Positions 1-43,196 of a DNA stretch of 43,196 nucleotides are shown here, piece after piece; within the stretch, counting starts at the first letter, position 1; every line of letters starts with the position of its first letter. This DNA comes from a virus. The DNA lies in the IMG/VR virus record IMGVR_UViG_3300024231_000020, positions 1 through 43,196 of that record; one strand, written 5' to 3'. Both the position numbers and the translations under genes were made by a program. Under the pieces are notes generated by a model. The model saw only the letters and a program-made list of their open reading frames with translations. It did not search any database and had not been told where the DNA came from.

Positions 1-35
1 ACTAACAAAGGAACAAAAATACTAGAACAAATCAA

Positions 36-398
36 ATGAAATACATGATATCATCATACGGAGCCGACATTGCTGTGGGGCTTCTAGAAAAAGAAACAGC
101 AGAAGAAGACATCAACCTAGCCCACAATCTATCAAACTCTCATGTTAATAATAACTATTATAATGGCGTTCTTAATTTTAACTCATTACATTCATTCTAC
201 CGATTCTTAATAAACAAATATTACTTATTGTATTGGCGTCCAGATAGTACATTCCGCCAGTTACTGAAAAAATCAACAAATAAAGCTCGACAAGTACTCG
301 ACACCGAGGTACAACACCGAAACTTCATGCCCGAAATATATCAACGCGAGATCGCGCAAATACATAGATATCAGGTTAGACTAGAAAACACCAAATAA
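36..398 (+). CDS. Hypothetical protein, 120 aa
   Basis: I do not recognise this protein. It is soluble-looking, rich in Asn, Tyr and Leu in the middle and basic toward the C-terminus, with no membrane segment or cysteine motif. The ATG follows an A/C-rich leader (ACTAACAAAGGAACAAAAA and on) without a convincing Shine-Dalgarno sequence, like most genes of the left part. It lies 11 bases before the next gene in the same direction, so the two are probably co-transcribed. Its promoter is outside the window or too close to the edge to judge. Confidence 0.6.
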   Translation: MKYMISSYGADIAVGLLEKETAEEDINLAHNLSNSHVNNNYYNGVLNFNSLHSFYRFLINKYYLLYWRPDSTFRQLLKKSTNKARQVLDTEVQHRNFMPEIYQREIAQIHRYQVRLENTK

Positions 399-409
399 CA
401 AATAACAAA

Positions 410-652
410 ATGACAAATAAGCAAATAACATGGGAGGAATTCCTCAGGAGAGCATCGTCGCACTTTTTATGTGAGCCTTTACCAGAGGGTTTCTTAGACT
501 TACCTGAAGAAGATATCGATGAGTTTATTAACACAAATAAAACTTGTTGGTTTAAAGATTGTGAGGATACTGAATTATATGATATCATCGAGGTGCTGGC
601 AAATGAAATGGAACATTTGCATGAGCATGGAGAATTTGAGTTTGAACTATAA
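410..652 (+). CDS. Hypothetical acidic protein, 80 aa
   Basis: A small, strongly acidic protein of unknown function (runs such as LPEEDIDEF, and a C-terminus ending EFEFEL). Its leader is the AAATAACAAATAACAAA type, with no Shine-Dalgarno sequence. It follows the 120-aa gene closely and is followed by a promoter at 672-699. Highly acidic small phage proteins can be DNA mimics or host inhibitors, but nothing here proves that. Confidence 0.6.
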   Translation: MTNKQITWEEFLRRASSHFLCEPLPEGFLDLPEEDIDEFINTNKTCWFKDCEDTELYDIIEVLANEMEHLHEHGEFEFEL

Positions 653-675
653 AAAAAGATTAAAAAGGGTATTGA
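652..675 (+). repeat. A-rich promoter-upstream repeat, copy 1
   Basis: These 24 bases are identical to 1443-1466. The element is A6-GATT-A5-GGG-TATTGA and includes the first four bases of the -35 box. Related A-tract/GATT elements precede the leftward promoters at 6828 and 8353 on the other strand, so it is probably an UP-type element of this phage's promoters. Confidence 0.7.
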
Positions 676-699
676 CAATGTAAATAAGCAAACTATATA
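672..699 (+). promoter_or_regulatory. Sigma-70-type promoter of the 707 operon
   Basis: TTGACA at 672-677, 16-base spacer, TATATA at 694-699. An A-rich upstream element (AAAAAAGATTAAAAAGGG) ends just before the -35. Transcription should begin at or within a base or two of the ATG at 707, so the mRNA is nearly leaderless. Confidence 0.75.
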
Positions 700-706
700 T
701 AGCGAC

Positions 707-934
707 ATGAAAACAAAACTAGATAAAGAAGAACTGCTCCGAGAAAACCGCGATCTTCGCATCAAGGTTAAGCAGATGGAGCAGGAGATTCTCGACCAAA
801 TATCCCACTCAGGAGTTTGGATTGAGAAGCTGAAAGCAAAGTCGCAGCAGGTTATCGACTTGCTCAACAAGTATGAACCCGACCCATACGAGTCGAACAA
901 TGAAAGTAACGATAACAATAGACGCAACGAGTGA
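707..934 (+). CDS. Hypothetical coiled-coil protein, 75 aa
   Basis: A highly charged helical protein. Residues 6-50 (KEELLRENRDLRIKVKQMEQ and on) have the heptad spacing of a coiled coil. The C-terminus is a polar Asn/Ser/Glu tail. The start is set by the promoter at 672-699, which leaves only seven bases between the -10 box and the ATG. The last 35 bases overlap the next gene. Function unknown. Confidence 0.65.
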   Translation: MKTKLDKEELLRENRDLRIKVKQMEQEILDQISHSGVWIEKLKAKSQQVIDLLNKYEPDPYESNNESNDNNRRNE

Positions 935-1058
935 GCAACAACTTGCTGACTCCCTAATCAAACTAGCCACCAACATATCTGATACCGATACTGGGTCATA
1001 TGAACTGATGGATGGGTCATACCAGATCGAAGAAGCTAACGTAGAAACACAACCATGA
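900..1058 (+). CDS. Hypothetical protein, 52 aa, LMDGSYQ family
   Basis: The product starts MKVTITIDATSEQQLADSL and contains LMDGSYQ near the C-terminus. It is a paralogue of the 53-aa product of 5473-5634, which shares the ITI(D/E)A start and LMDGSYQ. An upstream in-frame start at 873 would lengthen it by nine residues, but the paralogue aligns from the ATG at 900. It overlaps the preceding gene by 35 bases and the following one by four (ATGA). Function unknown. Confidence 0.6.
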   Translation: MKVTITIDATSEQQLADSLIKLATNISDTDTGSYELMDGSYQIEEANVETQP

Positions 1059-1441
1059 AACCACTAAGCAAACAAGAAATGGTCGATGCAATGACCACCA
1101 ACATAGATGCAATGATCAACCTGTTAAATAAGCTGGTGAACAGAACATCTAAGAAGAAAGTAAAAAAACTTTACCTCGATTACCTTCTGGAAGGACAGGA
1201 GGAAATGTATAGCGGATATCTCAAATCCGATCATGAGGTGATGTTGGTTTATCTTGGCGGTCACGAATGGATAGTAGATGTTCGTAAACGTGCCGAGAAT
1301 GATGATGACCCCGATGAAACAATCGAGGGACATATGTTTTCCGTAGAGCAATACGAAACAGCAAAAACTCTTTATGGGGAGCTGGTAAACAAGTATGACG
1401 ATAGAACCGACTTAGCATCACACGCAAACGCATACTCCTGA
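1055..1441 (+). CDS. Hypothetical protein, 128 aa
   Basis: Unknown protein. The N-terminal 50 residues are helical with a basic patch (RTSKKKVKKLYLDYL), followed by a probable beta-rich middle (VMLVYLGGHEWIVDV) and an acidic stretch. The start overlaps the preceding stop (ATGA), implying translational coupling. It is the last gene before the HNH cassette. Confidence 0.6.
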   Translation: MKPLSKQEMVDAMTTNIDAMINLLNKLVNRTSKKKVKKLYLDYLLEGQEEMYSGYLKSDHEVMLVYLGGHEWIVDVRKRAENDDDPDETIEGHMFSVEQYETAKTLYGELVNKYDDRTDLASHANAYS

Positions 1442-1442
1442 T

Positions 1443-1466
1443 AAAAAAGATTAAAAAGGGTATTGA
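1443..1466 (+). repeat. A-rich promoter-upstream repeat, copy 2 (cut off from a -10 box)
   Basis: Identical to 652-675, ending in TATTGA, the start of a -35 box. No -10 box follows at 16-18 bases; instead the HNH gene begins (its stop codon is at 1471-1473). A related A-rich block and a complete promoter reappear at 2080-2133 on the far side of the HNH gene. Confidence 0.7.
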
Positions 1467-1470
1467 TTTT

Positions 1471-2031
1471 TTAGATTGAGTTTCCTTTGCGAAGGTTTTC
1501 CTCTGCCCAAAGTGGTTGAAGGTTTGAGTAGTGATTAGCTTTCCAAGGATCGTCCTCATTCTTAATAAAATAATCTAAAGGAATTTTATGGTCTATATGC
1601 CACTCACCATGATTTCCCCAGGTCATGCCATCTAACCAAAGAGATTCTATGTGTGTTTTAAATTCTTCAATCGTGCATCCAAGATACTCTAATGAGCGTA
1701 ATTCTTTTTGTTGTTTAACTGATTTAGTGACTTGATTAGAATACTGCCTAAGAAGAACAGTTAGTTTAAAATTTGGGTCTGTATGATATCTTTCTTTTTG
1801 TCTTTCCCATGCTTTGCCAGATTTAGCATATTTAGTAGCAGATTTTTTATTTATAGCACAAGACTTTTCATAGTTTTCTTTTCTCCATTTTAAAGCTCTA
1901 GCTTTTGCCTTTTCTTTATTCTTTTGGTAATACTCTTTACATTTCTTTTTATGGCAATCTAAACAATAAGAACTTGTCTTGTGGAATTGATCAAAATCCT
2001 TTAGTGTATTACATACAGAACATTCTTTCAT
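1471..2031 (-). CDS. HNH homing-type endonuclease with N-terminal zinc knuckle, 186 aa
   Basis: The C-terminal half carries the HNH nuclease signature: HIDHKIPLDYF, then NLQPLWAEENLRKGNSI, matching the H-H-N metal finger of phage-borne HNH endonucleases. The N-terminus has a four-cysteine knuckle (CSVC ... YCLDC) followed by a long basic helix rich in Lys and Arg. I start at the ATG at 2031, because the extra 39 residues of the longer frame translate promoter-like DNA. The gene is opposite in direction to its neighbours and lies between two A-rich promoter-like sequences upstream of rIIA, as expected for a mobile endonuclease gene. The same kind of Cys knuckle occurs in the protein at 14125. 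Its own promoter is unclear. Confidence 0.85.
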   Translation of the reverse strand: MKECSVCNTLKDFDQFHKTSSYCLDCHKKKCKEYYQKNKEKAKARALKWRKENYEKSCAINKKSATKYAKSGKAWERQKERYHTDPNFKLTVLLRQYSNQVTKSVKQQKELRSLEYLGCTIEEFKTHIESLWLDGMTWGNHGEWHIDHKIPLDYFIKNEDDPWKANHYSNLQPLWAEENLRKGNSI

Positions 2032-2105
2032 ACTATTATTTACACATGAAAACATATATGAAAACAAAGGATATGAAAAAAGATGAAAAAAGTTTCGAAA
2101 AGGGG

Positions 2106-2133
2106 TTGACTCGCTCAATCCAGTATGTATAAT
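2106..2133 (+). promoter_or_regulatory. Promoter of rIIA
   Basis: TTGACT at 2106-2111, 16-base spacer, TATAAT at 2128-2133, preceded by an A-rich block from 2080. The -10 box overlaps the first codons of the longest rIIA frame, so a transcript from here cannot include the ATG at 2125. Confidence 0.75.
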
Positions 2134-2160
2134 GCGTCCAACAACCAACCAACTAATAAA

Positions 2161-4161
2161 TTGAAAACCAAAGTAAAATCAACACCTATCATCGCATCCG
2201 AGGGATTAGAGCAGTCAATCATGGGCATGGACAATCATGGTCGTGACATGGCAACTTATTTCCTGAGAGATAAGATTTACTCTAACAAGATTCAAGCAGT
2301 CGTGCGTGAGTATATCTGTAATGCAGTAGACGAACATAAGAAGCATGGCGTTGATCGTCCTGTGGAAGTAAGCATGACAGGACTTGGTATTGATCAGGCA
2401 GTCTTTTCTGTTCGTGATCATGCGAAGGGTCTATCAGATGATGGAGTTCGTAAAATCTTTGGTATGTATTTCAAGTCTACCAAGTCAGAAACGAATGATT
2501 CTATTGGTGGTTTTGGAGTTGGCTCTAAAGCTGGTCACGCATACACGGATACATTCAACATCATCTCGCATTACGAGGGTGTCAAGACATCTTACTCATG
2601 TATGCTTGGTGCTGGTGATAATAATGTGCCTGTGGGTCATATCTATAAGTTGGATTCATGTCCTACTGATGAGACTGGTATTGAGATCAATCTTGAGGTC
2701 AAGCCAACAAAAGAAAGAACATCTCGTTATTCTGCTAGAGAGCTGAGTGATGTGGATAAGTTCAAGCGTCAGATTCTCAAGTTCGTGCAGTATGCTCATT
2801 CGCCCATTACCGCCAATATCTTTGACGAGGTTTACAACACGCCAAAGCAGAGACATACGGAAATTATTGATGGGTTCACTATATCTATTGTTGACAAGTT
2901 TACAACAGAAGAAATTCGTTCGTATGATAAGGCTAAAATCAAGCGGGACATTGTTCAGGATGGTTATCAAGCCAAGTTCAAGATGGGCGATGTAACTTAT
3001 GGAGAGGTTAAACTTCCTGATGGTTCTAATTTTCAAGATCACACTATTGTCACAGTTACAGCACCAATGGGATCAATGGACATCCCTATTAGCCGTGAGG
3101 GTATGGAAAGCACAGAAAAAAACAATCGTTTGAAGGAAAGAGCAGTTAAAGCAATACAAACTCTTGCAGAGCAAGATACAGAGCAATTCAAAAAGAAAAC
3201 GCTTATTGAGCTTACCGATTTGTATATGAACAATATTACAGAGAAAGCAGAGATAGGCAAATATTTCTGCTATCGTCCTGATTTTATTTATAGTGACTAT
3301 TACAGAACTGTCACCTCTATCCGTGACCACACTCACTCCGACTTAAAAACAGAAGTTAAAAACGTCGATAAAGAAGATGGCAAGCCTGTTCTTGTGGTTA
3401 TCCCTAACAATCGTGCTACTGATACTTGGGTATCCAAAGTCAATACATGGTGCGGTCTAAACGGCAAGAAGTATTTGTGCGTTAGAGAAGGTCATTACAG
3501 CGACATTAACGACACGTTCCATATCAAAAATGCACGTAAGCTCAAAATGCCTAAGACAGGCAAGCCTATCAATAGTGCAGTTGTTTGGTATCATGCTCGT
3601 AGCCTCGGAACATATACAGCATTAGAGCTTCACAATAAAAACCGCAAGGAAAACGATCTCAAAATCGCCAAAGACTTAGAGGAAGCAAAGGAGCAAAACA
3701 AGAAGCTGTCAAAGACCTGTAAGGACGTAAACATTCTACGTAGTTTTATTCTCAATCCTAACAAGACATCTGGGACTTATTTCAGAGGAAACGATTATGG
3801 TTATTATGTTGGGGCAAAGGGACTCAAGAAAGACCTAGCAGAAATTGGTATTGTGGATGCTGGTAGTGGTGGATCTATTGAAATTAGTTTAAAGAAGATT
3901 CAAGCAGATGCTCAGAATAAGCAAGAGTATTCCGCTTGGTCAAAGACCATTTGTGATTGCCCTTGGATATCTGATAGAACAAAAGCAATAGTAAAGAAAG
4001 ACAACAGCAAATCACAAAGAATAGTTGAGTGGTCTGATTCCCTGAGAAAAGAATGCACATTGCGTGGTCGGATATGGGCTGAGTTCGTAAACCTTAGATA
4101 CTACTATGGAAAGCATAAAAATCTAAGCCGACATGACATCAAAAGAATACTCGATATTTAA
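2161..4161 (+). CDS. rIIA: rIIA-like protein (GHKL ATPase fold)
   Basis: Homologue of the T4 rIIA membrane-associated protector protein family. The N-terminal 200 residues carry a GHKL-type ATP-binding site: an N-box in VREYICNAVDEH, a D-x-x-x-G loop (RDHAKGLSDDG), and a glycine-rich lid (DSIGGFGVGSKAG) followed by YTDTFNI, as in T4 rIIA. The remaining ~450 residues are family-specific and poorly conserved. I place the start at TTG 2161. The -10 box of the only visible promoter lies at 2128-2133, and the bases before the TTG (CAACCAACCAACTAATAAA) match the leader of rIIB. The upstream in-frame ATG at 2125 would add 12 residues. The gene is immediately followed by rIIB, as in T4. In T4 the rII pair protects against phage exclusion; that role here is inferred. 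Confidence 0.85.
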   Translation: MKTKVKSTPIIASEGLEQSIMGMDNHGRDMATYFLRDKIYSNKIQAVVREYICNAVDEHKKHGVDRPVEVSMTGLGIDQAVFSVRDHAKGLSDDGVRKIFGMYFKSTKSETNDSIGGFGVGSKAGHAYTDTFNIISHYEGVKTSYSCMLGAGDNNVPVGHIYKLDSCPTDETGIEINLEVKPTKERTSRYSARELSDVDKFKRQILKFVQYAHSPITANIFDEVYNTPKQRHTEIIDGFTISIVDKFTTEEIRSYDKAKIKRDIVQDGYQAKFKMGDVTYGEVKLPDGSNFQDHTIVTVTAPMGSMDIPISREGMESTEKNNRLKERAVKAIQTLAEQDTEQFKKKTLIELTDLYMNNITEKAEIGKYFCYRPDFIYSDYYRTVTSIRDHTHSDLKTEVKNVDKEDGKPVLVVIPNNRATDTWVSKVNTWCGLNGKKYLCVREGHYSDINDTFHIKNARKLKMPKTGKPINSAVVWYHARSLGTYTALELHNKNRKENDLKIAKDLEEAKEQNKKLSKTCKDVNILRSFILNPNKTSGTYFRGNDYGYYVGAKGLKKDLAEIGIVDAGSGGSIEISLKKIQADAQNKQEYSAWSKTICDCPWISDRTKAIVKKDNSKSQRIVEWSDSLRKECTLRGRIWAEFVNLRYYYGKHKNLSRHDIKRILDI

Positions 4162-4162
4162 T

Positions 4163-4191
4163 TTGACAGAAACCCGCCATTACCCTACAAT
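4163..4191 (+). promoter_or_regulatory. Promoter of rIIB
   Basis: TTGACA at 4163-4168, 17-base spacer, TACAAT at 4186-4191. The -35 overlaps the sequence just after the rIIA stop. Transcription from about 4198 gives a ~20-base CA-rich leader (TAACAAACAACCAACAATA) with no Shine-Dalgarno sequence. Confidence 0.8.
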
Positions 4192-4219
4192 AACCACGTA
4201 ACAAACAACCAACAATAAT

Positions 4220-5233
4220 ATGCAATATATCATAAATGACCAAAGCATTGTTTTCTTCCACGGAGGGAAACCAGTCAAGGTAGAGAAATCTGCCCCAGAA
4301 TACAATCGCATCATTGCTTGTTTCGATCTTCCCGAAGATCAGCAAGCCGATGCTATCGCAGGGCTTATCGACAAAAAGGTAGGCGAGTTCGAGCAGGACG
4401 GATTCACAATCAATCCTGATTCGGTTACATACGAGGGTGAGCGTTTACCCACAGCACTCGCTGATAAAGTGCGTTCCATTGCTCAAGAAGGTTTACCTGT
4501 TAAGCTGTTCAAGAAGTTCTGGGATTCATTACAGCACAACCCAAGTGCCAACTCAGTTCGCCAACTCTATGACTTCCTTGCTTATAAGGAGCTACCAATC
4601 ACAGAGGACGGATGCTTCCTTGCTTACAAGGGTGTCAATCGTAATGGTTGGTCATGTCATGGTAATACCAAAACCAAGGTATTGCAAGGCGAAGTTAACT
4701 CTGAGGGACGCATTAAGAATGAGGTTGGCGATACTATCGAAGTCCTCCGCAGGGATGTAGATGACGAGCGTTCTAATCATTGCTCGTTTGGTCTGCACGT
4801 TGGATCACTTGACTATGCAGAATCATTCTCCAATGGTCGTGTGCTAATCGTTAAAATCAATCCTGCCGATGTAGTGAGTGTGCCTAATGATTGCTCTTGC
4901 CAGAAGTGCCGTGTATCCAAGTATGAGATCATTGATTCTTATGAGACTGAGATCAAGAGTGCTGTATGTGATGCTGATGGCAATCCTATCCTTTCAGAAG
5001 ATGACGAGGAAACTAATGAGATCATTGATCGTGTGGAAAGCTACCTTGCTAAGAAGCGTGACATTGACAACTACGGAGCGGGAGAAGATCGTGTTGAGCT
5101 TGTTGAGCTTGTTGATATACAGAAGATGCTCAACTACCCTAGCAGACTCCGTGTGTTAGATGTTCTCACTCAGTTGGGTGAAGAATGGTATCAGTGTGAG
5201 GAAAGTGGTAAGTATTACGTGACACTTTATTAA
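4220..5233 (+). CDS. rIIB: rIIB-like protein, 337 aa
   Basis: Homologue of T4 rIIB, the partner of rIIA. Characteristic stretches are the central LYDFLAYKELPITEDGCFLAYKG, then CSFGLHVGSLDYAESF and VLIVKINPADVVSVPNDCSCQKCRVSKYE, seen in rIIB-like proteins of many large phages. The last segment contains a C-x-C-x2-C cluster that may bind metal. It has its own promoter (4163-4191) and a CA-rich leader. A G/C-rich hairpin and a pair of tiny genes follow, then a terminator at 5661. Function in exclusion resistance is inferred from the family and the adjacent rIIA. Confidence 0.85.
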   Translation: MQYIINDQSIVFFHGGKPVKVEKSAPEYNRIIACFDLPEDQQADAIAGLIDKKVGEFEQDGFTINPDSVTYEGERLPTALADKVRSIAQEGLPVKLFKKFWDSLQHNPSANSVRQLYDFLAYKELPITEDGCFLAYKGVNRNGWSCHGNTKTKVLQGEVNSEGRIKNEVGDTIEVLRRDVDDERSNHCSFGLHVGSLDYAESFSNGRVLIVKINPADVVSVPNDCSCQKCRVSKYEIIDSYETEIKSAVCDADGNPILSEDDEETNEIIDRVESYLAKKRDIDNYGAGEDRVELVELVDIQKMLNYPSRLRVLDVLTQLGEEWYQCEESGKYYVTLY

Positions 5234-5252
5234 GTTGGTATTAGTAACAGCC

Positions 5253-5285
5253 TCTCTCCTGCTCTTGGTTGTGGGGGAGGGGCAA
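5253..5285 (+). other. G/C-rich hairpin between rIIB and the 58-aa gene
   Basis: CCTCTCTCC and GGGGAGGGG can form a nine-pair stem with G-U pairs around a 14-base loop. There is no U-tract after it, so it is not a classical terminator. It may stabilise the rIIB message end or attenuate read-through into the next two genes. Confidence 0.4.
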
Positions 5286-5299
5286 ACCAAATAGAAACA

Positions 5300-5476
5300 A
5301 TGACAAAAGAATATATAGTAACATGGACAGTCAAGAACGAGGACTACGGATACACCGACGATTGGGAAAGGTTCGAATCGCACGAAGAAGCCAAACTCTT
5401 ATACGATGAAATGCTCAGAGATGACAACCTATACACCGCAAGCCTAGCAGAAACATTAGAATCAACAGAAGCATGA
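5300..5476 (+). CDS. Hypothetical protein, 58 aa
   Basis: A small acidic protein starting MTKEYIVTWTVKNEDYGYTD and ending in ESTEA. The first 15 residues look like a beta strand and the rest is helical. The leader is CCAAATAGAAACA, without a Shine-Dalgarno sequence. The stop overlaps the start of the next small gene (ATGA). Function unknown. Confidence 0.55.
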   Translation: MTKEYIVTWTVKNEDYGYTDDWERFESHEEAKLLYDEMLRDDNLYTASLAETLESTEA

Positions 5477-5634
5477 TAGCAACAATTACAATAGAAGCAA
5501 ATACTGAAACCGAATTCATCGAGCGACTCGATCAAATACGAAATGCAGTAGAGACAAATAGCATAGAGGACAATCAACTAATGGATGGTAGCTATCAGGT
5601 CAACACCGCAAATATAGAACTAGAATTGGTATAG
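5473..5634 (+). CDS. Hypothetical protein, 53 aa, LMDGSYQ family
   Basis: Paralogue of the 52-aa product at 900-1058: both begin with an ITI(E/D)A strand, have a helical centre, and end with LMDGSYQ plus a short acidic tail. Both are coupled by overlap to an upstream small gene. Translation starts in the ATGA overlap with the 58-aa gene. Function unknown; this is the last gene of the rightward operon. Confidence 0.55.
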   Translation: MIATITIEANTETEFIERLDQIRNAVETNSIEDNQLMDGSYQVNTANIELELV

Positions 5635-5660
5635 CTGTAAATAGCAAATAGTCAAATAGC

Positions 5661-5692
5661 AAAAGCCCAGGATAAAACCTGAGCTTTTTTTT
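5661..5692 (+). terminator. Rho-independent terminator of the rIIB operon
   Basis: AAAGCCCAGG, loop ATAAAA, CCTGAGCTTT, then a run of T. The stem has one mismatch. It closes the rightward operon just before the convergent leftward block. Confidence 0.8.
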
Positions 5693-5707
5693 GTATAGAT
5701 ATATGTG

Positions 5708-5773
5708 TAAGTCGTTCAGTATCAAGGAGTTAGACGAGGCACCCCCTCTAACTCGTTCAGCATCAACGAGTTA
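5708..5773. repeat. Dyad-site pair 1 (25 bp + 16 + 25 bp)
   Basis: Two copies of the 25-bp dyad site TAAnTCnTT-7-AAnGAnTTA at 5708-5732 and 5749-5773, 41 bp apart, around a C-rich 16-bp spacer (GACGAGGCACCCCCTC). This pair lies between the convergent ends of the rIIB operon and the leftward operon, not upstream of a promoter. The second copy has perfect 9-bp arms. Confidence 0.9.
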
Positions 5774-5781
5774 GGGCTATG

Positions 5782-5910
5782 TCAATCATAATCTTTATCT
5801 TGTTGTTTTAACATATCATAGGCGAGTGCGACAAAGAACCATACTAGGCTAATTGTCCAGAGTGCTATGAGGCAGATACCTGCAACTGTTAGTAATTCGT
5901 TTGTGGTCAT
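5782..5910 (-). CDS. Small single-span membrane protein, 42 aa
   Basis: The product begins MTTNELLTVAGICLIALW and contains one hydrophobic helix (about residues 6-30, GICLIALWTISLVWFFVALA), followed by a short charged C-terminus ending KDYD. The start overlaps the stop of the preceding gene (ATGA). It could act in the envelope, but nothing identifies it further. It is the last gene of the leftward block. Confidence 0.55.
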   Translation of the reverse strand: MTTNELLTVAGICLIALWTISLVWFFVALAYDMLKQQDKDYD

Positions 5911-6077
5911 GATGGTGAGTGGACTTGTAGTTCTGGTTCTCTATCGAACACCTCAAGCTCTACCTCAAAGGGTAATGTCTTAAGCAAGATGCTGATCTCG
6001 TCGATAGCTTCAAGTTGCTTGTCGAAGAGTTTGTCTCTATCGTCGTCTCTGATTGTTAGTTGGATTCTTGTTTGCAT
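5907..6077 (-). CDS. Hypothetical protein, 56 aa
   Basis: A small acidic protein starting MQTRIQLTIRDDDRDKLFDK. The beta-strand start followed by an acidic helix resembles the general shape of the LMDGSYQ-family proteins, though the sequence is different. A promoter at 6084-6111 ends six bases before the ATG, so the start is well supported. Function unknown. Confidence 0.6.
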   Translation of the reverse strand: MQTRIQLTIRDDDRDKLFDKQLEAIDEISILLKTLPFEVELEVFDREPELQVHSPS

Positions 6078-6083
6078 AGCTAT

Positions 6084-6111
6084 ATTATAGTAAATTGGTG
6101 ATTAAGGTCAA
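6084..6111 (-). promoter_or_regulatory. Leaderless promoter of the 56-aa gene
   Basis: On the minus strand TTGACC (6111-6106), 16-base spacer, TATAAT (6089-6084), then six bases and ATG at 6077. The -35 overlaps the stop codon of the upstream 73-aa gene. Confidence 0.75.
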
Positions 6112-6329
6112 GCGATTATTTTTGAGTTTTTAATGTCATACATGCCTGTTATTTGTATTACCTCTGCTTGTAGATTATTTGGCAATGTTTTAGTCGCAGA
6201 TCTGTATTGCCTTAGTGCATCCTTGTCATCTTTTGCTTCGTGGACGTAACCCAAAGTAGTTCTGCCTTTAGTTTTTTTGTTGTAAAGAAAGATATGATGG
6301 ACTTCTCTTGTGCGTTCTTCTGGGTTCAT
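6108..6329 (-). CDS. Hypothetical protein, 73 aa
   Basis: Unknown protein with a basic N-terminal half (NPEERTREVHHIFLYNKKTK) and a helix containing DDKDALRQYRSATK. It begins four bases after the stop of the 91-aa gene, so it is translated from the same message. There is no Shine-Dalgarno sequence; the ATG follows AAAATAATAAT. Confidence 0.55.
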   Translation of the reverse strand: MNPEERTREVHHIFLYNKKTKGRTTLGYVHEAKDDKDALRQYRSATKTLPNNLQAEVIQITGMYDIKNSKIIA

Positions 6330-6333
6330 ATTA

Positions 6334-6609
6334 TTATTTTGCTAGGAACATTCCTCCACCGAAGAAACCTTCGTGGCTTAGTTCTTTAGCTTTAGCTTTT
6401 ATGTTTTTGGCTGTGCCTCTTACAAGTGAGTCGTGGTGTTCTGTTAGTGGATCGACTAGCTTTACCACCTTATTGTATTCGTGCATTGAGGTATTGATGA
6501 ACATACCCTCTTTGATTTTCTTTCCATTGGTGATCCTTGCCGCTTCTAGTAGAAGCTTATAGTCGCTGGGAGAGAGGATGTCTTTTATGTGCTGTAATTG
6601 TTTGCTCAT
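6334..6609 (-). CDS. Hypothetical protein, 91 aa
   Basis: A mostly helical basic protein (MSKQLQHIKDILSPSDYKLL) with a glycine-rich C-terminus (FFGGGMFLAK). The start is fixed by the promoter at 6616-6644, which ends six bases before the ATG. Function unknown. It is followed by the 73-aa gene. Confidence 0.6.
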   Translation of the reverse strand: MSKQLQHIKDILSPSDYKLLLEAARITNGKKIKEGMFINTSMHEYNKVVKLVDPLTEHHDSLVRGTAKNIKAKAKELSHEGFFGGGMFLAK

Positions 6610-6615
6610 GGTTAT

Positions 6616-6644
6616 ATTTTAAAGGTTTGGGTTTTAATTTGCAA
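6616..6644 (-). promoter_or_regulatory. Leaderless promoter of the 91-aa gene
   Basis: TTGCAA (6644-6639), 17-base spacer, TAAAAT (6621-6616), six bases, ATG at 6609. The sequence TTAAAATATAACCATG is the same as before the gene at 11028. Confidence 0.7.
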
Positions 6645-6794
6645 TGATATTTTTGTGTTTTTTTGGAAAGCTGGGCTGGTCATATCCATTATATTCAACT
6701 AAAAACGCCAACCCTCGCTGTCCCTTCTCAGGTAATTTAGTCTACACCTAGAGGTAATCACCTACGCCTCTAACGCTTGGCTTTCCCTTTTGGT
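6645..6794 (-). ncRNA. Candidate structured small RNA or long leader
   Basis: A promoter at 6801-6828 fires leftward, but no convincing gene starts for about 190 bases, and the 91-aa gene has its own promoter. The RNA would contain a six-pair hairpin (TAGAGG / CCTCTA around 12 bases), a second AGGT/ACCT pairing, GCCAA that can pair with TTGGC, and a CAGCTTTCCAAAA segment also found in the leader at 11342-11570. I cannot assign it to a known RNA family. Confidence 0.35.
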
Positions 6795-6800
6795 GTCTGC

Positions 6801-6828
6801 ATTATAGCAGAATGGCGGGGGATAGCAA
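6801..6828 (-). promoter_or_regulatory. Leftward promoter with A-rich upstream element
   Basis: TTGCTA (6828-6823), 16-base spacer, TATAAT (6806-6801). Upstream on the minus strand lies A-tract-GATTAAAAAGG, the same element as at 652 and 1443, then a GTTCCAC palindrome and dyad-site pair 2. Confidence 0.75.
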
Positions 6829-6849
6829 CACCTTTTTAATCTTTTTTTT

Positions 6850-6867
6850 GTGGAACAAATGTTCCAC
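6850..6867. repeat. GTTCCAC palindrome
   Basis: GTGGAACAAATGTTCCAC, perfect eight-base arms around AA. An identical copy lies at 10215-10232. It sits between dyad-site pair 2 and the promoter at 6801-6828. Confidence 0.85.
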
Positions 6868-6877
6868 GGAACCTCTA

Positions 6878-6943
6878 TAACTCATTGAGTGTCAACGACT
6901 TAGAAGGGTCGCCCCCCGCAACTCGTTGATTATCAACGACTTA
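6878..6943. repeat. Dyad-site pair 2 (41-bp period)
   Basis: Copies at 6878-6902 and 6919-6943 with spacer GAAGGGTCGCCCCCCG. It lies upstream of the leftward promoter at 6801-6828, about 50 bp from the -35, and downstream of the 69-aa gene. Two CTGTTAG motifs follow at once. Confidence 0.9.
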
Positions 6944-6959
6944 CGGCTGTTAGAGGCTG

Positions 6960-7169
6960 TTAGTAATCCTCTTCCTCTAACAGATCATCTTGGCAACACT
7001 CACATAAAAAACTATTTTGATTTATTAGTTCTTGGGTAGTGCCACTCATGAAGCGAACAGCGTCCCCGTTAGGGGTGAAGTATCTTACCTTGTCGCTGTT
7101 AACATCTTCAACCGATGTCTTGTCGTAGCATTCAGCACACATAACGTGCATTCCTATTACTTTAGTCAT
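6960..7169 (-). CDS. Small cysteine-rich (probable zinc-binding) protein, 69 aa
   Basis: A C-x2-C pair at residues 11-14 (CAEC) and a second cluster near the C-terminus (CECC) suggest one zinc site. The C-terminus is acidic (LLEEEDY). The stop codon lies in a CTAACAG motif. It follows the 113-aa gene by 18 bases in the GP88 operon. Function unknown. Confidence 0.6.
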   Translation of the reverse strand: MTKVIGMHVMCAECYDKTSVEDVNSDKVRYFTPNGDAVRFMSGTTQELINQNSFLCECCQDDLLEEEDY

Positions 7170-7187
7170 TTGTTTTATTTTGTTAGA

Positions 7188-7529
7188 TTAGAACCATGCG
7201 GAATAGAAAACCTGCTTACCCTCTCTCAAGGTGTCGTAAGCATCAGAGATAAACTCAAGAGTTTTTTCCTTCTGGTAGTCATCATGCCTTGAATCGCTAC
7301 CATAAAAGAATCCATGCGTTTCTGGTAGCTCGTCATTTACTACTACCGCCTCAAGCTGTTCGATGTCGTGCATCTTAAGCTCAAGCTCTGCGCAGTTCCA
7401 TTCTCCGTCATTTCCCTTAGTGCGCCAGAGAGCTTCCATCCATCCATCAAGCGCATTATGTTTGCGCCAGTCTTGAATATATTCTCTTCCGTCCTTATCT
7501 TTTGTATATGCTGCTTGGTCTAGTCCCAT
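7188..7529 (-). CDS. Conserved phage protein of the GLDxxAY type, 113 aa
   Basis: The start MGLDQAAYTKD, the WRKHNALDGWMEALW segment, a FFYGSDS loop and the end VFYSAWF match a widespread small phage/bacterial family (often GLDMYAY...WRKHN...LHGWM) with no established function; it is sometimes mis-annotated as a kinase. Length is usual for the family. Leader ACTAAACAACTAATAAC, no Shine-Dalgarno sequence. Third gene of the GP88 operon. Confidence 0.7.
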   Translation of the reverse strand: MGLDQAAYTKDKDGREYIQDWRKHNALDGWMEALWRTKGNDGEWNCAELELKMHDIEQLEAVVVNDELPETHGFFYGSDSRHDDYQKEKTLEFISDAYDTLREGKQVFYSAWF

Positions 7530-7541
7530 GTTATTAGTTGT

Positions 7542-7607
7542 TTAGTGTTTGTTTTGCTGGTATATCCATATCAAGAATATTGAAATTGTCAAAAGTATTG
7601 TTATCAT
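7542..7607 (-). CDS. Candidate 21-aa hydrophobic peptide
   Basis: A 21-codon frame encoding MITILLTISIFLIWIYQQ then NKH, a single membrane helix with a polar tail. The ATG is four bases after the GP88 stop and the frame ends 12 bases before the next gene, filling the gap neatly. Similar micro-peptides occur in phages, but only the hydrophobicity and position support it. Confidence 0.35.
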   Translation of the reverse strand: MITILLTISIFLIWIYQQNKH

Positions 7608-7611
7608 GTTT

Positions 7612-8319
7612 TTATGCTGTTGCTGGTTCAATTACAAAACCTGTCTCGTCTTTCTTGGCAAGTCCTTTCTCGACAAGTCCGACAATCACGCCCTTGCCAT
7701 CTAAGAAGCGCAAGTCGGTCTCGTCTCCGTTGATGACTTTAAACCCGTTCCAAGTCTTTGGCAAGCACTTTCTGAACACCATTGCAACATTTCCGCCAGC
7801 ACTTAGGAAACCACTAACAAGAGATTGATTCTTTGTTTCCTCACTGCGTGAGAATGTCAGATGATAGTTGCTAGGTAATTCACCAGCGAGGAATTTTGTC
7901 ATGCGTTCTGGTGACTTTGTATAGTCCATGAATTGAACCTCGGGGAAGTGTTCCATCATGTTTTTGCCGTCTAGCTTTACGTTTTCCCATGGGATGTCGC
8001 TTGTTAGGTTAAAACGAAACGAAGGTTTTAATTCTTTTCTTTTGGCAAGCTTCACTGCGTTGGTTATCTCTCTCTTTAGCTGTGTGAGAAAAGCTATCTT
8101 ATCCTCAAAAAACAAGCGAGTCTTTTTGATCCTGGCAGCCTGGACGTTAGAGAAGTTTCCCATTCCACTGGTATCAAGACAAGCGGCTTTGCATCCTTTT
8201 GATGCCCACTTGCAGACATTGAAACCAGACTTGTTAGCTGGGGATAGGTGAATGCCCCATGACTGGTAATTTAGTTTTATGTTTTTCTCTAGCTTAGTGT
8301 TAGTGGTTAGTAACTTCAT
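7612..8319 (-). CDS. GP88-family phage protein, 235 aa
   Basis: Matches the pattern of mycobacteriophage gene-product-88-like proteins: a cysteine cluster after the start (CKWASKGCKAAC), a helix carrying the Arg/Lys-rich AARIKKTRLFFEDK, RFNLTSDIPWE, the fish-hook FMDYTKSPER, and NYHLTFSRSE. The function of the family is unknown; the Cys cluster with the DYTK-type motif suggests a metal- or radical-type fold, which is only inference. I start at the ATG at 8319, because it lies six bases after a TACAAT box. First gene of an operon that runs to 6960. Confidence 0.75.
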   Translation of the reverse strand: MKLLTTNTKLEKNIKLNYQSWGIHLSPANKSGFNVCKWASKGCKAACLDTSGMGNFSNVQAARIKKTRLFFEDKIAFLTQLKREITNAVKLAKRKELKPSFRFNLTSDIPWENVKLDGKNMMEHFPEVQFMDYTKSPERMTKFLAGELPSNYHLTFSRSEETKNQSLVSGFLSAGGNVAMVFRKCLPKTWNGFKVINGDETDLRFLDGKGVIVGLVEKGLAKKDETGFVIEPATA

Positions 8320-8325
8320 GGCTGT

Positions 8326-8353
8326 ATTGTAACAGAATCGGCGACGCACACAA
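8326..8353 (-). promoter_or_regulatory. Leaderless promoter of the GP88 operon
   Basis: TTGTGT (8353-8348), 16-base spacer, TACAAT (8331-8326), then ACAGCC and ATG. A long A-rich stretch with GATTAAAAAA lies upstream on the minus strand. Confidence 0.75.
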
Positions 8354-8397
8354 GCCTTTTTTAATTATTTTTTAATCTTTTTTTTTGATCTTTTTGG

Positions 8398-8425
8398 TTG
8401 ACATATTGAGCTTTTGTGGTATAGA
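8398..8425 (+). promoter_or_regulatory. Rightward promoter running into dyad-site pair 3
   Basis: TTGACA (8398-8403), 16-base spacer, TATAGA (8420-8425), then six bases and an ATG at 8432. It opposes the surrounding leftward genes. It could produce an antisense RNA through the dyad sites toward the DUF932-like gene, or the short frame 8432-8524. Confidence 0.5.
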
Positions 8426-8431
8426 AGAATC

Positions 8432-8524
8432 ATGCGTAACTCGTTCAGTATCAACGACTTAGAAGGGGTGCCCCACGCAACTCCTTCAGTATCAATGACT
8501 TACGTAGGTTATTTACGCTGTTAG
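8432..8524 (+). CDS. Candidate 30-codon frame across dyad-site pair 3
   Basis: ATG lies exactly six bases after a TATAGA box, the same geometry as the leaderless genes of the other strand. The frame (MRNSFSINDLEGVPHATPSV and on) runs through both dyad sites and ends at a TGTTAG motif. Other dyad pairs do not preserve such a frame with a start, so the DNA may be constrained by the sites and not by coding. Confidence 0.2.
   Translation: MRNSFSINDLEGVPHATPSVSMTYVGYLRC
8437..8502. repeat. Dyad-site pair 3 (41-bp period)
   Basis: Copies at 8437-8461 and 8478-8502, spacer GAAGGGGTGCCCCACG (a G-run facing a C-run). It lies upstream of the GP88 promoter, 84 bp from its -35, and downstream of the terminator at 8541-8574. 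Confidence 0.9.
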
Positions 8525-8540
8525 AAACTGTTAGATTATA

Positions 8541-8574
8541 GGCAAAAGAAAACCCCCGCCTGTTAGGGCGAGGG
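8541..8574 (-). terminator. Rho-independent terminator after the DUF932-like gene
   Basis: On the minus strand CCCTCGCC, loop CTAACA, GGCGGGGG, then TTTTCTTTT. The loop is exactly the CTAACA motif that recurs across the region. Confidence 0.8.
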
Positions 8575-8589
8575 CTGTTAGGGTTGCGC

Positions 8590-9354
8590 TTACGCTGGGA
8601 GAACTAGACCAGTCTCGTTGTCCACTGTTAGGTTAGGCGAGTGATTCGCCAAGCGGTCGAAGTTGGACTGGATAACCATGGTGCGGGATGGCAACTTGGA
8701 AACGTCCGAACCCTTGAGCATCTCAGTGCAAGCGTTATAGAGATTCCAAAGATTGTTGCCCTTGAATTCCTCATGGCGTGGGGCTTCAAACTCTTTGACA
8801 GTCTTGTAAAGGTCACGCGCAGAGAATCCCTTGGAGTCAACAAGATCCACAAGCAAGTCGGAAGCTTGCTGGCGAGTGATGTCAGTCTCTTGATACGCGG
8901 TGATGCGTTGTGCCATGTCAGTCCAGTGAGAAGTGACACGGGAAACAGCAGAAGACAACACGCGAGGCAAGTCTGTTAGGATTCGCGGAGTGTGACGACG
9001 AGCAAGCTTGATGTCAGAGGAGAAACAAAGGTTATCACACACAAGCATTTGATTGCCGATGCAGATTGCGGAAGCAAAAGCCTTGTCATGGCTGTTACGA
9101 ATTCCCACAACTAGATTGCGGTCATCTGCTTGGATGTCCTTGCCAGTGATGGAAAAGCCTCCGAAGTAACGAAGATCACCACGGGAGAGACCATGCTCCT
9201 CATGTGTGACTTCTAAGCCAGCCCGATCAAGAGCCTTGCGCGTATAGTCTACGAGCGTAGCGTGTGGGATTGGCGTGTGGGTGTCAGTTCCAGCAGGAGT
9301 GTCAAGTTTAGCAAGCTGGTCGGATTCGATGCGGTTTTTGGATAGTATAAGCAT
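8590..9354 (-). CDS. DUF932-like phage protein, 254 aa
   Basis: The central part (LVVGIRNSHDKAFASAICIG, then MLVCDNLCFSSDIKLARRHT) matches the core of DUF932-type phage/plasmid proteins (NSHD...G...VCDNLxF...RKHT). The C-terminal half is helical (LVDLVDSKGFSARDLYKTVK). Function unknown; such proteins are common in phage early regions and may handle DNA. The gene has the longest clear leader in the block: the promoter is at 9403-9431 and about 42 bases precede the ATG, ending AACCAACTAACTAACTAA. It is noticeably richer in G+C than its neighbours and is followed by a classical terminator. Confidence 0.7.
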   Translation of the reverse strand: MLILSKNRIESDQLAKLDTPAGTDTHTPIPHATLVDYTRKALDRAGLEVTHEEHGLSRGDLRYFGGFSITGKDIQADDRNLVVGIRNSHDKAFASAICIGNQMLVCDNLCFSSDIKLARRHTPRILTDLPRVLSSAVSRVTSHWTDMAQRITAYQETDITRQQASDLLVDLVDSKGFSARDLYKTVKEFEAPRHEEFKGNNLWNLYNACTEMLKGSDVSKLPSRTMVIQSNFDRLANHSPNLTVDNETGLVLPA

Positions 9355-9402
9355 AGTATTTAGTTAGTTAGTTGGTTAAGCGTCTTTCGTGACTGCGGAG
9401 AC

Positions 9403-9431
9403 ATTATAGCCTAAAAGATTCTTTTGGACAA
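9403..9431 (-). promoter_or_regulatory. Promoter of the DUF932-like gene
   Basis: TTGTCC (9431-9426), 17-base spacer, TATAAT (9408-9403). The upstream sequence (A-tract, TCG, T-tract, ATGCAGAAAGTGC) is nearly the same as upstream of the promoter at 13792. Confidence 0.75.
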
Positions 9432-9485
9432 GCACTTTCTGCATAAAAAACGATTTTTTTTTAATGTTCCACGGAAATGTTCCAC
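9428..9485 (-). repeat. Promoter-upstream module with direct GTTCCAC boxes, copy A
   Basis: About 57 bp almost identical to 13817-13873: ACAAGCACTTTCTGCATAAA, an A/T-tract, then TGTTCCAC twice (9465-9472 and 9478-9485) as direct repeats 13 bp apart. A looser relative lies near 11600-11692. Confidence 0.8.
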
Positions 9486-9548
9486 ACAGCTGGGATTCAG
9501 AAAACGCCAAATATAATCTAACAGCTGGGATTCAGAAATTGCCAAATA
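9486..9548. repeat. Two tandem 35-bp repeats
   Basis: ACAGCTGGGATTCAGAAA followed by two variable bases and GCCAAATA occurs at 9486-9513 and 9521-9548, period 35 bp. It is found only here, between the GTTCCAC boxes and dyad-site pair 4, and includes PvuII-like CAGCTG cores. Role unknown. Confidence 0.8.
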
Positions 9549-9581
9549 GACTGTTAGACGTTTCTGTTAGGCATACTTACG

Positions 9582-9647
9582 TAAGTCGTTCATTATCAAT
9601 GAGTTACGTGGGGGCCCCCTTCTAACTCCTTCAGTATCAACGAGTTA
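9582..9647. repeat. Dyad-site pair 4 (41-bp period)
   Basis: Copies at 9582-9606 and 9623-9647, spacer CGTGGGGGCCCCCTTC, which is close to the reverse complement of the pair-3 spacer. It lies upstream of the DUF932 promoter and downstream of the 77-aa gene. Confidence 0.9.
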
Positions 9648-9663
9648 CGTTTGTTAGAAGCTG

Positions 9664-9897
9664 TTAGTCCCATGTGTAAACGGGGTGAAAATCGTCGTCG
9701 GCAATCGCGCCTTTTTTCAGACTGATCTCATCCACCGCGTAAGCAACGGAATTGTTGACGGTGAGCTGTAAAAGCTCCAGCATCTGCTGCTTGAGATCGC
9801 CAGCCTCCTTAGGGTTGAGATAAAGCGAATCAACAACCCTGTTGACGTTGGCGTGAGCTACGCGAGAATTTGTGCAGTATTTATAGAAGTCGGTCAT
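9664..9897 (-). CDS. Hypothetical protein, 77 aa
   Basis: A mainly helical protein (DLKQQMLELLQLTVNNSVAY) of unknown function. The leader is CACTACCTAACATT and the stop codon lies in a CTAACAG motif. It is the second gene of an operon starting at 10148, separated from the first gene by a strong hairpin. Confidence 0.55.
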   Translation of the reverse strand: MTDFYKYCTNSRVAHANVNRVVDSLYLNPKEAGDLKQQMLELLQLTVNNSVAYAVDEISLKKGAIADDDFHPVYTWD

Positions 9898-9922
9898 AAT
9901 GTTAGGTAGTGGTTAGAAGGTT

Positions 9923-9940
9923 GCTCCCCCGTAGGGGAGC
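9923..9940 (-). other. Intergenic hairpin
   Basis: On the minus strand GCTCCCC-TACG-GGGGAGC, seven perfect pairs. No U-tract follows, and the next gene starts 26 bases later, so it is more likely a processing or attenuation element than a terminator. Confidence 0.5.
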
Positions 9941-9983
9941 GGTTAGGGCGGTAGTAGGTTGGTTGAACCCCGCCCAGCGGAAA

Positions 9984-10148
9984 TTAGTGGGCGTCATCGA
10001 GGAACGGCTCCGACATATCGGCTTCGAGACAGGAGGCTCTCCAGTCCTGCCAATCTTGGATATCAGACTCCGAACCAAACTGAGCTTCGAACTCAGCATC
10101 AGCGGTGGAAGGACGGGCGGCGGCGGTGGTAGTGTTTTTCGTTTCCAT
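9984..10148 (-). CDS. Hypothetical acidic protein, 54 aa
   Basis: An Ala/Thr-rich start (METKNTTTAAARPSTADAEF) is followed by an acidic segment with DIQDWQDWR and ending EPFLDDAH. The start at 10148 is fixed by a TATAAT box exactly six bases upstream; the longer frame would translate promoter DNA. Function unknown. Confidence 0.55.
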   Translation of the reverse strand: METKNTTTAAARPSTADAEFEAQFGSESDIQDWQDWRASCLEADMSEPFLDDAH

Positions 10149-10154
10149 GGCTGA

Positions 10155-10182
10155 ATTATAACAGAATCTCGCTAATAGGCAA
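10155..10182 (-). promoter_or_regulatory. Leaderless promoter of the 54-aa gene
   Basis: TTGCCT (10182-10177), 16-base spacer, TATAAT (10160-10155), TCAGCC, ATG. Upstream come an A-tract, the GTTCCAC palindrome and dyad-site pair 5. Confidence 0.75.
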
Positions 10183-10214
10183 CATCTTTTTGCATGTTTA
10201 TGCACTTTTTTTTT

Positions 10215-10232
10215 GTGGAACAAATGTTCCAC
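10215..10232. repeat. GTTCCAC palindrome, second copy
   Basis: Same 18 bases as 6850-6867, in the same position between the dyad sites and a leftward promoter. Confidence 0.85.
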
Positions 10233-10242
10233 GGAACTTACA

Positions 10243-10308
10243 TAAGTCATTGAGTATCAACGAGTTAGAGGGGGCGCGGGGCGCAAGTCGTTCATTATCA
10301 ATGAGTTA
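10243..10308. repeat. Dyad-site pair 5 (41-bp period)
   Basis: Copies at 10243-10267 and 10284-10308, spacer GAGGGGGCGCGGGGCG. It lies 25 bases downstream (minus strand) of the tmRNA-like RNA and 61 bp upstream of the next -35. Confidence 0.9.
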
Positions 10309-10332
10309 CATAGATTTTTTTCTGTTAGATTT

Positions 10333-10401
10333 TGGTGGAGCGTAGGGGATTCGAACCCCTGTCTCTAACAGCCTCCTGTTAGATCGAAACCAGTTCGCCC
10401 C
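10333..10401 (-). ncRNA. Minimal tmRNA-like RNA: tRNA-like domain only, 69 nt
   Basis: The 5' end GGGGCGAACTGGTTTCGAT matches the start of tmRNA (GGGGCNNA...TGGNTTCGA), and the 3' end is a T-arm AGGGG-TTCGAAT-CCCCT, then ACGCTCC and an encoded ACCA. GGGGCG pairs with CGCTCC (one G-U), forming the acceptor stem. Between them lies only CTAACAG-GAGG-CTGTTAG, a perfect seven-pair hairpin, and AGAC. The mRNA-like tag frame and the pseudoknots of a real tmRNA (normally 300-400 nt) are absent. A normal tRNA reading fails because there is no D-stem and no seven-base anticodon loop. It lies downstream of the 90-aa gene and a strong hairpin, in the same direction. Possible roles are a decoy for alanyl-tRNA synthetase, SmpB or EF-Tu, or a remnant. 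The structure is read by eye. Confidence 0.65.
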
Positions 10402-10412
10402 TGTTAGATTTT

Positions 10413-10444
10413 GCCCCGCCCTCCGCACGACCAGAGGACGAGGC
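10413..10444 (-). other. Conserved strong hairpin, copy 1
   Basis: On the minus strand GCCTCGTCCTC pairs with GAGGGCGGGGC (11 pairs, two G-U). The stem is shared with 12426-12455, with a different loop. It lies just after the 90-aa gene and just before the tmRNA-like RNA; no U-tract follows. Confidence 0.6.
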
Positions 10445-10464
10445 GACCACTACACAGAACGCTG

Positions 10465-10737
10465 TTAGGCTACGACCTCAATTCCTGTTAGGTGCAACGT
10501 GCGGTATTTCTCCTGCGCGTTGTCATCAATGTCGGTAGCTAAGACCTTGAGGCAACGTCTGCCATTTTTCTTGGCGTTCCATACGTCCTCAACGGCATGA
10601 ATTTTAAAGGTGCGCTCTTTGTCTCTGCGAACGCTAGACTTCCCGTGGTTGATGTATCGCACAGTGCGATCTTTGAGAAGGTTTGCGATTTCGAGAGGAG
10701 AAGCGGAGGTGTCTGTGTTTGTGTTTGCGATTTGCAT
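10465..10737 (-). CDS. Hypothetical protein, 90 aa
   Basis: A basic beta-rich protein (VRYINHGKSSVRRDKERTFK, then KNGRRCLKVLATDIDD) of unknown function. The start at 10737 is six bases after a TATAAT box. An in-frame upstream ATG at 10821 would add 28 residues and could be used only on a longer message from the 62-aa gene. The stop is in a CTAACAG motif. The hairpin and the tmRNA-like RNA follow. Confidence 0.6.
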   Translation of the reverse strand: MQIANTNTDTSASPLEIANLLKDRTVRYINHGKSSVRRDKERTFKIHAVEDVWNAKKNGRRCLKVLATDIDDNAQEKYRTLHLTGIEVVA

Positions 10738-10743
10738 AGGTGT

Positions 10744-10772
10744 ATTATAGTTGGTTTTTGCGGTTGAGTCAA
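10744..10772 (-). promoter_or_regulatory. Leaderless promoter of the 90-aa gene
   Basis: TTGACT (10772-10767), 17-base spacer, TATAAT (10749-10744), ACACCT, ATG. It would also transcribe the tmRNA-like RNA. Confidence 0.8.
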
Positions 10773-10839
10773 TCCCTTTTTTTCGGATTGTAAGATTATT
10801 TAGTGCTTTTAAAACGTCCATTTGTTTTATGTGTTTGGG

Positions 10840-11028
10840 TTATTCTGGCACGATTGCCATTACATGCTCGATAGAGAAGCCGATTTCTTCTCCGTCCTCA
10901 GTCGTTCCCCAGAATGGGCGGTGAGGGTTATTTTCTACAACTTCGTCAACGATGACACAAGCTCCATTCACGATCACTTCTGTGCCGATTTTGATTTGTT
11001 CTTTATTCATAGTGCTATTTTCTTTCAT
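10840..11028 (-). CDS. Hypothetical protein, 62 aa
   Basis: A small beta-rich protein (KIGTEVIVNGACVIVDEVVE, then FWGTTEDGEEIGFSIEHV), shaped like a small SH3-like barrel. The start at 11028 is chosen because the -10 box lies six bases upstream; a second ATG six codons later is possible. Function unknown. Confidence 0.6.
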   Translation of the reverse strand: MKENSTMNKEQIKIGTEVIVNGACVIVDEVVENNPHRPFWGTTEDGEEIGFSIEHVMAIVPE

Positions 11029-11034
11029 GGTTAT

Positions 11035-11063
11035 ATTTTAAGTTAAAAGGGGGTTATTGTCAA
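11035..11063 (-). promoter_or_regulatory. Leaderless promoter of the 62-aa gene
   Basis: TTGACA (11063-11058), 17-base spacer, TAAAAT (11040-11035), ATAACC, ATG at 11028. One of the best promoters of the region. Confidence 0.85.
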
Positions 11064-11080
11064 CAATTCATTTGGCTTAT

Positions 11081-11341
11081 TTAAGACACGCCAAGAGCAT
11101 TGCCGTGTTTGTCGAATGTATTGCGAACAACCTTAGTTATTCCAGCGGAACGCCAACGCATATTGGAGCGGAACTCTTTGACAGTATCGCCAGCAGAGTT
11201 TTTAACAAGCACTCTCCAAGTGCCATTTGTATTTCCGTCATCCCAAGTGAAGCCACGCTTTGCTTCAAAAGCATTTAGGCTATCAAGATCAACGTGGAGA
11301 GTTTCGAACCAAGGAGTTTTTTTTGTTTTAGTGTTATTCAT
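11081..11341 (-). CDS. Hypothetical protein, 86 aa
   Basis: Unknown protein with alternating strand-like segments (FTWDDGNTNGTWRVLVKNSA) and a basic C-terminal part (FRSNMRWRSAGITKVVRNTF). The only visible promoter is 240 bases upstream at 11577-11605, leaving a long structured leader. The ATG follows AACTAGAAAATAATACT, without a Shine-Dalgarno sequence. Confidence 0.6.
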   Translation of the reverse strand: MNNTKTKKTPWFETLHVDLDSLNAFEAKRGFTWDDGNTNGTWRVLVKNSAGDTVKEFRSNMRWRSAGITKVVRNTFDKHGNALGVS

Positions 11342-11570
11342 AGTATTATTTTCTAGTTAGTGTTTTAAGTTTTGGAAAGCTGATTGCTCATAAAGGAGTT
11401 GCACCTTTATCTTCCTCTCCTACCGCTTGTGCCGTAGTATCCTCGGATTTCTCGGAGTATGTGAGAGGCTATCTTTACTTGTTAGAAGAATGAGCCATTA
11501 TGTAGTTTTTGTTTCGCCCTGCACTCGCAGGGCTTGGAAGTAGTTGGTTGGTTGATCCCTCCCTTTCGTT
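11342..11570 (-). ncRNA. Long structured leader or small RNA before the 86-aa gene
   Basis: Starting about 11570 the RNA has a CA-rich segment (ATCAACCAACCAACTACTT), hairpin CCCTGC-GAGT-GCAGGG, a micro-frame MAHSSNK, a long-range pair CCTCTC/GAGAGG enclosing about 44 bases, hairpin AAAGG-TGCAACT-CCTTT, and CAGCTTTCCAAAA, shared with the RNA at 6645-6794. Such a leader could regulate the gene behind it. No known riboswitch class was recognised. Confidence 0.4.
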
Positions 11571-11576
11571 GAACAC

Positions 11577-11605
11577 ATTATACCACAGTTGACCACTTTT
11601 TACAA
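11577..11605 (-). promoter_or_regulatory. Promoter of the structured leader / 86-aa gene
   Basis: TTGTAA (11605-11600), 17-base spacer, TATAAT (11582-11577), with an A-tract upstream and then a single dyad site. Confidence 0.75.
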
Positions 11606-11642
11606 GCTCTTTCGGCATTAAAAACGCTTTTTTTTTACTTTT

Positions 11643-11667
11643 TAATTCGTTCAGTATCAATGACTTA
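11643..11667. repeat. Single dyad site 6
   Basis: One 25-bp copy without a partner, 38 bp upstream of the -35 at 11605. Its last three bases provide the stop codon of the endolysin gene. Two direct GTTCCAC boxes (11673-11679 and 11686-11692, period 13) follow. Confidence 0.85.
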
Positions 11668-12234
11668 TAATTGTTCCACGGAATTGTTCCACAGAGATAC
11701 CTCGAATTTACGTCTTTTGACAAGTCCTTTGCGTATTTTGCCCCCTGCCATACGATACATTGGCATCACCTCGGAAACGCTTTGATAGTTTCCATCGTTT
11801 AAACGCCCTTCCTGAGAAACGAGCTGATAGAGTGCGCCCCTTCCGCAGTTGTATGTGAAACTTGTTAGAGACGCCAACTGATAATCTGTTAGAGGGACTT
11901 TGACCAGCTTAAGAACCACCTCTTTGTATTCGTGCAATTCCTTTTCTAACAAGTCGCTTGCTTCCCTCTCAGAGATGATGCCCTTGGATACTGCAACGCC
12001 TGTGTGACCATATCCAATCGTGCGCTTACCACCGCAACAAGTGTAAGCCTCGGCGCGATAACTCTCAAAATGTTTTACGCCTTTTAACATATCATACCAA
12101 GCCTTGTTTATGTTAGGTGCAAGCACCGCACTGTTAGGCTTTACCAATACAGGTCTGTTAGGCTTTACTAAGACAGGACTGTTAGATGCCATGATCGGGG
12201 TAATGAGGAGGGCGAGTAGTAGTGTTATTTTCAT
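11665..12234 (-). CDS. Endolysin, GH24 muramidase with N-terminal signal, 189 aa
   Basis: Cleaves the glycan strands of peptidoglycan at lysis. The GH24 catalytic triad is present in its Cys variant: Glu in HFESYRAEAY, Cys eight residues later, and Thr five residues after that in GGKRTIGYGHT (E-8-C-5-T). The C-terminal half has YQLASLTSFTYNCGRGAL, as in phage lysozymes. The N-terminal MKITLLLALLITPIMA is a signal peptide or signal-arrest-release anchor, so the enzyme is probably exported by the host Sec system. It is followed by a PVLVKPN-type tandem repeat encoded by repeated CTAACAG-containing DNA. The last ten codons come from GTTCCAC boxes and a dyad site. The start is six bases after a TATAAT box. 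Confidence 0.85.
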   Translation of the reverse strand: MKITLLLALLITPIMASNSPVLVKPNRPVLVKPNSAVLAPNINKAWYDMLKGVKHFESYRAEAYTCCGGKRTIGYGHTGVAVSKGIISEREASDLLEKELHEYKEVVLKLVKVPLTDYQLASLTSFTYNCGRGALYQLVSQEGRLNDGNYQSVSEVMPMYRMAGGKIRKGLVKRRKFEVSLWNNSVEQL

Positions 12235-12240
12235 GGCTTA

Positions 12241-12269
12241 ATTATACTCTAACAGAAACCTAACAGCAA
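12241..12269 (-). promoter_or_regulatory. Leaderless promoter of the endolysin gene
   Basis: TTGCTG (12269-12264), 17-base spacer with two CTGTTAG-type motifs, TATAAT (12246-12241), TAAGCC, ATG. Three dyad sites lie 27-133 bp upstream. Confidence 0.75.
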
Positions 12270-12295
12270 GGATTATTTTGTTTTTCTTTACTACC

Positions 12296-12402
12296 TAAGT
12301 CGTTCAGTATCAATGAGTTACGCCCCCTGCACCTTCTAAGTCGTTGACTATCAATGAGTTAAAAGGGTCGCCTCCCCTAAGTCGTTCAGTATCAACGAGT
12401 TA
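12296..12402. repeat. Dyad-site triple 7 (41-bp period)
   Basis: Three copies at 12296-12320, 12337-12361 and 12378-12402, each step exactly 41 bp, spacers CGCCCCCTGCACCTTC and AAAGGGTCGCCTCCCC. The only triple, placed upstream of the endolysin promoter. Confidence 0.9.
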
Positions 12403-12425
12403 CGCATACTGTTAGGCAAAGCAAT

Positions 12426-12455
12426 GCCCCGCCCCCACACTACTAGGGACGAGGC
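12426..12455 (-). other. Conserved strong hairpin, copy 2
   Basis: On the minus strand GCCTCGTCCC pairs with GGGGCGGGGC (ten pairs, two G-U), loop TAGTAGTGTG. Same stem as 10413-10444 and, like it, just downstream of a gene and upstream of dyad sites. No U-tract. Confidence 0.6.
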
Positions 12456-12499
12456 GCACTACTGCACTATGAAGAAAACTGTTAGATGTTAGAGAGCTG

Positions 12500-13021
12500 T
12501 TAGATTAGCGCAGTGACATAGAGATTCTTTTGCACTTCTTTTGTTAGAACAGTATAGCCTTTGTCTTGCGCCTGGAATTCCATCAGCCATTCCATATCGT
12601 CATTTGTTAGAGTGGGCATCTTGCGAGGTGTCTCTGCGTAGTTCCATACAATGAGTGTGCCTGACTTAGAGAAACCAAGGATTTGTTTTAGTGTTTCCCT
12701 TAGCTGGAGTCTTGTCTCTTGGACGTTCAAGACATTGCTTACCATGATCACATCATAGGAATCTCTCATGGTGCTGTCTGCTAGTGATAGGTCATAGCCA
12801 TCGCATGAGTATCCTTCACCGCCTAGCTTATCAGCCCAGAAGTTATGCTTACCTGCGCCAAAGTCTAACACATCGTGACGTTGCTTATTGATTACATGCT
12901 CAACTGCATAGTGATACACTCTAGCCTTAGGTGTGAAGTTCTTGCGATACGTCTTAGTGCGAGGGTCTTTGTTAGCCGCTTGCCACATAGCACCGCCCCA
13001 GCTCTTAGGTTCTTCTTTCAT
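12500..13021 (-). CDS. SAM-dependent methyltransferase-like protein, 173 aa
   Basis: Class I methyltransferase fold: motif I VLDFGAGKHNFWADKL, the acidic residue after strand 2 in GYDLSL, and motif IV-like YDVIMVSNVLNVQE, then a strand TLIVWNY. The order and spacing fit a small Rossmann methyltransferase. No NPPY or other DNA-specific motif is visible, so the substrate is unknown. The first 25 residues (KSWGGAMWQAANKDPRTKTY) are basic. The ATG directly follows a CTAACAGC leader in a run of co-directional genes starting at 13785 or 13555. Confidence 0.7.
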   Translation of the reverse strand: MKEEPKSWGGAMWQAANKDPRTKTYRKNFTPKARVYHYAVEHVINKQRHDVLDFGAGKHNFWADKLGGEGYSCDGYDLSLADSTMRDSYDVIMVSNVLNVQETRLQLRETLKQILGFSKSGTLIVWNYAETPRKMPTLTNDDMEWLMEFQAQDKGYTVLTKEVQKNLYVTALI

Positions 13022-13032
13022 GCTGTTAGATG

Positions 13033-13272
13033 TTAGTAGAGAGAAGCCTCGATTGATTCGTAGCGAAACATAGCATCATCATTCATTTGATCAAGCTCTT
13101 CATCGGTAGCTTGTCTACCATCGACACGGGCATCCATGATGTAGGCATCAACGAAGTCGGGCGCATCACGAAGATCAATGCCGTCGATGTCGATGTTAGA
13201 GATCTGGGCGGTATAAGCTCCACGCTCGGAGCAGTTGAATTGGAACTCTGTTCCTGTTAGTATATTTTCCAT
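13033..13272 (-). CDS. Hypothetical acidic protein, 79 aa
   Basis: Starts MENILTGTEFQFNCSERGAY; the second half is strongly acidic with several Asp and Glu runs (DEELDQMNDDAMF). A longer frame upstream exists but overlaps the 87-aa gene out of frame, so I use the ATG at 13272, which follows an AT-rich leader. Function unknown. Confidence 0.55.
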   Translation of the reverse strand: MENILTGTEFQFNCSERGAYTAQISNIDIDGIDLRDAPDFVDAYIMDARVDGRQATDEELDQMNDDAMFRYESIEASLY

Positions 13273-13291
13273 AGTGTTATTATTGTAGTGG

Positions 13292-13555
13292 TTAGATGTT
13301 AGGTAGCTCGAGCTTGCGGTATGCATACTCTGCTTTGATTGTTTCGAGTTGGTGGTTACGTCTGCGCATCTCAAGCTTGCTCCAGTGTCCCTCAGCGATG
13401 CTCTTTGTAGTTCTGATGAACCATCCCTTGAGGATGTATTCGCTTGCATAGTGCAGATCAATCTCAAATGCGCTTGGCTGATTGCTTTGGAAGTTATTAG
13501 CTTTGCAAGGCGCTTCGTATCCGTGTGTCCAGTAGTCTTTCATAGTAGTGTTCAT
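13292..13555 (-). CDS. Hypothetical protein, 87 aa
   Basis: Aromatic- and His-rich N-terminal half (DYWTHGYEAPCK, then HYASEYILKGWF) and a basic helix at the end (MRRRNHQLETIKAEYAYRKL). The ATG is six bases after a TAGAAT box. Function unknown; it probably heads the operon 13555-12500. Confidence 0.55.
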   Translation of the reverse strand: MNTTMKDYWTHGYEAPCKANNFQSNQPSAFEIDLHYASEYILKGWFIRTTKSIAEGHWSKLEMRRRNHQLETIKAEYAYRKLELPNI

Positions 13556-13561
13556 GGCGAT

Positions 13562-13590
13562 ATTCTATAGTAATTTTAGTGACCTTGCAA
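13562..13590 (-). promoter_or_regulatory. Leaderless promoter of the 87-aa gene
   Basis: TTGCAA (13590-13585), 17-base spacer, TAGAAT (13567-13562), ATCGCC, ATG. The -35 lies within the end of the 69-aa gene. Confidence 0.65.
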
Positions 13591-13785
13591 GACATTTCGA
13601 CGCTTATTTTCAGCGTCTCGTTTTGCTTTCATAACCATCTCACGCTCTCGCTTGAGTTCGAATTGACGGGTGCGCTCCACTTGTGCCTCGGCGTTACGTG
13701 TAGCGGTGGCTAACATATCGTTAAGCATGGCGTGAACGTCTGAAGGAACGGAGGGGAGTAGTGATGTAGTGTTTCTCTCTTGCAT
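13576..13785 (-). CDS. Hypothetical charged helical protein, 69 aa
   Basis: After a short Ser/Pro-rich start the protein is one long charged helix (RTRQFELKREREMVMKAKRD) with coiled-coil character. It is the rightmost leftward gene. The start is six bases after a TATAAT box. Function unknown. Confidence 0.6.
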   Translation of the reverse strand: MQERNTTSLLPSVPSDVHAMLNDMLATATRNAEAQVERTRQFELKREREMVMKAKRDAENKRRNVLQGH

Positions 13786-13791
13786 GGGTGT

Positions 13792-13819
13792 ATTATAGCA
13801 GAATGGGTAAAAACTACAA
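13792..13819 (-). promoter_or_regulatory. Leaderless promoter of the 69-aa gene
   Basis: TTGTAG (13819-13814), 16-base spacer, TATAAT (13797-13792), ACACCC, ATG. The preceding ATTCTGC is shared with the promoter at 6801. Confidence 0.75.
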
Positions 13820-13873
13820 GCACTTTCTGCATAAAAAGTGATTTTTTTTCAATGTTCCACGGAAATGTTCCAC
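13817..13873 (-). repeat. Promoter-upstream module with direct GTTCCAC boxes, copy B
   Basis: Nearly identical to 9428-9485: ACAAGCACTTTCTGCATAAA, an A/T-tract and TGTTCCAC at 13853-13860 and 13866-13873 (period 13). A degenerate relative of the dyad site (GTCATT...TATCAACG) follows at about 13938-13965. Confidence 0.8.
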
Positions 13874-13977
13874 AAATTAGACCCTACCCGATTAAAGCAA
13901 AAAAACTGTTAGGTAAATGTTAGATTTCGCGGGGGGGAGTCATTCTTCAGTTTATCAACGGTCATTTGTTGTAAGTT

Positions 13978-14001
13978 ATGGGGGCTGCGCCCCTCCCCCA
14001 T
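13978..14001. other. G/C-rich hairpin between divergent blocks
   Basis: ATGGGGG and CCCCCAT form seven pairs around a loop that can itself pair (GGGC/GCCC). It lies in the divergent gap between the leftward block and the late genes. There is no T-tract. Confidence 0.5.
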
Positions 14002-14067
14002 TAATGAGAAAAAAATCAAAAAAATCATGTCGCCAAAAACGCGGAGTGGGAAAAAATACGGGAGTGC

Positions 14068-14095
14068 TTGACAGAAAAGGAAAAAAATATATAAT
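14068..14095 (+). promoter_or_regulatory. Rightward promoter of the late-side block
   Basis: TTGACA (14068-14073), 16-base spacer, TATAAT (14090-14095). Seven bases later comes a five-codon frame (MPRLL, 14103-14120), then the endonuclease gene at 14125, so the message may start with a leaderless micro-frame. Confidence 0.75.
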
Positions 14096-14124
14096 AATTA
14101 ATATGCCGCGATTACTTTAAGATT

Positions 14125-15009
14125 ATGTGTGACCAGATAAAAAAAACATGCTCTTCCTGTGAAGAGTCTAAGATTCTTGATGATTTTCACAAAGGAGATG
14201 CTTTATATGGCAAGAGTGCTTGGTGTAAAGATTGCATGAGCGCTCACAATAAAAAGAAAAGAGAAGAAGATAAGGAGCAAAATAAACACGTTTATGATTC
14301 TTACGATCAATTTAAAGATACCAAAGGGTGTCTCAGGTGCTATCAAGAACTTTTGGTTAGTTCTTTTACCAAGAATTTATACAAAAAGGATGCCTTAGCT
14401 AGTTACTGTAAGGAATGTGTGGTTATAATGAAAAAACACAGAAAAGCAGGGACCTGTTGGAGAATTCCTGAACCAGCAGATCCAGAGGTGAGATCTCCAG
14501 CTAAAATGAGGGCTAGAGTTATAGGTGGGGAAAAAGAAGAAAGAAAAAAAACATATCCACATTTTAAGGGCATCAAAGGCTTATATAAAAAACGAGGGTT
14601 CTACTACTGGCAACCACCACAAAAAAATCGTGTTCGACCAAAGCCTATTGCCTTGCGAACCAAGGACTACAACGAAGCCTTAAAAAAGCTGGATAAAATT
14701 AAGGAAGGATTTAAACTTACTGAATACACAGAAGTTGGTAATGTTTATTTAATGAAGAGCGATTTAAATGGTCGCATAAAGATAGGAAGAACTAAAGGTA
14801 AACCTGTATATAGAGAAAGGACATTGCAAAGTCAAGAACCAGAAGTAAGTCTTATTTTTTATCGTAAGGTAGAAAATATGAATGAAACAGAAAGGTTTTT
14901 ACATAATTTGTTTGCTTCCAAGCGTTTGCGTGGCGAGTGGTTTGAGTTATCTAATGATGATATTGAAAAAGCGAAATCATTTTTAGAAGAGAGAAAAGCT
15001 GTAAAATAG
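14125..15009 (+). CDS. Zinc-finger/GIY-YIG-like (T5orf172-type) homing endonuclease, 294 aa
   Basis: Three parts. Residues 8-38 and 68-95 are four-Cys knuckles (CSSCEES...WCKDCM and CLRCYQEL...YCKECV) like that of the HNH enzyme at 1471. Residues ~143-200 (FKGIKGLYKKRGFYYWQPPQ) resemble an AP2/integrase-N type DNA-binding arm. Residues ~205-290 (GNVYLMKSDLNGRIKIGRTK, LQSQEPE, NETERFLHNLF, RGEWFELS) match the T5orf172/MUG113 branch of the GIY-YIG nucleases. Lys-rich and AT-rich like other mobile endonuclease genes, it stands at the junction between the leftward block and the structural genes. The product is probably a mobile-gene nuclease; DNA cleavage is inferred. Confidence 0.8.
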   Translation: MCDQIKKTCSSCEESKILDDFHKGDALYGKSAWCKDCMSAHNKKKREEDKEQNKHVYDSYDQFKDTKGCLRCYQELLVSSFTKNLYKKDALASYCKECVVIMKKHRKAGTCWRIPEPADPEVRSPAKMRARVIGGEKEERKKTYPHFKGIKGLYKKRGFYYWQPPQKNRVRPKPIALRTKDYNEALKKLDKIKEGFKLTEYTEVGNVYLMKSDLNGRIKIGRTKGKPVYRERTLQSQEPEVSLIFYRKVENMNETERFLHNLFASKRLRGEWFELSNDDIEKAKSFLEERKAVK

Positions 15010-15011
15010 TG

Positions 15012-15017
15012 TATAAA
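15012..15017 (+). promoter_or_regulatory. Late-type -10 box before the 15023 gene
   Basis: TATAAAATGTTATG: a TATAAA box five bases before the ATG, without a -35. It matches TATAATAGGTTATG before the portal gene at 21485, and resembles the -35-independent late promoters of T4-like phages. Confidence 0.4.
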
Positions 15018-15022
15018 ATGTT

Positions 15023-16051
15023 ATGACTTATGATAAGTTTGGGGTTTTAATAGGTTTTGCCAATGAAAGTGGCAAATACTATGATGTCGGTTCCGAGAGC
15101 CTCGTATTTTACAATGACATCTCCCTTCAAGGGAGAGGAAAAAACAGATTTTTCAAGGGTGCTGGAGGAAGAATGCTTCATGCCCTTGATTTTTCTGCTG
15201 ATTTCAGCGTTCAGTCTGAACTAAATAAAAAAGCAGGGGGTGTAGATGTGGATAAGCAATACAAAAAGACCGAAGCTCTGAATTGCTCTGTTAATCTGGA
15301 ATTTTTAATAACCGAAAATCAAACTAGTTCTGGTGTAGATGCCTTTAGTGGTATCGCTAATTTAGGTGATCCTTATTTGTTTTTAAGGGATGATATTGTT
15401 AGTGGTAATGGAACTGGAAAGAATTATTTTCCTATATATGCTGGAGACCAAGTATTTAACAAGTGCTACTTACAAAACTTTACCGTTGAAATAAAACCAT
15501 TTCGTCCTGTCACATGCAGGGCAAGTTTTAAATGTTACGATCCGCCGAAAAGCGGGGTGGATTCTGATTTGAGAGGTTTGCCTATTTATCAGGATTCTGG
15601 TTCTGTTAATTACAACATGACTCCTGAATCATTCGTTTATGGCCATACGTGTGAATTAAGTGGTGCTTGGAAAGATGTAACTAACATAGATTCAATATCT
15701 CAAATAACATTTAGTAGAAGCTACGGAAGAAAGGAAATTTATTGTTTGGGTAGTCCTGAGCCGAGGGAATCGTTGGTTACAAATGTTGAAAATCAGCTTA
15801 CTATAAAAGCTACTGGTTTAAAGCAGATGATTTCAGATGAGGGCATGAAGATCGAGAGTGGGTTGGCTATATTGCTCAAAAATGGAAACGGAAACAGAAT
15901 AGAAACAGATCCATTGGCTAATGGTACTAAATATTTTGTTGATGAAGGTATTTCTATGAAAAGCGGCGCGTTCATTCTTAATCAATCTTTCACAAACAAA
16001 GCAGGGGGAACTTTAGACTCGTCTATAACAATAAAAGAAGGCGTTATTTAA
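15023..16051 (+). CDS. Putative virion protein, tube-like fold, 342 aa
   Basis: Beta-rich protein without enzyme motifs. The segment CYLQNFTVEIKPFRPVTCRA resembles AFLTDYTLDLSVGSLPTASV of the tail-tube-like proteins at 27926-30256 and GYLSSYSVNCAVGAVPRVTT of the truncated gene at 42836, so I group it with them. It may be a tail-tube, neck or baseplate component that lies apart from the tail cluster. The next gene starts on its stop codon (TAATG). The similarity is short and read by eye. Confidence 0.5.
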   Translation: MTYDKFGVLIGFANESGKYYDVGSESLVFYNDISLQGRGKNRFFKGAGGRMLHALDFSADFSVQSELNKKAGGVDVDKQYKKTEALNCSVNLEFLITENQTSSGVDAFSGIANLGDPYLFLRDDIVSGNGTGKNYFPIYAGDQVFNKCYLQNFTVEIKPFRPVTCRASFKCYDPPKSGVDSDLRGLPIYQDSGSVNYNMTPESFVYGHTCELSGAWKDVTNIDSISQITFSRSYGRKEIYCLGSPEPRESLVTNVENQLTIKATGLKQMISDEGMKIESGLAILLKNGNGNRIETDPLANGTKYFVDEGISMKSGAFILNQSFTNKAGGTLDSSITIKEGVI

Positions 16052-16263
16052 TGGACAGGAAAGAAACATCTAAGTTTATTGCTAAGAACCCGTTTTTGTA
16101 TAAATGTTGTGAGGGTTGTGATAGCATAGTGCTTAAAAAGACTGTGATTTGTCCTAATTGTAAGTCGTATAGATTTAATCTAGACGAAAAGTTTGTAAAA
16201 AGACAAGCGAAGGTTCTTGGTAAGAGGCCTCAAGAGTCTGTAACCCCTCAAGATTTATATTAG
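16051..16263 (+). CDS. Zinc-ribbon protein, 70 aa
   Basis: Two C-x2-C knuckles, CEGC and CPNC, 18 residues apart, form a zinc ribbon; a basic helix follows (KFVKRQAKVLGKRPQ). The size and form are those of small phage DNA- or RNA polymerase-binding ribbons. Coupled to the preceding gene by a one-base overlap. Function unknown. Confidence 0.65.
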   Translation: MDRKETSKFIAKNPFLYKCCEGCDSIVLKKTVICPNCKSYRFNLDEKFVKRQAKVLGKRPQESVTPQDLY

Positions 16264-16268
16264 TAGTT

Positions 16269-16481
16269 ATGTTTAGTGTTTTATTTAAAATCTTTAGTGT
16301 CTTTGTTGGTATTTTTGTAATTTTTGTTGTCTCTGGGTCCAGCGAAAAGATTATTTTCGGGGTTTTGGGTTTTAATTTATTTTTAATGTTTTTGATGCTT
16401 GTCATTTCTGTGGCAGAGGCGAGTAAAACTCCAAAAAGGAAGACTAGACCAAGAAAGCGTGACATTTATGGGTACTATTAG
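16269..16481 (+). CDS. Small membrane protein with two helices (holin-like), 70 aa
   Basis: Two membrane segments, about residues 4-22 (VLFKIFSVFVGIFVIFVV) and 27-48 (IIFGVLGFNLFLMFLMLVIS), joined by a short Ser/Glu turn and followed by a basic tail (KTPKRKTRPRKRD). This is the layout of class II holins, but the endolysin is 4 kb away in another operon, so holin is only one possibility. Confidence 0.5.
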   Translation: MFSVLFKIFSVFVGIFVIFVVSGSSEKIIFGVLGFNLFLMFLMLVISVAEASKTPKRKTRPRKRDIYGYY

Positions 16482-16570
16482 TGTAATAATTAGTATCAGA
16501 TCATAACGAAAAGACGCTCAAGCTGCGAAAAGCAAAAACATAAAACTTTCAAACTTATCTGATGTTTTTT

Positions 16571-16598
16571 TTGAAAAAACCCTGATTTTTATTATATA
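16571..16598 (+). promoter_or_regulatory. Promoter before the zinc-ribbon/sigma operon
   Basis: TTGAAA (16571-16576), 16-base spacer, TATATA (16593-16598), then ATG at 16607. The message would again start at or next to the start codon. Confidence 0.55.
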
Positions 16599-16606
16599 TA
16601 AAGTGT

Positions 16607-16927
16607 ATGAACCATATTTATTGTACAGAGTGCGGGACGAAAATGGCTTACGCCCATTCTAAACCTAATTTTTGTTCTAAGTGTGGCGCTGGTACTGGAG
16701 CTATAACTAAAAAGGTTGCTAATACGCAAGTTGACGAGGATTTATTGGATGATGAAACATCTGTAGAGGAAGTCCCCGATATGGACGGTCTCTCTGTAGA
16801 CGTAGAACACTACGACGACAATATATTTACATTTGGCTCTCTAGCAGGAAAAGAGCCGAGATCCAAACGGGTTAGAAATAGAGGTTCTAAAAGATTAGAA
16901 GACTTTATTGATGACCGAAAAGGATAA
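16607..16927 (+). CDS. Zinc-ribbon protein, 106 aa
   Basis: The N-terminal 25 residues form a zinc ribbon (YCTECGTKMAYAHSKPNFCS then KCG). The remainder is acidic and probably disordered, ending in a basic segment (SKRVRNRGSKRLEDF). It overlaps the putative sigma factor gene by 17 bases, so the two may act together on transcription. Function inferred from context only. Confidence 0.65.
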   Translation: MNHIYCTECGTKMAYAHSKPNFCSKCGAGTGAITKKVANTQVDEDLLDDETSVEEVPDMDGLSVDVEHYDDNIFTFGSLAGKEPRSKRVRNRGSKRLEDFIDDRKG

Positions 16928-17606
16928 AAAGAGATTCGAGGATTATATAGATGTAATAGACAACGCCATTCGCAAGCAGAGAAGCAGATGGCGGCTGGAC
17001 TGTATATCTTGGTTTGACTTTGAGGATGTTGAGCAGGTAATAAAGCTCCATATTTATAACAAGTGGCATATGTGGGACCAAGAGAGGCCCTTGGAGCCTT
17101 GGGTTAACATAATTGTCACCAATCAGATAAGAAACCTAGTAAGGAATCACTATGGCAACTACATGAAGCCATGCATGAACTGTGAATTTAATATGGGTGA
17201 TGATTCTTGTTCATATACGCCGAGTAACCTGCAAAACTCTGAGTGTTTGAAGTATGCGAAATGGGTAAAGACTAAAAAGCCAGCATTTGATTTAAAAATA
17301 GCTGTTTCTAGCGAGAACCATATGCATGAGATGAGTTATGATCCAGACAGTGTCATGTGTTTTGATTCGAGCATTGATAAACTCAATCAACATATGAGAA
17401 AAGATTTAACTGATGTTCATTATAAAGCTTATCACATGTTGTTTTTTGAAAAAGCTTCGGAAGAGGATGTAGCTAAGATGATGGGTTATAAGACAAATGA
17501 AAAAAAGCGCAAAGCAGGATACAGGCAGGTAAAGAATTTAAAAAAGATGTTTATGCAAAAAGCCGCCGAAATAATTAAAGAGAACGACATCATAATTGGA
17601 GATTGA
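16911..17606 (+). CDS. Putative phage sigma-70-like factor, 231 aa
   Basis: Residues ~35-85 (WFDFEDVEQVIKLHIYNKWH, then PLEPWVNIIVTNQIRNLVRN) look like sigma region 2: an acidic first helix followed by the W-x-x-x-I-x-x-N-x-x-R-N-x-x-R promoter-melting helix. An insert with four cysteines (CMNC, then C and C within 25 residues) probably binds zinc. The C-terminal 70 residues (FFEKASEEDVAKMMGYKTNE, then GYRQVKNLKK) fit a region-4 helix-turn-helix. Late sigma factors are usual in large phages, and it stands among late genes that have TATAA boxes. The start is ATG 16911; a TTG three bases earlier is in frame. Not experimentally supported. Confidence 0.6.
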   Translation: MTEKDKKRFEDYIDVIDNAIRKQRSRWRLDCISWFDFEDVEQVIKLHIYNKWHMWDQERPLEPWVNIIVTNQIRNLVRNHYGNYMKPCMNCEFNMGDDSCSYTPSNLQNSECLKYAKWVKTKKPAFDLKIAVSSENHMHEMSYDPDSVMCFDSSIDKLNQHMRKDLTDVHYKAYHMLFFEKASEEDVAKMMGYKTNEKKRKAGYRQVKNLKKMFMQKAAEIIKENDIIIGD

Positions 17607-17607
17607 A

Positions 17608-18657
17608 ATGAAACTGACAGAAGAGCAAGAAAAGTTTATAGCTGAAAACTTTAACGAAATTCAGGATTTAAACATATTAACTCAAAAAGCTTTCGAAGAT
17701 GAATCTTTAGATGGCAGAAGCAAGCAGGGCAGGGCTGTTCGTAAGTTTATGATAGACAAGGGTCTTGATTATAAGACCACGGTAAAGAAAAAGAAGAAAA
17801 AAATCAAATTCACAGAACAACAAGAAGAATTCATTCTTGATCAAGCTAAAGACGGCCTTTCTTCATTAGCTATAGCCAAGTTGTTGTTTCCGAAAGAGAC
17901 AATAAACCCCCTAAGCGCAGAGCAGAGAGCGGTTTTGTCCATAATCAAGGATGTGAATCCTGATTTCATGCCCAGTCAAGATAGTGGGGCGTTAGATTCA
18001 TACGTTGCCCCGAAAGCTACAAGCAGAATAGTTAAAAAGATTAACGATGCTACTGGTAATACATTTGACGAGTCTAAATTAAACAGGCAGTATCAAGTAT
18101 GCATTGAAAGGCTTGGGGTTCATCTTGGTAACTCACGTTTTCTTAAGATAATGAATAATTACTTAGACAAAAGTGACAGAGATTTGTTCGAGCAAGAGTT
18201 TATTCGTCTGACATGGGATAAGCCAGACCTAACAGCCGACGAAATAAACCTTTATCTTAATGTATGCAAAGAAATCATCAACCTTGAGGTTGTAAGTAAG
18301 CATTTAAACAAGCTTAACGATATGTTCGATGTCGCAGATGACCAAACTGAGATGTCTGTACGTTTGGCAGAGATTATTAAGGCTAAAAGCTCCGAGTATC
18401 ATCAGTGTGAGAACAGAATAGAAAACCTTACCAAAAAACTTCAGGGTGATAGAGCGACAAGGATGAAAAACAAGTCTAAAGATAACGCTTCTATTTTATC
18501 AATAGTTCAATTATTTCAAGAGAAGGAAGAAAGGGACAATATGGTAAGAATGGCTGAGATGCAAAAACTTACAGCTAAGAAAGAAGCAGAAAGGCTTGAG
18601 GGTATGGCGGAGTGGAAAGCTAGGGTATTAGGAATAAGTCAAGACGATGTCATCTAA
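17608..18657 (+). CDS. Candidate small terminase / DNA-binding protein, 349 aa
   Basis: Largely helical and basic, with two related N-terminal units: LTEEQEKFIAENFNEIQDLN and FTEQQEEFILDQAKDGLSSL, each followed by a helix-turn-helix-like stretch (SSLAIAKLLFPKET). The rest is long helices with coiled-coil character (ENRIENLTKKLQGDRATRMK). Its place two genes before the large terminase and the N-terminal DNA-binding units suggest a small-terminase-like role, but the length is large for that family and I have no direct match. It starts one base after the sigma gene's stop. Confidence 0.4.
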   Translation: MKLTEEQEKFIAENFNEIQDLNILTQKAFEDESLDGRSKQGRAVRKFMIDKGLDYKTTVKKKKKKIKFTEQQEEFILDQAKDGLSSLAIAKLLFPKETINPLSAEQRAVLSIIKDVNPDFMPSQDSGALDSYVAPKATSRIVKKINDATGNTFDESKLNRQYQVCIERLGVHLGNSRFLKIMNNYLDKSDRDLFEQEFIRLTWDKPDLTADEINLYLNVCKEIINLEVVSKHLNKLNDMFDVADDQTEMSVRLAEIIKAKSSEYHQCENRIENLTKKLQGDRATRMKNKSKDNASILSIVQLFQEKEERDNMVRMAEMQKLTAKKEAERLEGMAEWKARVLGISQDDVI

Positions 18658-19567
18658 ATGCAAAGAGTGCGGTAGTGATTTCGAATCGCTGAGAAGCTTA
18701 CATGCTCACATAAAGAAACATAAAATGTTTCTTGGTGACTACTATGTTAAGCACTATGCACGAAAGAACAAGCTTACTGGTGAGCTTCTTCCGTTCAAAA
18801 ACTATAAAGACTACTTTAAGAAGGATTTCTCTCAGCCTCACCAACTTATGGAGTGGATAGAGAAGAGCAGAGAAAAGGATGTAAAAGATTATATTACTGA
18901 ACTGCTTCATAATAGAACAATAAGCAAAGGTATTGATTATGGCCCAACGGAGTTGGAGCTTGTCTCTTCTGGCTTGCCATCGATTGATATTTATAAAAAG
19001 TATTTTGGCAGCTACACGTACGCATGTGAAGAGGTTGGAGTTGAACCCTTATTGGGGGAGAGGTTGCCAAAAGAATTTTCTAATGATTACTCTAATAAAA
19101 AAATATTAATTGACACTAGAGAGCAACAGCCTTTAAAATTTAAAAACTCACAACCATACAAGTTGGACGTAGGTGATTATTGTGTTACAGCACAAGATTA
19201 TGATTATACGTATGTAGATAGAAAGTCTTTTGGTGATTTCTGCGGAACAACAACAGTTGGCTACTCTCGTTTCTGTAAAGAGCTTGATAGATGTAGGGAT
19301 CTTGGTTGTTATTTGTTTGTAGTCATGGAATTTCCGTTCGACGAGATAGAAGAGTTCAACCATAAGAGCTACAAGAAATATAAACTGGACTATGTGCTTC
19401 ATAATGTAAGGTCATTACAAAAAGAGTATTCAGATTGCTCTCAATTTGTTTTCGCTGGCTCTAGAGAGCTAAGTCAAGAGCTTATACCTAAGATACTTGT
19501 TTTGGGCAAGAGTTTATGGAAGACCGATGTGAACTATTTCTGGCAAAAAAAAATAAATAAAAAATGA
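18647..19567 (+). CDS. C2H2 zinc-finger + XPF/ERCC4-type nuclease, 306 aa
   Basis: Residues 5-25 are a textbook C2H2 finger (C-x2-C-x12-H-x3-H, CKECGSDFESLRSLHAHIKK). Residues ~150-260 carry the ERCC4 nuclease signature: ILIDTREQQPLKF, then LDVGDYCV, then YVDRKSFGDF, giving the D...GD...(D/E)RK metal site of XPF-family endonucleases. No helix-hairpin-helix pair is visible. Such enzymes cut branched or flapped DNA. The gene overlaps the preceding one by 11 bases and the large terminase by four (ATGA), so the product probably works in packaging, for example resolving branches ahead of the motor or replacing a small terminase's DNA recognition. That role is inference. Confidence 0.8.
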   Translation: MSSKCKECGSDFESLRSLHAHIKKHKMFLGDYYVKHYARKNKLTGELLPFKNYKDYFKKDFSQPHQLMEWIEKSREKDVKDYITELLHNRTISKGIDYGPTELELVSSGLPSIDIYKKYFGSYTYACEEVGVEPLLGERLPKEFSNDYSNKKILIDTREQQPLKFKNSQPYKLDVGDYCVTAQDYDYTYVDRKSFGDFCGTTTVGYSRFCKELDRCRDLGCYLFVVMEFPFDEIEEFNHKSYKKYKLDYVLHNVRSLQKEYSDCSQFVFAGSRELSQELIPKILVLGKSLWKTDVNYFWQKKINKK

Positions 19568-21423
19568 GTTGGGAAAAAGGAATACAAGAATCAAGAAACA
19601 GGTTCCCAGATATCAACAAGGAGATCTTAGAGATTGATGGATACCTAGAAGAGGATGAGGCAAAAATATTGCTTTATAAATTCTTGAGACAGAATCCATC
19701 TTTTGCTGCTGAGTTTATTACTGGGGTAAAATTGTTCCCTTTCCAGCATATGTCCATAAAGGCCATGATGGAGACCGATTACTTTTTGGGGATATGGAGT
19801 CGTGGAATGTCCAAAAGCTTCTCTACGGCCGTTTTTGCGCTATTAGACGCTATTTTAAATCAAGGTGTCCACATAGGAATCATATCTAAGTCTTTTCGTC
19901 AGTCTAAAATGATATTTAGTAAGATGGAAGAGATAGCTCAGAGTCCCAAGGCAGAGTTTCTTTCTCAATGCATAACAAGGGTGTCAAAAGCTAATGACCA
20001 ATGGGTGATGGAATTGGGAAGAAGTAAAATTACCGCTTTGCCTCTTGGTGATGGAGAGAAGCTTCGTGGTTTTCGTTTCGAGAGAATGATTATTGATGAG
20101 CTCCTCTTAATGCCAGAGAAAGTTTTGAATGAGGTTATTATGCCGTTCCTATCTGTTATTAAAAACCCTACTGAGAGGCAAGAGATCCACGACGTAGAAA
20201 CAGAAATGATAAAACAGGGCAAGATGAAAGAGGAAGATAGGCATAAGTGGCCTAACAACAAAATCATCGGGCTTTCTTCGGCGTCATACAGGTTTGAGCA
20301 TCTGTATAAGATGTATTGTCAATATGAAGCATTGATTCTTAATGAGAACGAACAAGATAAGGCTCATCGAACAATAATGCACTTTAGTTACGATTGTGCG
20401 CCTCCTCAACTTTATGATCAAAACCTTATTGATCAAGCAAAAGCAACAATGAGTCAATCTCAGTTTGACCGAGAGTTTATGGCTGTATTTACCGATGATA
20501 GTTCTGGTTACTTCAAGGTAAGCAAGATGGCTGCCTGTACAATTCCAGATGGAGAAGGTCAGTGTGTTGAAGTCAAGGGTCACCCTTCTGATGAATACAT
20601 ACTTGGTTTTGACCCCTCTTGGTCTGAGAGTGATAGTTCTGACGACTTTGCCATATTGCTAATGAAGATAAACAAAGATACTAAAAAGGGCACAATAGTT
20701 CATAGTTACGCTCTTTCAGGATCCAACCTAAAGACTCATATAAATTACATGGCTTATGTAATAGAAAACTTTAACATTGTCGCTGTTGTTGGTGACTACA
20801 ATGGAGGTGTTCAGTTCCTGAACTCATGTAATGAGAGCAGTATATTTAAAGATAAAAAAATAAAATTAAATCTCATAGACGCCGATTTAGATAATCACCA
20901 AGAATATGACAAAGGTTTACGGTCTTTAAAAAGGCAATACAATAAGGATAACAGAACTTATGTATATTTAAGAAAGCCAAGTTCAAAGTGGATACGTTAT
21001 GCTAACGAGCTTCTCCAAGCATCTTTCGACCACAAAAGAATATTTTTTGCTGGCGCTGCGATGGACGACGATTACAACACCCAAAGAAAAACAAACATAC
21101 CTATAAAGAACCTTAAATTCATTAACAATTACAACGAGTCTTCTCAAGCCTCCAAGATGATTGACTTTGTTGAGCATCAGAAGGATATGATGGATTTAAT
21201 AAAAGTACAATGTGCTATGGTTCAAGTAACAACGTCTACTCAGGGAACTCAAAGTTTTGATCTGCCCTTAAACTTAAGAAAGCAAAGAGGTGCGGATAAG
21301 GCTAGAAAAGACTCCTATTCAGCCTTGATTTTAGCTAACTGGATGATGAATGTTTACTATGATATGACAGACGACAAAATAGAAACTAATCAAGGTACGT
21401 TCACCCCAATGTTCTTGGATTAA
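19564..21423 (+). CDS. terL: Terminase large subunit, 619 aa
   Basis: The packaging motor ATPase and nuclease. Walker A-like loop WSRGMSKSFSTA at residues ~78-89, Walker B with catalytic Glu RMIIDELLLMPE at ~173-184, an SSASYRFEHLYKM coupling segment, then the RNase H-like nuclease: first Asp in ILGFDPSWSESD (~349), second in VVGDYNGGVQF (~408), third in KARKDSYSALILAN (~580). The length is typical for T4-like large terminases. It starts within the stop of the XPF-type gene. Portal, protease and capsid follow in the usual head order. Confidence 0.9.
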   Translation: MSWEKGIQESRNRFPDINKEILEIDGYLEEDEAKILLYKFLRQNPSFAAEFITGVKLFPFQHMSIKAMMETDYFLGIWSRGMSKSFSTAVFALLDAILNQGVHIGIISKSFRQSKMIFSKMEEIAQSPKAEFLSQCITRVSKANDQWVMELGRSKITALPLGDGEKLRGFRFERMIIDELLLMPEKVLNEVIMPFLSVIKNPTERQEIHDVETEMIKQGKMKEEDRHKWPNNKIIGLSSASYRFEHLYKMYCQYEALILNENEQDKAHRTIMHFSYDCAPPQLYDQNLIDQAKATMSQSQFDREFMAVFTDDSSGYFKVSKMAACTIPDGEGQCVEVKGHPSDEYILGFDPSWSESDSSDDFAILLMKINKDTKKGTIVHSYALSGSNLKTHINYMAYVIENFNIVAVVGDYNGGVQFLNSCNESSIFKDKKIKLNLIDADLDNHQEYDKGLRSLKRQYNKDNRTYVYLRKPSSKWIRYANELLQASFDHKRIFFAGAAMDDDYNTQRKTNIPIKNLKFINNYNESSQASKMIDFVEHQKDMMDLIKVQCAMVQVTTSTQGTQSFDLPLNLRKQRGADKARKDSYSALILANWMMNVYYDMTDDKIETNQGTFTPMFLD

Positions 21424-21451
21424 AATAATTGTTGACTTTTAAAAGTTAAAG

Positions 21452-21479
21452 TTAAACTTTTGACTTTTCGGTGTATAAT
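21452..21479 (+). promoter_or_regulatory. Promoter before the portal gene
   Basis: TATAAT at 21474-21479 is five bases before the portal ATG. The -35 is weak (TTAAAC at 21452-21457). AAAGTTAAAGTTAAAC iterations precede it. TATAATAGGTTATG resembles the sequence before the gene at 15023. Confidence 0.5.
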
Positions 21480-21484
21480 AGGTT

Positions 21485-23473
21485 ATGGCGAAGAGAAAAT
21501 ATACAAAAAAGTCCGACTATTGGACTAAGTTTGAAAAAGAGAAGCAGGTAAGTACTGCCGTTAGTCAGGAAGATTTTGAGCCAGGGTTGATGGGAGACCC
21601 TTTTTACGTATCTGACAATAACAATATTAAAGTGTCCAACGCCTCTTACAATAGAGGAACATCAGCTACATCAGCTACCAGATACAACAAAGCTGCACGT
21701 AGTCCAAAGTCAGACAGGTTTTCTAGTATAAGAAGTGGCATGTTGCCTTACGATTATTCTGCAGACGGAGTTAATGTGAGGGATGCTATAGAGCTTTGCC
21801 AAAAAGCTTACGCTAATGTTTCTGTTTTTAGAAATGCAGTGGACATCATGTCCGAATTCGCAAATACAGATTTGTTTCTTGAGGGAGGAACGAAGAAAAG
21901 CAGAGACTTCTTTTATGAATGGTTTAAGAAGATAAACTTAGTTAATCTAAAAGATCAATACTTTAGAGAATACTACAGAAGTGGAAATATATTCCTCTAC
22001 AGGTTGGACGGTAAGTTCAGGAGCGACGACTTCATGGATATGGTTAAATCAATTGCTCCAGTAACGTCTTTGCAGAACAAAATACCAATACGGTATATAC
22101 TTATGAACCCTTATGATATTGTCGCTACTAGAGCGGCTTCTTTTAATGACGGAGCATACGAAAAAATACTATCTGAGTATGAAATGTCAAGACTGCAGAA
22201 TCCTTCAACCGAGGAAGATAAGGAAATTTTTGATGCTTTACCACCCAAGGTACAAGAGAGTATAAAGAGGGGTGAATACAATACAGACGGCTTAAAGATC
22301 AAGCTTGACCCAGATAAGGTGTCTCATTCTTTTTATAAAAAGCAAGATTACGAGCCTTTCGCCATACCGTTTGGCTACCCAGTGTTGGAAGACATAAATG
22401 CAAAGCTTGAGTTGAAAAAAATGGATCAGGCTATCACAAGAACAATTGAAAATGTTATCCTGCTTATCACAATGGGGGCTGAACCAGATAAAGGAGGCAT
22501 TAACGCACAAAACCTTAATGCCATGCAAAGCTTGTTTAAAAACGAAAGTGTAGGTAGGGTGCTTGTTTCTGATTATACAACAAATGCAGAATTTATTATT
22601 CCTGATCTTAATAAAGTTCTTGGTTCTGAAAAATACAAAGTTCTGAACGAGGATATTAAGCAAGGACTTCAAAACGTTGTCGTCGGCGAAGAGAAATACG
22701 GTGCTACACAAGTAAAAGCTCAGATATTCATCGACAGACTGAAAGAAGCTAGGAATGCTTTCTTGGCAGACTTCCTACAAAAAGAAATAAAAAGAATTTC
22801 AAAAGAATTGGGATTCAGATCTTACCCTACAGCCACATTCAAGGACGTAGACATGAGAGATGAAACACAGTTAATGAAAGTCGCAACAAGACTAATGGAG
22901 CTTGGCATCATTACGCCTCAACAAGGTATGGAAATGTTCCACACAGGCAAATTCCCGAATGTCGAAGAAATAAGCCGCTCTCAAAAGAAGTTCGTAGAGG
23001 AAAGAGAAGAAGGTTATTACAACCCTATAGTCGGAGGAGTACCAATGATTGAGCCTAATACTGATGAAGATGTTAAAGGACCAAAGGGCGAAGCTGGCAG
23101 ACCAGAAGGAACTTCAGGAATACCTCAAGAAAATTCAGAAGCTAAATATTCAAGAAAAAACATACAAGACACGATTAGCGAACTTGAAACAGCTAGAGCT
23201 GACATCAAGAGTATAATGAAAGATAAGCTTGGTATAAAAAGGTTTTCGAAGAAGAATGAAAAGATGTTAGACAGTATGTGCGAAGCAATTGTTTGCTCAA
23301 CCGATATTGAAAAATGGACACAAAAAGCTATTTCTTGTGTATCTAACTTGGAAGAGATAGAAAAGTTAGAGGTGTTACCTGAGATTTTAGAAATATCAGC
23401 AAAGCACGAACTAGACAATTACTCAGCAGCAATTTTATACCACAGTAATGAAAATACTCAAGAAGAAGCCTGA
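21485..23473 (+). CDS. Portal protein, 662 aa
   Basis: Dodecameric portal through which DNA is packaged. Position directly after the large terminase, the length, and the sequence support this: helical wing (VFRNAVDIMSEFANTDLFLE), stem and clip region, the long helix (QAITRTIENVILLITMGAEP), and the C-terminal MRDETQLMKVATRLMELGII with KVDE-type helices. The C-terminal ~130 residues are an extra charged helical domain. It overlaps the protease/scaffold gene by 26 bases. Confidence 0.85.
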   Translation: MAKRKYTKKSDYWTKFEKEKQVSTAVSQEDFEPGLMGDPFYVSDNNNIKVSNASYNRGTSATSATRYNKAARSPKSDRFSSIRSGMLPYDYSADGVNVRDAIELCQKAYANVSVFRNAVDIMSEFANTDLFLEGGTKKSRDFFYEWFKKINLVNLKDQYFREYYRSGNIFLYRLDGKFRSDDFMDMVKSIAPVTSLQNKIPIRYILMNPYDIVATRAASFNDGAYEKILSEYEMSRLQNPSTEEDKEIFDALPPKVQESIKRGEYNTDGLKIKLDPDKVSHSFYKKQDYEPFAIPFGYPVLEDINAKLELKKMDQAITRTIENVILLITMGAEPDKGGINAQNLNAMQSLFKNESVGRVLVSDYTTNAEFIIPDLNKVLGSEKYKVLNEDIKQGLQNVVVGEEKYGATQVKAQIFIDRLKEARNAFLADFLQKEIKRISKELGFRSYPTATFKDVDMRDETQLMKVATRLMELGIITPQQGMEMFHTGKFPNVEEISRSQKKFVEEREEGYYNPIVGGVPMIEPNTDEDVKGPKGEAGRPEGTSGIPQENSEAKYSRKNIQDTISELETARADIKSIMKDKLGIKRFSKKNEKMLDSMCEAIVCSTDIEKWTQKAISCVSNLEEIEKLEVLPEILEISAKHELDNYSAAILYHSNENTQEEA

Positions 23474-24977
23474 ATATAAATATACAACCACATTTGAAGC
23501 TGAAGTTTTCCCTTGTGATATTGGAGGAGAATCTTTCATCTCAAAGGCTTCACTTAACAATCTAGAGTCTCTTGTACCCAAGGGTGTAAACTTTGAAGAT
23601 AACATCGACCTTATGGGTGTTGCATTTAATGCGGCTGTTGTTAATAAGTTTAACAAAAACGGTGACGGAATTGATTCTAAGACGGCTATAGAATACACAA
23701 AAAACTTCATACATAAGCCTACCAACATAGAGCATGATAAAGATCGCATAGTGGGTCACATAGCAAGCGCTGGTTGGAGTGAATATGGCACAAGCAGAAT
23801 AATGAGCGCAGAAGAGCTTGAGGGCTATACTAAACCTTTTAATATAGCGCTTGGAGCATTGGTCTATAAGTCAGCTAACTCAGCATTTGCCGAGGCGTTA
23901 GAGAAGTCATGTAGCTCAGGAGACGAGATGTATCACTCTGTTTCCACAAGTTGGGAAGTTGGATTCTCTGATTTTGTATTGGCTGTCGGCAGTAAATACG
24001 TAGAAGACGCTAGAATAATCTCTGATCCAGAAGAGATGGAAAAAATGGTTGGATGCCTACGTTCCTTTGGAGGAAAAGGCAAAACAGACAAAGGCGAAGA
24101 GGTCAACAGGCTTATTACTGGAAAGATTTATCCATTGGGGATTGGTTATACAACTAATCCAGCCGCAGATGTAAAAGGAGTTTACATGAAGCAAAAGGAG
24201 GAAAACCCTATAGTGATAAAAGACAAAAGAGATAAAAATATTTCACAAAGTGAAAAAACTAATGTAAACCTTAAAAAGAATAATTCTATGGAAACTGAAA
24301 AAGTTATCGACGAACTGAAGGATCTTCTTACTGAAAAGAAGTTCTCGCAGGAGGCTATCGCTTCTATGAGCAGCACATTTGCTGATGCAATCAAAGAAAA
24401 AGATGAGCAATTCCGCGCAGAGCTTACTAAAGCACAAGAAGAAAAAGAGGCTGTAGCCAACGAACATGCAGAACTTAAATCTTCAGTCGAAGAATTAAAG
24501 TCTAAGTTTGAGCAAGCCCAATCGCAAATTGCCGAATACAAAGAAGCTCAAGAAGCTGAAATGGCAGTTGCTCGTTTTAATGAGCGTATGGACGTTATTG
24601 ATCAGAAATTTGATCTTGAAGACGCAGACAAAGAGTTTTTAGCTCAAGAGCTTAAATCAATTGACGAAACAGAAGAGGCATTTGCATCATTCCAAGAGAA
24701 AATGGATGTTGTGTGGAAACACAAGAGCAAAGAAGCTAAAGCTGAGTTCGAAAAGAAAGTTGAAGCTCGTATTCAGGAAGAAGTCGAGAAAAGACTCTCC
24801 AAGGATGTTGAGCAGGTTTCAGAAGCTTCCGAAAAGACAACGGAAGAAGTTCTTGACGATGTCGAGCAATCTGACGCCTCAATCGCAAATTCTAATGAGA
24901 CTGCTTCTAGAGAAGAGGTTTCTATCAGAGACAAGTTCGCTGCAGCTTTTGATCGTAGCAATATCGAAATTTCTTAA
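23448..24977 (+). CDS. Prohead protease fused to scaffold, 509 aa
   Basis: Residues 1-245 look like a herpesvirus-type prohead protease: His in PTNIEHDKDRIVGHIASAG (residue ~96) and Ser in YHSVSTSWEVGF (~164-166), followed by the MKQ linker. Residues 281-509 are a charged coiled-coil scaffold (QFRAELTKAQEEKEAVANEH and on) with an acidic low-complexity end. An in-frame ATG at 24288 (METEKVIDEL) is a likely internal start for scaffold alone, as with lambda C/Nu3. The C-terminus (FAAAFDRSNIEIS) may contact the capsid protein. Confidence 0.75.
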   Translation: MKILKKKPEYKYTTTFEAEVFPCDIGGESFISKASLNNLESLVPKGVNFEDNIDLMGVAFNAAVVNKFNKNGDGIDSKTAIEYTKNFIHKPTNIEHDKDRIVGHIASAGWSEYGTSRIMSAEELEGYTKPFNIALGALVYKSANSAFAEALEKSCSSGDEMYHSVSTSWEVGFSDFVLAVGSKYVEDARIISDPEEMEKMVGCLRSFGGKGKTDKGEEVNRLITGKIYPLGIGYTTNPAADVKGVYMKQKEENPIVIKDKRDKNISQSEKTNVNLKKNNSMETEKVIDELKDLLTEKKFSQEAIASMSSTFADAIKEKDEQFRAELTKAQEEKEAVANEHAELKSSVEELKSKFEQAQSQIAEYKEAQEAEMAVARFNERMDVIDQKFDLEDADKEFLAQELKSIDETEEAFASFQEKMDVVWKHKSKEAKAEFEKKVEARIQEEVEKRLSKDVEQVSEASEKTTEEVLDDVEQSDASIANSNETASREEVSIRDKFAAAFDRSNIEIS

Positions 24978-24997
24978 ATTTTTAAACAAACAATATT

Positions 24998-25600
24998 ATG
25001 CTTAGAATTCTACCATTCAGACAATATGACGAAAATGATGTAATTAATCTTTTCGCCCTTGACGGTGCTAGCGCTAATGAGGCTACTACAGACTCAGGTG
25101 CTGGCGATGCTGGTGTTTTCGTTAAGGTCTCCGCTGGAGACTTTGATAAAGACCCAGTTTCTTACTCAGACGATTCTTACCTTGGTAAGACCGACTACCC
25201 ATTCATTAAAGCCCAATACCCAAGCGTAAATCTTGAGTGTGCTCCTGCTGCAAGCGGAGAATCACTTCTTGGTATTACTCTTCGTCAAACTGCCAAGACA
25301 GACGAAAACGGAGAGAAGCTTCTTTATCATCCAGTAAAAGCAGAAGAGCTTGGTTGTGTCCTTCCTGGACAAGCCGTTCCTGTTGCTACTCGCGGAGTAT
25401 TCACCATCACTGCTGACGCATATGACGGTGCTCTTGCAGTTGGTGGAGGCATCGCTCTTGGAGCTTCTGGTAAAGTTGCTGCATGTGCAGCTACTGCCGC
25501 TGAAAAAGTTGGTACGGTGATCGGAACTGGTTCTCGCTCAAGCGGAACTATTACTGATGCATACGCAGGTGACTATGCTGTAATCGCTCTTGGTCTGTAA
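24998..25600 (+). CDS. Putative capsid decoration protein, 200 aa
   Basis: Ala/Gly/Val-rich, beta-predicted protein (GGGIALGASGKVAACAAT, then GDYAVIALGL) between scaffold and capsid, the place where decoration proteins (lambda D type) are encoded. It is larger than lambda D and no family motif is certain. Its DNA is more G+C-rich than the neighbours and uses well-read codons, which fits a protein made in large amounts. Confidence 0.6.
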   Translation: MLRILPFRQYDENDVINLFALDGASANEATTDSGAGDAGVFVKVSAGDFDKDPVSYSDDSYLGKTDYPFIKAQYPSVNLECAPAASGESLLGITLRQTAKTDENGEKLLYHPVKAEELGCVLPGQAVPVATRGVFTITADAYDGALAVGGGIALGASGKVAACAATAAEKVGTVIGTGSRSSGTITDAYAGDYAVIALGL

Positions 25601-25631
25601 TCTTTAACATTAACTAGAAAAATATACAAAT

Positions 25632-26762
25632 ATGAAAATTTCTCTTAAAAGAACACCAGAACAATTGGAGCTTATTAAGGCTATGGCATCCAAGAACCGC
25701 TCTGTAGCTTATGAAGCTCAGGTCGCTCTTGCTCAATTCATTGGCCCAGTTATCGCTGAAGTCATTAACAATGCCCCAGTACTTAGTAACCTTTTCACAT
25801 CTCTTCAGTTTAACTCTGAGGACAATCCATCCATTCCTTTGGATCTTTACTACGATGTAACCGACGAGGACTACGTACAGGTTTACAGCAACTCTGTTGC
25901 TGGAGGTCTTCCACAGAACCAAGTTGTTCCTACTGTATCTGAGCTTAAGGTCGCTACCTACAGCCTTGATACTGCAGTCAGCTTTGATCGTCGTTATGCT
26001 GCCAAGAGCCGCATGGACGTTGTAAGCAAGACTTTCACACGCATGGCTCAAGAAATCCTTCTTAAGCAAGAGCGTACTTCTGCTAACCTCATCATGGGTG
26101 CAGTTGCTGGAGCATCTACTAACGGTAAGGATCACGTTTTCCGTGCTACTACCGATGGTTCATTCCTTCTTGACGACTTCAATAACCTCATCACTCGCGC
26201 CAAGCGTATCAACACTGCTTGGAACAAAGGTACTCCTGAGGGTGGTCGTCGTGGAATCACTGACATCATGGTTTCTCCAGAAGCTGTTAAGTCTCTTCGT
26301 GAGATGTCCTACAACCCTGTAAACACCAAGACTGGCCCAGGCGCTGGCAATGACATTGCTGCTCCAGAAGGTCTTCGTGATTCAGTTTATCAAGCTGGTG
26401 GTGGTCTTCCTGACTTCTACGGTATCTCCATCATGGAGGTTAACGAGCTTGGTGTAGGTCAGAAGTTCAACACTATCTTTGACACAATCGCTGGTTCTAC
26501 CACTTACGCTGATGCTGATGGCAACAACGGTGCAGAATTCGACGGCGCATCTGACGAGATTCTTCTCGGACTTGATCGTGGTCGTGACGCACTTGTCAAG
26601 GCAATCGCAGTTGACGAAGAGAATGGCTCTGAGTTCAACTTGACTGCTGACGATCAGTACAGCATTCGCCAGAACAAGATTGGCTTCTTCGGTGGTATCG
26701 AAGAAGGTCGCATGGTTCTTGATAACCGCGCACTTGCTGGAATCGTTTGTAACGGACTGTAA
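25632..26762 (+). CDS. Major capsid protein, 376 aa
   Basis: Main shell subunit, probably HK97-fold. Supported by position after protease/scaffold, length, absence of enzyme motifs, and features such as a helical N-terminal arm (ELIKAMASKNRSVAYEAQVA), the spine-helix region (TFTRMAQEILLKQERTSANL), and a Gly-rich loop (RDSVYQAGGGLPDFYGISIM). G+C and codon use differ clearly from the neighbours, as for a highly expressed gene. A terminator follows at 26783. Confidence 0.85.
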   Translation: MKISLKRTPEQLELIKAMASKNRSVAYEAQVALAQFIGPVIAEVINNAPVLSNLFTSLQFNSEDNPSIPLDLYYDVTDEDYVQVYSNSVAGGLPQNQVVPTVSELKVATYSLDTAVSFDRRYAAKSRMDVVSKTFTRMAQEILLKQERTSANLIMGAVAGASTNGKDHVFRATTDGSFLLDDFNNLITRAKRINTAWNKGTPEGGRRGITDIMVSPEAVKSLREMSYNPVNTKTGPGAGNDIAAPEGLRDSVYQAGGGLPDFYGISIMEVNELGVGQKFNTIFDTIAGSTTYADADGNNGAEFDGASDEILLGLDRGRDALVKAIAVDEENGSEFNLTADDQYSIRQNKIGFFGGIEEGRMVLDNRALAGIVCNGL

Positions 26763-26782
26763 GATACTAATCAATAAAAAAG

Positions 26783-26814
26783 AAGGTCACTCTTTGCGGG
26801 GTGGCCTTTTTTTT
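26783..26814 (+). terminator. Terminator after the major capsid gene
   Basis: AAGGTCAC, ten-base loop, GTGGCCTT (one G-U), then a T run. It limits read-through from the abundant capsid message. Confidence 0.8.
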
Positions 26815-26841
26815 GTGTAAATACTTAACAACAAACATACT
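26813..26841 (+). promoter_or_regulatory. Weak promoter after the capsid terminator
   Basis: TTGTGT (26813-26818), 17-base spacer, CATACT (26836-26841), then seven bases to the ATG at 26849. Weak match, but the geometry equals that of the leaderless promoters. Confidence 0.35.
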
Positions 26842-26848
26842 ATACTAT

Positions 26849-27388
26849 ATGGCTAAGAAAAGAAAAACAACAAAAACATCCAAAAAGAAAATGAATGTTT
26901 CTTATGGCGTCGATAAAGCAGAAGATGTTACGGCAGAAATTCCCGCAGAAGATATCCAAAGCGAGGAAGAAGTAGAAGAGGTTCAAGCAGAAGAAAGTAA
27001 GCCAGCCCCAAAGAAAACTTTAATTGATGAAATTAATGAGATGAAAGCTAATGGTGAAGTTGATACCGATGAATTTAGAGGCAAGATGACAAAGCTTGAA
27101 TCTATTCTTGGCGTCGACTCAATCAATCCATTTGGAACTAATGAGCTAGACATCTTTGAGGGTAACCTAAAAGGCATGACAACTTCAGATTTGCAAGACT
27201 TGGCTTACAAAGTGGGTATAAACCCTTATATTCACGACTCGGCCCTTAAAGCTAACCTAGTTAAAGAATTTAAAGCTTACAATAGGAATAACATGAGAAA
27301 CGTTATGCCTGAGGCTTCTAACGCTATCAAGCTAGACCCTAATAACCCACAACATGCTAAGACTATTAAAATCTTAGGTGAGATTTAA
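26849..27388 (+). CDS. Hypothetical head protein with Rho-N/SAP-like segment, 179 aa
   Basis: A Lys/Thr-rich start (MAKKRKTTKTSKKKMN), an acidic disordered middle (EEVEEVQAEESKPAPKKT), then a helical C-terminal half. The segment GMTTSDLQDLAYKVGINPYI-HDSALKANLVKEF looks like the short helix-loop-helix of Rho-N or SAP/HeH motifs, found in several phage head and neck proteins. The start at 26849 is preferred over an upstream alternative that would translate the terminator. Confidence 0.55.
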   Translation: MAKKRKTTKTSKKKMNVSYGVDKAEDVTAEIPAEDIQSEEEVEEVQAEESKPAPKKTLIDEINEMKANGEVDTDEFRGKMTKLESILGVDSINPFGTNELDIFEGNLKGMTTSDLQDLAYKVGINPYIHDSALKANLVKEFKAYNRNNMRNVMPEASNAIKLDPNNPQHAKTIKILGEI

Positions 27389-27390
27389 AA

Positions 27391-27840
27391 ATGACTACCT
27401 TAGAGACCTTAGCAAAGGAGATAATGGAGACTGAGTTTGACAACGACTCGTCTCTAAACTCCTTGCAATCTATCGAAGCTTGGCTGGAAACCAATCTCGG
27501 TATGCTCAACTCGCTCATAAACACCTCTTTCTGCGTAGAAGCGCAAGAATTGGATTCTGAGGCGCTGTCAGTATACAGACAGGCATACTTGCATCATTAC
27601 TACTCAAAGAAGGCCAGGAACGCTCTACGTGGCATTATGATGGCTTCTGGAGAATGTTCTGGCGATGTGATATCTCTAAACGATGGAGATAGTAAGGTGA
27701 CATTCGCCAATAAGAACGAATCCGCCAAGGTAATAAGAGGCCTTGCTAATGACGCAAAATCAAATTTAGATACACTAGTTAATAAGTATAACATGTATCA
27801 GTCTGAGCCCAGACAAGTTAGCGGCATAGACGGAGAATAA
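27391..27840 (+). CDS. Hypothetical head-tail connector-region protein, 149 aa
   Basis: Helical protein; its position after capsid and two bases after the 179-aa gene is that of head-completion/adaptor proteins. It contains YRQAYLHHYYSKKARNALRG, similar in kind to the helical core of gp6-like adaptors, but I cannot assign it firmly. It ends just before the bidirectional terminator. Confidence 0.5.
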   Translation: MTTLETLAKEIMETEFDNDSSLNSLQSIEAWLETNLGMLNSLINTSFCVEAQELDSEALSVYRQAYLHHYYSKKARNALRGIMMASGECSGDVISLNDGDSKVTFANKNESAKVIRGLANDAKSNLDTLVNKYNMYQSEPRQVSGIDGE

Positions 27841-27866
27841 TTTTTGTTATTGTTGTTGTTTTGTTA

Positions 27867-27898
27867 ATAAAAAACCCCGCCTTAATCGGCGGGGTTTT
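27867..27898. terminator. Bidirectional terminator between convergent blocks
   Basis: AAAAAA-CCCCGCC-TTAATC-GGCGGGG-TTTT: seven perfect pairs with A and T runs on both sides, serving the rightward head operon and the leftward tail operon. Confidence 0.9.
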
Positions 27899-27925
27899 GA
27901 AGTTTATAGTTAAAGCTATATAGTA

Positions 27926-29056
27926 TTAAAAGAATACTGGTCTGTTTTGACCTGAGCCACTACAGATGATTCCGTTCTCTACATCATCAATTCCTCCAAG
28001 CTGAACACCGAAGGTAAGGTCTACAGTCTTGTTCGAACCAATGCTTGATGAGTAGCTCTCAGAATCAAGAGTAGCACCTTTAAGGGTCCACTTGATTGCT
28101 GGAGGGCCTTCACAAGAGTTCATTGTTATGGATATTTCACCATCACTGGATGAACATCCAGAAACCGCAGCTGCAAGGTTTCCAGCTTCCATGTCGTTAA
28201 GTACGGCATTAACACTAAGTGTTGCGTTAACTGGGAAGTCAACAACCCTAGCAAACGGAAACTTAGAACCAACTCTTTCAATTGGTGTTCTAGAAAGAGG
28301 AAGAGAAAGGTTTGCACTCTGAACGTGGAATTTTCCAGCTCCCTTGATTTTTGCCATTGTGCCAGACTCCTGTGCTCCATCATCGAAACCAGGAAACTCA
28401 ATTGAGATATCTCCAGGCCTAAGAGCAGAAACTCCATCTTGACCAGTGTTCTTGGGTCTCAAGACTTCAATTGTGTTGCCGATAGGCTCTCCTACTTCAG
28501 CATCGATTGCCACGCTGTCTCCAGTCATGTGGAAGTCGCTTGGCGCATTTCCTTGAATTGTGCCTTGTTGAGAGTTGATATTAGAAGCCTCAAAAGATAC
28601 ATTTGCTGTTGGAAGAGAACCTACAGAAAGATCGATTGAATAGTCACTAAGGAATGCGTTGCCGATTCCAATTAGGCTATAAGGATCATCTTTTGCAAAA
28701 GTAGTTGAGTCCTGACCTTCATCTGAAGTCACAATGTAGAAGTTTCTTCCGCTTGAGCTTTCTAGAAAGCCACTAGCAAACTGAGCTTGCTCTGTGACAT
28801 TGAAGCCGAGAGCTTTTTCGTTAAAGCCATCAGTAAGATAGTAAGAAAAGTCGAAGTTGACTGTAGGTGGCTCAAGAACCAAAGAGTCGATTCTTGCGAG
28901 GTTTCCGTATTGGTTAACGTCTTGCCTATTAATGGTGAAACCATAGTTGGCGCTCTGGACCCTGATTAACTCATGGTGATCTCCAGATGTTGCCGCTGTT
29001 GCGCTATTACTAACGAAAAGCGATTCTGATTGGTAAATTACTCTATTTCTTGACAT
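27926..29056 (-). CDS. Tail-tube-like protein B, 376 aa
   Basis: Beta-rich protein sharing its start (RNRVIYQSE, RVQSANYGFTINRQDVNQ) and most of its length with the next gene upstream; the two are tandem paralogues. Inside each, the first-half segment VQSANYGFTINRQ and the second-half VQSANLSLPLSRTPIE mark an internal duplication, as in tail tubes built from two barrel units per chain. The assignment rests on fold-like pattern, abundance-type composition and neighbours (neck genes). Tail spike or other tube component are alternatives. Last gene of the leftward operon. Confidence 0.6.
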   Translation of the reverse strand: MSRNRVIYQSESLFVSNSATAATSGDHHELIRVQSANYGFTINRQDVNQYGNLARIDSLVLEPPTVNFDFSYYLTDGFNEKALGFNVTEQAQFASGFLESSSGRNFYIVTSDEGQDSTTFAKDDPYSLIGIGNAFLSDYSIDLSVGSLPTANVSFEASNINSQQGTIQGNAPSDFHMTGDSVAIDAEVGEPIGNTIEVLRPKNTGQDGVSALRPGDISIEFPGFDDGAQESGTMAKIKGAGKFHVQSANLSLPLSRTPIERVGSKFPFARVVDFPVNATLSVNAVLNDMEAGNLAAAVSGCSSSDGEISITMNSCEGPPAIKWTLKGATLDSESYSSSIGSNKTVDLTFGVQLGGIDDVENGIICSGSGQNRPVFF

Positions 29057-29089
29057 GTTTTAAGAATGTTTATTGTTTGAATTTTTATT

Positions 29090-30256
29090 TTACTCCCAAG
29101 GAAGTTTTGTATCGTTGCTTCCGCTAATAAATACACCGTTGTTTACGTCTCTAGTTCCACCGATCTGAGTAGAGAATGTAAGATCTACACTCTTATTTGA
29201 TCCGATACTTGATGAGAAGCTTTCTGAATCAATAGTACATCCCTTAAGTTCAATGCGCATACCAGTTTCTGTTCCGCCACACTGCATAAGAGTAAGGAAT
29301 ACATCTTGAGTATCCTGTGATCCACAACCACTAATCATAGAAGCGAGGTTGTTTGCGTCCATTGTGTTAACAATAGCGTTTATGCTTAGGGTAGCGTTAA
29401 CAGGGAAGTCAACAACTCTAGCAAACGGGAACTTAGAACCAAGTCTTTCGATTGGTGTTCTGGAAAGAGGAACAGAGAGGTTTGCGCTCTGAACATGAAT
29501 TCCTTCGCTTGCTGACAGATCACTGAGAAGTGTTCCGTCGAAGTTCGCTAAGTCAATCCTGATATCTCCAGGGCGAAGGGCTGCAAGTTGATCTTCAGCG
29601 TCAGCTACATAGTCCCCACTGTGGGAGTTACCAGTTGCGAATGGAAGGGTTACTAGTCCTGGAAGGGATTCACCAATTTCTGGGTTAACTGCAGGAGTTG
29701 TAATGCCAGAGAAACCACTGATTGTACCGTCACCACTTACTGTTGTGTCTGAGATGATGTTAGAGGCTTCGAATGAAACACTTGCTGTTGGGAGAGATCC
29801 TACAGAAAGGTCTAAAGTGTAATCAGTTAGAAAAGCATTTCCAATTCCTATAACTGTGTTTTCTGTTTCTCCAGTATCCTTATTCAGGTTAGCGTCCTTT
29901 CCCTCTGGGACAGTCAAGATGAACAGGTTTTGGCCTGATCCAGCTGCTAGGTGTCCAGAAGCAAATTGTGCTTGATCTGTTTGGTTGGAGTTTTGAACGT
30001 AAAAGTCCAAAGCTCTTTCGTTGAATCCATTAGTTGGATAGTATGTTACATCAAAATTTACAGTAGGAGCTTCAAGAATGATCGAATCGATTCTTGCAAG
30101 GTTACCAAATTGGTTAACATCCTGTCGGTTAATTGTGAAGCCGTAGTTTGCGCTTTGAACTCTGTGAAGCTGCGTATGATCGCTTAAGCTGAGAGAATCG
30201 TAGTCTTTACTAGTAAAAAGCGCCTCTGATTGATAAATTACTCTATTTCTTGCCAT
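29090..30256 (-). CDS. Tail-tube-like protein A, 388 aa
   Basis: Paralogue of the 376-aa protein. Conserved landmarks are RVQSANYGFTINRQDVNQFG, AFLTDYTLDLSVGSLPTASV, LSRTPIERLGSKFPFARVVD and DSESFSSSIGSNKSVDLTF. The differences lie mainly in loops around residues 15-25 and 165-235, as expected if one copy specialises (for example tube versus tail tip or initiator). Probably a structural virion protein. Start ATG 30256, after an AT-rich leader. Confidence 0.6.
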   Translation of the reverse strand: MARNRVIYQSEALFTSKDYDSLSLSDHTQLHRVQSANYGFTINRQDVNQFGNLARIDSIILEAPTVNFDVTYYPTNGFNERALDFYVQNSNQTDQAQFASGHLAAGSGQNLFILTVPEGKDANLNKDTGETENTVIGIGNAFLTDYTLDLSVGSLPTASVSFEASNIISDTTVSGDGTISGFSGITTPAVNPEIGESLPGLVTLPFATGNSHSGDYVADAEDQLAALRPGDIRIDLANFDGTLLSDLSASEGIHVQSANLSVPLSRTPIERLGSKFPFARVVDFPVNATLSINAIVNTMDANNLASMISGCGSQDTQDVFLTLMQCGGTETGMRIELKGCTIDSESFSSSIGSNKSVDLTFSTQIGGTRDVNNGVFISGSNDTKLPWE

Positions 30257-30303
30257 GACGGTATTATTTTAAGTGTTTACAGTTGTTTTCTGGGTTTGTG
30301 AAA

Positions 30304-31179
30304 TTATTGGTGTCTAAATCTATGATGCTGAATTTCAAAATCTATAAATCCTACAAATATATCGTTTGATAATGATTTTCTTGCTCTGTCTGTTAATTTT
30401 GAAGTTGTTACATCGTTTATATACAAACCATTACACTTACTATATTGTTTCGAGAGATCTTTATAATTGTATGAGCCGCTTTTTAGATCGTTAAACTCGT
30501 TGAATGGATGCGAAGACATAGGTATAACAGATATAAGCTCATTTCTTGAATCAGCAAAAATAGATAGAACACCATCAAGCATATAATTGTCTTCTGACAT
30601 AACGGTAGCTGTTATGGTTGTTGTTGTCTCTTCCATTCCCCCAAAAGCAAACCCTTTGTTTTGTGCAGTGGCTGTGTTAAAGAATACAGCTGGTATAACT
30701 TGATCGTAAGGCTCAATAGGCATCTCCTCTGAAGGATAGATTCTAGAATTTATAGTGTATTTATTTTCTACTATAAGGTCTTCTTCAGTTTCGTTTGCGA
30801 AATAAAGATTGAAGTCTTTTACGGCAAAATCGCAAGTCATGTCGTGGTTTTCGTTGCTACTTTTGACTAAGGCTCTACCATTATCAAAATCTATAGCCAT
30901 TTCCCCATTCCTCCCACTGATTGATGGGTTGTATGCTCCAGTTGGTGTGTTGCCTATGGTAACGCCGTCTGGAATAGTAGCTCCCGTGATTGAAGAGTCT
31001 ATCACCCATTGTTTATATGGGCTGCCATACACCTTGTAATCAGAGTCCACTCTTTCGTCAGCATAATGCTGTAAAGAAACACCACTGTAGTTTGTATAAG
31101 CTTCACCTTTTGTCAATAGGTAGTTATCAAACCAAAGCATAAACGAATTGGTTAATTTGTGATGATATTGCTCAATCAT
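30304..31179 (-). CDS. Putative tail/neck protein, 291 aa
   Basis: Mixed protein with beta-rich middle (MTCDFAVKDFNLYFANETEE, then TTTITATVMSEDNYMLDGVL) and a C-terminal helix. It starts within the stop of the 192-aa gene (ATGA overlap), so it belongs to the same assembly module. Position suggests tail terminator or a tail-completion part; no family is recognised. Confidence 0.5.
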   Translation of the reverse strand: MIEQYHHKLTNSFMLWFDNYLLTKGEAYTNYSGVSLQHYADERVDSDYKVYGSPYKQWVIDSSITGATIPDGVTIGNTPTGAYNPSISGRNGEMAIDFDNGRALVKSSNENHDMTCDFAVKDFNLYFANETEEDLIVENKYTINSRIYPSEEMPIEPYDQVIPAVFFNTATAQNKGFAFGGMEETTTTITATVMSEDNYMLDGVLSIFADSRNELISVIPMSSHPFNEFNDLKSGSYNYKDLSKQYSKCNGLYINDVTTSKLTDRARKSLSNDIFVGFIDFEIQHHRFRHQ

Positions 31180-31754
31180 TTTAGTTTTTTAAATTTGTTT
31201 TCGTATTTTTTTAGAAGCGCCGAAATGTAAGGAGTGTTTGAAAAACCACCACTTCTAACTTTATTCTTTACCTGTATAGCTACACCAGATCTGCTTGATT
31301 TTCCTGCTTTATTAAGAAGATATCCCAATCCAGAGATCCCCGTTTCTATACCTTTTGCCCAACTCCTGCCTGTAGCCCAAGGCATTGGTGTCACGGCAAA
31401 TACGTCAGAAGATTGTGGCATATCTATTAAGAAATCTACTCCTGTTTTAGAGCCAGAGCCTTCTTTGAAATCTATTCTTTCTAGTATTTCAATAATGGGT
31501 TTTATTGGGTCTTCTCCAGGAGTGAAACCTATAAATGCAAAAAGATTACTTGTGCCGTTTAGAGTCCCGCTTATGTTTTTAGCTCCTGGTCCAGCACTTA
31601 TTTCTAAAGTAACAGGGTGAGCCAGAAACTCTTTTATCATTTCTTTTTTTAAAGATTCGAAGTCTTTTTTAAAAGTTTTTTTAAAATCATTCCTTAGAAC
31701 CCTAGGAACTTGCCTATTTAAAGCCGCCTGGACATCTCTTGGTAGATTTTTCAT
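31176..31754 (-). CDS. Putative tail-completion (HK97 gp10-like) protein, 192 aa
   Basis: Basic protein with a helical N-terminus (VLRNDFKKTFKKDFESLKKE) and a C-terminal KNKVRSGGFSNTPYISALLK, resembling the end of gp10-like neck/tail-completion proteins. Order in the operon (after the 153-aa protein, before tube genes) agrees with that. Translation is coupled to both neighbours. Confidence 0.5.
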   Translation of the reverse strand: MKNLPRDVQAALNRQVPRVLRNDFKKTFKKDFESLKKEMIKEFLAHPVTLEISAGPGAKNISGTLNGTSNLFAFIGFTPGEDPIKPIIEILERIDFKEGSGSKTGVDFLIDMPQSSDVFAVTPMPWATGRSWAKGIETGISGLGYLLNKAGKSSRSGVAIQVKNKVRSGGFSNTPYISALLKKYENKFKKLK

Positions 31755-31755
31755 T

Positions 31756-32217
31756 TTAATCTGTCGATTCGTCTAAAGGAGTCAGATAGAAAGTATAAAA
31801 AAGATTGCCAGTTAATCCGTGTGGAGATCCATCAGTTTTTATGCTAAACCTTCTTCCATCAAACTCAACTCTTCTTGCTTCTTGTATATAATCAAAACCA
31901 TTCTTATTGACAATGATTTTTACGGAACCCTTGGGGGTAATTACTTTTATTTGGCTGGTCTCGTTATTGAAAAGCTCTTCTTCTGTTTTTATATAGTAAA
32001 CCCTGGCGTCAAAAGTCTCTGATAAAACGGTATACTCAACACTATCTCTCTTACCACTATTGTTACGACCATATACTGCGTTGTATTTAGGATCATGAGC
32101 GATAAGAGTTTTCTTACCGTCTTTATAAACAGTTATCTTTTGGGAGAAGGTTTCGTGCAGTTTTTCAAAACAGCATTCTATTTCTGATATTTGAGATGAA
32201 GATAAAAAGCCAGCCAT
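31756..32217 (-). CDS. Putative head-closure/neck protein, 153 aa
   Basis: Mostly beta protein (FDARVYYIKTEEELF, then RVEFDGRRFSIKTDGSPHGL, FYTFYLTPLDES) with the size and strand pattern of head-tail connectors of the gp16/HK97 gp7-like type. First gene of the leftward tail operon. Its promoter is unclear: the divergent gap 32218-32262 is short and has only a weak TGTAAT box. Confidence 0.45.
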   Translation of the reverse strand: MAGFLSSSQISEIECCFEKLHETFSQKITVYKDGKKTLIAHDPKYNAVYGRNNSGKRDSVEYTVLSETFDARVYYIKTEEELFNNETSQIKVITPKGSVKIIVNKNGFDYIQEARRVEFDGRRFSIKTDGSPHGLTGNLFYTFYLTPLDESTD

Positions 32218-32218
32218 A

Positions 32219-32246
32219 TTGAAAATTACACTTTTTTTTGTATTAT
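32219..32246 (+). promoter_or_regulatory. Rightward promoter of the tape-measure operon
   Basis: TTGAAA (32219-32224), 16-base spacer, TATTAT (32241-32246). A purine-rich AGGGAAAGG before the ATG at 32263 may act as a Shine-Dalgarno sequence, unusual in this window. Confidence 0.55.
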
Positions 32247-32262
32247 TATACAGGGAAAGGTT

Positions 32263-32550
32263 ATGGACGCTAAAAAAATTCTAAATGATGCTTCAGATAA
32301 AGAGATATCTAGTCTTTTTAAAACAATGCTCATGATGGCCGAAGACATGAAAAAAGATCATGACTTTCACTATCAAAAATTGTATGAAAGCATCCCCAAG
32401 AAGTATCATCCTGTGATACAGACGGCCGACCACTTCACTAAGGATAAATTGTCGTGGATAAGAAAAAGAATCCTAGACTACGGCAATGAATCCAAAAGGA
32501 ATATGGAAAAAGAAATAGAAAATTACCAAGTAACATTTAAATTCAAATAA
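32263..32550 (+). CDS. Hypothetical protein, 95 aa
   Basis: Charged helical protein (ISSLFKTMLMMAEDMKKDHD) of unknown function, first in the operon leading to the tape measure. It ends six bases before the next gene. It may be a small tail-assembly factor. Confidence 0.55.
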   Translation: MDAKKILNDASDKEISSLFKTMLMMAEDMKKDHDFHYQKLYESIPKKYHPVIQTADHFTKDKLSWIRKRILDYGNESKRNMEKEIENYQVTFKFK

Positions 32551-32556
32551 AGGAAT

Positions 32557-33342
32557 ATGGAAAACAAAACATTATATGAGTTCACTCTCGATAGAGAGTA
32601 TGAAAAAACTGTGGAATCAACCAGAAAAAACAAAAAGACTGGCGAGGAAACAATTACCAAAAGAAAGAAGAAAATCAAGGAACCTGTTCAGATTCAAATC
32701 AAACGCCCCAACAGGCGTGAGCTTGAAGAAGCTGATCTTATTTACTCAGTTGAAATGAGTAAGTGTATTAAGAAAGGTATCCTAACAAAAGCTATGCTGG
32801 CTAAAAAGTATAGTGATACAGGTGGACTATTTAGCGAAGACGATGCTTCTGATTATGCAAAAATGTATAAGGACGCTTTGGACCTGCAAAATGAGTACAT
32901 GCGTCTTGAAACCGTAAAGAAAAGGACAGAGAAACAGGAGGCTAGATTTGAAAAAGTTAAGCAAGAAGTTGCAATGAACAGAAAAACTATTGTAGAGTTC
33001 GAGTCAAACTTCCAATCTTTGTTCGATCATACTGCTGATGTTAAAGCTCAAAACAAAGTGCTATTGTGGTACTGCTTGTTTTTGACCTACATCTATGATG
33101 AGTCTACAGATAAATTTGTTCAGTATTTCCCTGGCGAGGAGCTAGAGGATAAGATGTCTTATTATTATGAACTAGAAGAATCGGAGGATGTTTTTTATGC
33201 AGAGCTTATTAAAAAAGTTTCTACTACTATGGCTTTCTGGTTCTTTAACCAAGCGTCATCTCAAGAGGAATTCGAAGATCTTATTAAGAAGGTTGAAACG
33301 GGTGAGCTCGATGATGCCGAAGAGTCCGAAGAACCTGCATAA
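32557..33342 (+). CDS. Putative tail-assembly chaperone, 261 aa
   Basis: Helical protein starting with a beta-type segment (MENKTLYEFTLDREYEKTVE), with IKRPNRRELEEADLIYSVEM and an acidic C-terminus (TGELDDAEESEEPA). Two helical, acidic-tailed genes directly before a tape measure are the usual tail-assembly chaperone pair. The pair here is two separate genes with an eight-base gap, so no programmed frameshift is needed. AAAGGAAT before the ATG is a weak ribosome-binding site. Confidence 0.55.
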   Translation: MENKTLYEFTLDREYEKTVESTRKNKKTGEETITKRKKKIKEPVQIQIKRPNRRELEEADLIYSVEMSKCIKKGILTKAMLAKKYSDTGGLFSEDDASDYAKMYKDALDLQNEYMRLETVKKRTEKQEARFEKVKQEVAMNRKTIVEFESNFQSLFDHTADVKAQNKVLLWYCLFLTYIYDESTDKFVQYFPGEELEDKMSYYYELEESEDVFYAELIKKVSTTMAFWFFNQASSQEEFEDLIKKVETGELDDAEESEEPA

Positions 33343-33350
33343 AATCTATA

Positions 33351-34331
33351 GTGAATGAAGAGTTCTATATTTCTGCGGCAGGAGAAATATTTGATGGGTA
33401 TACTGAGTTCGACTTTTACGGTCGTACTCTATACCTAAAACATCTTAGTATCAAAGATCAGAGGAATCTACACCTATACTATGAAAAGTATAAAAAGAAA
33501 GCTGTTGATAGGGGCGTAGAAACCGAAGATAGTATACTTAAAAAAGTTAAAGAAGATGGTCTTTGGAACGAAGACGATGATATTAAAATATCTTCTTTAG
33601 AATTAGAGATTGATAATCTTAAAAAAACAAAAGAAAGCATATTCCTATCATCTCAAAAAGAGGAATTCCAAAAAACCATAACAAAAAAAGAATCCGAGTT
33701 GTCGGTTTTGTTAGGTAAAAGGAGGGAGATAGTAGGAAAGACAGCTGAAGAGTATGCCACTAACATGGCTGCTGTCGAAATGATTAGGTATTTTGTATTT
33801 GATTCTAAACAGTTAGACAACAATGCGTTCTCTCAGGATGTCTTTGATGAGATGAGCGATTTCGAGGTGTTAAAGTTGAAGACTATACAGAATGAAATTG
33901 CAGATAGATTGTCAGAAAACACAATACAAAAGGTTGCTTTGAGACCTTTTTTCAACTTGTATCTTTCTTTCTGTGAAAATGCAAGTGCTTTTTATGGTAG
34001 CCCATTAATAGAATTATCTGTTCATCAACTAAAATTAGTTGTTTGGGGCAAAGTGTTTCATAGTATATTCCAATATGTTGAAGACATACCTCAAGACGTA
34101 AGAGAAGATCCAGATAGATTGCTGGCCTTTTCTGAGGCAAAGAGCAATAAGGGCAAGAGTAATAATTTCATTAAAGAGGATGCCGCAGCTTCTACGGTGT
34201 TCGGTGGAACCGCTCAAGACGTTAAAGATCTTGCTGGTGGAGATCAAGTTGGAGTTTCTTTGTCAGATGAGATAAAGAAAGCTGGTGGTAAATTAGATAT
34301 GGAACAAATGATGAGATTGGCAGGTCAATGA
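33351..34331 (+). CDS. Putative second tail-assembly chaperone, 326 aa
   Basis: Starts with GTG (GTG AAT GAA GAG); no in-frame ATG is near. The N-terminus EIFDGYTEFDFYGRTLYLKH resembles chaperone-type beta hairpins, then a coiled coil (SLELEIDNLKKTKESIFLSS) and a helical core; the end is KLDMEQMMRLAGQ. Position between the 261-aa gene and the tape measure suggests that it binds the nascent tape measure. Assignment by context. Confidence 0.5.
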   Translation: MNEEFYISAAGEIFDGYTEFDFYGRTLYLKHLSIKDQRNLHLYYEKYKKKAVDRGVETEDSILKKVKEDGLWNEDDDIKISSLELEIDNLKKTKESIFLSSQKEEFQKTITKKESELSVLLGKRREIVGKTAEEYATNMAAVEMIRYFVFDSKQLDNNAFSQDVFDEMSDFEVLKLKTIQNEIADRLSENTIQKVALRPFFNLYLSFCENASAFYGSPLIELSVHQLKLVVWGKVFHSIFQYVEDIPQDVREDPDRLLAFSEAKSNKGKSNNFIKEDAAASTVFGGTAQDVKDLAGGDQVGVSLSDEIKKAGGKLDMEQMMRLAGQ

Positions 34332-34370
34332 TTAAATTCTTGTGTAAATATACAGCAAGGTTAAAAGGTC

Positions 34371-37300
34371 ATGCCAATAAGAGTTCCAGTAGAGCAAACA
34401 GGTTTAGAAAGAAGCATCCAAAATGCCGCGAAGTCGGCTGGGCGCAATCTAAAAATTAATTTAGGCACAAACGCCAGAGACATTAAATCTTTGGAGCAAC
34501 CTCTTGGGAGGATAACTGGTCAGGCTGACGAGTTTACAAAATCAATGGAGGCAGCTAACGCTAGGGTGTTGGCATTTGGAGCTTCTGTTGGAATTATCAA
34601 CTCAGTAGTTCAATCCTTTAAATCGTTAGTTAGCACAACCGTAGAGGTTGAAAAAAGTTTAGCTAAAATAAACTCTATTCTTCAAACTAGTGTCACTGGT
34701 CTTGACTCTCTAAAGAAGCAAATATTTGATATAGCTAGAGGTACGGAACAAACATTTGACACCGTAGCTGAAGCCGCCCTAGAACTTTCAAGACAGGGTT
34801 TAAGTGCTACAGAGGTTACAAAAAGACTTAATGATTCACTTATACTTTCTAGATTGTCTGGAATTAGCGCAGCAGAAGCTGTTTCTGGATTAACCGCAGC
34901 TGTTAACAGTTTCACAAAAGCTGGGTTGACAACTGGAGAAGTTCTTAACAAAATTAGTAACGCGGCTAACCAGTTTGCTGTCTCCGAGAGAGACCTTATT
35001 GAAGGCTTTAAGCGTTCTGCGTCTGTTGCAGAATTAGCTGGTGTTAGTATTGATGAACTTGGTGGTATTATAACCGCAGTCCAGCAGAAAACTGCGCGTG
35101 GTGGAGCTGTTATTGGTAACTCCTTTAAAACAATTTTTACTCGTATTGGTAGGTCTGAAAACCTAGATCTCCTAAGGGGGCTAGGAATACAGATAACAGA
35201 TGTTCAAGGTAAAATTCTACCAGCTACAAAACTGATAGAAAACCTAGCAAAAGAAATAGAAAATCTCGGTGACGTTGAAGTCAGAGAAATAACACAGAAG
35301 ATTGGTGGTGGTTTCCAGATTGCCCCATTGCTTGCAGCTCTTTCTGATTACAGCAGTCAAAACTCTATAGCAATACAAGCGACTCAAGCTTTTGCTTCGG
35401 CTTCTGATCAAGCTTATAAAAAGAACGAAGCCTTAAACCAAACATTATCGGCAGCAATAAATAGAACAACTCTTAGTGTAAAAGAGTTAGCTAATACCTT
35501 GGGTGAGCTTGGCGTTACAGATACATTTAAGACACTTTTAGACTTCTTTAATAATTTAGCATCAGGAGCGGAAAAGATTCTTGACGGTGAAGGTCTTGGC
35601 GGTAAGTTTGCGAGAGGAATCGTAAAAGGTTTGGGGACAGCCTTGATTCAAGGTGGTTTGGCTTTATTTGGAGTATTGATTTTAAAACTTTCGGGACAAC
35701 TAGCCAAGTTTGGTTTGGAATCTGTAAAGACATTCTTTAACTTAAATAAAGAAGCCAAGAAAGTCCAAGCAACTCAACAACAAATAGTAAGCACCCTTCT
35801 TTCTGATAGAAATATCAGAGATCAAATACTAAAAATAGAAAACAGTTCTGTTTCTGTAGAACAAAAAAGAGCTCAACAAGCAGAATTTTTCAATACGGCG
35901 CTTCAAAAACAGCTTTCTACATTAAACCAGATTAATACAATATCTGCTGGTATAGCATCGCCTATAGCTAGAGCTACTTCTGGTAGGGGTGTCAGAAGAG
36001 GTGCTTCAGGTTATCTGCCAGTAGGGGCAGAGCAGAAAGATATCGACAGTGGCGTCGGAGGAGCACCTAGAGGATCAAAGCCAGTTGTTATTCCTAATTT
36101 TGCTTTCGGTGGGGGCAAGAAGGGCACAATGGTCGCTAATAACAGTGAGTATATCGTTCCTAATTTTGCTGGTGGAGGATCTGCTATATTTAACCAAGAT
36201 ATGGTAAAGTCTATGGGCTTGCCTTCTGGAGCTAAAAAAATAAATGCAGCTGGAGGTTATATTCCTAACTTCGCTAAAAAAACCGCAGACCAAACAAACT
36301 TTGATTCATGGATGAAATCAAACTACCCAAAAGCTATTAAAGGCGGAAGGTGGTCTGAGAAAAGTTTCGAATCTGCATATGGAGCAAAAACAGGAATAAC
36401 AGGAGCAGACGCATCGCTTAAAAATCTATATTCAAGAAGTAATATATTCAGTAAAAAATGGTCTGGATATGGACAATCTGAAAAACAAACGCTAGCCATA
36501 CAAGCATCGCAAAAAAAAGCTTTATCAGAAAAGGGTAAGGCTACAAGCTATGGAGTTTTATTCCCCGACGCAGAAGGTGGTGCTAGATCTAAAAACATAT
36601 CGGTAGGTGGAGGTTACTCAATAAAAGCAGTACCAATTTCAACAGACCCTCCAAATGCTCTTTACAAAAAAATAAGAAAAGATTTAGTTGAAGGATCTGT
36701 TGATTATGCATCAAACATAGGATTAACTCCAGATGTTTTAAAGGATCCAATATTTAAAAAGAGGGTTAACGAAAGCCTTAATGAGGGCAGCGTTAGAAGC
36801 GCCTTCGGAACTGTGTTTGAATCTGCTTTCCAGGCTTCTTTGGGTAAGCCGATAGGAAAGTCTAATGAAGTTTGGGACTTAGACCAGAAAAGAGGTGAAA
36901 TAAGTTCTTTGGTAGGTAGTTTTCAGAAAACTGGTTTATTAGCTAGAAGTGTAGGTCCACAAATATCAGAGTTAGCTGCGGCCGACTTCAAAAACACTTT
37001 ATCGGAAGGCAATGTAAAAAGCTTACAACTCAAAATACAAAGAACAGAAAAAGGATCTAAAGCCTCAAGAGGTTATATCCCTAACTACGCTAATGGTGGA
37101 GCTTTGGAGGAAGCGATACAGCGTGAAAAAGACGCTGGCGTTCCAATCAATCAAATAAGGGTAAACCAAGATGGTAAATTAAGAAGCAGTCAAAACCCAA
37201 ATGGTCTTGCTGTAACTAATACTAGGGATGAGCCTACAGGCGCTATACCGCGAAATGCGGCGACAGGTTACACTCCTAATTTTCAACAGAGATACCCAGC

Positions 37301-40300
37301 TGGCACAAAGATAGATGGAAAGTCTGTCGGGGGGAGATTTGTTAATCAAGAAGGATTAGATAAGCTAAATAAGTCTGCAGACGGAGCTTCAAAAAGCATA
37401 GATAAAACCAGTAAATCTTCAACAGATGCGGCTGGGAAGCTCTTTGGTATAAGTGCTATATCGTTTGGTTTGCAATCAGCTTTTGGTGGTCTCGCTGACG
37501 AAGCCGATGGAGTCACTAAAGGATTCTTAGAGATAACTCAAGGTATTACTCAAGGTGTAACAACTCTAACAGCCCTTCAATCTTTGGGTGTTGCCCCTGG
37601 TTTTGGTTTTGGGGTTAAAAAAGGAGGTTTTGGGCGTAATGTTACAGCAGGTGGGTTAACTCAACTTCGTACTGGCAAAAGACAACTAAAATCAGGTAGT
37701 GTTGTTAAAAATCCTGGAGGATTTCTTGCTGGAATTGGTCGCGTATCAGCTGGAGGTGCAAAATTTGGAATTGGAAAAGTACTTGCTACATTTGGTAGGT
37801 TTATTCCTATATTGGGCAGTGCTGTAGTTGGCTTTCAACTTTTAAATCCTATACTCAAAAAATTTGGTATAGATTTAGCAAGTATAGGTGGAAAGTTTTT
37901 CAAAAGTATAGGACAAGCCCTTAACTTGATCGATACCCCAGCAGAAAAATCAGCTAAAGCTCTAGAAAGTTTTGCTGATAGAGTAGAAAAAACTTTAGCT
38001 GGTGGTGGCCAAACAAACATAATCCAACAAAGACTAAATGAACTACAGGCTCAGAGAAGTGGTGTTGACACAAAAGGCAAAAGCCAAGAAGAAATTGCAG
38101 CTGAAGTTAGAGCCAAGCAGACAGCGGACATTACAAAGGTTTTCGGAACAAATCAGAAAACTGGATTGGGAGCTGTTTTAGGTTTAGAAGACTTGACCCA
38201 GATTGCCAAGGTCACCGTTGCAGGTACGCAATTCGGAGGTGGAAAAACACAAGGGTTTTCTCAGGATAAAGAAGTAGAAAGATTTACTGTGGATGGAGAA
38301 ACGGTAGATAGAAAAACTTTAAATGCTGTAGATAAAAATCTATCCGCTGCTCAGAGGGTTCTTTCTGCTCAACTTTACAACCTAATAGATCCAAAGCTAT
38401 TAAAAGGTATAGACCAAAGCACCACAGAAGGCAAGAATAAGATACAAGAGCTTTTAGCTGAAAAATCTAAAGAAATATTTGGAGACGAGAAATCTAAAAA
38501 AGCTTTACAGGAAGCCCTAAAACGATTCGTTGGGCAATTGAGGATTGACGGCCCAGCTGGAGCGCCAAGAGCTGAAGAAAGTCTTATAAAGAGCTTTTTA
38601 AATATAGACTCTTTTAAAAGTGCCACCTCTAATTTGGATGCTGGAGAGACAAAACTTGTAGAAGAGGAAGTCAAAAGGGTTAAATTAGAAATACTTGAAA
38701 TAGAAAGAAAATCTAACTTAGAGAGAGTCAAAGCTTTAACATCTATTAAAAGCCAAACTCAATTTGCTTTAGAACTTAAAGCCGCATCAAAGGATACGAG
38801 TGATGCCCAAAGGTCCGATATAGCTGAACAAGTAAGAGGGTTAGAGGCACAGAAAAAACTTTCACAAGATCTAGCCGACTCTTTTGCTAAAAGAATTCAG
38901 GATTCTGCAACTATTAGTAGATTTGCTACTGTAAACGCAAACAAAGAAGTTGATCCGAAAAAATACGCGCAGATAAATAAAGCCCTTCTTGAAACCAACA
39001 GTTTGATATCTCAAGGAGTTATCGGTGAAAAAGATATAACAAAAGAACTCAATAAAAGGCTAAAGCCAATAATAGAAGCTGAAAATTTAAGAGAAGAGCT
39101 TATAGGCTCAATAACTGCTGAACAAAAAGCTATAACAGCCGCATCTAGAATAGATCAAGCTAGAAATGAATTAGCCAAGGCAAGACTCGATATACTAAAA
39201 GCGCAAGCTACAGAAGAAGCAAGAGCTCAAAGAAATAGAGAAAGAGCGTTGAAATCCACAAGAAGTTCTGAAGATTTAGATTTAGAAAAGAGAAGGCTTC
39301 TTTTGCAAGAAAAAAGACTTAAGCTGGAAGGTGGAACAATTGGCAAAAGCGATAGAGGCTCTCTTCAAAACAGAAAAGCTATAGAAAATATACGTATAGA
39401 CGAAGCAAAAATAAATACAGAGCAAGTTGTTAGGGATGCCATAAGGGGTTTTCAAGACGAGTTGTTGAGGGATGTGCAATCATCTCCATTGTCTGGGGGA
39501 GATAAAAGACAACTAGAAAGAGAAATAACTTCTGCCAAAACAGAAGATCAGATCGTTGCTATTACTGGTAGGGCTGAAAAAGCTATAATTGATGCCGAAA
39601 AAGAATTTGAGCAAAGGGCAAAAGCGAGACAAGACCAAGCATTAAGCATATTGGGTCGCGAAGAAGCTAATGTAGATTACTTCAAGAGGGTTGTCGATAC
39701 ATTCAATCAGGGGGTAGAAAACCTTACGGGATTATCTACTGACGTTTTGAGCCCTAGAGGTCAAGAGCCACAGCAAGCTAACAATGGCTTGTTAAATCCA
39801 GCCAATGTGCCAGAGCCAGTAGATTTTGCTAAAGCTATTTCCAGCTACTTTACACAATCAAAACCTTCATATCAGGCAACAGCAAGTCAGATACAATCAG
39901 AAACCAGAAAAGGGCAAGTAAGCGCACAGCTCAGTAAAATAAAAGAAAATGCCAACATTAAAGAAAACAACGCTGCAAAAGAAGCCGCAAATGCCACCAA
40001 CAACCTTACGGAAGCTTTAAAAAACTTTTCAAATATAGCTAAAGGAGCTATTCAAGGTTTGTCCGATTCTTTAGCTCAGTCACAATTTGATGCATTTACA
40101 TCAGCCGACCCAAGCAGTATACAATCTTCTATTATAGGTATTAGAGGAGTTGGTGTCGCAAGAGAAGCTCTTGAGGAGGGAGACTCTAACGAGGACGCAG
40201 AGCGCAAGCGGCTCGAGTTTATTGCTCTTGAAACTAAGAGGGCGGAAATAAGAAAAGCGACATCTACAGCTACAAGGGTGGATCTTGAGTTTGAACTTGA

Positions 40301-42830
40301 GAAGACCATTAAAATATTAGCTATAAGAAACAAGCAGAGAGAGTTGTTGAGATCTGGAGGAAGCGATGAGCAACTTCAAGCATTACAAAGGGAAATAGAG
40401 GCAGAGGAGAAGGCAACACAGGGTATTTCAGACAGAATCAAAAAGATTGCTATAACTGGAGACGAGGCTATAGAAAGAATAAAAGAAGAGTTCTCTTCTG
40501 GGGCTGATCAATTTGTAAGCTCTTTATCGAGCGGCTTGGTAGATGCAATAAGCAAAGGCGAAAGTCTTGGCGACGTACTTAGAAGTGCTGCGCTTGACTT
40601 TACGAGCAGAATGGCCAAAGTTGGTCTGGACAATGTATTTAGACAAACCATTGGTTCGTTTATTCCTGGGTTTGCTGAAGGTGGAATGATTACGGGCGGA
40701 TCTGGAAACAAAGATGATGTACCTGCAGTTCTGATGGGTGGAGAATACGTGATGAAGAAAAGCGCCGTTCAGAAGTACGGCCCCAACTTCATGAACGCTC
40801 TTAACAGCGGAAGAATAGAAGGATACAATCAAGGAGGTATGGTGAGGACGGAGTCTGGAACCCAATCTTCAAGTTGGACTCCGAGATCTGACAAGACAGA
40901 AGAAAGAGACGGTTACAGAAAACCTTCAGGAGATGTCAGGACGGATTCAGGTATTATAGCTTCTTCTTGGACTAGAGAAGCCTCATATTTAAATTCAAAA
41001 AAATCAGAACTAGAAAAGGGTTTAGATTACAGATCTGATTCTGGTATATTTGTTAGCAGGTGGACTCCTCAATCTGCATACGAAGGTAAGGAAGATTTTG
41101 AAAAAGAATACTTCCCAGAGGAAGATCAGGAGGTTCGCGCAGAGTCTGGAATAACTGTATCTAGATGGACAAAAGAAGCTAGTGAACCAAATAAGGCCAA
41201 GGAACCTAGTAAATCTGGTAGAACGGAATCGGGATTAGAATCATCTAAGTGGACTGTAGGCGCAAGTCAAGAAAACAGCACTAGAATAGAAAAATCTCCA
41301 TTTGTAACTGGCAGGGTAGAATCTGGAGTTCCTGTTTCTAGATGGAAACCAGAAGCACAACCATTTGAAGCCACAAACACACAATCTTTTGGTAAGACTA
41401 TTGCAGTAGACTTTTTAAATGAAGTTAAACAAAACTCATCTAAGGTTGTGCCTGACGCTTTATCAAGCTCTGTACCAGCAATGACAATGGGCGGAGAATT
41501 TTTACTAAACAAAAAATCAGTAGCTAAGTATGGGCCTGAATTTTTAGATCAGGTTAATCAGGGAAAAGTTCAGAAATTTGCTGCAGGAGGATTGGTTCAG
41601 GCTGATATATTTGGCAATAAAAGGGACGAGAATTTCAAATACAAAAGACAGACTGGCGAAAATACGGATTATTTTGCTCCAGGATTATACGATTCTGGAA
41701 ATATAACTGGAGCTGGAGACTTACTGGATTTTGCAACACAATCATTTACATCTGGCAAGAAAGATTATATAAGCTCTCCTTCAGCTGGAGCCGCAGTGGT
41801 GGCTCTTGAACCTGAGAGTGTTAGGTTGACTAACTTCGGAAGGAGTAGAGACACACCTCTACAACAAGCAACTAGAGACGCTAAAAACCAAGCTTTTGAA
41901 CTTAACATAGGATATCAGAGGGACTATTTCGAATATCTAAAAAGAAGAGAAGCTGAAAAAAAGGCGGCAAAGGCGCAAAGAAAAGCCATGTTAACACAAA
42001 TAGGCATAGGCTTAGTCACAGCTGGTCTATCTGCTGGAATAAGTGGTGCTGGTAATGCTATAAAAGGCGCAGAGGCGTTAAAAGGATCGGCGCTTACTGG
42101 CCTCCAAAAGTTCACCGCAGGAGCTAAAGGTTTTTTCACTGGAGGAAGCCTTCCTGGAATAGAGGGTAACAGAGGGGGCATATTTAATGCTTTCTCTAAA
42201 AAAGGTTATCAATCTTTTGACATGAGTAAGTATGTCGGTAATCGATCTGCATTAGATCCAAACTTTATATCTAACAACCCATACCTAGCACAGATGGGTG
42301 TAAGGAACGCAAGCAAAGCTATTGGATTTGGAGAGAATGATTTGTATGATAACCTTCAAAATAATTCTTATCAAGGAGGAGGAGGTTCTAGTTCCTTTAT
42401 TAGGAGGAAGGCTACTGGAGGTTACATACCTAATGGAACTGGAATAGATGATGTGCCAGCGATGTTGACTGGCGGAGAGTTTGTTTTAAACAGTGCTGCG
42501 ACGCAAAGAATAGGTCAAGAAAACTTAGAGGTAGCTAACGCTGGAGGTGAACAAGGATTAGGAGAATCTTCAGAAGAACTTATTGAAAAATTAGAGGAAC
42601 TTATAGATGTTACCAGAGAAAACGCTGGAGAAATAAATATAACCGTAACGGGAGGTTCTGGTTCTTCTGGTGGAGGAAATAATTCGAGCTCCGCAAGCTC
42701 AGATAAAACTGAAAGCTCTGGACAGATGGAAGACAATAAAGCTAGACAAGAGCTTGCCAAACAAATCAAAGAGAAAGTTTTGGAGGTTATTAGGGATGAA
42801 AAAAGATTGGGAGGCAGCTTAAGAAATTAA
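34371..42830 (+). CDS. Tail tape measure protein, 2819 aa
   Basis: Sets tail length and helps eject DNA. Residues ~90-330 match the PhageMin_Tail/TP901 region (LSATEVTKRLNDSLILSRLS, GISAAEAVSGL, FKTIFTRIGR). Between ~570 and ~970 lie five IPNFA-type motifs (VIPNFA, IVPNFA, GYIPNFA, GYIPNYA, GYTPNF) flanking a globular insert (~635-900). A hydrophobic Gly-rich stretch lies at ~1134-1160, followed by long coiled coils to ~2080. The C-terminal third has three related GGE(Y/F)(V/L) domains (about 2120, 2370 and 2700) and, between the first two, six R-x-(E/D)-S-G repeats. If the common rule of 0.15 nm per residue holds, the tail would be roughly 400 nm, less the inserted domains. Confidence 0.9.
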   Translation: MPIRVPVEQTGLERSIQNAAKSAGRNLKINLGTNARDIKSLEQPLGRITGQADEFTKSMEAANARVLAFGASVGIINSVVQSFKSLVSTTVEVEKSLAKINSILQTSVTGLDSLKKQIFDIARGTEQTFDTVAEAALELSRQGLSATEVTKRLNDSLILSRLSGISAAEAVSGLTAAVNSFTKAGLTTGEVLNKISNAANQFAVSERDLIEGFKRSASVAELAGVSIDELGGIITAVQQKTARGGAVIGNSFKTIFTRIGRSENLDLLRGLGIQITDVQGKILPATKLIENLAKEIENLGDVEVREITQKIGGGFQIAPLLAALSDYSSQNSIAIQATQAFASASDQAYKKNEALNQTLSAAINRTTLSVKELANTLGELGVTDTFKTLLDFFNNLASGAEKILDGEGLGGKFARGIVKGLGTALIQGGLALFGVLILKLSGQLAKFGLESVKTFFNLNKEAKKVQATQQQIVSTLLSDRNIRDQILKIENSSVSVEQKRAQQAEFFNTALQKQLSTLNQINTISAGIASPIARATSGRGVRRGASGYLPVGAEQKDIDSGVGGAPRGSKPVVIPNFAFGGGKKGTMVANNSEYIVPNFAGGGSAIFNQDMVKSMGLPSGAKKINAAGGYIPNFAKKTADQTNFDSWMKSNYPKAIKGGRWSEKSFESAYGAKTGITGADASLKNLYSRSNIFSKKWSGYGQSEKQTLAIQASQKKALSEKGKATSYGVLFPDAEGGARSKNISVGGGYSIKAVPISTDPPNALYKKIRKDLVEGSVDYASNIGLTPDVLKDPIFKKRVNESLNEGSVRSAFGTVFESAFQASLGKPIGKSNEVWDLDQKRGEISSLVGSFQKTGLLARSVGPQISELAAADFKNTLSEGNVKSLQLKIQRTEKGSKASRGYIPNYANGGALEEAIQREKDAGVPINQIRVNQDGKLRSSQNPNGLAVTNTRDEPTGAIPRNAATGYTPNFQQRYPAGTKIDGKSVGGRFVNQEGLDKLNKSADGASKSIDKTSKSSTDAAGKLFGISAISFGLQSAFGGLADEADGVTKGFLEITQGITQGVTTLTALQSLGVAPGFGFGVKKGGFGRNVTAGGLTQLRTGKRQLKSGSVVKNPGGFLAGIGRVSAGGAKFGIGKVLATFGRFIPILGSAVVGFQLLNPILKKFGIDLASIGGKFFKSIGQALNLIDTPAEKSAKALESFADRVEKTLAGGGQTNIIQQRLNELQAQRSGVDTKGKSQEEIAAEVRAKQTADITKVFGTNQKTGLGAVLGLEDLTQIAKVTVAGTQFGGGKTQGFSQDKEVERFTVDGETVDRKTLNAVDKNLSAAQRVLSAQLYNLIDPKLLKGIDQSTTEGKNKIQELLAEKSKEIFGDEKSKKALQEALKRFVGQLRIDGPAGAPRAEESLIKSFLNIDSFKSATSNLDAGETKLVEEEVKRVKLEILEIERKSNLERVKALTSIKSQTQFALELKAASKDTSDAQRSDIAEQVRGLEAQKKLSQDLADSFAKRIQDSATISRFATVNANKEVDPKKYAQINKALLETNSLISQGVIGEKDITKELNKRLKPIIEAENLREELIGSITAEQKAITAASRIDQARNELAKARLDILKAQATEEARAQRNRERALKSTRSSEDLDLEKRRLLLQEKRLKLEGGTIGKSDRGSLQNRKAIENIRIDEAKINTEQVVRDAIRGFQDELLRDVQSSPLSGGDKRQLEREITSAKTEDQIVAITGRAEKAIIDAEKEFEQRAKARQDQALSILGREEANVDYFKRVVDTFNQGVENLTGLSTDVLSPRGQEPQQANNGLLNPANVPEPVDFAKAISSYFTQSKPSYQATASQIQSETRKGQVSAQLSKIKENANIKENNAAKEAANATNNLTEALKNFSNIAKGAIQGLSDSLAQSQFDAFTSADPSSIQSSIIGIRGVGVAREALEEGDSNEDAERKRLEFIALETKRAEIRKATSTATRVDLEFELEKTIKILAIRNKQRELLRSGGSDEQLQALQREIEAEEKATQGISDRIKKIAITGDEAIERIKEEFSSGADQFVSSLSSGLVDAISKGESLGDVLRSAALDFTSRMAKVGLDNVFRQTIGSFIPGFAEGGMITGGSGNKDDVPAVLMGGEYVMKKSAVQKYGPNFMNALNSGRIEGYNQGGMVRTESGTQSSSWTPRSDKTEERDGYRKPSGDVRTDSGIIASSWTREASYLNSKKSELEKGLDYRSDSGIFVSRWTPQSAYEGKEDFEKEYFPEEDQEVRAESGITVSRWTKEASEPNKAKEPSKSGRTESGLESSKWTVGASQENSTRIEKSPFVTGRVESGVPVSRWKPEAQPFEATNTQSFGKTIAVDFLNEVKQNSSKVVPDALSSSVPAMTMGGEFLLNKKSVAKYGPEFLDQVNQGKVQKFAAGGLVQADIFGNKRDENFKYKRQTGENTDYFAPGLYDSGNITGAGDLLDFATQSFTSGKKDYISSPSAGAAVVALEPESVRLTNFGRSRDTPLQQATRDAKNQAFELNIGYQRDYFEYLKRREAEKKAAKAQRKAMLTQIGIGLVTAGLSAGISGAGNAIKGAEALKGSALTGLQKFTAGAKGFFTGGSLPGIEGNRGGIFNAFSKKGYQSFDMSKYVGNRSALDPNFISNNPYLAQMGVRNASKAIGFGENDLYDNLQNNSYQGGGGSSSFIRRKATGGYIPNGTGIDDVPAMLTGGEFVLNSAATQRIGQENLEVANAGGEQGLGESSEELIEKLEELIDVTRENAGEINITVTGGSGSSGGGNNSSSASSDKTESSGQMEDNKARQELAKQIKEKVLEVIRDEKRLGGSLRN
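40846..41350 (+). repeat. Six R-x-(E/D)-S-G-x3-S-x-W repeats in the tape measure
   Basis: Encoded at about 40846, 40938, 41030, 41134, 41218 and 41314. Each has R-x-(E/D)-S-G, three variable residues, S-(S/R/K)-W-(T/K), for example RTESGTQSSSWT and RAESGITVSRWT, with variable charged linkers of 14-20 residues. Confidence 0.8.
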
Positions 42831-42835
42831 TTTTT

Positions 42836-43196
42836 ATGTTTGGAGCTAAATTAAGTCACGAATCAAAGATGTATGTTGGTGGTTTTGAACTTCCAGGTAT
42901 AGAATCTTTTAGTTTTTCATCAAGCCATAATGCTTCTTTAGTTAAACCCCTAGGAACAACTAAGGGTTTTACTTCTGTTTCTGGCCCTATGACAAAATCA
43001 ATGTCAATAACTAGGTCCCTTCTATATAGAGATCCAGTATTACATAGATGTACTGGATACGGAAAAACATTAGCCGCAAGCATAGTAGATGAGTATGGAC
43101 AGAATTATTATGGTTTTAAAAGTGGTTATCTATCATCTTATTCTGTTAATTGTGCAGTGGGGGCTGTGCCGAGAGTGACAACAAACTTTAATATAG
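42836..43196 (+). CDS. Tube-like virion protein, truncated by the window end
   Basis: Open frame from ATG 42836 to the last base (120 codons, 3' end missing). The sequence MFGAKLSHESKMYVGGFELP, GIESFSFSSSHN, MTKSMSITRSLLYRDPVLHR and GYLSSYSVNCAVGAVPRVTT resembles the strand pattern of the tube-like proteins at 15023 and 27926-30256. A gene right after the tape measure is often a distal-tail or hub protein, which are tube-fold relatives. Confidence 0.6.
   Translation, partial: MFGAKLSHESKMYVGGFELPGIESFSFSSSHNASLVKPLGTTKGFTSVSGPMTKSMSITRSLLYRDPVLHRCTGYGKTLAASIVDEYGQNYYGFKSGYLSSYSVNCAVGAVPRVTTNFNI

Follow-up and report, generated by a model that had tools for sequence, protein, structure and literature searches.

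The window analysed here is a virus record of 43,196 nucleotides that encodes a T4-type terminase, RIIA- and RIIB-like proteins and an endolysin. Among the matches listed, the nearest terminases of isolated phages are 22-26% identical to that of the window. Two minus-strand genes, at 27926-29056 and 29090-30256, are 73-78% identical in DNA over several stretches, at an offset of 1.2 kb (span 28149-30289), and this similarity marks them as a tandem gene duplication; the gene at 27926-29056 had no Pfam or PHROG match. The record ends with a single ORF of 2819 aa (34371-42830).

The subject of this analysis is a 69-nt RNA on the minus strand at 10333-10401, with its 5' end at 10401 and its 3' CCA end at 10333. 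It sits between two minus-strand genes, and no ORF of at least 80 aa spans it. Directly upstream is a small protein gene (10465-10737, minus strand). The ORF of this gene is listed from 10821, and the in-frame ATG at 10737, which follows a promoter-like site, may be its shorter start; the longer ORF had no PHROG match. The site is a sigma-70-like promoter, TTGACT-17-TATAAT, at 10744-10772 (minus strand) with 11 of 12 matches, and it is conserved in L103, one of two closely related virus contigs described below. The next gene downstream has its own promoter-like site, TTGCCT-16-TATAAT (10155-10182, minus strand), which is largely conserved in L103. Since a promoter lies before the small gene, the RNA lies after it and the next gene has a promoter-like site of its own, a short transcription unit probably has the small gene as its first element and the RNA as its second.

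One copy of the motif CTAACAG abuts the 5' end of the RNA (10401-10407, minus strand), its last G being G1 of the RNA, and another lies just past the 3' end (10322-10328, minus strand). Both are conserved in L103 and in the second related contig, L102. Three minus-strand copies and one inverted copy are found in or beside the RNA. A preliminary description of this DNA had regarded CTAACAG as a local motif, which the counts support: the window has 35 copies of CTGTTAG compared to 6.0 expected, and 33 of these fall within 5886-13912. In this region it mostly reads CTAACAG on the coding minus strand, often as direct pairs 3-4 nt apart, and the TAA is sometimes the stop codon of a gene. Also present between genes are seven copies of a 77-nt repeat (5706-5782, 6876-6952, 8435-8511, 9580-9656, 10241-10317, 12294-12411), which consist of imperfect palindromes TAACTCGTTGANNNTCAACGAGTTA and a G+C-rich spacer. 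These could be terminators or protein-binding sites.

tmRNA is the bacterial ribosome-rescue RNA. When the whole window was searched with cmscan, the sole Rfam match at threshold was the tmRNA model RF00023 at 10333-10401 on the minus strand. The score of 47.5 bits (E 7.5e-16) is barely above the gathering cut-off of 47 bits. The match is complete from model position 1 to 374, with 306 positions deleted from the middle of the model. The Rfam tRNA models had no match in the window, and ARAGORN called neither a tRNA nor a tmRNA in it.

On the minus strand, the RNA reads GGGGCGA-ACT-GGTTTCGA-TCTAACAG-GAGG-CTGTTAGA-GAC-AGGGG-TTCGAAT-CCCCT-ACGCTCC-ACCA. The acceptor stem is formed by GGGGCGA (10395-10401, with G3 at 10399) and ACGCTCC, which is followed by A73 and an encoded CCA (10333-10343, with U70 at 10339). 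Six of its seven positions pair, including G3-U70, and the seventh is A-A. The T-arm, AGGGG-TTCGAAT-CCCCT (10344-10360), has all five pairs. The D-loop GGTTTCGA (10384-10391) agrees with the RF00023 consensus, with one base changed in L102 and one inserted in L103; in known tmRNAs, this region is bound by SmpB. A capped H2 hairpin, TCTAACAG-GAGG-CTGTTAGA (10364-10383), stands where a tmRNA would have its mRNA-like and pseudoknot body and has eight pairs, not the seven counted in the preliminary description. Only these 20 nt separate the D-loop from GAC, and the tag reading frame, the resume codon, the mRNA-like domain and the pseudoknots are all absent. There is no D-stem and no 7-nt anticodon loop, as a tRNA would have. 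The predicted fold has a free energy of -26.8 kcal/mol (z -2.5), and 2 of 200 shuffled sequences folded equally well; for a 151-nt precursor, a different fold is obtained by minimum free energy. The RNA is a tmRNA reduced to its tRNA-like ends and a member of the class with only the tRNA-like domain (TLD-only). The preliminary description had recognised it as consisting solely of the tRNA-like part of tmRNA, with a paired acceptor stem containing one G-U and a perfect T-arm. This is well supported by the family covariation and published precedent given below.

The virus contigs L102 and L103 carry the RNA at the same place as the window, and in both relatives the two ends are kept together, so the refuting case named in the preliminary description, homologous phages whose ends are not conserved together, did not arise. 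Their neighbouring DUF932 protein is identical to that of the window at 98% (L102) and 84% (L103). When the three copies are aligned, six positions vary. The D-loop has two of these, the H2 loop three and the T-loop one, and the stems have none. In L103, the H2 loop is changed from GAGG to TTTG with the stem unchanged, and the intergenic stretch just upstream of the RNA is strongly diverged. As a caution, L102 has ATCGA where TTCGA is conserved. The RF00023 scores of both relatives, 43.4 bits for L102 and 39 bits for L103, are below the cut-off. Among 83 loci of terminase and DUF932 relatives, many of them short, the RNA was found only in L102 and L103.

Two motif scans of IMG/VR were used to find more distant copies. 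The first fixed GGGG, TGGNTTCGA and GAC plus the T-arm with a short middle, and it returned 90 contigs with about 50 distinct sequences; the second, using other fixed letters, returned at least 120 rows. A near-identical motif had four matches in 84,980 bacterial and archaeal species, each represented by a single genome, and all four are in metagenome-assembled bins. By gene content, one of these contigs (L093) is clearly phage, and two others (L092 and L095) had no PHROG match. Each of the four bins has, in addition, a tmRNA of 368-391 nt. In the two bins with readable ends, the acceptor and T-arm sequences of this long tmRNA differ from those of the short RNA, which means that the short form did not arise from the long gene by a deletion in assembly. 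On the Anaerolineae contig L094, a second match to the TLD-only model (34 bits) is located at 592-671, 66 nt upstream of the RNA of that contig.

A direct BLAST of the RNA region against isolated phages yielded only short matches of 26-36 nt. Similarity searches found unannotated TLD-only RNAs in the Streptomyces phages BRock, Alone3, LuckySocke, GiJojo and pSt2308, in Stenotrophomonas phage Jojan60 and in Pontimonas phage phiPsal1, with a weaker match in Streptomyces phage Riptide. The copies in isolated phages are mostly among tRNA genes, and a tRNA gene lies within 1 kb of the TLD-only copy in 22 of 94 loci, compared to about 10.5 expected at random places in the same loci. Annotated hypothetical ORFs overlap the RNA in Jojan60 (L264, 1889-2029) and GiJojo (L270, 1499-1741) and are probably wrong calls. 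These data indicate that TLD-only RNAs are a widespread, mostly unannotated set that is common in phages of unrelated hosts.

Several other calls were examined and rejected. ARAGORN placed a 324-nt tmRNA over the copy in L032, skipping the adjacent GGGG start and taking an unrelated 5' domain. Its tRNA calls over the copies in L233 and L084 were judged spurious, as RF00023 or our own model (R1, below) fits better. Pseudomonas phage PaMx31, Xanthomonas phages XacN1 and Rb1, and the crAss-like phage cr50_1 carry permuted tmRNAs instead of TLD-only RNAs. The permuted model RF04321 matches XacN1 (L266, 1475-1774), Rb1 (L267, 1477-1782) and PaMx31 (L098, 1981-2280), and these three records have no RNA annotation at the matches.

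A covariance model, R1, was built from 13 members with the window left out. It finds the window RNA with 58.8 bits (E 2e-10). Nearly all members score about 49-95 bits, longer tmRNAs score 23-34 bits and tRNAs score below 18 bits. In an alignment of 105 rows, 96.8% of 2210 cells pair, compared to 44-55% in slid controls, and double changes occur in 20 of 22 pairs. Double-changed cells number 632, compared to 174 (sd 13) in shuffles. All these figures lean in favor of the structure, because it guided the alignment and because some few rows of low score are probably tRNAs. The letters of the H2 helix were left free in both scans, and nevertheless both of its sides change at all seven pairs. Most members have a small inner hairpin of the CCGCANGCGG type in this arm. 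The simple hairpin belongs to a minority made up of the window, L094, L213, L220 and L233, whose stems are unrelated. Simple decay, which the preliminary description had argued against, does not fit with this family covariation or with stems that are kept while loops change.

The features that specify alanine are also conserved. Of 104 rows, 100 retain G3-U70, although this stem is highly variable at pairs 5 and 6. The pattern of the first scan left U70 and A73 free, and among its 50 distinct sequences U70 is present in 49 and A73 in all 50. In Streptomyces phage GiJojo, a member identified through similarity, pair 4 is changed to U-A and 3-70 is still G-U. The G-U at 3-70 is the main determinant for alanyl-tRNA synthetase (AlaRS) and is fully conserved in canonical tmRNA, and the TLD is bound by SmpB (PMC3985003). 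Given this role of the pair, its conservation points to selection for charging.

The preliminary description implied that such an RNA had no precedent, and this does not hold. In the literature, the tmRNA of mycobacteriophage DS6A is described as TLD-only, and an RNA of this form is reported to inhibit tmRNA in E. coli (accounts in PMC4131195 and PMC11915505, citing Mao et al. 2009). The inhibition reportedly does not depend on charging. The likeness, matched by description, is that both halves of tmRNA, 5' and 3', are joined in one short phage RNA without the body. The window RNA differs in coming from an unrelated phage and in having a palindromic arm that consists of local repeats. With the canonical one-piece tmRNA (RF00023), the window RNA shares the G3-U70 acceptor stem, A73, the GGNTTCGA D-loop, the T-arm and the base of the H2 helix, but it is 69 nt long against 374 model positions and has no tag frame, resume codon or pseudoknots. 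The permuted two-piece tmRNAs (RF04321, RF01850) are also found in phages and likewise provide a phage-encoded tRNA-like domain. In these, the 3' half comes before the 5' half and there is a coding piece, whereas the window has the normal order in one RNA of 69 nt. A tRNA-like domain without a tag frame is also found in the CDS-less plastid tmRNAs of Mallomonadaceae and in tagless mitochondrial tmRNAs (PMC11915505), which are organellar genes and not phage genes. Two of the plastid CDS-less tmRNAs are about 65 bp in this 2025 tmRNA database paper. Apart from DS6A, no phage example turned up in the openly accessible literature searched, nor did a description of TLD-only tmRNAs as a widespread phage class. 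The kind itself is known; what appears to be new here is its breadth and the conserved alanine identity.

If these RNAs function, the partners would have to come from the host. SmpB was found in none of 51 carrier records, although a control search finds it in ten bacterial genomes. No full-length tmRNA was detected in the same 51 records with the one-piece model RF00023, and all matches above the cut-off are about 70-84 nt. Many carrier records are fragments, and so the absence of partners is no more than suggestive.

Our leading explanation, held with modest confidence, is that the window RNA is a decoy that can be charged, engages host SmpB, AlaRS and EF-Tu and in this way blocks or diverts trans-translation. 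One transcript would cover the small upstream gene and the RNA, and the RNA would be trimmed as tRNAs are, receive alanine from host AlaRS and bind host SmpB and EF-Tu. It would then compete with host tmRNA at stalled ribosomes. Sponging of SmpB would leave less tagging and rescue, and the charged form would take the nascent chain onto an RNA with nothing to read. With no resume codon and no tag, trans-translation could not be finished, and tagging and rescue would be lowered. The evidence that favors a decoy is the RF00023 and R1 matches, the covariation, U70 and A73, differences confined to loops, carriers without partners, and the literature. Against it count the A-A at pair 7, the ATCGA of L102, the fold of the precursor, and RF00023 scores near or below the cut-off. 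Charging by AlaRS and a role as a ribosome-rescue decoy had both been proposed in the preliminary description. The family covariation with its alanine identity and the DS6A work favor a chargeable RNA, judged by its sequence elements, and make the decoy plausible, with its function in the window put forward as our interpretation.

Other explanations were considered for the same features. The charged RNA might, with host SmpB, accept the nascent chain and clear stalled ribosomes without a degradation tag, so that ribosomes and truncated phage proteins stay usable. The kept alanine-identity elements would suit such tagless rescue, but we know of no release step without a stop codon. Tagless mitochondrial tmRNA is nevertheless reported to be conserved together with SmpB (PMC11915505). 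Since the accounts of the TLD-only form in E. coli describe it as inhibiting tmRNA rather than supporting it, we consider this explanation fairly unlikely. Another possible explanation is that the RNA mimics tRNA(Ala) and soaks up defence nucleases that target tRNA or tmRNA, or else soaks up AlaRS or EF-Tu, without acting directly on rescue. The alanine identity and the tRNA genes near 22 of 94 loci agree with this, but anticodon nucleases would find no anticodon arm, and a mimic would have no reason to keep a tmRNA-type D-loop; we regard it as unlikely.

tmRNA genes are common integration sites, and the RNA could be an attachment site left from integration in ssrA, or a decayed remnant of a tmRNA. 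Three records (G004, G009 and G046) have a tyrosine integrase (PF00589) no more than about 1 kb from the RNA, and two of the three are near-identical in this region. No PF00589 integrase was found in the window record, which may be a fragment, and only 7 of 52 records have one. Also, an attachment site would need one end and not both with a covarying cap, and in a remnant the stems would not be conserved while the loops change. An origin of either sort is thus very improbable, and the attachment-site mimic raised in the preliminary description is disfavored and was rejected as the main explanation. An unusual tRNA with a real anticodon would have the tRNA-like length and ends seen here, and it is the least probable explanation by far: there is no D-stem, neither ARAGORN nor the Rfam tRNA models make a call in the window, and the middle loop is only 4 nt and varies between relatives (GAGG, TTTG). 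It was also rejected as the main explanation.

Taken as a set, the phage TLD-only RNAs probably jam or divert host ribosome rescue. G3-U70 is kept though inhibition is reported without charging, which suggests a natural role for the charged form. The kept pair suggests more than titration of SmpB, namely ribosome capture or tagless rescue. We tentatively extend the decoy to a broader proposal, which is possible but less secure: TLD-only tmRNAs would be a large, dedicated phage class selected for alanylation. As charged substrates without a tag, they would enter stalled ribosomes during infection and turn off or divert the trans-translation of the host, and the window copy would be a simple-hairpin subtype made from local repeats. 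Given the breadth of the family and its kept AlaRS identity, one can test whether ribosome rescue is a routine target of phages, and also why an inhibitor reported to be active uncharged retains its charging signal. The isolated Streptomyces phages BRock, LuckySocke and Alone3, which have laboratory hosts, carry TLD-only RNAs.
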